DNA of 64,000 nt. Origin: Microglena sp. YARC. Its lineage: Eukaryota; Chlorophyta; Chlorophyceae; Chlamydomonadales; Chlamydomonadaceae. Under the pieces are notes generated by a model. The model had not been told where the DNA came from, ran no database searches, and saw only the letters and a program-made list of their open reading frames with translations. The stretch spans positions 39,963,668 through 40,027,667 of the forward strand of contig CM039462.1 in NCBI GenBank assembly GCA_022414725.1, written 5' to 3'. A program made the translations under genes and the position numbers. Position 1 is the stretch's first letter; every line of letters starts with the position of its first letter. Positions 1 to 64,000 of the stretch are shown in pieces.

Positions 1-1437
1 GGATAATTCGGGTCAAGCCCATGTGATGATGTAGCCGTTACCGAACGTGTAAGTGATGATCTTGACACTGGTCTAGCTTGATACTGCGTATGGCTGGGGT
101 GTTACAGTCAACCCAGGATTCCTTCCTGGGGTGTTACAGTCAACCCAGGATGCATTGTTTTAGGTGTTGCTGGTTCTCATACGTAGGTTAACATGGCCCT
201 ATGTGTGGGTGCCTATTCCTCAGCACCGCCTAGACTGTCTTATAGGGTAGTCTAGATTGGTGGAGCGTTACGACGCTTTGTTTAGGCAGCTTCCTTTCAG
301 CTGTCTTTCTTGGTTTTGGTGGAAGGTGGTAATTACTTCAGACCACCGTTATAGCGTCTTGATGGTTTCTGTCTCTTTGTTCCATAGGCAGATGGTTCAT
401 TCGGTGGAGCTCAAGGTGGATTAGCTATTTCTTTCTACTCCACACTGTTTTTAGATCACCAGCCCCTCCAGTGATTAGAATTTTTTGTGGAATGTAGTAG
501 TTGTTTCCCTTCGGATTTTACTGTTCATTGGTGGGCTGGGTACTCTTGCAGTTGTACTTGCAGATGTACCGCCGCTCACCTCTTTCTTGTTCTTCCGAGT
601 GTATTTCTAGCGCCCTTTCAGTCCATCCTTTGCAGTAAATTCTTTGAAGTCCTTTTTTATGCGTTTACTATTTTTCAAGTGGACAATAGGTTTTATGTAC
701 TATGGTTGTACATCTAACCTTCTATTGTTCATTGAACTGTGTTTCCTTTGTTGGTTACGAGTTTCTTGAAACTTTTAACTTCGCATCCTTTGGATTTTTT
801 TCGGTTGCTGCAGGTTTGGTTTGCTTGTGGTTCGGCACTTGGTGTGTCTTGCGTACATGAGTTCTTTGCGGTGCGATCCCCACCTCCTAGAATGTTTTAT
901 TTAGTGCCGTAACTGGGGATTTATGATAATTAACTTTCATAAATCTTCTTACTTCCATCTTTGAGTAAGAAACCAGTTCATCATGGTTTTTTCATCCCAA
1001 CCTAGTCATGAATTCTATGCTAAGAATAGTTTTTAAGGTAGTGGATTTTTCCATCGACTTTATTTTTTTACTAGTGGACTTTGGTGTCCTCTTGTCTTCG
1101 TCCTTTCGGCTTTGATTCTCTCGTGTGCTGCTCTCACACGATATTTCAATCTGTCTCTTTGGTTATCATTGATTGGTGTTAGGTTCCTATTCCCGGATCG
1201 GGTTTTCTATACCGTTGTTCCGCAACTTTGATATTCGGTTTTTTCATCCTTTTCTACCTTGGCAAAATTTTGTTTTTGCCTTGTTTCATTCCTTCCTTTA
1301 ACCCTTTGGGTTTCATTTCAAGTTCTCTCGATTTTTCGGAGTTCTTTGATTTTTTTTTATCTGTCACATATAGTTCTATGTCCCCAGTGCCATAGGTGGA
1401 GAAGTAGTATTGTATGTCACCTGTGTCATAGGTGGAG
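1..1437. other. No gene recognised; possible retroelement interior
   Basis: No convincing coding region is seen; the ORFs are short and unlike any family I know. The last bases, a purine-rich ataggtggag run, stand directly before the LTR-like repeat at 1438, in the position a polypurine tract would have. This stretch could therefore be the 3' interior of an LTR retroelement whose start lies outside the window. No reverse transcriptase, integrase or gag motif is visible, so this is inference only. Confidence 0.2.
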
Positions 1438-1778
1438 TGTCAGCATGAATTGCAGTGCTCTCACGCGTTTTATGACTTGGTGACTTCTTATGTACTTCCT
1501 TAGAACTATCGGCTCTGCCAGTACTGTGCCAGCTTCCCGTAGTGACAGCTTCCCGTAGACTGAGTCATCCTTGAGTGACTCAGTGACAGCTTCCTGTTGG
1601 CTGCGTCACCGGTCTAGCCTGTACCCTGTTAGGTTCCAGGCTGCCGCCCTTTCACCACTGGTGCCCCTTTATGGGTCTCCTGTGCTTGTAACGTTATTCT
1701 CGTCTCCGTGTATAGATTGGCGCGTCTGTTCCGCTGCTTTCATCTCTGTCCACTCCACGGAGTGTATTAAAGCTGATA
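1438..1778 (+). repeat. LTR-like dispersed repeat, copy 1
   Basis: This stretch is clearly similar over its whole length to the first ~383 bases of the element inside the viral ATPase gene at 55548. Both begin tgtcagcatgaattgc and share the gtgctctcacgcg block, the cttcccgtagac/tgac blocks and the ctccgtgtatagattggcgc block. Both end in agctgata. The TG start fits an LTR. No matching target duplication flanks this copy, so it may be the 3' LTR of a longer element or a truncated copy. Confidence 0.55.
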
Positions 1779-3424
1779 TCCATCTCATTGAGTCTTTTAC
1801 ATAATGTTTCTGGACAAATTGGTTACATTTTTCTACACAGTGTAAAGTATACCAGAAGTTACTTTAAGTACGCCAGATAACGAAGGAACTATTATATAAA
1901 AAACCATTTGTAGGCACCCTAAAAAGCATTTGATATGAGCCGCCTGCAACCTGAGGTATGTACGTATGCGCCTGCGTCACAACCAAACTTAGTTATAATC
2001 AAACAGGTCTGAGATGTGTTCCTCGGGCTCATCCTAAAGGACCATGTCCGACGCCGCCTGAGAACAAGGCAGTTCCTCATCTACTTCTGATAACTCAACC
2101 TCATCAACTCCATCATAAGAACGCGGGGTAATGAAGTGAGACGCATGAGAACGCAGGGTAATGGAGTGAGACGCAACCAACTTCCAAAACCTGCGTCTTA
2201 GACGCAACCAACCCTGCCAATGTTGCGTCCTGGGACGCAAGGACGCGCGTCTTGGACTACCCTGGCTGCATGCGTGACTTGTGGCAGGATATTCTGCATG
2301 GCTGCATGGCCAATATTTGCAATTCTGCAGAGGCGCCTGCAGCTGTCGAGTCGTGGAGGGGTCCCCTATTTGCCTAATAGTTGCACCTTTCAATGCCAAT
2401 GTATCCCTGCATAGGCATGAAGACCAAGGCTTTGGCTTTATGCAGCTTTCCTTGTCCAGTGTTCGGGCCCATTCTGACCTCCTGTGGTTTTTTTCTTGCT
2501 TGGAGATGAGGGGTGGGTGGAGAAAGGGGGCTGTTGTTGGTAACCACACTCAATTTAGTAGACAAAACTGAATCACCATGACCATGAACGTGGTTACAAA
2601 TATAACCTCAAAGCATGTACGGTATCTTAAACCAAGGAATGTTTCGCTGTAGGTTAAAAATTACCGCCACAGTTAGTGTACCGGGAGACGCTTATTCTGG
2701 GCACTTATGTTCACACAATGTTGCACAGTACTCAATCCGGAACTAACTAGTGTGACCAATAGGCAGTGTAGCACACGAATATCAACAGTCTCTGTGCCTA
2801 TTGGAAATCAAGCCCTTCCCCTCCACTCCCTTTCGCTTCAGACAATAATCCTCATCTGTCAAAGCAAACCCGGCAAAATAACCCTGACTATCTGATCCTA
2901 CAGTAATATGAAAATCCCACATCCCACTGTGGGCGTGGATAACATGGGACATCACGCTACACATGATTCCAGCAACAAAAAAGGTGTTACATACCACAAC
3001 CAATGGCAAGCCTGTTGTGACATGAGATAATGTATCTTAAGTATGGTAGACTAAGTATACTATTCCGAGTAATAGATCATAATATTTTGAGTATTATTCT
3101 GATTTAAACAATCCGGATTATGCACGCCCCTCAACAAGGGTTCAGTTTTAACCAAGAAATTAAGTGGTTGTATCAATCAAAGACAACCTTATCAGGACCA
3201 TGAACTATAAAATATGCGGTTGGCAAGTCCACAATACCTACAGGTGTAGCTAGAATAGGTCCGAGGAAAAGTGGCTGGGAAAGCTTGTCCAGGCCCACTA
3301 CAGGTATTGTACATACATAGCTCGATACATTCAGGGTATCGTTCGTCCAGTTCACTAGCAAACATTCAGTGTAAGTAAATGAATAAGTTCTGCACAGTTT
3401 TTGCCAGTGTCCAACTGTGCCAAC
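1779..3424. other. 3' flank of the ornithine decarboxylase gene
   Basis: No further coding exon can be supported. Around 2120-2240 short degenerate direct repeats occur (acgcatgagaacgc / gaacgcggggtaatg type). The part just below 3424 presumably holds the 3' UTR and poly(A) site of the minus-strand gene, but no unambiguous signal was picked out. Confidence 0.3.
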
Positions 3425-6400
3425 TCAGGCCATCATGATCATATCATCCATCTCCTCATCCACAGCATCAACAGCGGAGTCACTGAACACGTAGAAGGTC
3501 TTAGGCTTAGTGGCCTCGATGCCGTTGAAGTCACATGCACCAGCGACAGTGTAGGCACCAGCATTGGGGAACAGCAACCAGTCGCCGTTGCGAAGCTGGG
3601 GGAGCAGCTGGTCCTTGTAGATGACATCAGCAGAGTCGCAGGTGGGACCCCACAGGGTAGAGGGGTAGGTCACTAAGTCATAAGAGGCAGGCACGTCAGG
3701 CAGGGTGGGGGACCGCACAATCTTGTAGTCAGGGTTTTGGCCATCACTGCATGAGGAGGAGGAGGAGGGGGGGAGGGTACAGAGGTCAGAACTCAACATT
3801 GTCACCTTAACTTTCAAAATAAAAAAAACTTTTTACCCAAGTTTGAAAGCAAGTATTTAGCACTAACAGTTAACATTAGGCTTCTATCTTACCTTCAGCT
3901 GCTTTGACAATAATCTTAGGGTTACTGAATTCTTCAGCCCTGGTTCTCTTCTTCATACCAATTAAGCGATTAAAAGAACAGACAACAAGCATAAGGATCG
4001 CTGGAGCATGAGGGCAGTCAGAACGAGGGATACCAGGAAGTTCATTGCCATCGGAAAATTGCTTAGTACATGTGCAAGACTAGGGGTGTACAGGGGTGCA
4101 CTGCAGCTCCAGTACAGGCTAAATGTGGAAGTGCACGTGGTCACATGTAAGTGACTACATGTGGAAGAGCTTGAGGCTGCATGCAAAAGCATTATGTGGA
4201 AGAGCCTGGGGCAACATGCAGGTGCCAATGGAAGAGCTTGTGGCTACACGGAAGTGCCTACATGTGGAAGAGCATGGGGCTACATATTCGTGCCTACCAA
4301 GTGGAAAACAAGGGTGTTCTCTGCTGCTGCATTAGAGGGTACTTGTGGAAGAGGCATATGGAAGAGCATGAGGCTCTACAAGTGGAAGAGTAGGATGTTC
4401 ACTGCAGCTGCAGGTTGTACACTCACTAGATAATGCAGTTGAATGATCCATAAAGGCCATCAGTCAGCCAGTAGTCCTTCTGCTTGATAGCACCAGTGGC
4501 AGGCTCCTTGCGGTCGCGGTGCCCGTACACAGGTGTCATCAAGGTAGATGAGGTCTCGGCGAAGTATCGCCCAGGCTCTGCAATGACACGGACACCGTTC
4601 TCAATAGGGAAGTGCTGAGCAACAGCGGCGTTGATGGCGCCAGCAATCTCTCCAAACATCACGTTGCCCATGGAGTCAAAGTGGCCAGTGAAGCCACCGC
4701 CAATGTCAAGAAGCTCCATCTTGAAGCCCATGGCTTCAGCATCGTCAAAGATCTTCTTGGACTGCTCAATAGCAGTGGTGAAGGTAGCCAAGTTCTTGCA
4801 AGCAGAGCCAACTGCAGGAGCAAATAGGTGGGTGGCTGCTAGTGTGAATACATAGAGGCACACATACCCATATTTCCCACTCAATTTTCTGAAGGAATTA
4901 CTCAGCTGTTCTTAGTGAATCCCCAGAGGGCACTGTTTTGTATATGGTGACACAAACCCTGGGGTGAGACTCGTTTCACATAAAAGGAAAAGGTTACAAG
5001 AGCATAAATCCAGGGCATTGCCTTGAAATGGATCAGGCTATAGAATGGGCATGGACAGCCACAGCACATAAGACAACAATTAAAAAAAAAAAAAAAAGGC
5101 TCCTGACAGTTATATCGTTCGAAATGTTCCTAGTGGTTTGTCAAGGAACCCGAAAAAGTAATTGTAGGGCACGCACTATCATATTTCCAGACAGGTTAGT
5201 CATCGCATGGATGGGAGAGTATGGGTGGATGTGCACGTGGGTGGATGGGTGGATAGTAACTCACCATGGAAGGAGACCCCAACAACATTTAGTCCAAGAG
5301 ACTTAGCAAGCTCCAACAGCTTGAGGCAGTCTTCCTCATCAGCACCATACTTCAGACCCAGAGGCACGCGCGCATCAGGGTCATCAGCACGGATACGCAG
5401 AACACACTTGAAGCCTGGGTTCAGGGCAGCAATCTTGTGCAGCTCACTCTCAGTGTCGAATGTGGTGTACTGGATGCCCTTCTCTTTGGCATACTTGATG
5501 TCACTAGGCCTCTTGCAGGGGTGGGCAAAAATGATCTTGCTGGGGTGTACACCCATCTTCAACATCATATCACACTCAGCCATGCTGGCGCAATCAAAGC
5601 CGGTTCCCATAGCCTGGAGCAGCTTAAGGATGCTAGGCTCAGGGTGGCACTTAACGGCGTAGAAGGGGACGATTCGAGGCATAGCAGCGCGCCAGGCCTG
5701 ATGAAAGGGGGGGGGAGGGAGGGGCAAAGGTCAGCCATACTGGAGAACGGCAGGCCCACTTAAAGGCGCCGGAGGAGTCACGCCCAACCTGGCCGGCCAG
5801 AGTGAGGATAGCCACTCCCCACTCCGACGGAGCAACGGTGACAGGAACCAGGTTCATCGGTGACAAGTGCTGATGCAACAGGCACATCAAAGCAGGGACA
5901 CAACACTCGACTTCAGGGGCAGGAACAGATACGAAGGGGGGGGAGGGGGGCGGGTTCAGGCTGGGCGCTACCTTATCGCTGCCACCGCAAACTAGGTACA
6001 GACAATCATCACAGAACCCACAATCTTCACGATTCACTTAAGGGACAATCACAAACGCCATCACTCGACAAGACATATGCATATGCATCCTGTGCGTGAG
6101 AAAGACACAAAACAGATAACAGGACAATAGTTAGTAGAGACTGAGTACCCCACCCATGCATCCTATGTGCTTGTGCAAAATGCAGGTTGCAGGGTTACCA
6201 TGTGAGCAACAGTGAAGTTGTGGAGTTGGGAGAGTAACTCCAATGTGAGAGCAACCAGCAGTGCAGCAGCATCCTCCAGCACAGCAGCTTGATGTTGATC
6301 TTCTTCCATGTCAGTCATGAGCACATCCATCAGAGAAGAACGTTGCGCACTTGGACATCTCCGCATCTTCAAGGTCTTGCTCCTCTGCTCATGCTTGTCA

Positions 6401-7660
6401 AGACTCCAAGAAAGGGACAGTGCAGGTATGCTCATGACAGTTGTGCAAGTAAGGAAGTGGATCGGTAGAAATACCAATCCTCAAATACAGCAGAGCTGGC
6501 AATCCTTGGATATCTGGCGCTGAGCGCCTCGTAAAGGTGAGGATGTGGTTTGGGCAGGACCCATCATGCGTCACCTATCCCCGCACTGAGGCGGGAGGGT
6601 TTGATGTGCTAGCCTATCTACTAGGATGGTTTCCCCCCAGTCAGATTCAGGTCGCAGGAGCCCTGCCTTCAAAGCCATACCTTGAACATTCTTAGGACAT
6701 TTCCAAGATCAATTAGGTAGAATGTGTCGTCAAGGTCGTGTTTTTCAATCAATTTGCTAGCCTCCTTTTGGATGCTGTTGACACCACCTGCAACAGAATG
6801 AGAAATGGGACAAATTACTGCCGGTCCATGGGCTTCGGGATGCACATTGTTCGTATGACAGACACATGCAGGCTAATGGGTGAGCAAGTGATTGTGCTGG
6901 CCAAAAACCCAAACGGAATCATGTCAGTTCAGTTTGCATGGCTTCATGCCAGGTCAGTCTTCACGTACAGGTGGCAAAGAAGGCGGCAGTTATAGTCGCG
7001 AATCGATGCAGCTGTCTTATCGCATCAATATCCTTACCATGAGGAATGTGCTCGACGGCGAAGTCAGTGAGCACAGATGCTGCGGCAACCTTGCCAGAAA
7101 CCTGATACTGCCAGGACCGGAGGAGCCGCTGCACGTCGCTTCCCCCGAACGCTGGACCACGGTCAACTGGCTGAACGTAGTGGTCCAAATCTACCACCTC
7201 CTCGGGCTGGGCCTTAGCGTCGAGGGTGGATGCAACAGCCAACTGCAGGTCAGCGAAAGGCGCGGGATAGTCTACATTTAGTGGTTTGAAGAGACAAAAG
7301 CGGCGCAGGAGGATATTGAAGGCGCCGGGGTGAGAAGCTACAGCGCAGCAGGCAAAGGCCATGGAGAAAAATAAGTTCATGTCCACAGGACGCTAATCAG
7401 TGGTAACATAGAGGAAATCGACAGGGAAGCATCGGCATCAGTGCCACCAAACAGCATCGAAGGCATCAGAGACATCAGGCACCCACATTGGCCTTTGATG
7501 CGTCAGCCTTCCAAGATCTGCCAGAGGAATTGGAGTCGCGGCCAAATTGATTAACTTGGCAGTCCATGCTGAGACCGGGAAGGCTTCCGTAGACACCATC
7601 CACTCCATGAGGCTCTGAATTATAACTCGAACTAGGAATCATAAGAGCGGTGCTCGACAT
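3425..7660 (-). CDS. ODC: Ornithine decarboxylase, six exons
   Basis: This enzyme decarboxylates ornithine to putrescine with pyridoxal phosphate (PLP), the first step of polyamine synthesis. Exons on the minus strand are 7660-7483, 7337-7038, 6787-6681, 5697-5265, 4811-4427 and 3746-3425. All introns have GT-AG ends and all phases close, giving 574 residues. Visible group IV decarboxylase signatures in order are PFYAVKCH with the PLP-binding lysine, FDCAS, SFHVGSAC (usually SFHVGSGC), DIGGGF, AEPGRYF, WGPTCDS with the active-site cysteine, and FPNAGAYTVAGACDFNG. The protein is about 100 residues longer than most eukaryotic ODCs. The excess is an N-terminal extension of about 140 residues encoded by the first two exons, which I do not recognise. 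The first intron has a weak donor (G|GTGCC), so exon 1 and the start are the least certain parts. Confidence 0.9.
4118..4420. repeat. Degenerate tandem repeat in the last ODC intron
   Basis: Irregular copies of a unit around tgtggaagagc(a/t)tgaggct and acatg fill this part of the intron between 4426 and 3747. The unit length varies because of indels. No coding role is seen. Confidence 0.6.
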
Positions 7661-8618
7661 GATCTCGCGCTTGCAGCTGTGAGAAACAAACAGAAGTAAG
7701 ATGAGGGATGGCACTGAGATAACTATTCTAGCGTCTACAATGGCGCTGAGGTAGATAGAAGCACAGATTTACGGCTGCAAGCAAGTAACTCAATCCAAAG
7801 ACCGATGGTGCGGCTGGTCAGGGAAACTACTCTAAATCTCCTCTTAAACGCAAACTCCAGCCTAGAGAGCGCCTCGAAAACGGCCCAGCCACCCGTCTAG
7901 AATTCCGGGAGGATTACCTGACAAATGAGGCTGTAGTCTCGGGGATAAGAGAATTCAAGATCGAGACCGGGGCACGCTTCAGCAAGTTGCAAAAAGCAGG
8001 GGGATTCAATGCAGAAGCCAGTTTGACAGATGCAAGGAGAGAAGGCTGCGAGGGCAGGTGTGGGACAGGATGTCCAGGGGTAAGTCTTTCCGGTAGATTT
8101 GGGCGGCAGTAGGGGGATATTTTAAACTCCAGCATCTGCGCCTGCTGTGCCCTTGAACCCTGAACCCAAAATTTCGCCGCCAGCACATCCCCCGGTCCAC
8201 GATCGCGCTTGACCCAAACCGTCTCGTCACGGGGCGTGCACGCGTGCCTATCGTCCTTACCTCAAACAGCATCCCAGCCGATCCATAGAGTCTGGATCAC
8301 CGGGGGGCGGGGGGCGCACTACAACAGCAGGCGCGAATCGATGTGATAGTATTATAGTAGCTCTCGCATCAGTCGGCCACTGAATCGCATCCCATCAGCC
8401 AATCGTCGACGAAATGGCAATGTCGATCCAGGCTGTTGATAGCAAAGAGGAATGTATTCCTCGGAAATGTGCCGTTGATTGTTCAAGATACAGCAAGTGT
8501 GTCTAGGACACTGAAGGTCGGCGGATCTCGGCTCTCCAAGAAGCTGACACGAAGCCAGTTTAGCAAGAAAGATGATTCGTCGTCTATCCTCGGATCTCGG
8601 CATTTCTATCGCGGAAAA
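7661..8618. other. Upstream region of ODC, no gene seen
   Basis: This is the probable promoter and 5' leader of the minus-strand ODC gene. The ORFs here have no recognisable domain. No TATA box or other motif could be assigned with confidence. Confidence 0.3.
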
Positions 8619-8687
8619 TGTGGTGTATGAGGGAAACGTGTTGTCCGATTGGGGAATCTCATGGCTATATCCGTATGATACACCACA
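8619..8687 (+). mobile_element. 69-bp terminal-inverted-repeat element, copy 1
   Basis: The element starts tgtggtgtatga and ends tgatacaccaca. These ends are inverted repeats matching at 11 of 12 positions. The interior (gtgttgtccgattgggg) is nearly identical in the three copies in this area. With no coding room it would be a very small MITE or a mobile palindrome. Confidence 0.6.
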
Positions 8688-8781
8688 ACTCACCCCCCTT
8701 TCGAAGGTACGACGCCCACCTCCTGTCTGAGATGTGCACGTCCGGCCGAGCCAGCCCCCTCCTAGCGAAGGTTTCCATAAT

Positions 8782-8872
8782 GCGCCAGCCCGGGATCGAA
8801 CCCGCGTGGTACTGGTGAAGACCTCAACTACCGTCCAGGCGATCCACTCGACCAAGCTCGAAACCAAATATG
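8782..8872 (-). repeat. tRNA-like sequence, probably SINE-derived
   Basis: On the minus strand a perfect A-box-like TGGTCGAGTGG is followed by a B-box GGGTTCGATCCC at the usual distance, with a long segment between them as in class II tRNAs. The acceptor stems do not pair well. It is therefore more likely a tRNA-derived repeat or pseudogene than a working tRNA gene. Confidence 0.4.
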
Positions 8873-8937
8873 GTGTATGAGGAAAACGTGTTGTCCGATT
8901 GGGGAATCTCATGGTTATATCCGTTTGATACACCACA
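8869..8937 (+). mobile_element. 69-bp terminal-inverted-repeat element, copy 2
   Basis: This copy has the same length and sequence as the one at 8619, apart from a few substitutions including a tatggtg start. It directly abuts the tRNA-like sequence on its left. Confidence 0.6.
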
Positions 8938-9181
8938 ACTTCTGTAGGCAGTTGAAACCGAGCGAATTGACCCACTGATCAGTGTCTGATCAGCTACTCG
9001 GGAATACCTAAAACGAGGGTTCCATTAGGGTCTAGACGCGCTGGAAGCGGGAAGGGAGTCTTAAGCCGTGCTTCTGACTCTTAGGGCCGTCTAAAAACCT
9101 GAGATCATTTCTTAGGCTTCCAGTTACAAGACACTCCGTGTTACAAGGTATTCATATACCACAATTGGTTTCGGAGCCAAA

Positions 9182-9250
9182 TGTGGTGTATGAGGAAAAC
9201 GTGTTGTCCGATTGGGGAATCTCATGGTAATATCCGTATGATACACCACA
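9182..9250 (+). mobile_element. 69-bp terminal-inverted-repeat element, copy 3
   Basis: This third copy is again exactly 69 bases with tgtggtgtatga ... tgatacaccaca ends. All three copies lie in the same orientation. Confidence 0.6.
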
Positions 9251-10430
9251 GAAAACTAGGGCAATCGACCTGCGGCACTCAGCCAACTACTCCCGCGTAT
9301 TCGAAACTTTCGCCAGAGCATCTACGAAGAGCGTACGTATCTAGCGAGCTTCACCATCACATGGCATGCACTTTTGGCACACTGTTTTACTTGTTCCTCC
9401 TATTATTTTATTGCGTGCTATCTCAACCTCATCAAAACGATATGGCTCACCTGAACGTGCCTTTGGCATACTGTTTTCATGTTTCCTGTTATTACGTACT
9501 CTATGCACAAAGTCATAGCTGAACTAGACGTGCCTTTGGCACACTGCTTTCCATATTTTATCATATAGCACGCCCCTGCGTGCTTGGATCATGACTCAGT
9601 GTATATTTATGTGCACAGCCCACCGGGAAAAAAAAGCTTCACAGTTTGGCACATAAATGTTTTGTGATGTTAGGAAGTCCTCCTTGACTTCATCAGGCCG
9701 CGGGCACATGTGTTAGAAGCTACAGTCAGGGGGCTTCAAAAAAACATCCGATCAAGGCATTTCCCGCGTTTGCCAATGGTAAGCGCTCAATAACTTCGAT
9801 TACAACTCCTTAGCCCAACCTCGATTTAATCTCAAGTATACATTCCCAACTGTTGGATGCATCAATCCTTTTGGCTCTGAACCTCGAAAACAGCTTTCTC
9901 TAGGGTGCAACGTTTCTGACTCTTAGGTGCGCTATCTTTTGTTACACTCCTTTCAAGCCTTTCTGGTATATTGGAATTTATTTTCTCTCTAGCCAGCTCT
10001 AGCAGATGTTCCTCACTCAAGGCATGGGTTCCATCAACCTTGTCGTGCGCCCATGCATGCACATCTAGCACTCCCTTGATCTTCCGTGTGCCTGTATCTC
10101 CGAAGGTGTACAAGGCAGCTGCCCAGAGCCATAGACCCTGTTTTTGAAGGCTGAATGTACCGTAAACTCCTAAATTGTTGGTCTTGGTAGTTGGCGGTTG
10201 TAAAACAAAAGTGAACCATATCACCTTGCGCCCTACTTTTGGTGGTAGTTGGCGGTAATTGGTTGGCCCGTAGGCAGCCATGCCCTATGCAGCGACACCA
10301 CAATACGGTTGGTCAGATTGGGGAATCGCCGGTCGAATTTTCACCTGTATGGCTGTATGCATAACGAACTTACTGCGCTGCCCGGTAGGGGGAAGCTACC
10401 CGGTAGCGGAGCCCTGAGTCTTTCATCTTC
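9251..10430. other. No supported gene
   Basis: A direct repeat of the type gtgcctttggca(t/c)actg occurs three times between about 9365 and 9545. A 139-codon minus-strand frame (10281-9862) has no recognised domain and sits among repeats, so it is not called as a gene. Confidence 0.3.
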
Positions 10431-10483
<53 letters not shown>

Positions 10484-10490
10484 CCTATCT
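10431..10490 (+). repeat. (ATCT)n microsatellite
   Basis: A nearly perfect tetranucleotide run of about 14 units is seen. It stands directly before tctatactattaaag, a sequence resembling a Helitron 5' end. Confidence 0.9.
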
Positions 10491-11618
10491 ATACTATTAA
10501 AGTTGCGTTGTCCGCCCGACGACCGACCGACCGACCGACCGTTGTCACGGGTTTAGGGCTTAATTGGCTATGGTTCCGCTTATCTGGCAAGCATTTCCCT
10601 CATGGTCTGGCACATTTACACCTCAACCGCCAACTGCTGATCTGGCACAAGTCCATCTCAACCCTCGATGTTCAAACGCTTTCACCTCCCCCGACGAGTT
10701 CAAACCCGCATCTTTCACCTGCTTTCACCTTGCGACAGCGCCAAGCGCGCTCTTCGCGCTCCGCGATCTGACAATGCCTTGGCCCACACCACAATGGGAG
10801 CTTTGCTCCCTCACCCAAGCATGTTTGTCTTCAACTTTTTCTCCATTCCCGAATTTGCACGCGCACCTATACTGTCCACTAACTTCGATATGACCTCTTG
10901 CTGAACCACCTAACCTTGCTGCTCTCCCAGTTAAAACACTCTCTTCTCCTTCTCCTGCTCGCTCGCTGGCTGCTTTTCCATCGCGTGATCCCCAGCTCCT
11001 CGCTCAATCGTTCAATCTACACAAGCATGGACCAGCCCTGGGAACCTCAAATCAGCCATAGGCAGGTGTTCTAGACCAGTTTTGGCCAAACCACCTCAGT
11101 CGCTTATGAGCGCTCACTCAGAAGCTACTTCTCCACGAGTATTACAACTGCTGCCGTTGAATTGAATGCTTGACGCCCTTTTTTCACTTGCAACAGGGAC
11201 AAAGCCCTGACAAGGCGCGCTCATGGCCAACATGCTTTGCACTGGGCGGGAATGCGTGCCCTTCTACTCCCTGCCGGCATCAATGCCTAACAATTTCGCG
11301 CTGCATGCAGATTGTTCTCGGACCTCTCACCGACAGCTGCTCCCTGCTTTTCCCCCCTAGCCTTCAATTCCAGCGAGGGCATAGCTGACAGCTGATGGGC
11401 AACGCATTTATTCCTGCAGCGATGTGTCTGCTTTGTACCAAACGAGCGACTCTTTGGTTCAGGAGTTTGCGGGATGGGAAGGGTCCGCTCGCGAAATGCT
11501 ATGCCTAACATGCTCCCTGGATGCTACTTCCCCTTGCCCTCTAACTTCGGTCAAACCTGAAATGCATCGCATTGATTCCTACAACGCTGTGTCCGTTTCC
11601 CCAGGAATCAAGCTGCTC

Positions 11619-11620
<2 letters not shown>
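10491..11620. other. Gene-free stretch, possible Helitron-type left end
   Basis: The start tctatactattaaag resembles the TC-TATACTATTAA 5' terminus of many Helitrons, followed by a gaccgaccgaccg run. No Rep/helicase coding sequence is visible and no 3' hairpin plus CTRR end was located. A non-autonomous element is possible but unproven. Confidence 0.2.

Positions 11621-11671
<51 letters not shown>
11621..11671 (+). repeat. Poly-G tract of 51 bases
   Basis: This is an uninterrupted guanine run. Similar long G or C runs occur in introns at 14311-14328, 21370-21386, 23835-23857 and 25498-25537. Confidence 0.95.
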
Positions 11672-11673
<2 letters not shown>

Positions 11674-13054
11674 TACATGCATGGGGGTGGTTGGTAATGG
11701 TGTTGCGTGTACATTTGTGTTGTGGCCATCTGCCACTCAACTGTCAGTGTGATGGTGATGATCATGGAAACAGTGCACGATGACAAGCCACCTAATGTGA
11801 ATGGGGATGGAAATTGAGTGGGTGGGTGACCCCGGGGTGACTCTCCAAAAGTCATTTCATTGGGGGTCGTGGGGAGGGAGGAGGCCTGCTGTCGGTACGA
11901 CGGGCACACTGCCCTAGTCTACCCGATGGCTACCCTCAGCCCCCGGACGAACCCGGCGTACCCTAAGACGGGCGGGGGCCCCCGCAGGGGCTGGCCTCGG
12001 GAACTGAAGGTGCCGACCGACGAGTACAGTACGGGTTTTAGCCTTTTAGTAATCACCGACCCTGGGTGTATTCCGAAGACCATGGAACTTGGGAAGGCTG
12101 GAGAGATGTAACTAAGTTCAAGTATGTTTCCGAGAAGTTGTGTCTGGTATTTCGAGAAAGGGGGCTGGGCTGACAGGTATGCTCCGGTGAGTTCTGCCTG
12201 GTATATTCCCCGAATGAAATGATGTCTAGTATTGCGATAAGGGGTCGGGGATTTCTGGTGGATTCCCCGAGAAGTTTTGACTGGTGTTTGGAGAAGGGGT
12301 CGGGGATGTCTGGTATATTCCCCGATAATTAATGCCTGGTATTCCGAGGAGGGGCCTGGTATGTCCAGGAGGGAGGTGGCACGACCACACGAGAAGTCAG
12401 GAGAGAGGGAGAGGAAGAGGCCTAACCAAGGTCAGCGCCCAACTTTATTCGATTAGACGGCTGACATGAACTTAAAAGTTAGGCTTTAGCACGAGGATGG
12501 ATGCAGCACTTCTTAATCATACACCAATCATAGTTAATAGTATACATGTAGGTAAAACACACATCTAAATTCAAAATGGCAGAACCCTGTCACCATCATT
12601 AATTGTCTGATTCACCATATGTGATGATGCAGAAATAAACCATCTACAAGAATAGTCTATAGTACGACATAGTAATACATAATGCTAATCAACAGCAACA
12701 TCATTTCACCAGAATAATCTCAGCACGAAATTAACAAAACAATAAGAAGTAATTTATTCTGCGGACGTTTAGACGGCAAATTGTCCCAGTGGTATTCAGC
12801 ACACTGCATTGCTGGCGTATAGAACGTTGTAACAATTCTTCTTCTTCTTCTTCTTAACAAGGCAATAACTGGTTAGCCGACCTGGCCAGCTATAGACACA
12901 ACCATTGGAATCCACTCATAGCTTGGAGATCTGCTACTGTAAGCAGGGGGGTGTTATGCTTTGGGAGCTGCCAAGAAGCTGCAAAATGAAATAAGCTGGA
13001 CATGTCAATCAGCTGCAAACGTCAATTAGTTGAAAATGACTGAGCAGCAGAGTG
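11672..13054. other. 3' flank of the GTPBP1-type gene; minisatellite
   Basis: No coding exon can be supported here. Between about 12130 and 12390 there is a degenerate minisatellite built on tattccccga, gaagtt, ctggtat and aggggtcgggga. A short cttcttcttcttctt run lies at 12838. The segment just below 13055 should hold the 3' UTR of the minus-strand GTPase gene. Confidence 0.4.
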
Positions 13055-16000
13055 TCATGCTTCATTTCCTACATGGGCAGTTCCTACGTGACCAGGTTCT
13101 CCAGGCTGAGGCGGGTACTGATGGTCAGTGCCCACGATAATTCCAATGCCCTTGGTTCGGCCCTCGCGGAAGACGAATCTTGTGTTTGGTGTGATGTACT
13201 CCGGGCGCTGCAGAAACCTGGGAGCAGGAAGTTACAGCTGCAATAAGCATACAAAAGGAAGAGTGTCTCCTTCCTTTAGACATTTATTTACAATTTAATT
13301 GGTAATTATAACGTTTCTGTTAGTTATTCAAGACCCATTACAGCGTACTTGTTACTGGGTTGAAGTTTTTCTTTTTTAAGTGCTGCAGCTTTAATGAAAT
13401 AATTCAGGTTCAGCTTTGCGAGAGCGCCAATGTTGAGCAGCAAAACCAACATGCACGAGGAGCCAAAGCAGCTCATACCTATGGACATGAAGAAGACTCA
13501 TGAGTATAGAATGGACAATTTCCTGGATCCTGCTCCTCAACCACTTTCCTGGATCCTACTACTCAACCTCCTCAACCACTTCCCCGAATCCCACTACTCA
13601 ACCTCCTCAACTTACTCCCCTTCCTGCTCAATCACCAGGACCCTACCACTACCAGGACTCTCACCAGGACCACCACCACCAGAGCAGCAGGCATAACCGA
13701 GGCTCACCTGAAGCGGACGCAAGCACGGTCACCAGATCTTAGTGTCTCGCAATCCATCGCGACCACCCGGGCAGCTTGGCGAATGATCTCACAATGAATG
13801 ACAGCCTGCAAGTGGGACAGGTGGATGGTGGTGGATATCAATAATTCACTCACTGTAGAAGTTGACAGCTCTCACTATTTTATTCTCTGTGGACAGCAAA
13901 GCACGCCAACTACTGTGGACAGCAAAGCACGCCAACTTCTACATCATTCTCTGTGGACAGCAAAGCACGCCTGACTACCCTGTGCACTGCATGGGTTGCT
14001 GGCTGTGAGCGTTTGGTGCGGTGCCTTGTACCACTGTCCCGCACTATACGCCGCTTAGGGTTGAACTGGTGACACAAGTGGAAAAATAGCGCCTGGAGGG
14101 GCGTGGTGTTAAGGGGACCCTCCCGTTCGCCGCAGCTGGGGGAATTCACATCGGAAGAATGCGAATGTGCTACACGAATGTAAAGAGGGAAATGAGCAGC
14201 GAGACAGTAACATCGAATGTTCGAATGTTGGTTGACACCAAACCTGTTTTCTATCTCCTATATCCCTTGAATTTCCCTTGACCCTACCTCCATGCCTCCC
14301 CCATCCCTCTGCCCCCCCCCCCCCCCCCGCCTTAACTATCCTTAACCCGTCTTAACTATCTATGATTTCTATGCTTATATAGCAGGGTCCAGACCCAGCT
14401 CGGCAGGGTCTATCCCGTTTCGACGAATAGCTCAGTGGGAGAGCTCATTAAAATGACAAAGGTTCAAATCTTTACGGGTGCAATTTATTGTCCGCCGTCT
14501 CTGTCAACTGCTATGGTACGTTTGTCCAGGTAGCAGCTCGTTCCCTACCGCCGAAAGACGGGGCTCCCTTAATACCATTTCCCCACCAGGCGTTATCATT
14601 ACATTTAAGCAGCTTGTTCCCTACTGCCGTAAGACGGGGCTCCCTTAATACCACGCCCTACCAGACGTTATCAATTTTTCAACAGCGGAGACTGGAAAAA
14701 TTGGGCACACGCACTCATGTCCTCACCTGGTAGCGGGGCTGGATAGTTGTGGTGGTGGTGTGATGCTGGTGGTGTAGTGGTGGTCAGGGTGGGTGGGTCA
14801 GTGAAAGCAGGTGGCAGGCAGGGATTGTGTCCTCACCTGGTAGCGGGGTTGGATAGTCGTGGAGTGCGTGAGGATGGCAATATCGGCGTCGAATTCCCAG
14901 CTGGACTTGGGCTTAGCGCGCTCATCCACCATGACCATGCCCTTCCTGACCTGGGGGGTGGGGGGGAGGTGATGGTGGGCAGGGGTGGGGGGTGGTGGGG
15001 AGGAGGTGAGAGTGGAGAGGGGAGGGGTGGTGGTGGGGGTGAGAGTGGAGAGAAGGGGGTGGGGGGTGGGGGGAGGTGAGAGGTGAGAGGGGGTGGTGGT
15101 GGGGTAAAACATACAAGCTTATTTCTGGGCAGTGCTAGGGATCTAAGTTGAAATTTTCAAAAACAGAAATCTACAGTGGAAGGAGACGAGAGATTGAGAC
15201 GGATGATAACAAAAAGCCCTTCCCTGCCGGTCCAAGGGTACCTACTTGTTCATTCGTGATCGGGGGACTTCACAAGACAACAATCACTATCACAAACAAA
15301 CTGTTCCAATCACAAACGAGCCCTGCCAATCACATATATAACATATTGAGTTTAGGGCTAGCGAAAGAAAGACACACATTTTCAAGCGAAAGGTCTACCG
15401 GAAAAAAAATTAAAAATCATCCTGACTTGGCTGCGCTTCACTTTCTCGAGGGCCAGCGTCTGTCTGCCCGGCCGCAACCTGGCTGACTGGGAGACGCTTG
15501 ACAAATGAGCTCCGCCAATCACAAACTAACTCTCCCGATCATTTATAATATTATGAGTTTCGGGCTAGCGTAGGGAGACACACCATAAGGTTCTAAAAAA
15601 AAAAGAAAAAAAGCATTAGGTCCATTTCCAAAACAAATCCTGACCTGGCTGCGCTTTACTTTCTTGAGGGCCAGGGCGGCTGTCTGTCCGGCCGCAACCT
15701 GGCTGACTGGGAGACGCTTGTAGTGGATTGACTTGATGGACACTGCCTTGAAGCTGCCATCGCCAATGTCAGGGCCTGCCGTTGGTAGGCAGGGTGGATG
15801 GGTCAGTGAAAGCAGTGGACAGGGTGGATGGGTCAGTGAAAGCAGTGGACAGGGTGGATGGGTCAGTGAAAGCAGTGGACATGGTTGTGGGTGGTTGGCT
15901 TGAAGGGTGCACATAGGTGGTTGTGGGTGGTTTGCTTGAAGGGCGCACATACCGATGAGAAAATGGGTGCTTGGTTGTGGGTGGTGGTCTTGAAGAGTGC

Positions 16001-19000
16001 ATGTACCAATGATGCGGTGGTTGTGAGCGGTTTGCTTCAAGGGCGCACATACCAATGAGGTTGTTAGTTGTGGTTGGGTGTCTTGAAAGGCCCATGTACC
16101 AATAAGGTGGTTGTGGGTATTTGTCTTCAAGGGCGAACGTACCAATGAGAAGGTGGTTGTGGGTGGTTGTCTTGAAGTGTGCATGTACCAATGAGAAGGT
16201 GGTTGTGGGCGGTTTGCTTCAAGGGCGCACATACCAATGAGGTTGTTAGTTGTGGTTGGTTGTCTTGAAAGGCCCATGTACCAATAATAAGGTGGTTATG
16301 GGTATTTGTCTTCAAGGGCGAACGTACCAATGAGAAGGTGGTTGTGGGTGGTTGTGGTTGTCTTGAAGTGTGCATGTACCAATGAGAAGGTGGTTGTGGG
16401 CGGTTTGCTTCAAGGGCGCACATACCAATGAGGTTGTTAGTTGTGGTTGTCTTGAAGGGCGCATGTGCCAATGAGAAGGTGGTTGTGGGCGGTTTGCTTC
16501 AAGGGCGCACATGCCAATGAGGTTGTTAGTTGTGGTTGGGTGTCTTGAAAGGCCCATGTACCAATAAGGTGGTTGTGGGTATTTGTCTTCAAGGGCGAAC
16601 GTACCAATGAGACGGTGGTTGTGGGTGGTTGTGGTTGTCTTGAAGTGTGCATGTACCAATGAGAAGGTGGTTGTGGGCGGTTTGCTTCAAGGGCGCACAT
16701 ACCAATGAGGTTGTTAGTTGTGGTTGTCTTGAAGGGCGCATGTGCCAATGAGAAGGTGGTTGTGGGCGGTTTGCTTCAAGGGCGCACATGCCAATGAGGT
16801 TGTTAGTTGTGGTTGGGTGTCTTGAAAGGCCCATGTACCAATAAGGTGGTTGTGGGTATTTGTCTTCAAGGGCGAACGTACCAATGAGAAGGTGGTTGTG
16901 GGTGGTTGTGGTTGTCTTGAAGTGTGCATGTACCAATGAGAAGGTGGTTGTGGGCGGTTTGCTTCAAGGGCGCACATACCAATGAGGTTGTTAGTTGTGG
17001 TTGGTTGTCTTGAAAGGCCCATGTACCAATAATAAGGTGGTTATGGGTATTTGTCTTCAAGGGCGAACGTACCAATGAGAAGGTGGTTGTGGGTGGTTGT
17101 GGTTGTCTTGAAGTGTGCATGAACCAATGAGAAGGTGGTTGTGGGCGGTTTGCTTCAAGGGCGCACATACCAATGAGGTTGTTAGTTGTGGTTGTCTTGA
17201 AGGGCGCATGTGCCAATGAGAAGGTGGTTGTGGGCGGTTTGCTTCAAGGGCGCACATACCAATGAGGTTGTTAGTTGTGGTTGGGTGTCTTGAAAGGCCC
17301 ATGTACCAATAAGGCGGTTGTGGGTATTTGTCTTCAAGGGCGAACGTACCAATGAGAAGGTGGTTGTGGGTGGTTGTGGTTGTCTTGAAGTGTGCATGTA
17401 CCAATGAGAAGGTGGTTGTGGGCGGTTTGCTTCAAGGACGCACATACCAATGAGGTTGTTAGTTGTGGTTGGTTGTCTTGAAAGGCCCATGTACCAATAA
17501 TAAGGTGGTTATGGGTATTTGTCTTCAAGGGCGAACGTACCAATGAGAAGGTGGTTGTGGGTGGTTGTGGTTGTCTTGAAGTGTGCATGTACCAATGAGA
17601 AGGTGGTTGTGGGTATTTGTCTTCAAGGGCGCACATACCAATGAGGTTGTTAGTTGTGGTTGTCTTGAAGGGCGCATGTACCAATGAGAAGGTGGTTGTG
17701 GGCGGTTTGCTTCAAGGGCGCACATACCAATGAGGTTGTTAGTTGTGGTTGTCTTGAAGTGTGCATGTACCAATGAGAAGGTGGTTGTGGGCGGTTTGCT
17801 TCAAGGGCGCACATACCAATGCGTTGGTTGGTTGTGGTTGTCTTGAAGGGCGCATGTACCAATGCGAAGGTGGTTGTGGGCGGTTTGCTTCAAGGGCGCA
17901 CATACCAATGAGGTGGTTGTTTGTGGATGGTTGTGGTTGGTTGGCTTGAAGGGCCCATGACTTGTACCAATGCGAAGGTGGTTGTGGGTGGTTGGATTCA
18001 AGGTGAACGTACCAATAAGAAGGTTGCAGTTTTGTGTGATCACTCCTTTCTTCACCGTGCCTGCCACAACAGTGCCAACTCCAGGGACACCAAATGTCTC
18101 GTCGATGACAAACTCAGGTAATTCTCCAAGCTTTTCAAACCATCGCTGGCGCTGAGGCATGAGGTTGTAGAACATGCGAACCAGATCCATACCTTCACCT
18201 GGGGGGTTGAATGGGTGCGTGGGTGAGTAACGTGGGTGGCTGAAACCCGTGGGTGAGTGAGTGACTTGGCAGGAAAGGCGCTTAAAAAACCATAACGCAG
18301 TTAAAAAAGGCAAGGCAAGACAGAAAAAGGCAAGCCATGGAAGGCAACATTAAAAAACCACACTTAAAAACAGGAAAGGCAGTCTGAACAAATCCCATTA
18401 CCTATTACATCCAAGGTGGGAACACAGGGGGCCAGGGAGTTTTTTTTGTTTAATTGCCTTTTCTGTTTCAAGGTTGCGCAAGTCTGTTTTGACACGTTAC
18501 AATGTAAATGAAGTTGTGAACGAGCACTCCCCGTACCTGCTACAGCCAAGGTTGAGAAACACAAAGGCCAGGGGTCGCAAAATAGACTTCAGGGGACTGA
18601 CCCAACCTTATAAAAGGACTGGCAGTTAAAACAAACAAGCACTCCCGGTACCTGTTACAGCCAAGGTGAGAACTGAGGAACACAGGAACACTTACCCAAC
18701 CTTACAACAGGACTGGTAATTAAAACACACAAGCACTCCCTGCACCTGTTACAGCTGAGTTGAGGAACGAAGATGCACTTAACCAACCTTACAACATGAC
18801 TGGCAGTTAAAACAAACAAGCACTCCCTTCACCTGTTATAGCCGAGTCCGGGCCATTATATAGCCTGAGTTAGCTGTAACAGGTACGGGGAGTGCTTGTT
18901 CACCACTTCATTTGCGTTGGGACGTGTCAAAACGGACTTGCCTAGTTGCCGAGACACACCTAGAAACCAACCTGTAACGTTTCAAAACGGATTTGTCTAG

Positions 19001-22000
19001 TTGACAAGTCGCACCTAGAACCCAGCCTTACAAACAGGAAAGGCAGTTCAACAAACAGAAAACACTCAATGTACCTGCCACAGCCAATCCAGGAACACAA
19101 GGGCCTGGGAGTCGGGATAAACCTTAAAATTGATATTATGACAGTAGAATGAGGAATGTTCTACAGGGCTCAAAAACACAACCTTACAAACAGGAAAGGC
19201 AGTTAACAAAAACATATTTTTACCTGTTACAGCCGAGGTGAGGAAGACAGGGGCCAGGGAGTCGGTGTTCATGTTACGAGCACACAGCAGGACTTCGTCA
19301 GCAGTCCTGGAAGAAGAAAAAGGCGACAATGCGAATGGAGGTGTGAATGCGGGTGAGAAGCCAAAATAGGCATATAGGACAATGCACACAGCAGGTCGGT
19401 GAGATGTGCAAAATGAGCCTAATAAAGACACGTGGTTCCTGAGGTGCTCCCGTTGATAAGACCTGTCACAGTCATCTGCTGCTTAGCCCGTTTCAGTGAT
19501 ACGATTGGTCTAGTGGTACACCAAATCGCTTTAACGAAGCAGGGTCCGGGGTTTAATTCCCCCTACGATCACCCTGAGCGTTGCAGGTCGTTGCCAACCG
19601 CTATGGTAGCTTGTCCAGTCGAGGTGGTAGACCATTCTCTGCCTGCGTACGACGGGTTTCCTTAATACCGCGCCCCACCAGGCGTTATCATTACATCTGC
19701 TGCTTATGGTGTACCGTTACATACATGCATACTTCGATTGCACCGTGTTTGTGCTCTGACTATAGAATACATATGAATGGGCAGAACAATACACAGTGAG
19801 CAGTGCAACGTGAGCCTAACACAGACCGGTTGTTCCTGTGGTGCTTGTGTTGGGAAGACCTTGCCTAAGTCTTGCACATACATTTGAACGGGCAGAACAA
19901 TATACGGTGAGCAGTGAAACGTGAGCCTAAACAAAAAACAGTTATATACATACATTCTAATGGGTAGAACAATACACGGTGGGCAGAGCGACGTGATCCT
20001 AACAAGTAAGAGTTGTTCCTGTGGACAAGAGCGTAATATAGAGAAGAAACACCTGGAGGGGCGTGGTGTTAAAGGGACTCTCCCGTACGCCGCAGCTGGG
20101 GAAAGTCACCACCAAAGAGCTACAAATACATACCTGACAAGGAAAGACTGGACTCATTTTTTGTGCATCAAATTCTTAAAAATAAAGCCAACCTACATTG
20201 CATGCATATACATACCTGACAAGGAAAGGCTTCTTGCGAACTCCAGGCTTCTTCAAAATATTCGCAAGAGTCTGTAAGAAGACAAAGAGAGACAGTTAGC
20301 TTTTTCAAGTCAGTGCTTTTTCTTTTTAAGCCCCTCATGTCACGGTTGGGCAAGTCCCTTGAGCCTACTTGGCCTAACCCTGGACTGTAGCAACATACAA
20401 ACAGTTGGCACCTCCCTCCTCCACCATCACACGTTCAGCAAACTGCGGCCTACCACCCTCCCTCGCACACCCCTCCCCCTTCTCCCTCTCCAATATACAC
20501 AGTTGCCACCTCCCTCCACCACCGACCCCACTTGGAGCAATATGTGCTCCACATGCCTCCCTCGTACACCCCTCCCCCTTCCCTTCTCCCTAAAACGCAG
20601 ACAGCAACACCCTCCAACACCACACCTTCAGCAATCTGTGCTCCACCACGGTCCCTCTAACACCCCTCCCCCTCCCTTTCTCCATTTCCCCGAAACACAG
20701 GATGTACCCCCTCCCCTCCCAAATCTTCCATACACACAGCCGGCACCTCCCTACTCCACCTACCCAACCTCCAGCAATCTCCCTCACTCAACCCCCCGCC
20801 ACTTTGACTTTTTCTTCTTTTAGTTGTTAAAGGATTTTCACCCCAGGAGGTGGGACTACATACACAAACCAGCAACACCGAGGATTCAGTCTGACTGACC
20901 TGTACAGTCTGCTTCAGGATGTGCTCCGGGCAGATGTCAACCTTGGTGATGACGAAGAACGCTGGAACCTAGGGGCAGATAGGTAGGTATGTGTGTCAGG
21001 AAAATGCTGATTAGGGCTGTTTAGCTAGTGAGTCAGTTGAGTATTTGTGTACTTCTACACCTAGCATAGATGTACATCAGAGCTCATCTAGCATGGATGT
21101 AAACCAAGTGCACACCTAGCATGGACGTACATCTATGCACAAGTGTACAAACTGGGGAAGTCACACTTGATTCCAGCACATTATTACGTTGTCTTAGGCA
21201 GGAAAGTGTTGTCCCAAGACACAAGTCTACACCACAACTTAAAAAGGGGCCTTCCAATCCAAAACAATCAACTGACGGGACGACTTTATAACACAGTCTG
21301 ATTTGCTGGGGTGGTGAGTGGGTGTTGGGGGGGCTGGTTGGAAGCTGGGATGTGTGTGTGTGTGTGTGAGGGGGGGGGGGGGGGGGTAAGTACTGTTAAG
21401 CAATGGCGCACCTTCAGAGCCAGAGCCACACCCAGATGCTCCTTGCACATGCCGACAACTCCCATGTTGGCTCCGACAATAAGGCAGGCGTAGTCAGGCA
21501 GGTGACCTACGCGGATGGCAATAAATAAATTAATACATCAATCAAGTAAGCCAAGCAAATCAAGCAAGCAAACTAAACAAATCACTTAAAGGCACGAATG
21601 TAGTTTGGGGAAGGAATGGAGGGCAGTACACTCCAGGTGTACCAACTCTACACAAGCTTGAACATGACTTTTGAACTTAAGGAACAGGTGTCTTACGTAC
21701 ACCATGAAGCTCCTAGTATCCTTTGGGGGTGCTGCAAGCAGTGTTTTTGGCGGAGCCCCCACGGTTACCCATTTGTCCGTTTGACCGACCGACCATCTGA
21801 CCGAGACAAAGCCTGACACGTCAGCCAACAGTCTCGTAACTAACTCGCTTCCGTTTCCACCTGCCACTCCGTCGAGAACACCCTCCCCATTTGTTAGCGT
21901 CGCTTGCGACGCTGAACAGAACTTGTTGCCTCAAATAAGCAACCTCAAAATGTGGAGACGTAGCACCCCCAAAACACCAATACACATAATGTAGCACTTC

Positions 22001-25000
22001 ATTACAAGCGTGGGCTTCAACTCACACACCTGCGAGGCCGTAAGCAGTGGTCCTTTGTCGATGTAAGCTTTGGTCCTGAAGTTCTTCTCACAACCCATCT
22101 CAACATAAACTTACACACCGGCGAGGCTGTAAGCAGTTTTCCTTAAGTACTCTTCACAACCCATCTCTACACGATTGCATACACCTGTGAGGCTGTAAGC
22201 AGTGTCCCTGAAGTACTCTTCATGACCCATCTCTACACAAACAAACACACCTGTGAGGCCGTAAGCAGTGGTCCTGAAGTACTCTTCACCACCCATGTCT
22301 ACACATACGTACAAACGTACACTCGTGATTCCGCACGCAGTGGTCCTGAAATACTTTGCATACTACTTGGGCAATGCAGAGCTGCATGATACAATACAAT
22401 TACAATATCGCACTTGTCCCCAGGGTCAGTGTTTTTATTTCAGATTTCTGTAGTCCAGGTTGAGTAGCTACTTGGGCTACTCAGCCCTGATTTCAGGATA
22501 GTTGCGTAGCCATCTCATGGCCGAGTGCTAAGCGCGGAGCCTGAGGGTTCGGGGGGCAGCGCGTTCCGTTATCGGGGGCTCTGGGGGGTGTAGCATTCGA
22601 TGGAATGGCGACGCGTCATCGAAAAAATAAACACTGCCCAGGGTACTACATACTACCAACAACCCATCTCTACACAAACAAACACACCTGTGAGGCTGTA
22701 AGCAGTGGTCCTGAAGTACTCTTCACCACCCATGCCTACACAAACAAACACACATGTGAGGCCGTACTCAGTGGTCCTGAGGTACTCTTCACCACCCATG
22801 TCTACACAAACGTACAATACAGAGCTGCAAGATACAATACAATTACAATATTGCACTTGTCCCCAGGGTACTACATACCGCCAACGACCTATCTCTACAC
22901 AAACGTACGCACCTGTGAGACCGTAAGCAGTGGTCCTGAAGTACTTCTCATGCCCGGCAAGGTCCACCAGAGTGATGATCTTGGAAGCACGTGAGATGTA
23001 GTCACCGCAGGTTTGCGTCCTGGATCACAACAGTGAAGAGGGTTAGACACGCATGCTTATACAGGATGCCAGAAGTTCAACAATGTCTAACAGAGTCTTG
23101 GGATAACTGGAGATGGCATCTACAAGTTTGCGTCCTGGATCACAGAAGTTAAGGACGCTTACTGTACATAATTGTGTTATACTGGATGCTAGCAGTTCGA
23201 GGAAGGTAAAGCAGAGTGATGAGCTTGGATCATGAAGTTGAAATGTAGTCACCACAGGTTTGCGTCCTGGACCACACAGAAGTGGAGGAGGTTAGACAAG
23301 GATGCTTATGCAGGATACTAGCAGTTCAAGCAAGGTTAAACAGAGCGATGATCTTGGGATAACTTGAAATGTCATCTACATGCTTGCGTCCTGGACCACA
23401 CAAGTGAAGGAGGTTAGACATGCATGCTTGTACAGAATGCCAGCAGTTCAAGCAGGGTCAAGCAGAGTGATGATCTTGGAAGCACGTGGAATGTGATCAC
23501 CACAGGTTTGCGTCCTGGATCAAACAAATGAATTGCTTATTCTGGTTTTGCAGCAATGGTTAGAAAATTCAGTTTGACGGCTGAAGATCCCAGAAGTAGA
23601 CAATGTGCCCCTGGACAGGAATTTTACAAATGTAAAGGAGATTAGATAAGGATTCCGAGACAGGATGCCAGAAGCCCAAGCTGAGCTGATGCTCCAGGGG
23701 TTAGTCTGATGTCAGTCTTTTTTATATCAGATTTCTCTAGGCAAGGTTGTGTAGCTGGTTGGGCTACTCAAGCCTGCTTTCAGAAAAGTTGAGTAGCCAC
23801 CGGATTTTCGTAGTGCACCCCTTTCAGTTCGGCCGGGGGGGGGGGGGGGGGGGGGGGCAGATTTAGGGGTCTTAAGGGAAACATGCAGACTCTGAGGATG
23901 GTTAAACATCGAAACGCATCACGACTTGCAACAGCTTGCAAATTTATCCCCAGGAGTTGGTCTGATGATGGTTTCAGCATAAATCACGAAGGATGCAATT
24001 GGTCAAAAGCTGATTCCCTCCTTCAAAATCAAACATTACACGTTCAGGTACGTAACGTAGATGGAAGCCAATACCACCAAAATGCATCACGACTTGTAAC
24101 AGCTTGCACATTTCTCTCCCATGTCCCTCTAAACAAAAGTGTCAAGGCACATACCTTGTTGGCCAATATAAAGAGTGCACTTAATGTAGCACTTGGCCTA
24201 CAAGTAGCACCTTCAAGAAACCACTGGTTCACAACCTCACAAGGCCCCAAGGTGAACCTGCTGCAGGTTCACCACTTGGCTTACCCGGAAGCTCTATCAT
24301 TCAGAACCTTTCCAGTGCTGTCAAGACACATTTATTACTGGCCGATATAAGCTGTGCACTTAGTGTAGCACTTGGCCTACAAGTAGCACCTTCAAGCAAC
24401 CCCTGGTCCACACACTCACAGACCCTCACCCCAAGGTCAGCCCGCCGCCTGTTCTATGCTGGTCTTACCTGAAGGCTTCATCATTCAGGACCTTTCCAGT
24501 GCTGTCAAGACACATATCATGCTGTCCAATGGAAGCTGTGCACCTACTGAAGCACGTGGCCAATATGAGCTGTGTACTTGATGTAGCACTGGCTGATAAA
24601 ATAACTCCCTGGTTCACACCCTCACACAGTCCCAAGGTCAACCTGCCGCTTGTTCATCACTTGGCTTACCCGGAAGCTCCGTCATTCGGGACCTTTCCAG
24701 TGCTGTCAAGGCACAGATCATGCTGGCCGATATAAGATGTGCACTTAATGTAGCACTTGGCCTGCAAGTAGCACCTTCAAGAAACCACTGGTTCATACAC
24801 TCACAGGGCCCCAAGGTCAATCTGCTGCAGGTTCGATGCTTGGCTCACCTGAAGGCTCCATCATTCAGGACCTTTCCAGTGCTGTCAAGACACAGATTAT
24901 GCTGGCCGATAGAAGACGTGCGTCCAGTGCTCTCTTCGTGACTATGCTTGAACACCTGCAGACAATAATTACAACAGACCATCAATACCATGAAAGTCAG

Positions 25001-25497
25001 ACAGTGTATTGCCAAGCAGATTATGCTGGCCGATAGAAGACGTGCGTCCAGTGCTTTCTTCATGACTATGCTTGAACACCTGCGGACAATAATAACGACA
25101 TCCCATCAATGCCATGACAGTTAGCCAGTGCATTGCCAAGCAGGTTATGCTGGCCGATAGAAGATGTGCGTCCAGTGCTCTCTTTTGTGACGTGGCTTGA
25201 ACACATGTGGAGCATAGACACAAATTAAATCTGACAGACAACAATAACATCCCATCAATACCACGACCGTCAGACAGAGTCAATTGAAGATGTGCGTCCG
25301 GTGCACTCTTTGTGACTATACTTGAAAACCTGTGGATGAAAATAACAACAGCCCATCAATACCATGACAGTCAGCCAGAGCGTAGTCTAGCAGATTATGC
25401 TGGACGATAGAAGACACGCACCCAGTACTCTCTCCATGGCTATGCTTGAGCGCATGCGGAGCCATGTTTCGTTTTTTCTGCCAAGGTTGAAATCGAG

Positions 25498-25537
<40 letters not shown>

Positions 25538-28500
25538 AGGGACCAACGGTTTAGTCCTCATCCTGCCACTTTTTCCTTTTGCGCCTTCCCATGTAATAAA
25601 AATGAGTCCTACCTTGGAGCGAGCAAGTCCTCTGCCATCATCCTGACACGAGCATGTTGGACTTGCCATGTCACACTGGGCTAGGTTTTATGAGATGCGC
25701 CCTCTCTTGTTTTCCCCCTGTATAAAAATAAAAAAACGTAGAAGACCCCTCCCAGATGTTGTGGAGCGGGCTTGTCTTGGGCCAACAATAGCCTGCCGAT
25801 GAGAATGTAATGAAAAGGAGTCCTACCTTGGACCGAGCAAGTCTCCTGCCGTCATCCATTGATGAGCGAGTGAGCACTCCCACCAAGATGGACTTGCCAT
25901 GTCACACTGGGCTAGGTTTTATCAGATGCGCCCTTTCTCAGTTTCCAACTGTCACCAAAATACCCTTTCTTGGTTTCCAACTGTTAACGAATAATATATA
26001 CAATACAAAGGAGTCCTACCTTGGAGCGAGCAAGTCCTCTGCCATCATCCAGTAATGAGCGTGTGAGCACTCCCACCATTGTGGACTTGCCACTGTCAAC
26101 ATTCCCAATGATGGCAACTCGGATCTGCAGAGAAGGCAACAGGGTACTCATTACTCATGTCCAATGATGGCAACTCGGATCTGCAGAGAAGGCAACTGGT
26201 TAATCATTACGCATTTCAAATGATGGCAACTCAGATCTGCAGAGAAGGCACCAGGAATGTTTACATACATACATACATACATACAAGAAATAATCATCCC
26301 TGAGGCCTGCATGCCACCTACCTCAATGGGGGGCGCAGTGCTGCTGGTGGAGCTACGCCTAACCAGGACGTCAGCGATCTCACATGTGACTGAAATCAGG
26401 TAGATAGAGAGGTTAGTTGAAATCAGGTAGGCATAGAAGTTTGTTGAAATCAGGTAGGCATAGAAGGTTGTTGAAATCAGGTAGGCATAGAAGTAAGTTG
26501 AGATCAGGTGGGCATAGAAGTTAGTTAAAATCAGGTGGGCATAGAAGTTAGTTGAAATCAGGCGGGCATAGAAGTTAGTTGAAATCAGTTGGGCATAGAA
26601 GTTAGTTGAAATCAGGTGGGCATAGAAGTTAGTTGAAATCAGGTGGGCATGTAAGTTAGTTGAGATCAGTTGGGCATAGAAGTTAGTTGAAATCAGTTGG
26701 GCATAGAAGTTAGTTGAAATCAGGTGGGCATTGAAGTTAGTTGAGATCAGGTGGGCATAGAAGTTAGTTGAGATCAGGTGGGCATAGAAGTTAGTTGAGA
26801 TCAGGTGGGCATATAAGTTAGTTAGATCAGGTGGGCATAGAAGTTAGTTGAGATCAGGTGGGCATATAAGTTAGTTGAGATCAGGTGGGCATAGAAGTTA
26901 GTTGAGATCAGGTGGGCATAGAAGTTAGTTGAGATCAGGTAGGCATAGAAGAGAGTAGAGTATGAAGATATCAGATCCTTGGTTGCACATAGGTCGTACT
27001 TGTGTGAAAGTGTGATCATTATAATACAAAAATAATACATGCAAGAAACCATTTGAGAGGCTCCACCATCCCAACGGCTCCACCATTCCTCCATCCGTAC
27101 GGCTTAACCATCCCTCCATCCCTCTATCAGAAGGCTACGGATCGACCATACCTCTACATTTTAAATTTAAAAGGGCCACTCTTTGAAGGGGTAGGGAGGT
27201 CAAACCGCTGTAGAAGGGGAAAACAACCCTCTTTAAAACTTTTTAAAAATAGCCAAAGCTACACTTTTGCAGTATATCTACACCACCCCTTTTTAAGAAG
27301 GCTAAAGCTCTACCCTCCCTCGATCTCTACGTCTCCATCATCCCTCCATCCCACCCATCCCTCGATCCCTACAGCTCAACCACCCCCCCCATCCCTCCAT
27401 CCCTACGGCTATACCACCCCTCCATCCCTACGGCTCTACCTTTCCTCCATCCCCAACATCCCCCATCCTTACGGCTCCATCATCCCTCCATCCCTACAGC
27501 TCAGCCATCCCCCCATCCCTCGGTCCCTATGGCTAGACCATCCCTCCATCCCTCCGTCTCTACCTTTCCTCCATCCCCCATCCTTAAGGCTCCATCATCC
27601 CTCCATCCCTTGATCCCTACAGCTCAGCCATCCCCCCATCCCTATTGCTCCAGCATTCCTCCATCCCTACGGCTCCACCCTTTCTCCATCCCCACCTACC
27701 CCAACTTTACAGCTCTATCATCCCTCGATCCCTACAGCTCCACCATTCTTCCATCCCTACGGCTCCAACCTTCCTCCATCCCCACCATCACCCATCCTTT
27801 CGGCTCTATCATCCCTCAATCCCTATAGCTCAACTGACCCCCCATCCCTCAATCCCTATAGCTCAACTGACCCCCCATCCCTCAATCCCTTAAGCTCAAA
27901 TGACCCACCATCCCTCAATCCCTTCAGCTCAACAGACCCCCCATCCCTACGGCTCCACCATTCCTCCATCCCTACAGCTCGACAATCCCACCATCCCGAA
28001 CCCCTACGGCTCGACCATCTCTCCTTCCCTTGATCCCTCCGCCCCCACCATCCCTCCACAAAGAAGGCTAAGGCTCCACCATCCCCCCACCAGGAGTCTA
28101 CGGCTCACCAGTGACTAGGGATCGGCAATATGATATCATATGATATCGTGTCATCATATGATATCATATGATGCCGGCGGCCTGACCAGGTACCTTTGGC
28201 CTGGGGCATCATATCATATGATATTAAATCATATGATTTGTGTATTATATCATATGATATCATACTCGTCTTTGGTCAACATCATATGATTTGCCGTTCC
28301 CTACCAGTGACTCCTCCCGACTTGATTTCAGCCTGACGCTCCCGTATGACTGTCAGCTGGGTTGCATTCTCTGTGGCAGCTTTTTGCATCTTGTCCAAGC
28401 AATTGGCGAGTTGTTCCTTGGTCATGCCCACAGGGCCCCAGCCGTTGGGCGCACCCACTTGGAGGACAATCTCACCCATCTCTGTAACCTGAAGAGTACA

Positions 28501-31500
28501 GGTTTAGGGGTTAGGGGATTGGTGGTTGACCCTAGTGCAAGCAAACGGGCTGGTCCCCTCAACCTCCTGCTTTGCAATAAATTGTCTTATTGATTTTAGG
28601 GTTAGGGGTTAACATCTACATCCTGAACATTAACCCCACAAACCCACCCACGCACAAAACTAAATGAAAAACTCGCCTGAACATCTTTTGTCAAACCAAG
28701 TGGCGAGCTGTCCCCTGTTCGTGCTTAAGACAGCGAGCAGCCAAATTGCTGGCTGGAGCTATGTTACCAAGTGCAAGTTCTAATTCCTTGCTCATTCCCA
28801 CAGGGCTCCAACCGTTGGGCTCACCCACTTGCTTCTATCATTGGTACAAGAGGAAAAAACGATTCTCTTGTCGATGCAGCTAACAATGCACCTCCACGAG
28901 CGCAAAATGTTACCAAGTTCAAGTTCAAATTCCTTCATCATGCCCACAAGGCCCCAGCTGTTGGGCGCACCCACTTGGAGGACAACCTAACCCATCTCTC
29001 TAACCTAAATAACACAAGTTTAGGGGTTAGGGGATAGGTGGTTGGCCCTAGTGCAAGCAAACGGGCTGGTCCCCTCAACCTCCTGCTTTGCAATAAATTG
29101 TCTTATTGATTTTAGGGTTAGGGGTTAACATCTACATCCTGAACATTAACCCCACAAACCCACCCACGCACAAAACTAAATGAAAAACTCGCCTGAACAT
29201 CTTTTGTCAAACCAAGTGGCGAGCTGTCCCCTGTTCGTGCTTAAGACAGCGAGCAGCCAAATTGCTGGCTGGAGCTATGTTACCAAGTGCAAGTTCTAAT
29301 TCCTTGCTCATTCCCACAGGGCTCCAACCGTTGGGCTCACCCACTTGCTTCTATCATTGGTACAAGAGGAAAAAACGATTCTCTTGTCGATGCAGCTAAC
29401 AATGCACCTCCACGAGCGCAAAATGTTACCAAGTTCAAGTTCAAATTCCTTCATCATGCCCACAAGGCCCCAGCTGTTGGGCGCACCCACTTGGAGGACA
29501 ACCTAACCCATCTCTCTAACCTAAATAACACAAGTTTAGGGGTTAGGGGATAGGTGGTTGGCCCTAGTGCAAGCAAACGGGCTGCACCCCTCAACCTCAC
29601 GCTTTGAGTTTCTTTGAGTTACCAAGTTCAAGGTCCTTGATCATGCCCACAGGGCCCCAGCCGCTGGGCTCGCCCACTTGGAGAACAACCTCGCCCGTCC
29701 CTCTAACCTGACAGAACATTGGCTTAGGGTTTAGGGTTTATGGTTATCACCTACACCCTCCCCCCCCAGGATACTACATTTTGTAAAACATTGTCAGCAC
29801 TTGAAGTGCTCAACCGTCAAATTGGTCAGCGCTTTTTAGTGCAAAAGCGCAACAACTGCGCAAGGGGGTTGAAAAAACTGCGCAAAATGCGCAGTGGGGC
29901 GCGCGCTCTTTGTAGCACCCTCCTCCCCCCCCCACCCCCCACACACTGACACACACAAAACTAAATGAAAAACAGGTGGAAACATCTGTTAGCCAACCAA
30001 CATTGGTGGGTTTATCGCACTTGGCGAGGTGTGGGACTGTTGCTTGCAGCCCCAGGAGTTGACCCATTACCCTGGTTGAAGGAAGCAGCCAGAAGCCAAG
30101 CCAAAAACTCACCTCCTTGTTCATGAAGCCAATAGCATGCTCCGAACAGACATCCCCTGTAAAAATAAAAAACTGTAGCAAGAAACATAAAATTCACCTC
30201 CTTGGCTATGAAGACAACAGCATGCTCCAAATAGACAACCCCTGCACAAATAAAAACACAGTAAACAGACAGTAAACAAAACTATAACTCACCTCCTTAG
30301 TCATGAAGCCAATAGCATGCTCCAAGCACACTTCGAAGTCAGCTGCATTGGTGGGGTTCTCGCCTGCAAGAGGCATGCCACTATTTGCTGCAGCCCCAGG
30401 AGATGACCCGTTACCCTCCTTGGAAGAAGCAGCCTGCACAAGAGCGTTAAAAAAAGGTAATGGTAACGCCTGGTGGGGCGTGGTGTTAAGGGAGCCCGTC
30501 GTACGCGGGTAAGGAGCGGTCTTCTACCTCAACTGGACAAGCTACCATCACGGTTGACAACGACCTGCACCGCCAAGAGCGACCAAAGGGGGGTTGAACC
30601 CCCGACTCTTCATCCTCAGAGTGATTTGGTCTACCACTAGACCAATGTATAACACTAAAACGGGCTATGCTACATCATGTATCTGATAGAAAGTCATTTC
30701 AGCCGCGCAGATTTAGGCAGATTTAGGCAGATGGTGCGGATTTGAAGGGAGCAGATGGAGCTGATTTGAAGTAAGCGGATGGAGCAGATTTGAAGTGGGC
30801 AGATGAAGCAGATTTGAAGCGAGCGGATGGAGCAGATTTGAAGATTGAAGTGGGCAGATGGAGCAGATTTGAAGCGAGTATAGGCAATGCTTCTTTTAAA
30901 TGCTGCAAGTAGCAGCTTCTAGGCAGCTCCCTGGCCCTGTCCTAGGGCCGAATCTGAAGGAAGCATCCCAAAGCAGTTGCAAGCGTTTGGTTTAACCCAG
31001 TGGCTGGCTAATGGCGCTGGTGGGAAGCTGCTAGGAATAGCCCCCCAAATGAACAGTGGGTATACGAAAGGTCACGCTGCATGTGTACCACACTCAATGT
31101 AGAAGAGACCCCACTGTTACTCTGGTGACCCTGGAGGAGCGTCGATACCCTAGGGTTATTTATGCCTACTCTACTATACCACAATCTAGTTTACCATAAT
31201 ATTGCATGGGATCAAGGGGGTGATGAGCACACCCATCCCATTCAAACATACCGTGAATGGCGGGCACGAGCTACCATCTTTGGGCCATGATAAGAATAAA
31301 CAGGCTTGCACGCATGACGCACGCAGTAGGCACACCAACTGCAAGATTATCGAGATTGTCCCAAACCGAGGATGATCTAGAAGATAATCTTGTGCGAACG
31401 AAACCCAACTACCAATCATATTTCTGCGGTCAAACCGATGCATGCGCCTCACCTGCGTGGCCTCGGGAGTAGCTGTACCAAGATGCATCTTTGAGTTGAT

Positions 31501-31623
31501 TTCGTCGGCAAGGAGCTCCACAGCCCCGTCATTCTCACGCAGGGACGTTAGGCCTTCGACCCACCCAGGCACACCATCCCCAGTGGGGCGGGTGTGGTGG
31601 TGCATGCTCTTACGGTGAGACAT
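13055..31623 (-). CDS. GTPBP1: GTPBP1-like translational GTPase, 16 exons
   Basis: This is a GTP-binding protein of the GTPBP1/GTPBP2 family, related to elongation factor 1A and acting in mRNA surveillance and ribosome-linked functions. Exons on the minus strand are 31623-31453, 30433-30293, 28488-28305, 26389-26322, 26124-26020, 24955-24849, 23019-22913, 21506-21412, 20968-20900, 20271-20216, 19306-19224, 18198-18013, 15775-15645, 14950-14837, 13805-13708 and 13217-13055. They sum to 1,878 bases with every phase closing, giving 625 residues (human GTPBP1 is about 670). Visible motifs are the P-loop GNVDSGKST in exon 5, the switch I region GRTSSIGQ in exon 6, DLAGHEKY (G3) in exon 7, TKVD (G4) in exon 9, and the beta-barrel domains with [11 protein letters not shown] and KGMVMV. 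The last exon has [12 protein letters not shown]. The gene is complete but stretched over 18.6 kb by repeat-filled introns. Confidence 0.93.
13868..13975. repeat. Triplicated 35-40-bp unit in a GTPBP1 intron-flanking region
   Basis: The block tctctgtggacagcaaagca with cgcc and a variable linker is repeated three times. It lies in the intron upstream of exon 15. Confidence 0.7.
14079..14135 (-). repeat. SINE tail fragment
   Basis: Read on the minus strand, the segment carries the ccttaacaccacgcccc / ccaggcg module. The same module ends the SINE-like copies at 14421, 19494 and 30456. Confidence 0.5.
14421..14682 (+). repeat. tRNA-derived SINE, copy A
   Basis: The head has a tRNA-type D-arm (tagctcagtgggagagc) and a weak B-box (ggttcaaatc). 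A body follows with tctgtcaactgctatggta and tgtccaggtag. The tail cttaataccac...ccccaccaggcgttatca is present twice in a row. The anticodon arm is shortened, so this is not a functional tRNA. Confidence 0.6.
14719..14751 (-). repeat. Exon 14 edge copy in the downstream GTPBP1 intron
   Basis: This is a near-exact copy, 110 bases away, of the end of exon 14 with its donor (minus strand ...CCCCGCTACCAG|GTGAGG). It keeps the donor GT and would offer a second 5' splice site. Confidence 0.7.
15417..15490 (-). repeat. Exon 13 3'-part copy in the downstream intron
   Basis: About 74 bases match the end of exon 13 (real copy around 15637-15718), including the AAGCGCAGCCA|GTCAGG-like edge. The coding sense is partly lost through substitutions. 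Confidence 0.7.
15890..18000 (-). repeat. 2.1-kb array of units carrying the exon 12 donor site
   Basis: About forty short units (roughly 43-57 bases) fill the intron downstream of exon 12. Read on the minus strand each contains a version of CATTGGTACGT.CGCCCTTGAAG, which resembles the true exon 12 end ATTG|GTACGTTCACCTTGAA. Units are arranged in higher-order blocks; the blocks at 16589 and 17057 are 468 bases apart and almost identical. Histidine/threonine/asparagine-rich frames through the array are a by-product of the repeat. Confidence 0.85.
18397..19112 (-). repeat. Dispersed copies of the exon 11 end
   Basis: At about 18405, 18538, 18652, 18746, 18830 and 19072 the minus strand repeats a diverged version of the exon 11 end and its donor (SAVTG|GTA...). 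The real copy ends at 19224. One copy near 18870-18885 is inverted. These copies fill the intron between exons 11 and 12. Confidence 0.75.
19494..19694 (+). repeat. tRNA-derived SINE, copy B (tRNA-Val-like head)
   Basis: A-box tggtctagtgg and B-box-like gggtttaattcc flank an anticodon arm whose loop ttaacga would give anticodon AAC. The acceptor stem pairs poorly. The body and tail (gtcgttgccaaccgctatgg, ttaataccgcgccccaccag, gcgttatcattac) match copies A and C. Confidence 0.65.
20045..20105 (-). repeat. SINE tail fragment
   Basis: On the minus strand this fragment contains the ctttaacaccacgcccc tail module without a recognisable tRNA head. It lies in the intron between exons 10 and 11. Confidence 0.5.
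20125..20152 (-). repeat. Exon 10 edge copy
   Basis: The atacatacctgacaaggaaa block repeats the real exon 10 end and donor at 20212-20232. It lies about 85 bases further into the intron and keeps the donor GT. Confidence 0.65.
20819..20895 (+). repeat. Dispersed repeat, copy 1
   Basis: The block tttcaccccaggaggtggg ... aaaccagc ... gaggattcagt also occurs at 34318-34390. It immediately precedes exon 9's donor side. Its type is unknown. Confidence 0.5.
21720..21976 (+). mobile_element. MITE-like element with 12-bp inverted ends
   Basis: The sequence tttgggggtgct at the left end is matched by a perfect inverted agcacccccaaa at the right end. The interior contains gaccgaccgacc and is non-coding. 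It lies in the intron between exons 7 and 8. No clear target duplication was found. Confidence 0.45.
22025..22340 (-). repeat. Tandem copies of the exon 7 end, block 1
   Basis: About four units of roughly 75-80 bases repeat, on the minus strand, a diverged version of the last 40 bases of exon 7 (residues [12 protein letters not shown]) plus the donor and the start of the intron. They follow the real exon, which ends at 22913. Confidence 0.8.
22430..22620 (+). repeat. tRNA-like / dispersed repeat segment
   Basis: The tagctacttgggctactcag block has a relative near 23745-23810. It is followed by a tggccgagtgctaagcg stretch resembling a tRNA A-box and D-arm. No complete tRNA can be folded by eye. 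Confidence 0.3.
22670..22900 (-). repeat. Tandem copies of the exon 7 end, block 2
   Basis: Two to three further copies of the [16 protein letters not shown] exon edge with donor stand directly next to the real exon 7 end (22913). Confidence 0.8.
23090..23525 (-). repeat. Repeated copies of the exon 7 start (acceptor side)
   Basis: At least four copies of the acceptor edge of exon 7 (minus strand GATCCAG|GACGCAAACC) occur in the intron upstream of exon 7. Several preserve the AG and the coding start. Confidence 0.8.
23835..23857 (+). repeat. Poly-G tract of 23 bases
   Basis: An uninterrupted G run lies within the intron between exons 6 and 7. Confidence 0.95.
24160..24740 (-). repeat. Tandem copies of the exon 6 end
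   Basis: Three copies, about 200 bases apart, repeat the exon 6 end (cattcaggacctttccagtg on the plus strand) with the adjoining donor. They lie in the intron downstream of exon 6, whose real end is 24849. Confidence 0.8.
25000..25440 (-). repeat. Tandem copies of the exon 6 start
   Basis: About four copies of the switch I-coding start of exon 6 (residues [17 protein letters not shown], variably preserved) lie in the upstream intron at roughly 120-150-base spacing. The copy at 25013-25075 keeps an open frame and an acceptor-like AG. The copy at 24849-24955 is chosen as the real exon because only it continues to a donor in phase. Confidence 0.8.
25498..25537 (+). repeat. Poly-C tract of 40 bases
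   Basis: This uninterrupted C run (G run on the gene strand) lies in the intron between exons 5 and 6. Confidence 0.95.
25600..25905 (-). repeat. Two copies of the exon 5 end
   Basis: Copies of the exon 5 end with donor (plus strand gagtcctaccttgga.cgag) occur at about 25607 and 25819. The real one is at 26011. The second copy even keeps the residues [16 protein letters not shown]. Confidence 0.8.
26155..26250 (-). repeat. Two copies of the exon 5 start
   Basis: The acceptor and first codons of exon 5 (plus strand aatgatggcaactcggatct) are repeated twice directly upstream of the true exon start at 26124. Confidence 0.8.
26395..26960 (-). repeat. 27-bp minisatellite seeded at the exon 4 acceptor
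   Basis: About twenty copies of gttgaaatcaggtgggcata with gaagtta follow one another. The first unit overlaps the exon 4 acceptor (minus strand CTGATTTCAG|), so the array resembles expanded acceptor-side sequence. Confidence 0.85.
27050..28100 (+). repeat. Degenerate CCATCCCTACGGCTC array
   Basis: One kilobase of irregular units of the type ccatccctacggctc with tccacc fills the intron between exons 3 and 4. Proline/serine-rich frames here are not genes. Confidence 0.8.
28117..28302 (+). mobile_element. Palindromic MITE at the exon 3 donor, copy 1
   Basis: This 186-base element has ends AGGGATCGGCAA and (inverted) AGGGAACGGCAA. The interior is made of overlapping ATATGATATCATAT palindromes. 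It is flanked by a perfect 10-base duplication, accagtgact, at 28107-28116 and 28303-28312. That target contains the exon 3 5' splice site. Confidence 0.85.
28503..29534 (-). repeat. 516-bp near-perfect tandem duplication
   Basis: Bases 28503-29018 recur at 29019-29534 with almost no differences. Each copy carries a degenerate version of the start of exon 3 (minus-strand residues around [14 protein letters not shown]). A further copy lies at about 29630-29710. Confidence 0.9.
30100..30225 (-). repeat. Two copies of the exon 2 end
   Basis: Copies of the exon 2 end (residues [11 protein letters not shown] and a shorter piece) with their donors lie 80-190 bases downstream of the real exon 2 donor at 30293. 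Confidence 0.8.
30456..30652 (-). repeat. tRNA-derived SINE, copy C
   Basis: On the minus strand there is an A-box TGGTCTAGTGG and a B-box GGGGTTCAACCCC, then the same body (GTCGTTGTCAACCGTGATGG) and tail (CACGCCCCACCAGGCGTTAC) as copies A and B. The anticodon arm differs from copy B. Confidence 0.65.
30683..30880 (+). repeat. 21-24-bp minisatellite
   Basis: About eight units of gatttgaag(c/t)gagcggatgg with agca occur in the intron between exons 1 and 2. Confidence 0.75.
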
Positions 31624-32555
31624 TTTAGCGCGCGATGTGGTTGGATGCTTGCGATCAAGTTTCTCTTCTAGCTTGTAATCGAGTGCTGACTAATCTGTGT
31701 TCTCTTGAATGTCTTTGCGGGGAGGGTAGGATGGCGAGGAGTAGGAGCATGGGAGAGTTTAACTGGTTGCCGTTGGACCTGGGAATGGCGCACGGCAAAG
31801 TGGGGTGAAGAGATTAGGCTCTGATGATTGGGTGACAGGTGCACTGACACGCAAGTCAACATAGCTGCAAAGGTATCTTCAATGCTGAGTCTATATTGGT
31901 ATCTACGCACCGCATTGCACATATTAGGCGGAGAACTCCATGCTGGTTCGATCGTTGGGTATTATACGTAGTACTCAAGACCTAAGAGCAGAAGCAGGAA
32001 TTGTGAGCCAAGTAGAGGCTACGTGCAGGCCGAGGGCTTGTAAGTAGGGTCCCGAGGTAGGGTTGGGATGGAAGATGCGAAGAAGCTGGATTGGGCGAGG
32101 ACCACCTCCGCTCGGGACCATCCCTGTTAGAGTCCACCCTGCCCGACCCTGCCCGACCCTACCTCTATCAGAGGGCCTGGGCGGGCCCGGGCCAGGGGCC
32201 CGGGCGGGCCTGGGATCGACCCGGATCAGACCCGGATCGGCCTCGCCGGGTCCGAGCGACTTCATCGTCATTTGATCGGTTGCCACGCAGGCATATTCCG
32301 TTATTCGGGACTCCAGATCAAGCTTATTCAAACCCATTCAAACCCGTTCAAACCCGTCGGGTAGAGAAGCATGCAGCAATGCAACAAAGATAGTTTGCAG
32401 CAGATATGAATATTAACAATTCCACAATGCCTGCTCCTCGCGAAGTGTAAGCCCAGCTGCTTCAGAATCTTGCCCGTCCTCCCGCCCACCCCCCTTCCGC
32501 GCACAAGCTCATCAGATTCACTAAACAATCCCCGATACTCCCTGTCCAAGAGCTA
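31624..32555. promoter_or_regulatory. Divergent intergenic region between GTPBP1 and the Agenet-like gene
   Basis: These 932 bases separate two gene starts facing away from each other, so they should hold both promoters. A strongly GC-rich block (cgggcccgggccaggggccc) lies at about 32175-32210, and a ttcaaacccat/g triplet repeat at 32330-32358. No TATA box is evident. Confidence 0.4.
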
Positions 32556-33025
32556 ATGGCATCTGTCTCGAACAAATCAGTCTTGATTAGTACAGTGAAG
32601 AGTGAATGGAGTGTGGGGGACGGAGTGGAGATCGCCGGACTGCCCGAGGAGGGCTTCCCTTCAAGCTGGTCCTTAGCTCGTATCCTCAGCGCATCGGAAG
32701 GCAGCTTGCAGATCAAGTACTCTGAGGTGAGCTCATGCATGATGTCGGTAGCCCAGGAAAGGTGCGCCCGAACTTTCATGTTGGCAGATCAGTTGGCTCG
32801 TCTCCCGCCCTCTTTCCCATGCAGCTTTCTTGCTGCCCCAGAATTTGAAACCCGAAAATTCATATATGTGGTGCCCAATTCCGCTCTCCACCCTCGCATG
32901 CAAACTTATTGCAGATTATAAACGCCGATAGCTCGTCAAAGACGGCCACCTTCAAGACAAGCAGCTATCGCCTGCGACCGGCCTCTCTGGACTGCTTCCT
33001 AGTGCGGGACTTTTCGAGCCTGAAG
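32556..33025 (+). CDS. Agenet/Tudor-like domain protein, first two exons
   Basis: Exon 1 (32556-32726, 57 codons) and exon 2 (32915-33025, 37 codons) join in phase 0 through GT-AG ends. Together they encode a domain with the pattern WSVGDGVEIAGLPEEGF, a WxxARI strand, a KYSE turn and a closing YRLRPASL. This is typical of plant and algal Agenet (Tudor-like) domains, which read histone methylation or bind RNA. Exon 2 ends in a donor (AAG|GTATTT), so the gene continues; I could not identify its later exons. A MITE copy lies 18 bases into the next intron. The start is the first ATG of the frame. Confidence 0.55.
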
Positions 33026-33043
33026 GTATTTCCACATACTTAA

Positions 33044-33105
33044 AGGGATCGGCATATCATATATTGTTGGGCAAATGTGAGTATGATATCATATTGCCGT
33101 TCCCT
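33044..33105 (+). mobile_element. Palindromic MITE, copy 2
   Basis: This 62-base copy runs from AGGGATCGGCA to TGCCGTTCCCT and is flanked on both sides by the perfect 10-base duplication acatacttaa (33034-33043 and 33106-33115). It lies directly inside the intron after exon 2 of the Agenet-like gene. Confidence 0.85.
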
Positions 33106-33876
33106 ACATACTTAATGTTGATTCACAACTTGAATCTTGTTGTATAAACGCGTTCTTTTTTTGAATTAATTCTGGCCTCCGTTGGACAATTCTTTATGCT
33201 GCCTAGTTGCCGCCTTGTAAGCTTCTACATTTGTTTAGAAGCCCAAAACTGATGTTTTCTTACCCTTGCCCCATGTTGGTCCTGTGCATCAACACCACTA
33301 TACGGTTGTTCAAAATGGCGAAACCAACGTCGAAATGGTGAAACCACCGTTTAAATAGCAGGGTGACCAGGCCCGGACGGGGCCCCCCTAATGGTAGGCC
33401 CTAGTGGTGCATGGTCGGACTTTAGGAGTGCTGGCGTCAGGTGACTAGCATGGGAAAAGTGAGACCACTATGCATAAACGGCCAATATCAGGCGACAGGT
33501 GCATATGTGGCTGGTGTCAGGTGACAGGCGGTGACAGGTGCATATGCTGCAGATATCTCAGATGACAGGTGAATACGCGGGTTAATCTTTAGGGCCAGAC
33601 AACAATAACAAACAACATAATTAGGGTTGTTGGTACTTTTTGAACTAGAGTTGTTGGTACCAAAGCATTACTTGGCTGAGGGCCGACCAACTCTCAAGTA
33701 AGTCCCACAAGTGCCACGACTTACATTTAAAGGTGGTCCTATGCATCACTCACTTATCAAGGCTTTGTGTACTTCCAGGCACCATACGCATATGCAGTAC
33801 ATACATATGCATGACTGACCCCACGCTAGGTCAACTTACATTTGAAGGTGGTCCTCTGTATCACATACTTTTCAAT

Positions 33877-34062
33877 AGGGAACGGCAATATGATATCATA
33901 TGATATCATCTCATTATATGATATCATCTCATTATATGATATCATATGATGCCGGCAGTCTGACTTGGCTGAAGTTACAATTTATATACAATATCATATG
34001 ATGCAGTTTGTATGATATTCTATGATATCATACTTGCCGTTGGTCTACATTGTATGATACCC
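33877..34062 (+). mobile_element. Palindromic MITE, copy 3 (right end degraded)
   Basis: The left end AGGGAACGGCAATATGATATC and the atgatatcat palindromes are clear. The right end is diverged, and no target duplication could be matched. Confidence 0.6.
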
Positions 34063-34074
34063 AAAGCTAGTTCA

Positions 34075-34260
34075 CCCTACATGGAGGCTGAGTGGCTTTG
34101 TCTATGTCAACCCCTGTTGTTTGACACATCTTGCTTTACCTGGACAAAGCTACCATGGCGATTGACAGCGACCGCGCACCCTAAAGCGCATTCGTAAGGA
34201 TTCACCCTCCTGGGAGGCAGAGTGGCTTCGTCTACCTATCTATGTAAAAGGAATTCTATT
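34075..34260. repeat. SINE-related fragment
   Basis: The tggacaaagctaccatgg / cgattgacagcgacc part matches the SINE body on the minus strand. A ggctgagtggctttgtcta/ggcagagtggcttcgtcta pair is a short direct repeat at either side. Confidence 0.35.
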
Positions 34261-34317
34261 GCTGTAGGCTCATGTGTCCATATTGGTTTACCAAAGTTTT
34301 TTTTTTAAGATGTGAAA

Positions 34318-34390
34318 GGTATTTCACCCCAGGAGGTGGGTCTCCCTAAACAAACCAGCGCACTCAGGATTCAGTTCGATTGGCGTTGCC
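34318..34390 (+). repeat. Dispersed repeat, copy 2
   Basis: The block tatttcaccccaggaggtgg ... aaaccagcgcactcaggatt matches the one at 20819. Nothing else is recognised between 34391 and 35029. Confidence 0.5.
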
Positions 34391-35029
34391 AAATCAGACA
34401 ATGGTTTCTCTAGTTTGTGAGCGGGTGGTCTTGGCTTGGCTTGGTATCTGTTAGTGGTATCTGTTAGTCAAGGTACGCAAGTGCTTTTTCCGACTATCAT
34501 AAATATGCATGGCTTCCTCTTACCCTCTGATTGAGTTCACAGGGACTGCAAGCGTGCATCCATGCGCCATATATTTTAATTTTCCGCTACGAGCAGAAGC
34601 TTTCGGCAGCTCCTTGAGCCAGCCATTGGTCCAAAGCCCCAAGATTTAAATTAGTCCTGAAAAGCTTACGACCTGTTATAAATATGCATTGGTTTCCATA
34701 CAGTCCTAGTATGCAAAGCAAAACCTACATTGTGATATGTGTGGTATGTTGTTACATTAAAATATCTCACAAGCGTTGTATGTGATTCACAAGTTGCAAC
34801 AAACAACACATGGTCACTGACAGCATGCGCCATAGCTTTTCTTTGAATCATTATCAATCGTTTTACCGATGGGGGCCCTGACTTCATGGTCAGTGAACAT
34901 TCAATGCTACAATTACAATTATGCCATGTATGGCTGTACCTTTTTTATTGTAAGACATTAGTCCCCAGTGTGCATATGGAGCCATGGCATAGCTTTTCTT
35001 TTCCGCTACCGAGCAGCAGCCACTACAAA

Positions 35030-38000
35030 GACCCAAATCTATGCCCCTTAATGCCACTACAAGGAACCCAATCTATGGCCCTTTAATTGGCCACCAGACC
35101 CAAATCTATGGCCCTAATTGCCATTACTAAAGAACCCAAATCTATGGCCCTAATTGCCACTACAAAGACCCCAAAATCTCATGGCCCTAGATGCCATTAC
35201 AAAAGACAATTGCCCTAATGCACTACAAAGAACCCAAATCTATGGCCCTAATTGCCACCTACAAAGACCCCAAATCTATGCCCTAATTGCCACTAACAAA
35301 GAACACCATGGTTAACAAAGACGCCCAAATGCAGTATGGCCCTAATTGCCCACTACAAAGACCACAAATCTATGGTTCCTAATTGCCACTACAGAAGAAC
35401 CCCAAATCTATGCCCTAATTGCCACTACACAGACCCCAAATCTTATGGCCCGAATTGCCACTACAAAGAAGACAAGAACCAAAATCTATGGCCCTAATTG
35501 CCACTACAAGACCCCATTCTTATGGCCCTCCAATGCCACTACAAATACCCCAAATCTATGGCCCTAATGCCACTGTACAAAGACTATGGCCCTAAAATTG
35601 CCATAAAGACCAAATCTATGCTCTAATTCCCTTGGAACAATTAGAAGAAAAAAACCCCCCAAATCTAAACTACAAAGACCCAAATCTATGGCCTCTTAAT
35701 TAGCCACTTACAAAAGACCCCAAATCTTATGGCCCTAATTGCCCACTACAAGACCCCAAATCTATGGGCCCTAAATTGCCACTACAAAACCCAAATCTAT
35801 GGCCCTAATCCACTACAAGAAACCCCAATAGGCCCCTAATTGCCACTACAAAGACCCCAAATCTTATGCCTAATTGCCACTACAAAGACCCCAAATCTAT
35901 GGCCCTTAATTCCACTACAAAGACCCCAAATCTATGCCGCTAATTGCACACAAAGACCCCAATAATTATGGCTAATTGCCACTACAAAGACCCCAAATCT
36001 ATGCCCTAATTGCACTACAAAGACCCCAATCTATGCCCTAATTCCCTACAAAGGACCCCCAACACATCTATGCCCAATTGCACTACAAAAGGACCCCAAA
36101 TCTATGCCCTAATTTGCCACTACAAAGACCCCAAATACTATGGCCCTAAAATTGCCACTACAAAACCCCAAAATCTATGAGGCCCTAATTGCCACTACAA
36201 AGAACCCAAATCTATGGCCCTAATTGCCCACTACAAAGACCCCAAATCTATGCCCTAATTGCCACTACCAAAGAAAACCAAATCTATGGCCCCTAATTGC
36301 CACTACCAAAGACCCCAAAATTATGGCCCTAAATTTGCCCAACTTACAAAAGACCCCCCAAATCTATGGGCCTTAATGCCACTTACAAAAGGACCCCACA
36401 TCTATGCCCCTAAATTTTGCCCCCAACTTTACCAAAAGAACCCCCAAAAAATTCTATGGGCCCTTTTAATTTGCCCCACTTTACAAAAGGGGGGACCCCC
36501 AAATCCTTTTAAATGGGCCCCCTAATTTTGGCACTTAACCAAAAGAAAAACCCAAAAAAATTTCTTATTGGGGCCCCTTTTTAATTCCAAAAACTTTTAC
36601 CAAAAGCCCCAAAAAATCCTTATGCCCCCTTTTTAAAAAAAATTGCCACCCTTTTAACAAAAAAAGGGACCCCCAAAAATTCTTATGGGGCCCCTAAAAT
36701 TTTGGGGCCCACTTACCCCCAAAAATCTATGGCGCCCTAAACTGCCACTCACAAAAACCCCCACAATCTAATGGCCCTCATTGCCAACTCGACAAAGACC
36801 CCAATCTATGGCCCGTAATTGCCACTAACAAAGAACCAAAATCTATGGCCTATGCCACTACATAAGACCCCAAATCTATGGCCCTATATTGCCACTACAG
36901 AAGACCGCCAAACTATGGCCCTAATTGCCCTACAAAAGACGCAGAATCTATGGCCCTAATTGCCACTACATAAGACCGCCAAATCTATGGCCCTAATTGC
37001 ACCTTTTTTAAACAAAGACCCCAAATCTATGGCCCTAATTGCCACTACAAAGACCAAATCTATGGCCTAATTGCCACTACAAAGAACTCCAATCTATGGC
37101 CTCTAATTACACTACAAAGACCCAAATGCTATGGCCCAATTGCCACTAAAAAGGCCCCAAATCTATGGCCCTAATTGCACACAAAGACCCACAAAATCTA
37201 GCCCTATATTGCCACTAACAAAGACCTCCCCCACTAATGGCCCTAAATTGCCTACTACAAAGACCCCAAATCTATGGCCCTAATTGCCACTACAGAAGAC
37301 CCAAATCTATGGCCCTAATTTGCCACTACAAAGAACCCCAAAATCTATGCCCTAAATTGCCACTACAAAGACCCCAAATCTATGGCCCTCATTGCCACTA
37401 CAAAGAACCCAAATCGTTATGGCCCTAATTGCGCACTACCAAAGACTCCAAATCTTCATGGCCTCTAATTGCCACTACAAAGACCCCAAATCTATGGCCC
37501 TAATTGGCCACTACAAAAGAACCTCAAATCTAGTGTGCCCTAATTTGCCATTACAAAGAACCCAAAATCTATGGCCCTAGATTGCCAACTATAAAGAACC
37601 AAATCTATGGCCCTAGATTGCCACTGACAAAGACTCACATCTATGGCCCTAATCGCGCCTACAAAGAACCCAAATCTATGGCCCTAATATTGCCACTACA
37701 AAGACACCCAAATATATGGCCCCTAATTGCTAACTACAAAGCCCGCGCAAATCTAATGGCCCTATATTGCCACTCAAAGCCCCAAATCGTATGCCTGAAT
37801 TGCCACTACAAAAGACCGCCAAGATCTACTGCCCTAATTGGCCACTACACAGAACCCAACTCTATGCCCTAATTGCCACTCACAAAACCCAAACTATGGC
37901 CCTAATTGCACTACAAAGACCAAACTCTTGGCCCTAATTTGCACTCCAAAGACGCCCAAATCTATGGCCCTAATTGCCAACCTACAAAAACCCCAAATCT

Positions 38001-38394
38001 ATGGCTAATGCCACTACATAAAGACCAAATCTATGGCCCTACATTGCCACTACAAAGAACCCAAACTATGGCCCTAATTTGCACTAACAAAAGACCCCAA
38101 ATCCTATGGCGCCTAATGCCACGGTGACAGGAAGACCGCAAATCTATTGGCCCTAATTGCCACTACAAAGACCCATGCCAAATCTAGGCCCTAATATTGC
38201 TCACTAGAAAGACCCCAAATCTAGTGGCCCTAATTGCCACTCAAAGACCCAATCTATGGCGCGGTAATCGCCAATACAAAGACCCTAAATCTATATGCTC
38301 TCTAATTGCCACTAACAAAAGACCCCAAATCTTGCGCTATTGCCACTACAAAGACCCCATCTATGGCCCGTAATTGCCCTATAAAAGAACCAAA
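35030..38394 (+). repeat. 35-bp satellite array ending at an assembly gap
   Basis: About a hundred copies of a unit reading aaagaccccaaatctatggc then cctaattgccactac occupy 3.4 kb. Copies differ mainly by single-base indels. From about 36400 to 36715 nearly every homopolymer is lengthened. Both features look like uncorrected long-read consensus. Confidence 0.9.
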
Positions 38395-39394
38395 NNNNNN
38401 NNNNNNNNNNNNNNNNNNNNNNNNNNNNNNNNNNNNNNNNNNNNNNNNNNNNNNNNNNNNNNNNNNNNNNNNNNNNNNNNNNNNNNNNNNNNNNNNNNNN
38501 NNNNNNNNNNNNNNNNNNNNNNNNNNNNNNNNNNNNNNNNNNNNNNNNNNNNNNNNNNNNNNNNNNNNNNNNNNNNNNNNNNNNNNNNNNNNNNNNNNNN
38601 NNNNNNNNNNNNNNNNNNNNNNNNNNNNNNNNNNNNNNNNNNNNNNNNNNNNNNNNNNNNNNNNNNNNNNNNNNNNNNNNNNNNNNNNNNNNNNNNNNNN
38701 NNNNNNNNNNNNNNNNNNNNNNNNNNNNNNNNNNNNNNNNNNNNNNNNNNNNNNNNNNNNNNNNNNNNNNNNNNNNNNNNNNNNNNNNNNNNNNNNNNNN
38801 NNNNNNNNNNNNNNNNNNNNNNNNNNNNNNNNNNNNNNNNNNNNNNNNNNNNNNNNNNNNNNNNNNNNNNNNNNNNNNNNNNNNNNNNNNNNNNNNNNNN
38901 NNNNNNNNNNNNNNNNNNNNNNNNNNNNNNNNNNNNNNNNNNNNNNNNNNNNNNNNNNNNNNNNNNNNNNNNNNNNNNNNNNNNNNNNNNNNNNNNNNNN
39001 NNNNNNNNNNNNNNNNNNNNNNNNNNNNNNNNNNNNNNNNNNNNNNNNNNNNNNNNNNNNNNNNNNNNNNNNNNNNNNNNNNNNNNNNNNNNNNNNNNNN
39101 NNNNNNNNNNNNNNNNNNNNNNNNNNNNNNNNNNNNNNNNNNNNNNNNNNNNNNNNNNNNNNNNNNNNNNNNNNNNNNNNNNNNNNNNNNNNNNNNNNNN
39201 NNNNNNNNNNNNNNNNNNNNNNNNNNNNNNNNNNNNNNNNNNNNNNNNNNNNNNNNNNNNNNNNNNNNNNNNNNNNNNNNNNNNNNNNNNNNNNNNNNNN
39301 NNNNNNNNNNNNNNNNNNNNNNNNNNNNNNNNNNNNNNNNNNNNNNNNNNNNNNNNNNNNNNNNNNNNNNNNNNNNNNNNNNNNNNNNNNNNNN
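38395..39394. other. Assembly gap of exactly 1,000 N
   Basis: The round length indicates a placeholder. The satellite enters from the left and does not reappear on the right, so the true size is unknown. Confidence 0.99.
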
Positions 39395-40950
39395 AACACC
39401 GAGAGAGATCACTGCGGACGTACACGTAGCCTGTTCAGAACTGGGGGGGGATTGCCATGAGGGGTTTGGGGGTCTCGCAATCATGGGGTGGGGGTCGCAT
39501 CAGGGGTGGAGAATGGGGTGGGGCTGCCATCAGGGGGTATGGCAGCCATCAGGGTGGGGGGGGGGAGGCCATTAGGGTGGGCGGGTGGTAGCGGTTGGGT
39601 GGTGGTGGTGTGTGGGGGGGGGGAGGGGGCTTGTGATGTGGCGTGGCAGACTATATTGTGAGTGTCCGACTTGATGTCTGTACAATGGCAGGCGTCAACC
39701 TCCTTATACTAATATGTATGCCTCTAGGCAGCTGCTATCTATAGGTCTGCTATAAGTTAAGCTGTCAGCTGAATTATTGATGTGCTCAGATTGCTCCCCT
39801 CCCATCTCCTCTCGCCTCTCCCTCTCCCTCTCCTCTCCTCTCCCTCCTCCCCTCATTCTCTCTCCTTCTTTCCTCTTCCTCCTTCTCCTTCCTCCCTCCT
39901 CTCTCCTCCTGCCTCGCCTCTCGTCTCCGCTCCCCCTCCCCTCGCCCTCCCCTCCTCCCCTCCCTCCCCCCCCCCTCCTCCCCTCCCTTACCCCCTACCC
40001 CCTTCCCTCCCCCTCTCCCCCCCCCCTCCCCCCGTACCCTACCCCCTACCCTCCCCATCCCTCTCCCCATCCCCGCTGCCGCTCCTCCCCCTCCTCCCCT
40101 CCCCTCCCCTACGCCCCCCCCCCCTCCCCTACCCCCACCTACCGTCTCTTCCTCCCCCTCCCTCCCCTCCCCCCCTCCCTACACCTCCTCCCCTCCTCTT
40201 ATTTCTCCTCCTCTCCTCATCCTCATCGTCGCCTCACTCCTCATCCCTCATCCACTCCCTCCTCCCACCTTCCACTCCTCTCCCTCCTCTCTCCTCTCTC
40301 CTCTTTCCCCTCTCGCTCTCCCTCTCCCTCTCCCTCTCCCTCTCCCTCCCTCCTTCTCCCCATCCCCATCCTCCCTCCTCTCTCCCTCCACCCCCTCAGA
40401 CAGAAGCAGAAGCATATAGACAGAGGCAAGGGCGGTTGATAGTGACTGAGACAAGGGATACGCATACACTGTTTGCATACACATAACATTGCCTGGACAT
40501 TCACATACACGTTGGACCACACAATACACTGTTGGGTTTGCATATACACTGCCGGACATACACGTACACTGTCAGACATTGCACATACACTGTTTGGGGT
40601 GGGGGTGGATTGCCAATGAGGGGTGGGGGTCCCATCAGGGCGTGGAGATGGGGTGGAGCTGCGCATGAGGGGTATGGCCAGCATCAAGGGTGGGGGGGGG
40701 GTGTATGCATTTAGGGGTGGGTGGGTAGGTAGCGGTTGGGTGGTTGTGTGTGTTGTGTGGGGGGGGGGGGGGATGGGGGGCTTGTGGAATGCGTGCAGAC
40801 TACTATGTAGAGTGGCCCCAGCACTTGATGTCTCTGTACAAGCAGGCGCCAACCTAATTAGATGATATGTATACCTCCTAGGCAGCTGCTAGTCTTTAGG
40901 TCTGCCATAAGTAAAGCTGTCTAGCTGAATTTTTGATGGCTCAGATTGCG
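39395..40950. repeat. Duplicated G-rich unit around a pyrimidine tract
   Basis: Two related blocks (about 39436-39790 and 40600-40950) share ggattgccat.aggggt, aggtagcggttgggtgg and a tail with gcagctgctat ... ggtctgc.ataagt.aagctgt. Between them, 39794-40400 is almost pure CT sequence, so long serine/proline/leucine frames there are artefacts. A third, partial tail is seen at about 41095-41180. Confidence 0.75.
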
Positions 40951-41680
40951 GGCACTGCCCCTAGTCTGGTGATCTGCAGGGTTCAAGTGCTGTGTTTATA
41001 TGCAAGGTTGGCAGGCAATGTGTAGAGCGGCTCCCAGACACTTACTAAACTGCACTCGCCAAGCGCCAGACCTTATTATATTATATGCATAGCTGCTAGG
41101 CAGCTGCTAGTCTAGTGGTCAGCTATATGTTAAGTAGTTTAGCTGAATTAGTTATGTGCTCAGATTGCAGGCACTTGTCTAGTCTATTTATTTGCAGGGT
41201 TCAAGTACTTTGTTTCGATTGCACACGTGGCAGATGGTATGTAGAGCCAATGATATTCTTGGTGCCTATGCCCAGAATAAATAATACGACTACTTGAGTC
41301 ACACTTGAATCTGGTTTGAATTGAAAAATGAAAAAGGTAACATGACCTTGAACTTGGTTATATGGCTACAGCCAGCAATTTGGCTCTGGATGGCGCTATG
41401 TACCGGTCTGGTTTATAAGCCCTAGCAAGGCTATGAATCCTGATTTGAATTGTTACATGGTTTTACAGAAAACTTGGGCAGACTACTTTGCGAACATGTA
41501 ACGAGGAAATGTAACAAAAACATGTAAGCAAAAAACGATTTGCCAACTGAATTTTAGATTCTAAACCTTGAGGCAGTCAAGCCATAGACCCCTTTGCCAA
41601 GTTAGTTTTGCCATTCTGTTTTGAGACCCAGTTTTAGGGGTACAATGAAATTTGCAAATACTTAATATTGCCAATACTTA
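40951..41680. other. No supported gene
   Basis: Only the partial third tail of the previous repeat (about 41095-41180) is recognisable. The rest shows no feature. Confidence 0.4.
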
Positions 41681-42700
41681 AGGCACGTACAGGAGTCTCC
41701 ACATTGTATTCGTTACACGAGTCACCCCATTTGCATCTGTATCTCATAAGTTCCAGAATTGAATTCGTACAACACACTCAGCCGTATATATATTGAAATT
41801 GTTACATTCGTGTAGAACCGTTACTCACAGGACGTGAAGTTAAGGACACCATAGCGTAAGCCGGAGCTAGCTATAGACACCGTAGCCGTATTATTATATA
41901 TATATAAAACTATGATATACAGAAGTCTTTAGCATTGTATTCGTGTACACGAGTCACCGTGATAATAGATATGATTCAGAAGTCGCCATCATTTGACATT
42001 GGTACACATCTCAGCGTATCTATATATATATACATAAGTCTTTACCATCGTATTCGTTGCACGAGTCACGGTATCTACTGATGATCACACAAGTATCCAG
42101 ATTTATCGTTACACAACTTAGCCTTATCTATAGATGATCAACAGGAGTCGTTAGTATTGTATTTGTTACAAGAGTCCGCCGTATGAATGTATGTTTTTCA
42201 CAAGTCTCCAGCATTGAATTCGTTATAACAACCACAAGCCTATCTATAAGTAATCGTAACGCATACAGTGTGCTGGAGACATCTGTGTATTACTACAGAT
42301 TTCCAGCACCCTGTATTCGTTACACGAGTCAGCCGTATACCATAGATGATCTCTACAGAGGTCTCCAACATGTATTCGTAACAACAAGTCACATATATGA
42401 ATCTATATGAGATTTCAGAAGTCTCCAGCATTGTCATTCGTAACACAAACAAGCCGTATCTAGAAATGATATACAGATGTCTCGCGCATTGTATTCGTTA
42501 CACCAGTCAGCCGGATATATAGATCGTGTACAGAAAGTCTCCAGCATTGTACTCGTTACAGCAATCACCTTATTTAATATACGGTATATGTTTCAGAAGT
42601 GTCAGCATTGATTTCGTTACACAACTCAGCCTATCCTATACATTATCTACAAAAGTCTCCGGCATTGTATCCGTTATACGAGTCACCCGTATGAATAATT
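41681..42700 (+). repeat. Degenerate tandem repeat of about 55-80 bp
   Basis: Units built on gtctccagcattgtattcgt, tacacgagtcagccgtat and tatagatgat repeat about fifteen times with many indels. Confidence 0.8.
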
Positions 42701-44039
42701 TGTTAAGATTGAATTCGTTACCATACTTAACTTGGTTAACACACTTCACTGTCTTCGGTAGTAAAACAGTAATCAATTTGCAAGTAATACATAGCATACT
42801 TCTGAATGTTAATCCAAATCTCTTCATACAATCATTCCGCATATCTTTGACTTCCCACGCATATATAAAGAATAAGACTTGTGTTCATGCATTGAAATGT
42901 AGTCGTATTATAATTTGTATTTCCAGGTAGTCGTGGGTCAGTCTATTTTTATCAGAGATTTGTCACTTCCATAAGAGCGGTTGACTGCTTTGTATACAAC
43001 GCGCGATTTTCACAGCAATGGAAGTCCTACACAGATAGAAGAGAGACCTGGCCTGCCACAGCATGGCTTGTAGGAATCTTCCGCACTTCTGCTTCTCTTC
43101 AGAACCTGCGGGGCACACACTTTCGTACCGCCGCCGGACCAAACGCCGTGTCCGCTGTACGCATTTCAAACCAGCACCCAAAGTAGGTGCGCAGCTCATG
43201 CTGTGGTTGATGACTATCTTTGAGACTGTCCGAGAATGCCACAGGATTAAACAAAGTCTCCATTCAATCCATGCCTATAGCGATTTGATGTCAGAGATAG
43301 CTTCCTCGAAAATGCGCATCGCTCTGGTGTCCTACCTCCGATCCCTACCTCCAAAGATCCGCATCGCCTGCCGCGACTCAGCTATCCCAGCATCCCTGCA
43401 CCTTAGGCTGGATCTTGATCTTACTTCGTTAGTCGTCCGCTGAAAAGCACACATGCCCATGACTGTGCTCTTGGCCCATTCTTTACTCAGCGAACCACCC
43501 ATCCACTTGGATTTCTTGCAGCCAACAACATACCCCCAGAAACTGGCACCTTAGGTAAGAGGCTTTCATTCTTCCGTCTTCCATAGGTTCATGAAAGGCT
43601 AATTCACCCAGCACATGCAAGCTCATGCCGCAATGCCATGCTTTACTTACCGCCCTGCCTTATCCTGGACTTCATCGCCGTACTCCCATCTCCTGGCATG
43701 CACTACCATCCTTCCCATCTTGCAGAACCCTGCATCCTGGCCTCATTGCTTTCTAACGCATGCCCAGTTATGTTCATCACCGTCATGCCCCTTGCTTGTG
43801 CTCGCGCTGACCTCCATTGCTCTCTAATGCATGCCCGCTATGCTCATCACATCCCTGCCCCTTGCCATGCTCCCTGCCCTTCCTTGATCTCTAGCGCTTG
43901 CCTGCTCTGCTCATCACCATCCTGCCCCTTGCCGCTGCCCCCTACCCTTCATTACTGCTTGCAAATGGGTGCTGCATACTGCTCACCTGATTATTTGTGC
44001 TGTTGCTTATTGTCTCGCTGCTTTGTAGCAGTCCTGTGT
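42701..44039. other. No recognised gene
   Basis: A 126-codon plus-strand frame at 43063-43443 has no known domain. Between about 43740 and 43930 a roughly 90-base unit with ctctaatgcatgcccgctat / ctcatcaccatcctgcccct is repeated three times. Confidence 0.35.
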
Positions 44040-46520
44040 AAAGCTTCATGCTTATCATGGTGCTGCATACTGTCTTACTGATCGCAATGGTGCTGCGTAC
44101 AGCCCATCTGATTATTGTGGTGTTACTTCTTGTCTTGCTGCTTGCAGCAGTGCTGCGTACTGCTTCCCTGCTAATTGTGGTGCCGCATACTGTCTTGCTG
44201 CTTGCAGCGGTGCTGTGTACTGCCTACCTGCTTATAGTGGTGTTGCTTATTGTCTCGATGCTTGCAGCGTTGCTGCCTACTGCTCAATGCTTATTGTGGT
44301 GCTGCTTACTGTTGTGCTGCTTGCAATAGCGCTGCGTACTCCTTAATGCTTATTATTGTGATGCTTGCTGTCTTGCTGCTTGCAGTTTTGCTGTTTACTG
44401 CCAACCTGCTTATAGTGGTGTTGCTCATTGTCTTGATGCTTGCAGCGTTGCTGCGTACTGCTTAATGCTTATTGTGGTGCTGCTTACTGTCGTGCTGCTT
44501 GCAATGGCACTGCGTACTTCTTAATGCTTATTGTTGTGCTGCTTACTGTCTTGCTGCTTGCAGTTGTGCTGTGTACTGCCTTCCTGCTTATTGTGGTGTT
44601 GCTTATTGTCTCAATGCTTGCATCGTTGCTGCATACTGCTTAATGCTTATTGTGGTGCTGCTAACTGTCGTGCTGCTTGCAATGGCGCTGCGTACTCCTT
44701 AATGCTTATTGTTGTGCTGCTTGCTGTCTTGCTGCTTGCAGTTTTGCTGTGTACTGCCTTCCTGCTTATAGTAGTGTTGCTTATTGTCTTGATGCTTGCA
44801 TCGTTGCTGCATACTGCTCAATGCTTATTGTGGTGCTGCTTACTGTTGTGCTGCTTGCAATGGCGCTGCGTACTCCTTAATGCTAATTGTCGTGCTGCAT
44901 ACTGTCTTGTTGCTTGCAGTGGTGCTGTGTATTGCCTACCTGCTTATAGTGGTGTTACTTATTGTCTCGATGCTTGCAGCGTTGCTGCCTACTGCTCAAT
45001 GCTTATTGTGGTGCTGCTTACTGTCGCGCTGCTTGCAATGGCGCTGCGTACTCCTTAATGCTTATTGTTGTGATGCTTGCTGTCTTGCTGCTTGCAGTGG
45101 TGCTGTGTATTGCCTACCTGCTTATAGTGGTGTTGCTCATTGTCTTGATGCTTGCAGCGTTGCTGCATACTGCTTAATGCTTATTGTGGTGCTGCTTACT
45201 GTTGTGCTGCTTGCAATGGCGCTGCGTACTCCTTAATGCTTATTGTTGTGCTGCTTACTGTCTTGCTGCTTGCAGTGGTGCTGTGTACTGCCTTCCTGCT
45301 TATAGTGGTGTTGCTTATTGTCTCAATGCTTGCATCGTTGCTGCATACTGCTTAATGCTTATTGTGGTGCTGCTTACTGTCGCGCTGCTTGCAATGGCGC
45401 TGCGTACTCCTCAATGCTTATTGTTGTGCTGCTTACTGTCTTGCTGCTTGCAGTTGTGCTGTTTACTGCCTACCTGCTTATTGTGGTGTTGCTCATTGTC
45501 TCAATGCTTGCATCGTTGCTGCATACTGCTTAATGCTTATTGTGGTGCTGCTTACTGTCGCGCTGCTTGCAATGGCGCTGCGTACTCCTCAATGCTTATT
45601 GTTGTGCTGCTTGCTGTCTTGCTGCTTGCAGTTGTGCTGTGTATTGCCTACCTGCTTATAGTAGTGTTGCTTATTGTCTTGATGCTTGCAGCGTTGCTGC
45701 GTACTGCTCAATGCTTATTGTGGTGCTGCTTACTGTCGCGCTGCTTGCAATGGCGCTGCGTACTCCTTAATGCTAATTGTGGTGCTGCATACTGTCTTGC
45801 TGCTTGCAGTGGTGCTGTGTATTGCCTACCTGCTTATAGTGGTGTTGCTTATTGTCTCGATGCTTGCAGCGTTGCTGCCTACTGCTCAATGCTTATTGTG
45901 GTGCTGCTTACTGTCGTGCTGCTTGCAATAGCGCTGCGTACTCCTTAATGCTTATTGTTGTGATGCTTGCTGTCTTGCTGCTTGCAGTGGTGCTGTGTAT
46001 TGCCTACCTGCTTATAGTGGTGTTGCTCATTGTCTTGATGCTTGCATCGTTGCTGCATACTGCGTAATGCTTATTGTGGTGCTGCTTACTGTCGTGCTGC
46101 TTGCAATGGCGCTGCGTACTCCTTAATGCTTATTGTTGTGCTGCTTACTGTCTTGCTGCTTCCAGTTGTGCTGTGTACTGCCTTTCTGCTTATAGTGGAG
46201 TTGCTTATTGTCTCAATGCTTGCATCGTTGCTGCATACTGCTTAATGCTTATTGTTGTGCTGCTTACTGTCGTGCTGCTTGCAATGGCGCTGCGTACTCC
46301 TTAATGCTTATTGTTGTGCTGCTTGCTGTCTTGCTGTGTCCAGTGGTGCTGTGTATTGCCTACCTGCTTATTGTGGTGTTGCTCATTGTCTCCATGCTTG
46401 CACCAGTTCTGCGTACTGCTTACCTGCTTATTGTGTTGTATCTTATTGTTTATATGCTTGCAGCCTTGCTACGTTCTGCTTACAAGGTTATGCTGGTGCT
46501 GCCTGCTGTCTTGCTTCTTA
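44040..46520 (+). repeat. Higher-order tandem array, 179-bp period
   Basis: Units of about 60 bases (tgcttattgtggtgctgctt, actgtcgtgctgcttgcaat, ggcgctgcgtactcctta) are grouped in threes. The marker gcgctgcgtactcc recurs every 178-180 bases from about 44335 to 46303. The period is not a multiple of three, so cysteine/leucine-rich frames drift from frame to frame and are not genes. Confidence 0.9.
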
Positions 46521-48251
46521 CAATGGTGCCGCTTACTGCTTACTATTGTGGTGTTGCTTATTGTCTTGTTGCTTGCAGCGGTGCTGCGTACTGCTTACAT
46601 GCTGATTGTGGTGTTGCTTACTGCCTCCCTGATTATTTTTTGCAGAGCAGCTTACTTCCTACCTGCTTATTGTTGTGCTGCCTACTGTCTTACTTATTGC
46701 CTCGATGCTTCCACCGCTGCGTTCTGCTCTTACAACCTGACTCACTTTCTGACTCACAGCCTGTCTAACAACCTGACTTACTATCTGGCTCTTATTTATT
46801 TGCAGGGACCTGTGCTCTTATCGCTAGCAGGAATATTGCCCCCTCTCAGTGCAGGTGCGGCACATTTTGCGACGTTGTATAGCCAAGGGAATTAATTGAC
46901 TAGATTAAATGGGCAACATTTGATTCATCTGGTACATGACGCTCAACCTTCTAGGCCGGGCAGTTACCTGCTGGCAGCTTGCAAGTTGGTTAATCTGTTT
47001 TCACTGGGCCCTATTAGTGTTAGCAAATTCCTGCTTACCACCATAATCTCAAATCTTCTCGTTATGCCTGAAATGCAGTCAGACTCTGTTTGTACCTCAA
47101 GACGGCACACAGTTTGGCAACTAAGTAGAGGCCATGTTAGTGACATTGAAAACTATTTAGCTTGCAAGATGGTCAATATGCAATCACATTATTGTTATAC
47201 TTCATTACTAAATTGCCATGTGTTGGCACCTGAACTAGCTTGCAAGGATACAAATATGTATTCACCTGACCTGCATGCTTCTGAAACACACCTTCATAAC
47301 TAGATACACATCTGAATGGACCAGAACGAGCTTGCAAGCTAGTTCATCTGCATTCACAAGACTCTCAGCCTTCTGGGCGAGTTAGCAACATCTAGGCATC
47401 TGAACTAGCTATTGGTAACTATCTATATAATTATCAATTAACTAACATAGTACCTGATTATCTGACTGGCTTGCGAATATATGTATGAATCTCCTTCCGT
47501 GTATGCATGTCTTGCAGGCCAAGAGGAGGGATGTAATCGGAATGGCAAGATTGCTGGCATGAAGTAACTACAAATGCTGATGATGTACAGATATAGACTC
47601 AACGAGGACGTAGAGAAATGATGATCGGGTTGACTTGCTAGCCCCCTTCTTTCCCTCTCTATGCGGTCGGTTTTACTTGCTAGTTTTCTTCTTTGACTCT
47701 CTATGTCGTCATGAGGACTGTCTAGTCCTCTTCCTTGACTCTCCTAGCGGTTGGTTTTCCTTGCTTGTCACATTCCTTGCCTTAGTGGTTAGGTTGCCAC
47801 ACCTCCGGCAGTTGGAGTACCTTCATGCCTCCTTCCTTGCCTCCTATTAGGTTGGGTATACCTTGGGTTATGCAGGTTTCATATTGGACATGATCAGACT
47901 TGTCCTACATGCTATTGACATACATATTTGGTTGGATGCATAGAGATCCTTGTGATAGACACTCCGAAAAATATCGAATCTGACACATGTGGTCGTGGTA
48001 TATCCCTCTAGATGCTGTGAAATGGGGATGCTGGACGGAGAATATCCTCTCAGTAGTAAAGGATGAACAGCACTTCTTGATGGAATGTCACGTGTACTCT
48101 TAGGATTTCTTGGGGTGAGAACTTTGAAAGCACCCCGAGTGGATTTAACAGTTTATAGACTTGTTATGGCTCACCCCTTGATTGTAAACTGACATACATG
48201 ATTTGTTGCATGGATATTTTATGCTTGTAAAGTGCCCCAATCTCATTCCAG
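46521..48251. other. No supported gene; loose repeats
   Basis: Between 46970 and 47350 an imperfect unit around agcttgcaag.tggt.aat recurs about four times. No domain is recognised in the 135-codon frame there, and nothing else is seen up to 48251. Confidence 0.35.
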
Positions 48252-48715
48252 ACGAATTAATTGCGCCAGACTACATCCTTTGAGAAACGCAATGAACTCA
48301 ACCCAGACTAAAGAATTTCGCCAGACTACATCCTTTGAGAAACGCAATGAACTCAACCCAGACTAAAGAGTTGCGCCAGACTGCATCCATTGAGAAACGC
48401 AATGAACTAAACCCAGACTAAAGAGTTGCGCCAGACTACATCCTTTGAGAAACGCAATGAACTCAACCCAGACTAAAGAGTTGCGCCAGACTACATCCTT
48501 TGAGAAACACAATGAACTAAACCCAGACTAAAGAGTTGCGCCAGACTACATCCTTTGAGAAACGCAATGAACTAAACCCAGACTAAAGAGTTGCGCCAGA
48601 CTACATCCTTTGAGAAACGCAATGAACTAAACCCAGACTAAAGAGTTGCGCCAGATTACATCCTTTGAGAAACGCAATGAACTAAACCCTGGCTAAAGAG
48701 TTGCGCCAGAATGAA
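48252..48715 (+). repeat. 60-bp tandem array, about eight copies
   Basis: Near-identical copies of agttgcgccagactacatcc, tttgagaaacgcaatgaact and aaacccagactaa form a clean minisatellite. Confidence 0.95.
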
Positions 48716-50151
48716 CATACTATGCCAACTCTGCGACTGGACAGTCAACGCAGAATAAACGGTCCACAATCGTCCACGTCCTGATCCTCTAAATCGACGA
48801 GGAAGCGTCTATTATGCGCTACTATCGCAATGCAACGCATTCAAGTTGGACGTCCGGAAAGCTGCAGTGCGTTCGAATTCCGTCAAAGAGTCCACCCACG
48901 TGGCCCTAAGTCACGTGATCACTGAGTCATGCTCTAGGGCGCGGAGCGCCTTCCGTACACCATTACTCATTAACCTGATAGGCGCAACTGCGCAACCGAA
49001 CGGGAACCTTCACGCAACCCCGCGCAAAACGGGCCTTTCCCCGAGTGCAGCCTACCTGCAGTTTCCTTACACCTTCTCAGCAGCCTCTCTGCTACCTAGC
49101 CTGCAGCTTACCTGCAGTTTCCTTGCACCCCCTCAGCAGCCTTTCTGCTACCTAGCCTGCAGCCTGCCTGTAGAGCCACTTACCCAGCCAGCTACCCCTG
49201 AAGACTGACATTTCTTTGAAAACCCCTGCTGAAGTGATTTCTCCCTTTCAGCTACTAGAAATTCCCAAAGTCTCCCTAGTTTTAATATTTTAATTTTCTT
49301 ATGCCCCTCAGTTAATTCCAGGAATTCTTGAGCTCAAGAATACCTTGAATTGGGGGGGATGTTATTGACTGATTTACATATCAGTCTCTGAGTCGGCATA
49401 ATGCACACCGGTACCTTTCCTCCTGGTACCGTGTTGCCTGCCGCCAGGCCTCAGGCTAGCTGTGGCCTGCACTTGACTGCAGTACCCTGCAGTACACATC
49501 TCTATTCTATATGATTGCGCCTGTTGCGCTTAATAGCATCTTCTCCTCTATCGAGCCTATGCCGTTGTAACAATCTTACATTAACAATTCTTGCAGGGGT
49601 CGGCTAACCTGGGAGGGCACTTTTTCACGTACGGATCTCAGGGTTGCGGACTGTGGATGCGGTGTTTTCATTTGTCGTTTCCTTCCTGTCCTGTGGACTC
49701 AATCTAGGGACCTAGAGCATCTCTACAATTTCCCCTGAGAAAAATTGCATCTTCGTGCCTCTTGCAGCTCATTGCATGAGGCTCATTGTGCTTGACACGG
49801 AAATCTGCTGTTTCACACTAATCCCTGCAGATTGCGCAATAGCAGCTGTAGCCTGTCGTATGGGAGTTTCATTGTGATTCACCATTTGCAAAGGGTTGTA
49901 CAGCCATACAACTTCAGTTCAATTAGCCAACTGCAGTTTCTCAGCTCTCATGACCCCCCCCTACTTGAACCCGGCCCCGAGCCGCTACTCATAGGAAGTG
50001 GGAGTGCTAAGGAATAAGGTATGTCACTGTCAAATCATTTTTGGGAGATGGGAGTTTCTGTGTGATTCACCATTTGCAATAGTCTGTAAAGCCATGCAAT
50101 TTTAGGTTTTGTAGTGTCTGTGATGAGATAATGTGTGTGGTGTGAAGTACA
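48716..50151. other. Gene-free stretch with possible LTR start
   Basis: At 49348-49361 a ttgggggggat purine run is followed by tgttattgactg. This looks like a polypurine tract plus the first bases of an LTR. No end of the LTR or coding region of such an element is found. A gatgggagtttc..tgtgattc block followed by accatttgcaa is repeated at about 49860 and 50047. Confidence 0.25.
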
Positions 50152-51002
50152 TTATCCATGATTTATACCTACCTGGGTCTGTTTTTTGGCGCAAATGCCA
50201 CATCCTCCAAAAGGACCTCTGTCCATGCCTTCAACACCAAAGAAAGAGAGGTCCTCCATTCCCAAGACTCTCTTGAGGTAAGCAAAAAATGCACCTTCAA
50301 ACTGGTGTGTATCCATGCTACCTCCCACCACATGATTTACACATTCGACCCATCCCAACCTGCAATCGCGAGAGATGAAGCCATACGAAATTGTCTTTGT
50401 TTTTGGATGGCCTGGTAATTCAAGCTGAAAACATACATACCCGTCCCACTCAGTCCATTTTGAAGTCCAAGCTGTTTGTAGTACTCCATAAGATCCATGC
50501 TGTTTGTGTTACTCAAGAAGATCCATGTCGTAGAAGGCAGCCGGGTCTGTGGGAGTGCTGGGAAAACAATGGGCTTGTATTGTAGTGTGTGCCAAGTGAT
50601 GGCGTACATCGCAATTTGAGTTGTGAAAAAGCACCAATGGCACCAGCAGATCACCAGAGCAGGTTAAACCAAAATATTTCACTTTTTTGGCTGGGTTGAC
50701 TGCAACAACAGGACCTCCACAGCTACATGGACGGGTAGCCAAATTATCCAGACGTGCCTGGATCTCAACAATCTTGGCACGTCGCCCTCTTTGTAATCGT
50801 CTAGAGATACCCAGCAGTCGATGATAGCTTGTTGGAAGTCCGGAATGAGCTCCCTCCATGCCTTATCTTGAGTCTGCAGTCTGCACTCGCCGTCCATGAT
50901 TAGTTTGATCACTATCCGATTGAAACCCTGACTCACAAGCATGCTCTTCGTAGTCCGAAGAGAACCCACCAGAACCTGGATCGGATGGACGACGAGCCGC
51001 AT
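50152..51002 (-). pseudogene. Probable KDZ-type transposase remnant
   Basis: Overlapping minus-strand frames (51002-50679, 50859-50509, 50654-50337, 50358-50152) form one degraded coding stretch. It reads, in order, a WRELIPDFQQAIIDCW segment, RPCSCGGPV, HCFPSTPTDPAAFYDMDLLE, a second MDLMEYYKQLGLQN, and finally GGCGICAKK. A CFPxTPxxPxxAF block followed by a Cys-x-x-Cys motif is the layout of the N-terminal part of KDZ transposases. Small duplications and frame changes show it is broken. The identification is by pattern only. Confidence 0.4.
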
Positions 51003-51169
51003 ACTGATTCTCCTAACAGGAGGTGTGCGTTGCTATGTGAGTTGGCGTTGCTGCCTGTTTTTTGGTGGACGTTCGATCGGAATATCTGCGAAAGGCGATT
51101 ACGTATGGGCAGATCGGCTTGGCGCCAGTCGTCTGCTGATAGGGAACAGTAAATGAAACGTCTGAGTGG

Positions 51170-51500
51170 AGTTGGTGCACGAACGTCCAGATTGTGGAAG
51201 TTCGGGACCATTCAGTTGGTCCGTCCGAATTATAGAAGTTTGGGACCGCTGAGTTGGTCCGAATTGTGGAAGTTTAGGACGGTGTAGTAGGTGCACGAAC
51301 GTCCAGATTGTGGAATTCGGGGGCCGTTGAGCAGGTGCTTGAACGTCCAGATAGTGGATGTTTCCACAACGGAACGTATCGGATTCGCGACGAACCTCCA
51401 CTTATCGGACGTCGCGCGAGTTCGCAGCCTTCTCAAACGTCCACTATATGGAGGGTTTGAACCTCCGCATTATGGAAGTGACTACCTGCCAGGTTACCAG
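51170..51500. repeat. Minisatellite
   Basis: Irregular copies of gaacgtccagattgtggaag and ttcgggaccgttgagttggt are seen about six times. Confidence 0.7.
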
Positions 51501-52728
51501 GCTGGTGAATAAGTGACTTAGCTGAACGGTGGTATGAACGATTTGACCATCTGACTCAGGTGGTCGAATGGCTCACACCACCGTTTACAACAGTGGCGAC
51601 CATGATGATAACGCAAACTCTCGGGCTGAATGAAATAGAGAGAAGTCGAGCAATGCAGTAGGCTGCCGACTAGAGCAGTCGAGAAACATAAATGGTCGTA
51701 CAAGGTCAGAATTCATTGCGCAAAGAGATTTCCAAGGCTGATTTCGCAAAAAAGTCGGTAGAAAGGCAGATACGCAAGCAAACGAGATCTGCGAGTCGGG
51801 CTCGTCGAGTCAGCAGAGAAATCAGGAAGCATCTTTGTGGAGGTGAGGATATTGCCCCGTCGAACACACAGTTGAGCTCAGAGTGAGCTGAGTTGGAAGA
51901 TGAAGAAATAAAGTATAGGCGAAGGAGAAGGGAGCGACAGTATCGCAAAGCAAAGCAAATTACGATGCTTCACGAGAAATCCATTCAGCCACAGTTGTAA
52001 GTTTCAACAGCAATCGCAGTAGCAGATGAAGTCTTCGCCCACTCATCATGTGGAGAGCTCACACAGAGACTGAGGGCGCAAGCGTGCATGCACGGGTATC
52101 GGGTACTCGGGCAACTGGGCAAGACGTCAGGAGCTGCATAATAATAAGCTATCTGGTCGTTGCTGCAAGCGGCTAGGAGAAAACAAACTTCACAGTGTGA
52201 AGCCCTCTCCAGGGACACACAATCGATACGATGCAAAAGCAGGGGAGCAGCAGCAGGGCGGAGAGGTCACTTGTTTTTCAGGGTTTGGTGGCTTCCCTAG
52301 GCAGCAACGGTCACGTCAATGCACTGTGGGCCTGTGGCTTCTGACAAAGCGACAGGATAAAAAACAAAGGGAAGACCTGGGAAGAGGGACGACATGGGGA
52401 AGATAATATCGATGCCACCAACTGACGTGACTACCGTTTGGAGGTTCGGGGGTTGGTGAGGGTTTGGTGGCTTCCCTAGGCGACGGTCACATCAACGCTC
52501 TCTGACTTCCGACATTGCGACAGGATAAATACGCGCCTCAGTCTCTCATACATAATCGAAGAACAGTACCTACATCTAAGGAGCCCTTTGACCTTTCCAC
52601 CGTCGGTGATTGAACACCGAACCACCCAGTCCCTCCGGCCTACCCACCTGCCCGCCAGTCCTCCCGTACCACCCGCTGGTGCACCCGCGTCTCCAAGGTT
52701 GAGTTGGAGGCCTGATTAAACTCATACG
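51501..52728. other. No supported gene
   Basis: A block with cagggtttggtggcttccct and gcaacggtcac at about 52278 recurs at 52458. A 64-codon basic plus-strand frame at 51692 has no recognisable family. Confidence 0.3.
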
Positions 52729-53853
52729 ATGAAGTGTGCTACGTCACTCTTCCCCCTCTTGGCAATGGCCCTGCTATCGGCCTGCGCTTTTGGTGAGTAC
52801 CGTATGATTAACACGAACATACATGCAAACACAAACAAATGTTACAAAGCCGATTTTTCGCTTTAGCCCCCTCTGGACCCCCCAGGGGTCCCGGGGCTGA
52901 AACCCTAAGTTCCCCTCGTGTCTCTCTCCGTCGTCCGCCCGTCCGCTTCCCCATCTATCCATCTGTCCGACAGATGTCCAGGCGTTTGAACGATTCCGAC
53001 CACCTCCGCACCCACAATGTTTGCTCACAGTTGGAGTGCGCATGAGTTATCAGCATCGCAGCGGTAAAGATCCTTCGCAAAAGTTGTCCAATGTTTGTAG
53101 CTCTATTCGGCTACGATTAGCTACTTGCCTACTTTCTCCACTACTTTCGAAACTCCCTGCCGGTGACTGCTAAAGCGATTTTCCGTGTCGCTTGCGAAAC
53201 GATCTTAGAACTTGTCTCTGAAGGCCAGGAGTGTATACTATATATTCTTAAATATGAATTGTGTGAGCACCATCCACCTACTTACCCATCACATGCATAC
53301 ACCATCCCATGTCTTGTTGGACCACCAGACCCTGGTTATTTAAGCGCACCACCCTCACACTCACCCACCCACCTACCCCTGCGTAGCGCACCCCCACACG
53401 GCCACGCATACATACACACCTACATGTCCATGACATCTGCCTACCTGTTTTCCCCCCATGCCCCTATCACCTACCTATGGAGCATGCCGGTCTTCGGGTC
53501 TTTTTCGATAACTTAATTTTGCCCCAAAAAACCAGTAGGGGTCTTTCCGATAGTCCCTCCGCACAAATTATATCTCGGGGGATGTCCGATAGATTTCCCC
53601 GTGCAATACCGTGGTAGTACCGTGGCAGTACCGTGATTTTGCCATGGATGATTCGCCTAAGATTCGGGAGCTGACGCGATTCGCCTTATAGATTCGAGAG
53701 CTGACGTGTGTCCCGCGAATAGATAAGAAACAATACGACAAAATACGACAAAATACGACAAAATACGATTAGCCAGACTTCGTTACACTTTGTTACACAT
53801 TTCTACTCTCCCCGACAGGAACCAACTGCAACCGTCTGCCGATTCAGCCGTGA
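52729..53853 (+). CDS. Possible short secreted peptide gene, two exons
   Basis: Exon 1 (52729-52792) encodes a classical signal peptide (MKCATSLFPLLAMALLSAC) and ends in a good donor, G|GTGAGT. A pyrimidine-rich acceptor at 53818 leads to exon 2 (53819-53853), which closes in phase after eleven residues. The product would be only 32 residues, so the real gene may use other exons or may have been cut by the viral insertion that begins about 120 bases later. A possible small inverted-repeat element (tcgctttagc ... gctaaagcga) lies in the intron at about 52857-53178. Confidence 0.3.
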
Positions 53854-53973
53854 GACGAAGCCGAGGAAGTCAAGAGGAAGTCAGGAGCCGCGAGCCGCGG
53901 CAGGACCCGACTGTCTCCAGGTTCCCGTTCAGCCCGCGACTCATCACTGCGTGGCGGGAGCTGCTGCTACTCA

Positions 53974-54273
53974 CTACTTGATGACTTTTGCTAGCCCTTG
54001 AGCTATACGACCTACCCCACTAGCTTTGGATAGTATTTTTTCAACTTCTGGACTGAACTGCTGTAACGCGCTTCCTACGCCCCTTATTCCGTCCGCTACC
54101 CCTCCCTGTCCCAACAAGTCAGCAATGGAGGCTGCCGCATTGGACACTGGTCCCGCAAATTGTCCCACCTTCCGAGCTACACCTCCACCGAAATCAGCTA
54201 CCTTCCTAACCACATTCCCGAAAGTGCCTACAGCCTTACCAACGCCAGATTTGAGAGTATTAAAGAATCCCAT
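53974..54273 (-). CDS. Glycine-rich amphipathic viral protein
   Basis: This 99-residue product begins MGFFNTLKSGVGKAVGTFG and continues with repeated glycine/alanine/valine amphipathic helices (GGGVARKVGQFAGPVSNAAA). Such small proteins next to capsid genes in DJR-capsid viruses are thought to act as membrane-active or minor virion components, comparable in style to adenovirus pVI; that function is inference. The ATG at 54273 is preferred as start. The frame is also open further upstream, into the broken structural gene that precedes it, so a fused product is possible. Confidence 0.5.
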   Translation of the reverse strand: MGFFNTLKSGVGKAVGTFGNVVRKVADFGGGVARKVGQFAGPVSNAAASIADLLGQGGVADGIRGVGSALQQFSPEVEKILSKASGVGRIAQGLAKVIK

Positions 54274-55118
54274 TAATATACTCTTTGATATTATTTGATG
54301 GAAAGTAAAAGCAATTTCTGGTCTATGGATTTCAAAATTGATAAAAATAGAATTCATAGGATCAGTATCAGATTCATAATCTATTCTGAGAGTGATGCTC
54401 CAGTCGTAGGGAAAAGGCCCTATAGATTCTTTATGTTCATCTTTAATGCTCAAACTCAATTCTGACACATGTGAGGCGCTTGTATAGAAAGAAAAGTCGT
54501 CTGCTGTATTCTGATAAATGATGTTGGCAAAACTTTCAACATTAACTGGTAGACGGATTAATACATCAGATTCCTGCATATTGTTTTGACGAAATTGTTG
54601 ACAGCACTGTTAGTTACCTTGGGTAAATTGTGATGGATGGTCAGGAAACTTTCAAGATTTAAACGCAATGGAAAGGAGCTAACAATGGGAGCACCACCAG
54701 GTGTTTCGTGAGGCAGGAACCCAAACAAATAACTACTTTTATCTTTGAATTCGAATGAATACCCTGGCCCAGGAGGGTTGAATATACAAAGCCCGTTTGT
54801 TTCATTATGGGTTATTGTCCATCCCGTAAGCAACACACCCAATTATGTCAGCCAAGAATCAAGGGTATAGTTCCCAATTGGAATTCTGATTGATGTCTTG
54901 GTACCATTGTTGTTAACAATAAAGTCATTGTTACTTGCTCTAATCGAATAAAAACACCTGTTGATGATGACATCTGCAACTGTGACTTTAGTCCTCCCTC
55001 CATAGGGATTTTGCAGGACTCCTGCAGGCAATGATGTTGTGAAATTGTCAGGCGTTCCACTTGTTCGAAACGTGCTTGATATGTACAACAATTGTGTTTT
55101 CAAGACAGGTGGAGACAT
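54274..55118 (-). pseudogene. Broken viral structural protein gene
   Basis: A 91-codon start part (55118-54843) ends at a TAA. The same frame continues open to 54558, and the sense then continues in another frame from about 54590 (NMQESDVLIRLPVNVES...). Together these give one protein of about 280 residues with beta-rich sequence (TTSLPAGVLQNPYGG; FPYDWSITLRIDY). The pattern, starting with a short list-like STFRTSGTPDNF segment and ending with WSITLRIDY, resembles uncharacterised virion proteins of PLVs. The exact family is not known to me. One stop and one frameshift make the gene non-functional unless they are sequence errors. Confidence 0.55.
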
Positions 55119-55136
55119 TTTATATGATGGGATATA

Positions 55137-55382
55137 TTATATTGTAACATTTTGTATTGTAACCAAGCCATCTAAAACCTCAGTACCAGAAACAGGTTTG
55201 ATTTTATTCAGCAAGTCTTTCCTGATAGCTTTCTTGTCCCTATACAACAATGGTTTATTGATATATACAGAAATAGCTACATCTACCAAGTATTCAGGTA
55301 GACCAGGAGACATGTCTAAAATTGCAGCTCTGAAGTTTTTGTATTCATTGGTTTGCTTGTATTCTTGTGTCAAAGAGGCCAT
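55137..55382 (-). CDS. Small conserved-type PLV protein
   Basis: This 81-residue helical protein begins MASLTQEYKQTNEYKNF and contains MSPGLPEYLVDVAISVYINK. Small proteins with this (P)xLPxxLVDxAIxxY layout are found beside the packaging ATPase in polinton-like elements as far as I recall. No function is known. It lies 18 bases upstream of the broken structural gene and 33 bases from the ATPase end, as expected for a compact operon-like virus gene block. Confidence 0.5.
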   Translation of the reverse strand: MASLTQEYKQTNEYKNFRAAILDMSPGLPEYLVDVAISVYINKPLLYRDKKAIRKDLLNKIKPVSGTEVLDGLVTIQNVTI

Positions 55383-55415
55383 TCTTTAACAATCATTTAG
55401 AAAAAATAAAATGTT

Positions 55416-56946
55416 TTATTGCAGGTTCAGAACAATATCAAAGTTTTTCTTGAACCTATTTAGTTTGTCTCCTGTGAAATCTATAACAAGAGAGTCATGC
55501 TCATCCTGTGTTGCATGTATATACAGCCTCTCAAACTTCTTCAAGTCTGTCAGCATGAATTGCGGTGCTCTCACGCGTTTTATGACTTGGTGACTACTTA
55601 TGTACTTCCTTAGAACTATCGGCCCAGACAGTGTTTCTGTCTGTACTGTGTCAGCTTCCCGTAGACTGTGTCATCCTTCATGACACGGTGACAGCTTCCT
55701 GTTGACTGCGTCATCGGTCTCTCACTGACACACTCTGTATAGCCGGTGCCTGGCTTAAGATTCCTGACTTAGGGTCTAGTCAGGTTACAGGCATCCGCCT
55801 CTCCCACCGCTGGTGTTCTTTGGCGTCCGCCTGTCCTTGTAACGCTATTCTTGTCTCCGTGTATAGATTGGCGCGTCTATCTCCGCTGCATACATCTCTC
55901 TCCACTCTTCGAAGTGCTTTCTAGCTGATAGGTTACGGGCTTATTACTTCTACCACTGCTTTACAATGCAACTTCCGCGTGGGCCTCCTGCCGGCTTCGA
56001 GAAACTTACCCCACATAATGGTATTTCCTGGTCGCGCGGTATGGAGAGTGTCATTATCAGTAATGGATGCAACCGAATTCTCATTATCATGGATGCGACC
56101 GAATTCTCATTATCATGGATGCGACCGAATTCTCATTATCAGTAATGGATGCGACCGTCTGTCTCCGCTGCATACATCTCTCTCCACTCTTCGAAGTGCT
56201 TTCTAGCTGATAAAGTCGAGAGTAGAACTGACTTCATCATGAAGATCTACCAATATTTTGGTTGATGCAAACTTGAATAAAACGAACAATGAAGTATTAG
56301 TTCTGATGCTCTTGGGTATAGCTTTCAAATTCTGTGAGCAAATCATGATGTTTATACCCAAATGCCTGTTCTTCAAAACCAAGTTTGTCAATGCTGATTT
56401 ACCCACACTTTTGAATGCACTACTACCCACCAGATCATCCAATACAAAATAATTTATTGCACCGTTTGGGTATCTACAAGGAGGCTTTTGGTATGCAGTT
56501 CTCTCAAGAAAATCTATCTCATCAAATGTCAATGCATCTATTTTTCCATTGAAAAACTTTGCCCAAACTTGCAAATCTTTCTTGAACTGTTCAGTGTTTT
56601 CTTTTTCTTTTTTGATGTCTTCAATAACTTCTAAAAGCTTTGTGTCACTGTAATTACTTATAATATCATCAGGATGAATCTTCAGACAATTGAATACTGG
56701 ATTTGCATCATGGGTATGTGAAAATACAAGAATTCTCATAGCCTGTTTGCCATCAAAACCCGCAAGCTCATATTGTTTCAATAATTGGCAAACAGAATAT
56801 GTTTTACCAGTCCCTCGGCTCCCAATGAAAAGGGCTACAAAATATTTACGTGGCAAAGACGTGTTTAGACACTGTGGGTAAGTGTTTGGCTTATAAACGA
56901 GTTTTTTATGAATAAAATTACTGACTGCGTTTTCTGTGATATTCAT
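55416..56946 (-). pseudogene. FtsK/HerA-type genome packaging ATPase, interrupted by an insertion
   Basis: The A32-like ATPase pumps viral DNA into the capsid. The 5' part (56946-56213) contains the Walker A motif GSRGTGKT near residue 42 and a Walker B-type strand NYFVLDDLV near residue 170. It also has the ICSQNLKAIPKSIRTN sensor-like region. At 56212 a 665-base element begins, and a stop inside it (56203) ends the frame after 247 codons. The missing C-terminal part is found on the other side (55547-55416), with the typical HDSLVIDFTGD motif and its own TAA. Removing the element and one AAGTC copy leaves a continuous frame, so the gene was intact when hit. The product made now would lack about 43 C-terminal residues. 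Confidence 0.9.
55548..56212 (+). mobile_element. 665-bp LTR-like element inside the viral ATPase gene
   Basis: The element starts tgtcagca and ends gctgata. It is flanked by the perfect 5-base duplication aagtc (55543-55547 and 56213-56217). The first 383 bases are related to the repeat at 1438-1778. A 58-base segment at its right end (56155-56212) repeats 55873-55930. Between them lies unique sequence with three copies of ggatgcgaccgaattctcat. A TG start and 5-base target duplication fit an LTR retrotransposon relic (solo LTR with partial second copy). No coding capacity is present. Confidence 0.85.
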
Positions 56947-56972
56947 CTATTTTTACAGGACATAATATTTTA

Positions 56973-57488
56973 CTAAAAAGGGCATTGTGACCCAGGGAAG
57001 AGTGATTGATAAGCCAGTCGTTTCCCATCATTCATTATTTTCTGTCTAAACAGTTCAACAGTTTCCTCTTGGCTTATTTTTGGAACTTTTGTAACGTTCA
57101 AGCGTTTTTTAATTTGTCTTGACATCTGTTTCACTTCAACTTCTTCTGATTCTGGCTGGGAATCATCTGTTATCACCTGTTCGTCTTCTTCAGAGTCATC
57201 ATCACTAACAACAATAGTTGTCTTCAGTTTCTTATTGACTGCCTTCTTACGAATTTTCATCTCAGTAGCCTTTTCTTGTTGCTTTACTTGTTTCTCCTGT
57301 TTCTGGAGCTGTTTCTCTTGTCTACTGATTTCTCCTAATTCTTTTCTCTTGGCCCAAGCCTTTTCCCGTGCTCTTGCTAGTACCTCTTTCTGCTTCTGAG
57401 ACATGACTCTCTTTGCTTTGGGTTGAATCACTTCCACATCCTCCAAATTGTTACTGAGTTGTTCAATATCCTCCATATATAATTTCAA
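56973..57488 (-). CDS. Charged coiled-coil viral protein
   Basis: This 171-residue protein has a long lysine/glutamate/glutamine-rich helix (EISRQEKQLQKQEKQVKQQE), predicted as coiled coil at about residues 40-90. An acidic serine/aspartate stretch (SDDDSEEDEQ) follows, and then a conserved-looking C-terminus (FRQKIMNDGKRLAYQSLFPG). It lies 26 bases upstream of the ATPase gene on the same strand. The function is unknown; a virion core or scaffolding role would be a guess. Confidence 0.55.
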   Translation of the reverse strand: MKLYMEDIEQLSNNLEDVEVIQPKAKRVMSQKQKEVLARAREKAWAKRKELGEISRQEKQLQKQEKQVKQQEKATEMKIRKKAVNKKLKTTIVVSDDDSEEDEQVITDDSQPESEEVEVKQMSRQIKKRLNVTKVPKISQEETVELFRQKIMNDGKRLAYQSLFPGSQCPF

Positions 57489-57561
57489 GTTAGAAAATAA
57501 TAGAAAAAATTACTGGAATTTACAAATGATCACTGGAATTTGGGAGCCACAGGAGATTTCC

Positions 57562-57735
57562 TCAGGATATGTATGGCTTTGGGCTTGTGGGTAAAGGACG
57601 ACCCCACAGCAACTCAGTCTCATGTAACGGTTGTCGGATCATTCTCCTACCTGCATAGTTTGTAGCTGGTTGAGCATATTGAATGGCTCTATTAGGCCAT
57701 GTTTCTAGACAGAGAGGTAGCAAATATTTATCCAT
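57562..57735 (-). CDS. Small viral ORF, 57 residues
   Basis: The frame starts MDKYLLPLCLETWPNRAIQY and ends LPTSPKPYIS before a TGA. It fills the gap between the second capsid-type gene (8 bases away) and the coiled-coil gene, on the same strand. Tight packing in a block with almost no free space supports it being real. It has many prolines, arginines and tyrosines and no recognised domain. Confidence 0.45.
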   Translation of the reverse strand: MDKYLLPLCLETWPNRAIQYAQPATNYAGRRMIRQPLHETELLWGRPLPTSPKPYIS

Positions 57736-57743
57736 TTTATATA

Positions 57744-58844
57744 TTACCTTGCGAAAAAGTATTTCGAGCCGTTTTCACCAGTATCTATCTCCAAAAGAGA
57801 GTTGTACTTGACGAATAAAAGTGAATAGTTCTTCGTGTTGATATTACCAGTGCTGTGAAATGTGATGTTATAGGGTATGTCTTCATCCATTACATCTATT
57901 GGTAGACCCAGGGACCACTGACGAGTTGCTAGAGTACTTGCACTTCGTATTAATAGGGTACCATCCTTTGTCAATGTAGTCATGTGTTCCATTGATCTGT
58001 TGTCATTGCCAAGAATCATGTCCAAGTATTCATTTGCCCTGAAATAGTTTATTGGGTGGTCTGCAACAGGTATATTGTTGACACTAATACCAACATGAAC
58101 TGGAGCATCATTTGTTAGAATACTTGGAATGCCATGTGAAAAATAGTAGCTTGTCCCGTTATAGTCTTGGGTTGAAGTCTTGGAGTGAAAATCTTCTGTC
58201 ATGAACGTTGCAATAGCATACTCAATATCCCTGGAAGCAATGTATATATTCGTTTGTTGGTTTTCGTTTTCATTGAGTTGAAACATGGATGAGAAGTTGT
58301 CAAATTCAACACGTTCTGTGACATTGTCTTGAATTTCACTTCGAACAATAAGGTGTAGATCGGAAATCTCATAGCTTGTTAAATCATTGTCTCTCAACAA
58401 TACTGCAGCATCTGCCCAAACAATACAGATTCGAACCCTGCCTTTGATTACACAGTCCTTGGTACCTAAGATACCATGGAAACGGTCTATAACATATGGC
58501 TCATCATTTGACATGGAAATTAAATCCACAGCCTTAGCATTACCCAACATATATGAGGAAGTCGCAGGGGTGTTATGAACAGCCATTAGTCTTGTGAGGT
58601 GATGATAATTGTTGATGGACTGGACCTCAACGTCATCAAACGAAACTGATAATGAACTGATTAAGCAATCTATTCCCCTGGGTGCAACACCATCCGAATT
58701 AAAAGTGAACAAAAGCTTGACACTGGATAAATCCCAAATGCCATCAGTTATTTCAAACACGGTCTGCGTTTGGGGGAAACCTGTTTTTGTTCCTATTGGC
58801 TCAATTCTATGGATTTTAGTAATGTTTTGAGGAAGTGCACTCAT
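57744..58844 (-). CDS. Capsid-type protein 2 (penton or second major capsid paralog)
   Basis: This 366-residue beta-rich protein begins MSALPQNITKIHRIEPIGTK. Its start and the IDCLISSLSVSFDDVEVQSI / NNYHHLTRL segment line up by eye with MSAYPKNLQYITKRI and the IESIIQRCDLEVNGQVI / SNYNQLFNI segment of the neighbouring gene. The two therefore look like diverged paralogs. In PLVs the gene next to the major capsid gene is usually the minor capsid (penton, single jelly roll). At 366 residues this is long for a penton, so a second double-jelly-roll protein is an alternative. It starts 33 bases after the stop of the first capsid gene. Confidence 0.6.
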   Translation of the reverse strand: MSALPQNITKIHRIEPIGTKTGFPQTQTVFEITDGIWDLSSVKLLFTFNSDGVAPRGIDCLISSLSVSFDDVEVQSINNYHHLTRLMAVHNTPATSSYMLGNAKAVDLISMSNDEPYVIDRFHGILGTKDCVIKGRVRICIVWADAAVLLRDNDLTSYEISDLHLIVRSEIQDNVTERVEFDNFSSMFQLNENENQQTNIYIASRDIEYAIATFMTEDFHSKTSTQDYNGTSYYFSHGIPSILTNDAPVHVGISVNNIPVADHPINYFRANEYLDMILGNDNRSMEHMTTLTKDGTLLIRSASTLATRQWSLGLPIDVMDEDIPYNITFHSTGNINTKNYSLLFVKYNSLLEIDTGENGSKYFFAR

Positions 58845-58877
58845 TTATATTATTGTTACATTTATAATTATTTGTAT

Positions 58878-60056
58878 TTATATAACTAATTCGAGCATCC
58901 TCCCCGCTCCCACACGGATCATGCTACTACACTCAATAAACACCATTGCAGTCAAGTTGGCTGAGCCTGCTGCTCCACTAACGGCTTGAGACTCGAATGC
59001 TCCAATCGAACTGTTCCCTCTTGTGTCAATGCCCGACATGAACTCATCATCATTGTGGCAGAACTTGCATGAGAGAACAAAGAATTTATCACGCCAGCTT
59101 GCAAATGAATCACAAAGGGGACTTGACCCTCCTAGGGTGTCCTGCAATTGGTTGTAAGAACTTTGTGTTAACGAAAAACACTGTCCAACATTGGCCCTAA
59201 AATATGGATAATAAGTCCCATTGATAGTGAACTGAGCACTTTCCATCCCAGTCGCTTTCCAAACGAACGTGTTACAGTTTTTGGTCACTGCATCCAATGC
59301 TCCAGTAGGTGATTGATCTACAAACATTCCCCAAGCTCGATTAACCGACTGGGACGACACACTAAATTTGGTGGACTGACTGTAACTTGATGCAGCTGAT
59401 GAAAATGAAAAATAGTTCTTGAATATGATTTCATACACACCTCCATTTTGCAGAAAGGCATTGTGCGCGGCATCAAAGAGCCCATCATCTATTGAGATAG
59501 TATCAACACTGAATGAAATGTCTGATAGAATAAATTGTCCTCCCCCTATTAGACAATTGGATCCATCTAGCTGTATCCTAAGGCGAACCTGACCTAAAAT
59601 TTTGCTGTCCAAAATACTTGGCTGAAAGCTATTGAGAGTCAGCCAATTACAAATGCAATAATCTTTTGGAATACCAATGGGAATAGCTGAACCATCACCT
59701 CCTGATTGGACAATCTTACGTCTGTTGTGGCAATCTGCACCAAAGGATGTATCAGCAATAATATTAAAAAGCTGATTATAATTGGAGAACCCTCCTATCA
59801 CTTGCCCATTCACTTCCAAGTCGCACCTTTGTATGATTGATTCAATGTTCCTTGGCATGCCCCCAGTATCTGTGATTGCTTTGAAACTCATTATCAGGCT
59901 ATCAGTATCTATCAAAGTGTTGGAAGGCATGTCGACTGTGAGCACACCATTGTTGGTTGCAGAAGTACTATTAAGGGTGGACAGCCGTTTAGTTGCTCGA
60001 CTATAGTTAGAGATCCGTTTTGTAATGTACTGGAGGTTTTTTGGGTATGCAGACAT
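58878..60056 (-). CDS. MCP: Major capsid protein, double jelly-roll type (putative)
   Basis: This 392-residue protein would build the icosahedral shell. It begins MSAYPKNLQYITKRISNY and continues with strand-rich sequence including the LTVDMPSNTLIDTDSLIMSF and VRLRIQLDGSNCLIGGG segments. The ordered beta content, the length and the place upstream of a second capsid-type gene and the ATPase are what is expected of a polinton-like major capsid protein. The call rests on context and general pattern; no short signature proves it. The frame is intact. Confidence 0.7.
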   Translation of the reverse strand: MSAYPKNLQYITKRISNYSRATKRLSTLNSTSATNNGVLTVDMPSNTLIDTDSLIMSFKAITDTGGMPRNIESIIQRCDLEVNGQVIGGFSNYNQLFNIIADTSFGADCHNRRKIVQSGGDGSAIPIGIPKDYCICNWLTLNSFQPSILDSKILGQVRLRIQLDGSNCLIGGGQFILSDISFSVDTISIDDGLFDAAHNAFLQNGGVYEIIFKNYFSFSSAASSYSQSTKFSVSSQSVNRAWGMFVDQSPTGALDAVTKNCNTFVWKATGMESAQFTINGTYYPYFRANVGQCFSLTQSSYNQLQDTLGGSSPLCDSFASWRDKFFVLSCKFCHNDDEFMSGIDTRGNSSIGAFESQAVSGAAGSANLTAMVFIECSSMIRVGAGRMLELVI

Positions 60057-60095
60057 GTAGCTTATACCGGTATACTTTCGATATTTTGATAATAA

Positions 60096-60689
60096 TCAAA
60101 GTTTATTTTTCAGATAATTATAGATATCTATATAATGATTTTTGGTTCTCCGTTTGTCAAGTAGTCTTTGTAATCCAGGCTCATTAGAACGTTCTTGGTA
60201 TTCGGTTGCAATTGCAAGCACCTCCCTCTTAGATTGGCCACTTGAATCTGGCGATGCGTGCCTGAAGTCAAATCTATCTAGTGACCGCCTCAAATCATAC
60301 CGTTTTTTAGGTGCTGCATAATTGGCATTAGACGGAGATGGTCGAGAGGAAGGTGGTCTAGGTAAGTGGTCTATATACGTCCTAGTTCCTTGAAACACAT
60401 TTTGTGGTGCAGTGTTTTGTTGAGTCATGGCAGCCCTCGCAGATCTAGCAAGCTGTTCTACAGCAGATACCCCATTTACAGCCTGAGCTATCATATTTTG
60501 ATGGGTTTGTTTTGGGATCTCTATTACATATGCATAAGGGTTGAATCCCATCATTCGAGGGAGTTTCCTATCAGCAGGTAATTTAACATTAATTGTTGTT
60601 GCTCTTTGGTTTGTAGTATTCCCTCTTTGTTTGATTGTATTTGTTTTTGTTTTTGTTTTTGTTTTCCCCACATTTTTTCTGGACCTCAT
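60096..60689 (-). CDS. Basic viral protein of unknown function
   Basis: This 197-residue protein has a very basic N-terminus made of lysine-threonine repeats (KTKTKTKTNTIKQRG), encoded by a tttgttttt microsatellite. A more ordered middle part follows (LPRMMGFNPYAYVIEIPKQT), then a proline/serine linker and an arginine-rich C-terminus. It could bind DNA or be a core protein, but no family is recognised. It starts 23 bases from the divergent fibre-like gene. Confidence 0.5.
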   Translation of the reverse strand: MRSRKNVGKTKTKTKTNTIKQRGNTTNQRATTINVKLPADRKLPRMMGFNPYAYVIEIPKQTHQNMIAQAVNGVSAVEQLARSARAAMTQQNTAPQNVFQGTRTYIDHLPRPPSSRPSPSNANYAAPKKRYDLRRSLDRFDFRHASPDSSGQSKREVLAIATEYQERSNEPGLQRLLDKRRTKNHYIDIYNYLKNKL

Positions 60690-60712
60690 GGTTTAAATTA
60701 TGTTATAAATTA
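60690..60712. promoter_or_regulatory. Divergent promoter region of the virus
   Basis: The 23 bases between the two divergent ATGs are almost pure A/T (gtttaaattatgttataaat). All structural genes point left and all other genes right from here. Promoter elements may extend into the coding ends. Confidence 0.4.
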
Positions 60713-61375
60713 ATGTACAACACCTCTCAGTATGTATTTGCTCAGCCCAGAGACACCAAAAATATCACCAACAGTTTTTCAGGAGACTATAACGCACTTA
60801 TAAACAAGCCCCTCTTATTTTCAGGGTCTTACAATGATCTTACAGACCAATTGAATGTACAAAACGCTTTTGTTGCTATTGGTCCCGGAGTGAAGGTGAG
60901 TCGTCTTGAACTACCAACGCAGACTGGAGCCAATGGGCCTGGTTTGATTCACTTTGCAGACACAGGGTCGGAGATTAATGGGAGCATATCTTTCTTGAGC
61001 GATGGGGGTAGTGAATCATTCAATTTCCTCTTCGAATTCATGACCAAAGCTAGGATTTACCAGACGGGATCATACATTAACCTTTCTGACAAGTCATATA
61101 AAAATCACATTGAATACCTCAACCCTGAGGAGTCATTGAAGGCCATAAAATCTTTGCAGCCGGCAAAATACACGCTCAAGGGAGATGCTAAAAATGCAGT
61201 GGAAATTGGGCTGTATGCCCAAGAAGTGATAGGCGTTTGTCCAGAAGCTGTGAGATTCCTAAACTCAGAGAAAGAGAGATTGGGTCTCAATTACAACTCC
61301 CTTGTACCACATCTAATTGGTGCAATAAGGGCTTTATCAGTCGAGGTTGATGACCTAAAGAAATTGAATACTTAA
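60713..61375 (+). CDS. Fibre/spike-like protein with S74 intramolecular chaperone domain
   Basis: The 220-residue product has N-terminal fsGdYNaLiNKP-type repeats (FSGDYNALINKPLLFSGSYN), known from trimeric tail fibres, and a central beta region. Its C-terminal part, from about residue 120, has the pattern SDKSYKNHIEYLNPEESLKA ... YAQEV ... LNYNSLVPHLIGAI. This is the peptidase S74 / endosialidase chaperone domain, which folds a trimer and then cuts itself off. The ATG at 60713 is preferred over one at 60635, which would overlap the divergent gene and give a phenylalanine/leucine run. Likely role: host attachment spike of the PLV. Confidence 0.8.
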   Translation: MYNTSQYVFAQPRDTKNITNSFSGDYNALINKPLLFSGSYNDLTDQLNVQNAFVAIGPGVKVSRLELPTQTGANGPGLIHFADTGSEINGSISFLSDGGSESFNFLFEFMTKARIYQTGSYINLSDKSYKNHIEYLNPEESLKAIKSLQPAKYTLKGDAKNAVEIGLYAQEVIGVCPEAVRFLNSEKERLGLNYNSLVPHLIGAIRALSVEVDDLKKLNT

Positions 61376-61402
61376 GGATTATAATATATTATACAGTACA
61401 AG
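61376..61402 (+). promoter_or_regulatory. AT-rich intergenic palindrome
   Basis: The tataatatattata stretch directly before the next ATG could serve as a TATA-type promoter. It is a near palindrome. Confidence 0.35.
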
Positions 61403-61693
61403 ATGACTGACGTTCAACAACAGCCGATTAAGGTTTTTCAATACAACTCATTGATGCACAAAACGAAAATGGCGGAGGATCCAGAGTATAGAAGTCATGT
61501 AAACAATATGGCTCGCATTGCAATGGTTAGAAGATATCAGACAGATGATGTGTACAGGGAGCGTCAAAAACAATTGAAGAATGAACGGTATAAGAATGAC
61601 CCAGAATACCGTGCACAACGAAATGAACGTTCGCGGATTTATAATGCAAAATTGAAGGAACGGAAGGCTATGTTGAAGGCAGAGTCTGTGTAA
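61403..61693 (+). CDS. Small basic repeat protein
   Basis: This 96-residue, highly basic, helical product contains imperfect repeats of the (N/E)DPEYRxxxNxxxR type (EDPEYRSHVNNMAR, TDDVYRERQKQLKNER, NDPEYRAQRNERSR). Arrays of this kind often precede nuclease domains or bind nucleic acid. No nuclease domain follows here. The function is unknown. Confidence 0.5.
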   Translation: MTDVQQQPIKVFQYNSLMHKTKMAEDPEYRSHVNNMARIAMVRRYQTDDVYRERQKQLKNERYKNDPEYRAQRNERSRIYNAKLKERKAMLKAESV

Positions 61694-61792
61694 GTGAATT
61701 AAAAAAATGAAATACAAATTATTATTTTTGAAGTTCTTTAAGATTGTTGCTTAAAGATAAATTCCATAGATAATATTATAACAAAACATATA

Positions 61793-62038
61793 ATGGCATC
61801 ACGACAAACTTTGGTAAAATTTTACAAGAAGCACATGGTAACAGGGGAAGCTCCGCGTAGGATTACAGAGAAATATGTGATAGCAAAGGGATACGAATCA
61901 CTAGCGGATTTCTATGATGATGTTGGAGTCGAGAAGGACCATCACGAAGCAAATGAAAATAAGGTTAAGAGGCAAAAGAAGGTACAATATGATAGTGAAC
62001 GCTATTTGCAGAAGAAAAAAAAAGGGAGAGGGAGTTAG
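61793..62038 (+). CDS. Basic N-terminal ORF, possibly 5' part of the polymerase gene
   Basis: The 81-residue frame starts MASRQTLVKFYKKHMVTGEA and ends just after a run of nine A at 62016-62023. A one-base slip there would join it to the open frame leading into the 62071 ORF, since that frame is open upstream (RERELEESKYEKRVV). It is either a separate small gene or the cut-off start of the next one. Confidence 0.45.
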   Translation: MASRQTLVKFYKKHMVTGEAPRRITEKYVIAKGYESLADFYDDVGVEKDHHEANENKVKRQKKVQYDSERYLQKKKKGRGS

Positions 62039-62070
62039 AGGAGAGTAAGTACGAGAAACGTGTTGTACGA

Positions 62071-63375
62071 ATGATGTGTTATAGCTTTGACACAGCTTCC
62101 AAAAAACAACAAGAAGCCGGCATAACACACCATATGTATGCCCATGAAATAACGTCATTTTCAAAAGCTTGGAATCCCGTCAGAGACTTTCCATCAGGCA
62201 AATTCTTGCATATTGGCAGCCTTGAAGGCTTCATAATTCCTAAAACATCAAGATGCTATGAACTGCTCACAAATCTACAAGGAACAGACTACAAAATGTT
62301 TCCTGATTATGTTGACTTCATTCACCACATCTTCCAGGATGACCCAGATGCAGCAGGATACATGCTAGAAATCTTTTACAATACAAATTGTATTCAAATT
62401 ATTTCAAACGAATCAAGCGCCCAAGACATCATAATTCCCTTCAAACACAGAATTGTACAGAACACTGCTACAATGTGTTGTGACAACAAATACTTGAAAC
62501 GGGATATTGACGTTGAAGGGAAAGACACACTGCGAGGTTCTATCAAGCAATCCATACTATTAGATCACCCTCCCAATACATGTGCCTTTCAGGTTATTCT
62601 ACAATCTTTGAAGAAATCGTATGACAAGCATTACACAAATCTGGTTTGTGATCCCAGGCCACCAATGAGCTACGAGTCAATGTACAGAGATTTTAACAAC
62701 AAAGACTCTACCGAACACACTGATGAAGACATTGTCACGATAGAACTATTTCTCAAATGGTTTGAAAAAAACAATTTTGGATGCATGATATACGACAATG
62801 AGAACCAATATCTGGCAGGATGTACACCAGAAAAATTACATCCTGCTATTGAAACCATAACTAAAGCGATCTACTGGAACGGACATCTCTCTCTCATTGA
62901 CAAAAAAAAGGAATTCAATGCGTCATCGCATGACACTGTATTGGAACATCCATCGTCTGAATTCAAGTTACCAAATGAGAAGGGAAAAAAGACACACCCT
63001 ATTGCAGTAGCAAGCTCTGTGGAGGAGATGTTTCCATTAATCAAGGAACAAATCCTTGCTAAAAATAAAAACATTGAAATCATTTATAATGGCAACTTGG
63101 CACTTATTCTTGAACAATTTGTGTGTATCGAAGGAGTAACCCCAGCATTTACCACGCAAGGAGGCTCAACAATCACTGGCGTATATCTGAATCACTTGGA
63201 ATCTGTTAAGATTTCGATTCAATCCGCCGTTAAGATAGATGGATGCATCGATTGTGTGATTGATGACATAGATATTTATAAAAATGTTTATCATACTAGA
63301 ATCAACTGTCGTGAAATCTATCCTCAACAAAAAGAACCTTTCCACGTACCACCCTCTAGTTGCAAATGTATTTAA
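62071..63375 (+). CDS. N-terminal region of a large viral replication protein
   Basis: This 434-residue frame is not assigned by a clear motif. It contains a segment with NTCAFQVILQSLKKSYDKHY, a central EDIVTIELFLKWFEKNNFGC MIYD-type region and an AIYWNGHLSLI stretch. The same pattern of a Cys-led helix, a second helical block and an NGHL motif occurs upstream of polymerase domains in some large viral proteins, as far as I remember. Its last part overlaps, in another frame, the start of the polymerase-like ORF. The two are probably one gene split by a +1 shift between 63284 and 63375. Confidence 0.45.
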   Translation: MMCYSFDTASKKQQEAGITHHMYAHEITSFSKAWNPVRDFPSGKFLHIGSLEGFIIPKTSRCYELLTNLQGTDYKMFPDYVDFIHHIFQDDPDAAGYMLEIFYNTNCIQIISNESSAQDIIIPFKHRIVQNTATMCCDNKYLKRDIDVEGKDTLRGSIKQSILLDHPPNTCAFQVILQSLKKSYDKHYTNLVCDPRPPMSYESMYRDFNNKDSTEHTDEDIVTIELFLKWFEKNNFGCMIYDNENQYLAGCTPEKLHPAIETITKAIYWNGHLSLIDKKKEFNASSHDTVLEHPSSEFKLPNEKGKKTHPIAVASSVEEMFPLIKEQILAKNKNIEIIYNGNLALILEQFVCIEGVTPAFTTQGGSTITGVYLNHLESVKISIQSAVKIDGCIDCVIDDIDIYKNVYHTRINCREIYPQQKEPFHVPPSSCKCI

Positions 63376-64000
63376 CTGGTATCCGGAGTCTATCCCTAAT
63401 GGTAAACTTGTTGACGAAGATCTCTCTCTTCGCATACGTGATGAATACGTAGGAATAGATTTTAACAAACACTATGCTTCATGCTTGATATATGTTTTGA
63501 AAACATTGGGTTTTCCAATTGTCCATCCATGGGATACATTCCAAGCCAATGTAAACAGACCTATCAACAGTAAGTTCTTGTATGTTGTGAAAATAACTAA
63601 AAGACACAAAATTTACAGCAAAGAACGTATGCTCATATACGGATACGAATTGTTACAACTGGAATCAATGAACGTCGAATATAGCGTATTGTCATATTTA
63701 GAAGTTCTATGGGTAAAATGCGAAGAATTGGGAGACGTAGTGGCATCGTGTTTTGATGAAAAATACGAAGATATCCCACTAAAACTTCGAAAGGGTATAC
63801 CCAACAAGTTGTCTGGATTGTTGGGAAAGAAATACAATACCAAAAGACACTCGGCTGTATTCACAAAAAAAGATGACGCTTGCAATTACTTGCTAAAAAA
63901 AAGAAAAAGCGGCAAGTCATCTTGTGTGATCTCACTATCCGAAGATTTACACATTGTGAATTTAACGAAAAAAACAGAACTAACAAGCGGATTTTTACCA
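63284..64000 (+). CDS. DNA polymerase-like domain, partial (runs off the window)
   Basis: An open frame of 239 codons continues past the window end. It contains YVGIDFNKHYASCLIYV, which resembles a polymerase motif A in TVpol/PolB-like enzymes (an aspartate followed by a hydrophobic residue, asparagine and tyrosine). About 120 residues later comes GIPNKLSGLLGKKYN, resembling the motif B region with a conserved asparagine and glycine. The likely role is replication of the viral genome. TVpol, typical of polinton-like viruses, is favoured over protein-primed PolB, but the catalytic motif C lies outside the window. The first ATG of this frame is at 63284; the real start is probably in the preceding frame. 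Confidence 0.5.
   Translation, partial: MFIILESTVVKSILNKKNLSTYHPLVANVFNWYPESIPNGKLVDEDLSLRIRDEYVGIDFNKHYASCLIYVLKTLGFPIVHPWDTFQANVNRPINSKFLYVVKITKRHKIYSKERMLIYGYELLQLESMNVEYSVLSYLEVLWVKCEELGDVVASCFDEKYEDIPLKLRKGIPNKLSGLLGKKYNTKRHSAVFTKKDDACNYLLKKRKSGKSSCVISLSEDLHIVNLTKKTELTSGFLP

What the first reader, a model, noticed from the sequence alone, without database searches (positions are those of the whole stretch)
13055..31623. Ghost exon edges: most introns of the GTPBP1-type gene contain copies of the neighbouring exon boundary
At least eleven exon edges (exon 2 end, 3 start, 4 start, 5 start and end, 6 start and end, 7 start and end, and the ends of exons 10-14) are repeated inside the adjoining intron. 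Often they are tandem, and the splice dinucleotide and some coding sense are preserved. Donor-side copies always lie downstream of the exon and acceptor-side copies upstream. Such a systematic pattern in one gene suggests a process that copies splice-site neighbourhoods, or repeated local duplication that makes introns grow. It also offers many decoy splice sites.
Basis: seen in the sequence. Interest (0 to 1): 0.85.

Follow-up and report, generated by a model that had tools for sequence, protein, structure and literature searches.

The report
Exon-edge copies from tandem duplication
In this green alga stretches of non-coding DNA are often duplicated in tandem, and when a duplication straddles the edge of an exon it leaves a spare "ghost" edge in the intron; the pattern is real and occurs in several genes, but similar structures are known from lancelets and no special copying of splice sites is needed to explain it.

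Summary
Confirmed, reinterpreted. The gene is a 16-exon GTPBP1 relative (minus strand, 31623-13055) in a 568-Mb genome whose closest named protein relatives are green algae.

It is not peculiar to this gene: in 8 chaperonin loci 25 of 63 edges have exon copies in the adjacent intron; the neighbouring ornithine decarboxylase gene has 0 of 8.

It is not aimed at splice sites: over 43 introns, junctions are spanned by a duplication no more often (35%) than random intron points (44%), and 36% of bases outside the two window genes have a nearby direct copy. Longer introns are more duplicated. Copies diverge as neutral DNA would; nearest copies are not the youngest; in two paralogues most tested copies postdate the paralogues' split.

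Best explanation: frequent local tandem duplication inflates introns; events straddling an edge survive because the outermost splice site still makes the right mRNA. Lancelet "mirages" are the same structure. New here: lineage, scale, and a test against boundary preference. No RNA evidence was available.

The parts
13055..31623 (-). GTPBP1-like gene, 16 exons: 31453-31623, 30293-30433, 28305-28488, 26322-26389, 26020-26124, 24849-24955, 22913-23019, 21412-21506, 20900-20968, 20216-20271, 19224-19306, 18013-18198, 15645-15775, 14837-14950, 13708-13805, 13055-13217
   Evidence: model; identity
30001..30230 (-). copies of the end of exon 2 (junctions 30197, 30112) and one copy of nt 1-88 of exon 2
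28688..29735 (-). copies of the start of exon 3 (junctions 29707, 29520, 29004) with further partial copies; includes a young 516-bp tandem duplication
28116..28303 (.). 188-bp MITE-like element with inverted ends and an 8-bp target duplication at the end of exon 3; not a tandem ghost
26391..26951 (-).
26161..26260 (-). copies of the start of exon 5 (junctions 26236, 26180)
25595..25904 (-). copies of the end of exon 5 (junctions 25826, 25612)
25017..25453 (-). copies of the start of exon 6 (junctions 25453, 25329, 25079 and a partial copy at 25204)
24284..24742 (-). copies of the end of exon 6 (junctions 24669, 24468, 24284)
23110..23514 (-). copies of the start of exon 7 (junctions 23514, 23390, 23266, 23134)
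22029..22786 (-). copies of the end of exon 7 (7 junctions, 22753 to 22029)
20123..20149 (-). one copy of the end of exon 10 (junction 20133)
18401..19115 (-). copies of the end of exon 11 (junctions 19074, 18832, 18401, and partial copies)
15915..17934 (-). array carrying 27 junction-crossing copies of the end of exon 12
15426..15500 (-). one copy of the end of exon 13 (junction 15426)
14726..14752 (-). one copy of the end of exon 14 (junction 14726)
3425..7380 (-). neighbouring ornithine decarboxylase gene, 5 exons, used as control: 0 of 8 edges copied

Best explanation
The ghost edges are leftovers of local tandem duplication. This genome often duplicates stretches of DNA in direct tandem, in introns and elsewhere; at exon edges the offset of the nearest copy was 82-516 bp, median 159. 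An event wholly inside an exon, or swallowing one, changes the mRNA and is lost. An event inside an intron, or straddling one exon edge, is tolerated: the copy still joined to the exon (first donor, last acceptor) makes the right mRNA and the other becomes intron. Later slippage or unequal exchange between copies multiplies them, so introns grow. SHOWN: the copies, their strand and locality, divergence as expected of neutral DNA, no boundary preference, presence in other genes, a similar habit outside the two window genes, origin of most tested copies after a paralogue split. INFERRED: selection as the filter, slippage or unequal exchange as the route, and that the spliceosome ignores the ghosts.
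For: Copies are local and direct: over ten genes 113 adjacent same-strand exon hits, 0 adjacent opposite-strand, 0 non-adjacent in the same gene. Junction spanned in 15 of 43 donors and 15 of 43 acceptors against 44% for interior points. Duplicated fraction about as high inside introns as at the edges, fading to near zero beyond 120 nt inside exons. Random-duplication simulation predicts 9.9 ghost edges (6-13) for this gene, observed 13, P=0.09. Outside the two window genes 36% of bases in 208 tiles have a direct copy nearby. Exon-side divergence about 0.12, intron-side 0.21-0.24, as expected if one or both partners drift. Nearest copy is the most similar in 9 of 25 families, 8.6 expected.
Against: Introns are somewhat more duplicated than tiles elsewhere (47% v 36%; p=0.012 for introns >=600 nt). 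Observed 13 ghost edges lie at the upper end of one simulation. In 17 of 37 edges the aligned stretch is under 0.9 of the offset, so a clean head-to-tail unit is not seen there. Some genes lack the pattern (ODC, L032, L033). Splice dinucleotides are kept somewhat more often than pooled exon controls (82 of 97 v 73%; binomial P=0.007 with copies treated as independent), though not more than the nearest exon control (88 of 104).
Confidence: 0.85

Rival explanations
1. A process directed at splice junctions (for example breaks at exon boundaries, or re-copying of splice-site neighbourhoods) makes edge copies preferentially.
For: 13 of 30 edges in this gene are affected; observed number slightly above the mean of one random model.
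Against: Junctions are not enriched over interior points; no distance-age order among copies; the same habit outside the two window genes.
Confidence: 0.05
2. The ghost splice sites are kept because they work, for example in alternative or multi-step splicing.
For: In GTPBP1 the dinucleotide is kept in 29 of 30 copies outside the exon-12 array, against 73% for control dinucleotides; ghost sites score far above random GT or AG in introns.
Against: Pooled over ten genes 82 of 97, equal to the nearest exon control; 4 of 32 ungapped ghost pieces carry in-frame stops and mismatches at first and second codon positions are equal; paralogues L030 and L031 mostly carry ghosts at different edges.
Confidence: 0.06
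3. Transposable elements (Introners) or retrocopies carry the edges into introns.
For: A MITE-like element with an 8-bp target duplication sits exactly at the end of exon 3.
Against: Ghost edges match only the exon next to them and run across the junction into intron sequence, which spliced retrocopies would lack.
Confidence: 0.02
4. Assembly artefact: repeated mis-joining of reads.
For: Tandem repeats are hard to assemble; a 1,000-base gap lies at 38395-39394.
Against: Best junction-crossing alignments are 67-98% identical, not near-perfect, and the pattern recurs in loci on several contigs.
Confidence: 0.02

Closest known systems
[quoted passage not shown] PMC3087553, section 16 read; PMC3902484, one passage
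   Same: [quoted passage not shown] units of 10-160 bp reported there, offsets of 82-516 bp here.
   Different: Here in a green alga, in 7 of 10 genes examined, with copies in up to 27-fold arrays; boundary preference tested and not found. Splicing and length polymorphism, shown in lancelets, are untested here.
Intron gain by tandem duplication across an intron-exon boundary (potato RdRp; PMC4974935, abstract and section 5); Rogers model
   Same: Direct tandem duplication that includes a splice junction.
   Different: No new intron position is shown here; the copies lie inside existing introns.
Introners (PMC9860276, passages)
   Same: The single MITE-like insertion at exon 3 has target duplication and inverted ends, as some Introners do.
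   Different: The ghost edges themselves are local to their own exon and carry no shared element.

Membership tests
Lancelet-type 'mirage' duplications | Tandem repeats that span an exon-intron boundary and lie in the adjoining intron | tested here: met
Lancelet-type 'mirage' duplications | Both donor and acceptor boundaries affected | tested here: met
   20 donor and 17 acceptor edges
Lancelet-type 'mirage' duplications | Regular splicing undisturbed | not testable with these tools
   no RNA data; the conserved protein model only makes it likely
Lancelet-type 'mirage' duplications | Length instability between haplotypes or cells | not testable with these tools
   one assembly only
Introners | Copies of one element at many genes | tested here: not met
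   0 non-adjacent hits in the same gene; 35 cross-gene hits, all between chaperonin genes (34 of them between L030 and L031)
Intron gain by tandem duplication (Rogers model) | A new intron position created by the duplication | not tested
   gene structures of relatives were not available
GTPBP1 GTPases (host gene) | Homology over the GTPase core and following domains | tested here: met
   GTP-binding protein 1 structure, E=6.9e-149; Pfam GTP_EFTU and domain 2

The most novel reading that the evidence does not exclude
In this alga intron length is set mainly by runaway local tandem duplication rather than by transposons, so most long genes carry several strong decoy splice sites, each with its own exon fragment; the spliceosome must pick the outermost sites by exon definition, and ghost edges are a steady feedstock for new introns and exons.
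Probability: 0.35. Interest if true: 0.65.

Novelty: new member of a known kind. Interest (0 to 1): 0.45.

Why it matters
It offers many duplicated splice sites, real and decoy side by side with nearly the same sequence, in ordinary housekeeping genes: a natural experiment on how the spliceosome ignores decoys and on how introns grow. It also suggests that lancelet 'mirages' need no special cause: they may be expected wherever local tandem duplication is frequent.

Tried and rejected
The first gene model had 15 exons and missed exon 2; corrected; edge counts are superseded by 25 and 36. Preserved splice dinucleotides as a sign of function: suggestive in GTPBP1, not clear when pooled. Serial copying at the edge: no distance-divergence trend (14 families with 3 or more copies, mean rho -0.17, 9 negative and 5 positive). 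Templated insertion as a general signature: spacers of 17 edges examined; that at exon 14 end resembles DNA about 1 kb away, the others are nearby repeats, low-complexity or unmatched. Microhomology: 57 young tandem duplications, 16 with 20 bp or more of overlap, but partial extra copies inflate this. Gene hunting by codon score in the 284 kb around the window gave few genes. Rfam at gathering thresholds and the ARAGORN scan (bacterial code) were empty. Ten paper searches brought up mirages only in lancelets; the library lacks most subscription journals, so absence elsewhere is weak evidence. Copy number of the MITE in the genome was not obtained.

Full report
WHAT THE GENE IS. The finding covers a minus-strand gene whose start codon begins at 31623 and whose stop codon ends at 13055. 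My first reading gave 15 exons; alignment to algal homologues showed one more, so the model has 16 exons with GT-AG introns and encodes 625 residues. The protein (578-residue model) matches Pfam GTP_EFTU and its domain 2 and, among solved structures, GTP-binding protein 1 at E=6.9e-149. Of 3,624 protein matches 120 were listed; the best named ones are from green algae such as Volvox, Gonium and Chlamydomonas (78% identity over 87%); that these are chlorophycean is recalled. The window lies in an assembly of 568,105,699 bases in 2,390 contigs.

IS IT ONE GENE. No. A search of the own genome for chaperonin family PF00118 gave 64 matches. Exon limits were set from profile matches, splice consensus and reading frame; seven introns still hold an exon that I did not place. 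Edges with an exon copy in the adjacent intron: L027 5 of 12, L028 4 of 12, L029 2 of 8, L030 6 of 9, L031 5 of 8, L032 0 of 4, L033 0 of 6, L034 3 of 4, GTPBP1 11 of 30, ODC 0 of 8. Two of these (L027 end of exon 6, L034 start of exon 3) rest on exon-interior copies that do not reach the edge; 34 edges have copies that do. Over the ten genes there are 113 adjacent same-strand matches, 0 adjacent opposite-strand and 0 non-adjacent in the same gene. Of 35 cross-gene matches, 34 join the paralogues L030 and L031 and one joins two other chaperonin genes.

IS THE SPLICE JUNCTION SPECIAL. Not by these tests. In 43 of 51 introns (seven with an unplaced exon and one cut by the locus end left out) I measured which bases have a direct copy within the same exon-intron-exon unit. 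The fraction is 0.44 in the first and in the last ten intron bases, 0.38-0.65 further in, 0.39 and 0.35 in the first 20 exon bases, and 0.02 or less beyond 120 exon bases. A junction is spanned by at least 13 nt on both sides in 15 of 43 donors and 15 of 43 acceptors; a random interior point is spanned in 44% (paired Wilcoxon p=0.14; similar with 8 or 20 nt). A simulation of random tandem duplication that starts from the non-redundant lengths of the GTPBP1 introns and rejects only events inside or around an exon yields 9.9 ghost edges (6-13) against 13 observed (P=0.09); starting from 100, 200 or 300 nt it yields 24, 20 and 17. Outside the two window genes 36% of bases in 208 tiles of the surrounding 284 kb have a direct copy within the tile; introns, cut to 1,200 nt, have 47%. 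Introns are thus somewhat richer (p=0.012 for those of 600 nt or more). Longer introns are more duplicated (Spearman 0.56, p=8e-5).

HOW OLD, UNDER WHAT SELECTION. Exon-side divergence of the GTPBP1 ghosts is about 0.12, intron-side 0.21-0.24: the near two-fold difference expected if exons are constrained and ghosts and introns drift. Mismatches by codon position are 10.3, 10.5 and 15.7%; 4 of 32 ungapped ghost pieces have in-frame stops. With the splice dinucleotide masked in the query it is kept in 29 of 30 GTPBP1 copies outside the exon-12 array against 73% for exon controls. Over all genes it is kept in 82 of 97, against 934 of 1,271 (73%) for pooled exon controls (P=0.007 if copies were independent, which they are not) and 88 of 104 for the nearest exon control. 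I read this as neither clearly preserved nor purged. By score 41 of 109 ghosts outside the exon-12 array equal or exceed their real partner. In the paralogues L030 and L031, whose exon 2 differs at 26 of 54 third positions, 31 of the 35 ghosts compared score higher with their own gene's exon; eight further ghosts were not compared, most for lack of a placed counterpart exon. Nearest copies are not preferentially the most similar (9 of 25 families against 8.6 expected).

HOW IT WORKS. Local tandem duplication is frequent in non-coding DNA here. An event that straddles one edge leaves the outermost splice site joined to its exon and puts a spare into the intron. Copies then multiply: the young 516-bp duplication in intron 2 overlaps by 52 bp at its ends, which suggests exchange or slippage between existing repeats. 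In 17 of 37 edges the aligned stretch is shorter than 0.9 of the offset, so indels, insertions or template switching also play a part; at exon 14 end the spacer resembles DNA about 1 kb upstream. The enzyme involved and the splicing outcome are not shown.

WHAT IS KNOWN. [quoted passage not shown] PMC3902484, one passage). A potato RdRp gene shows such a duplication becoming a new intron (PMC4974935, abstract and section 5); tandem duplication as a source of novel Drosophila introns is in PMC2891723 (passages). My searches showed no report of mirages in algae, but the library lacks most subscription journals.

VERDICT. A real and recurrent pattern with an ordinary cause: a new lineage and scale for a known structure, plus a test that removes the need for a splice-site-directed process.

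Noticed in passing
window 28116-28303 (similar ends at 33106 on - and 33876 on +): 188-bp MITE-like element with inverted ends and 8-bp target duplication inserted exactly at the end of exon 3; the present donor GT consists of the last target base plus the first base of the element, and the former donor context lies on its far side.
   Followed up: partly
window about 53977-64000: Virus-like block: of seven open frames given to Pfam two matched, one Pox_A32-like ATPase and one Peptidase_S74; possibly an integrated Polinton-like virus (recalled resemblance).
   Followed up: partly
window about 30580-30660, 19480-19570 and 14410-14500: tRNA-derived SINE-like stretches by eye (promoter boxes recalled); ARAGORN reported no tRNA.
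   Followed up: no
L028, intron 4: Likely GC-AG intron in a chaperonin gene.
   Followed up: no
L031 and L027 exon 5: Frame breaks in otherwise conserved chaperonin exons: decayed paralogue, sequencing error or polymorphism.
   Followed up: no
window 25498-25537 and 11621-11671: Pure homopolymer runs of 40 C and 51 G on the + strand.
   Followed up: no
window 33200-38390 and 39400-53900: Stretches outside the two genes with heavy local direct duplication (mean 65% and 37% of bases).
   Followed up: partly
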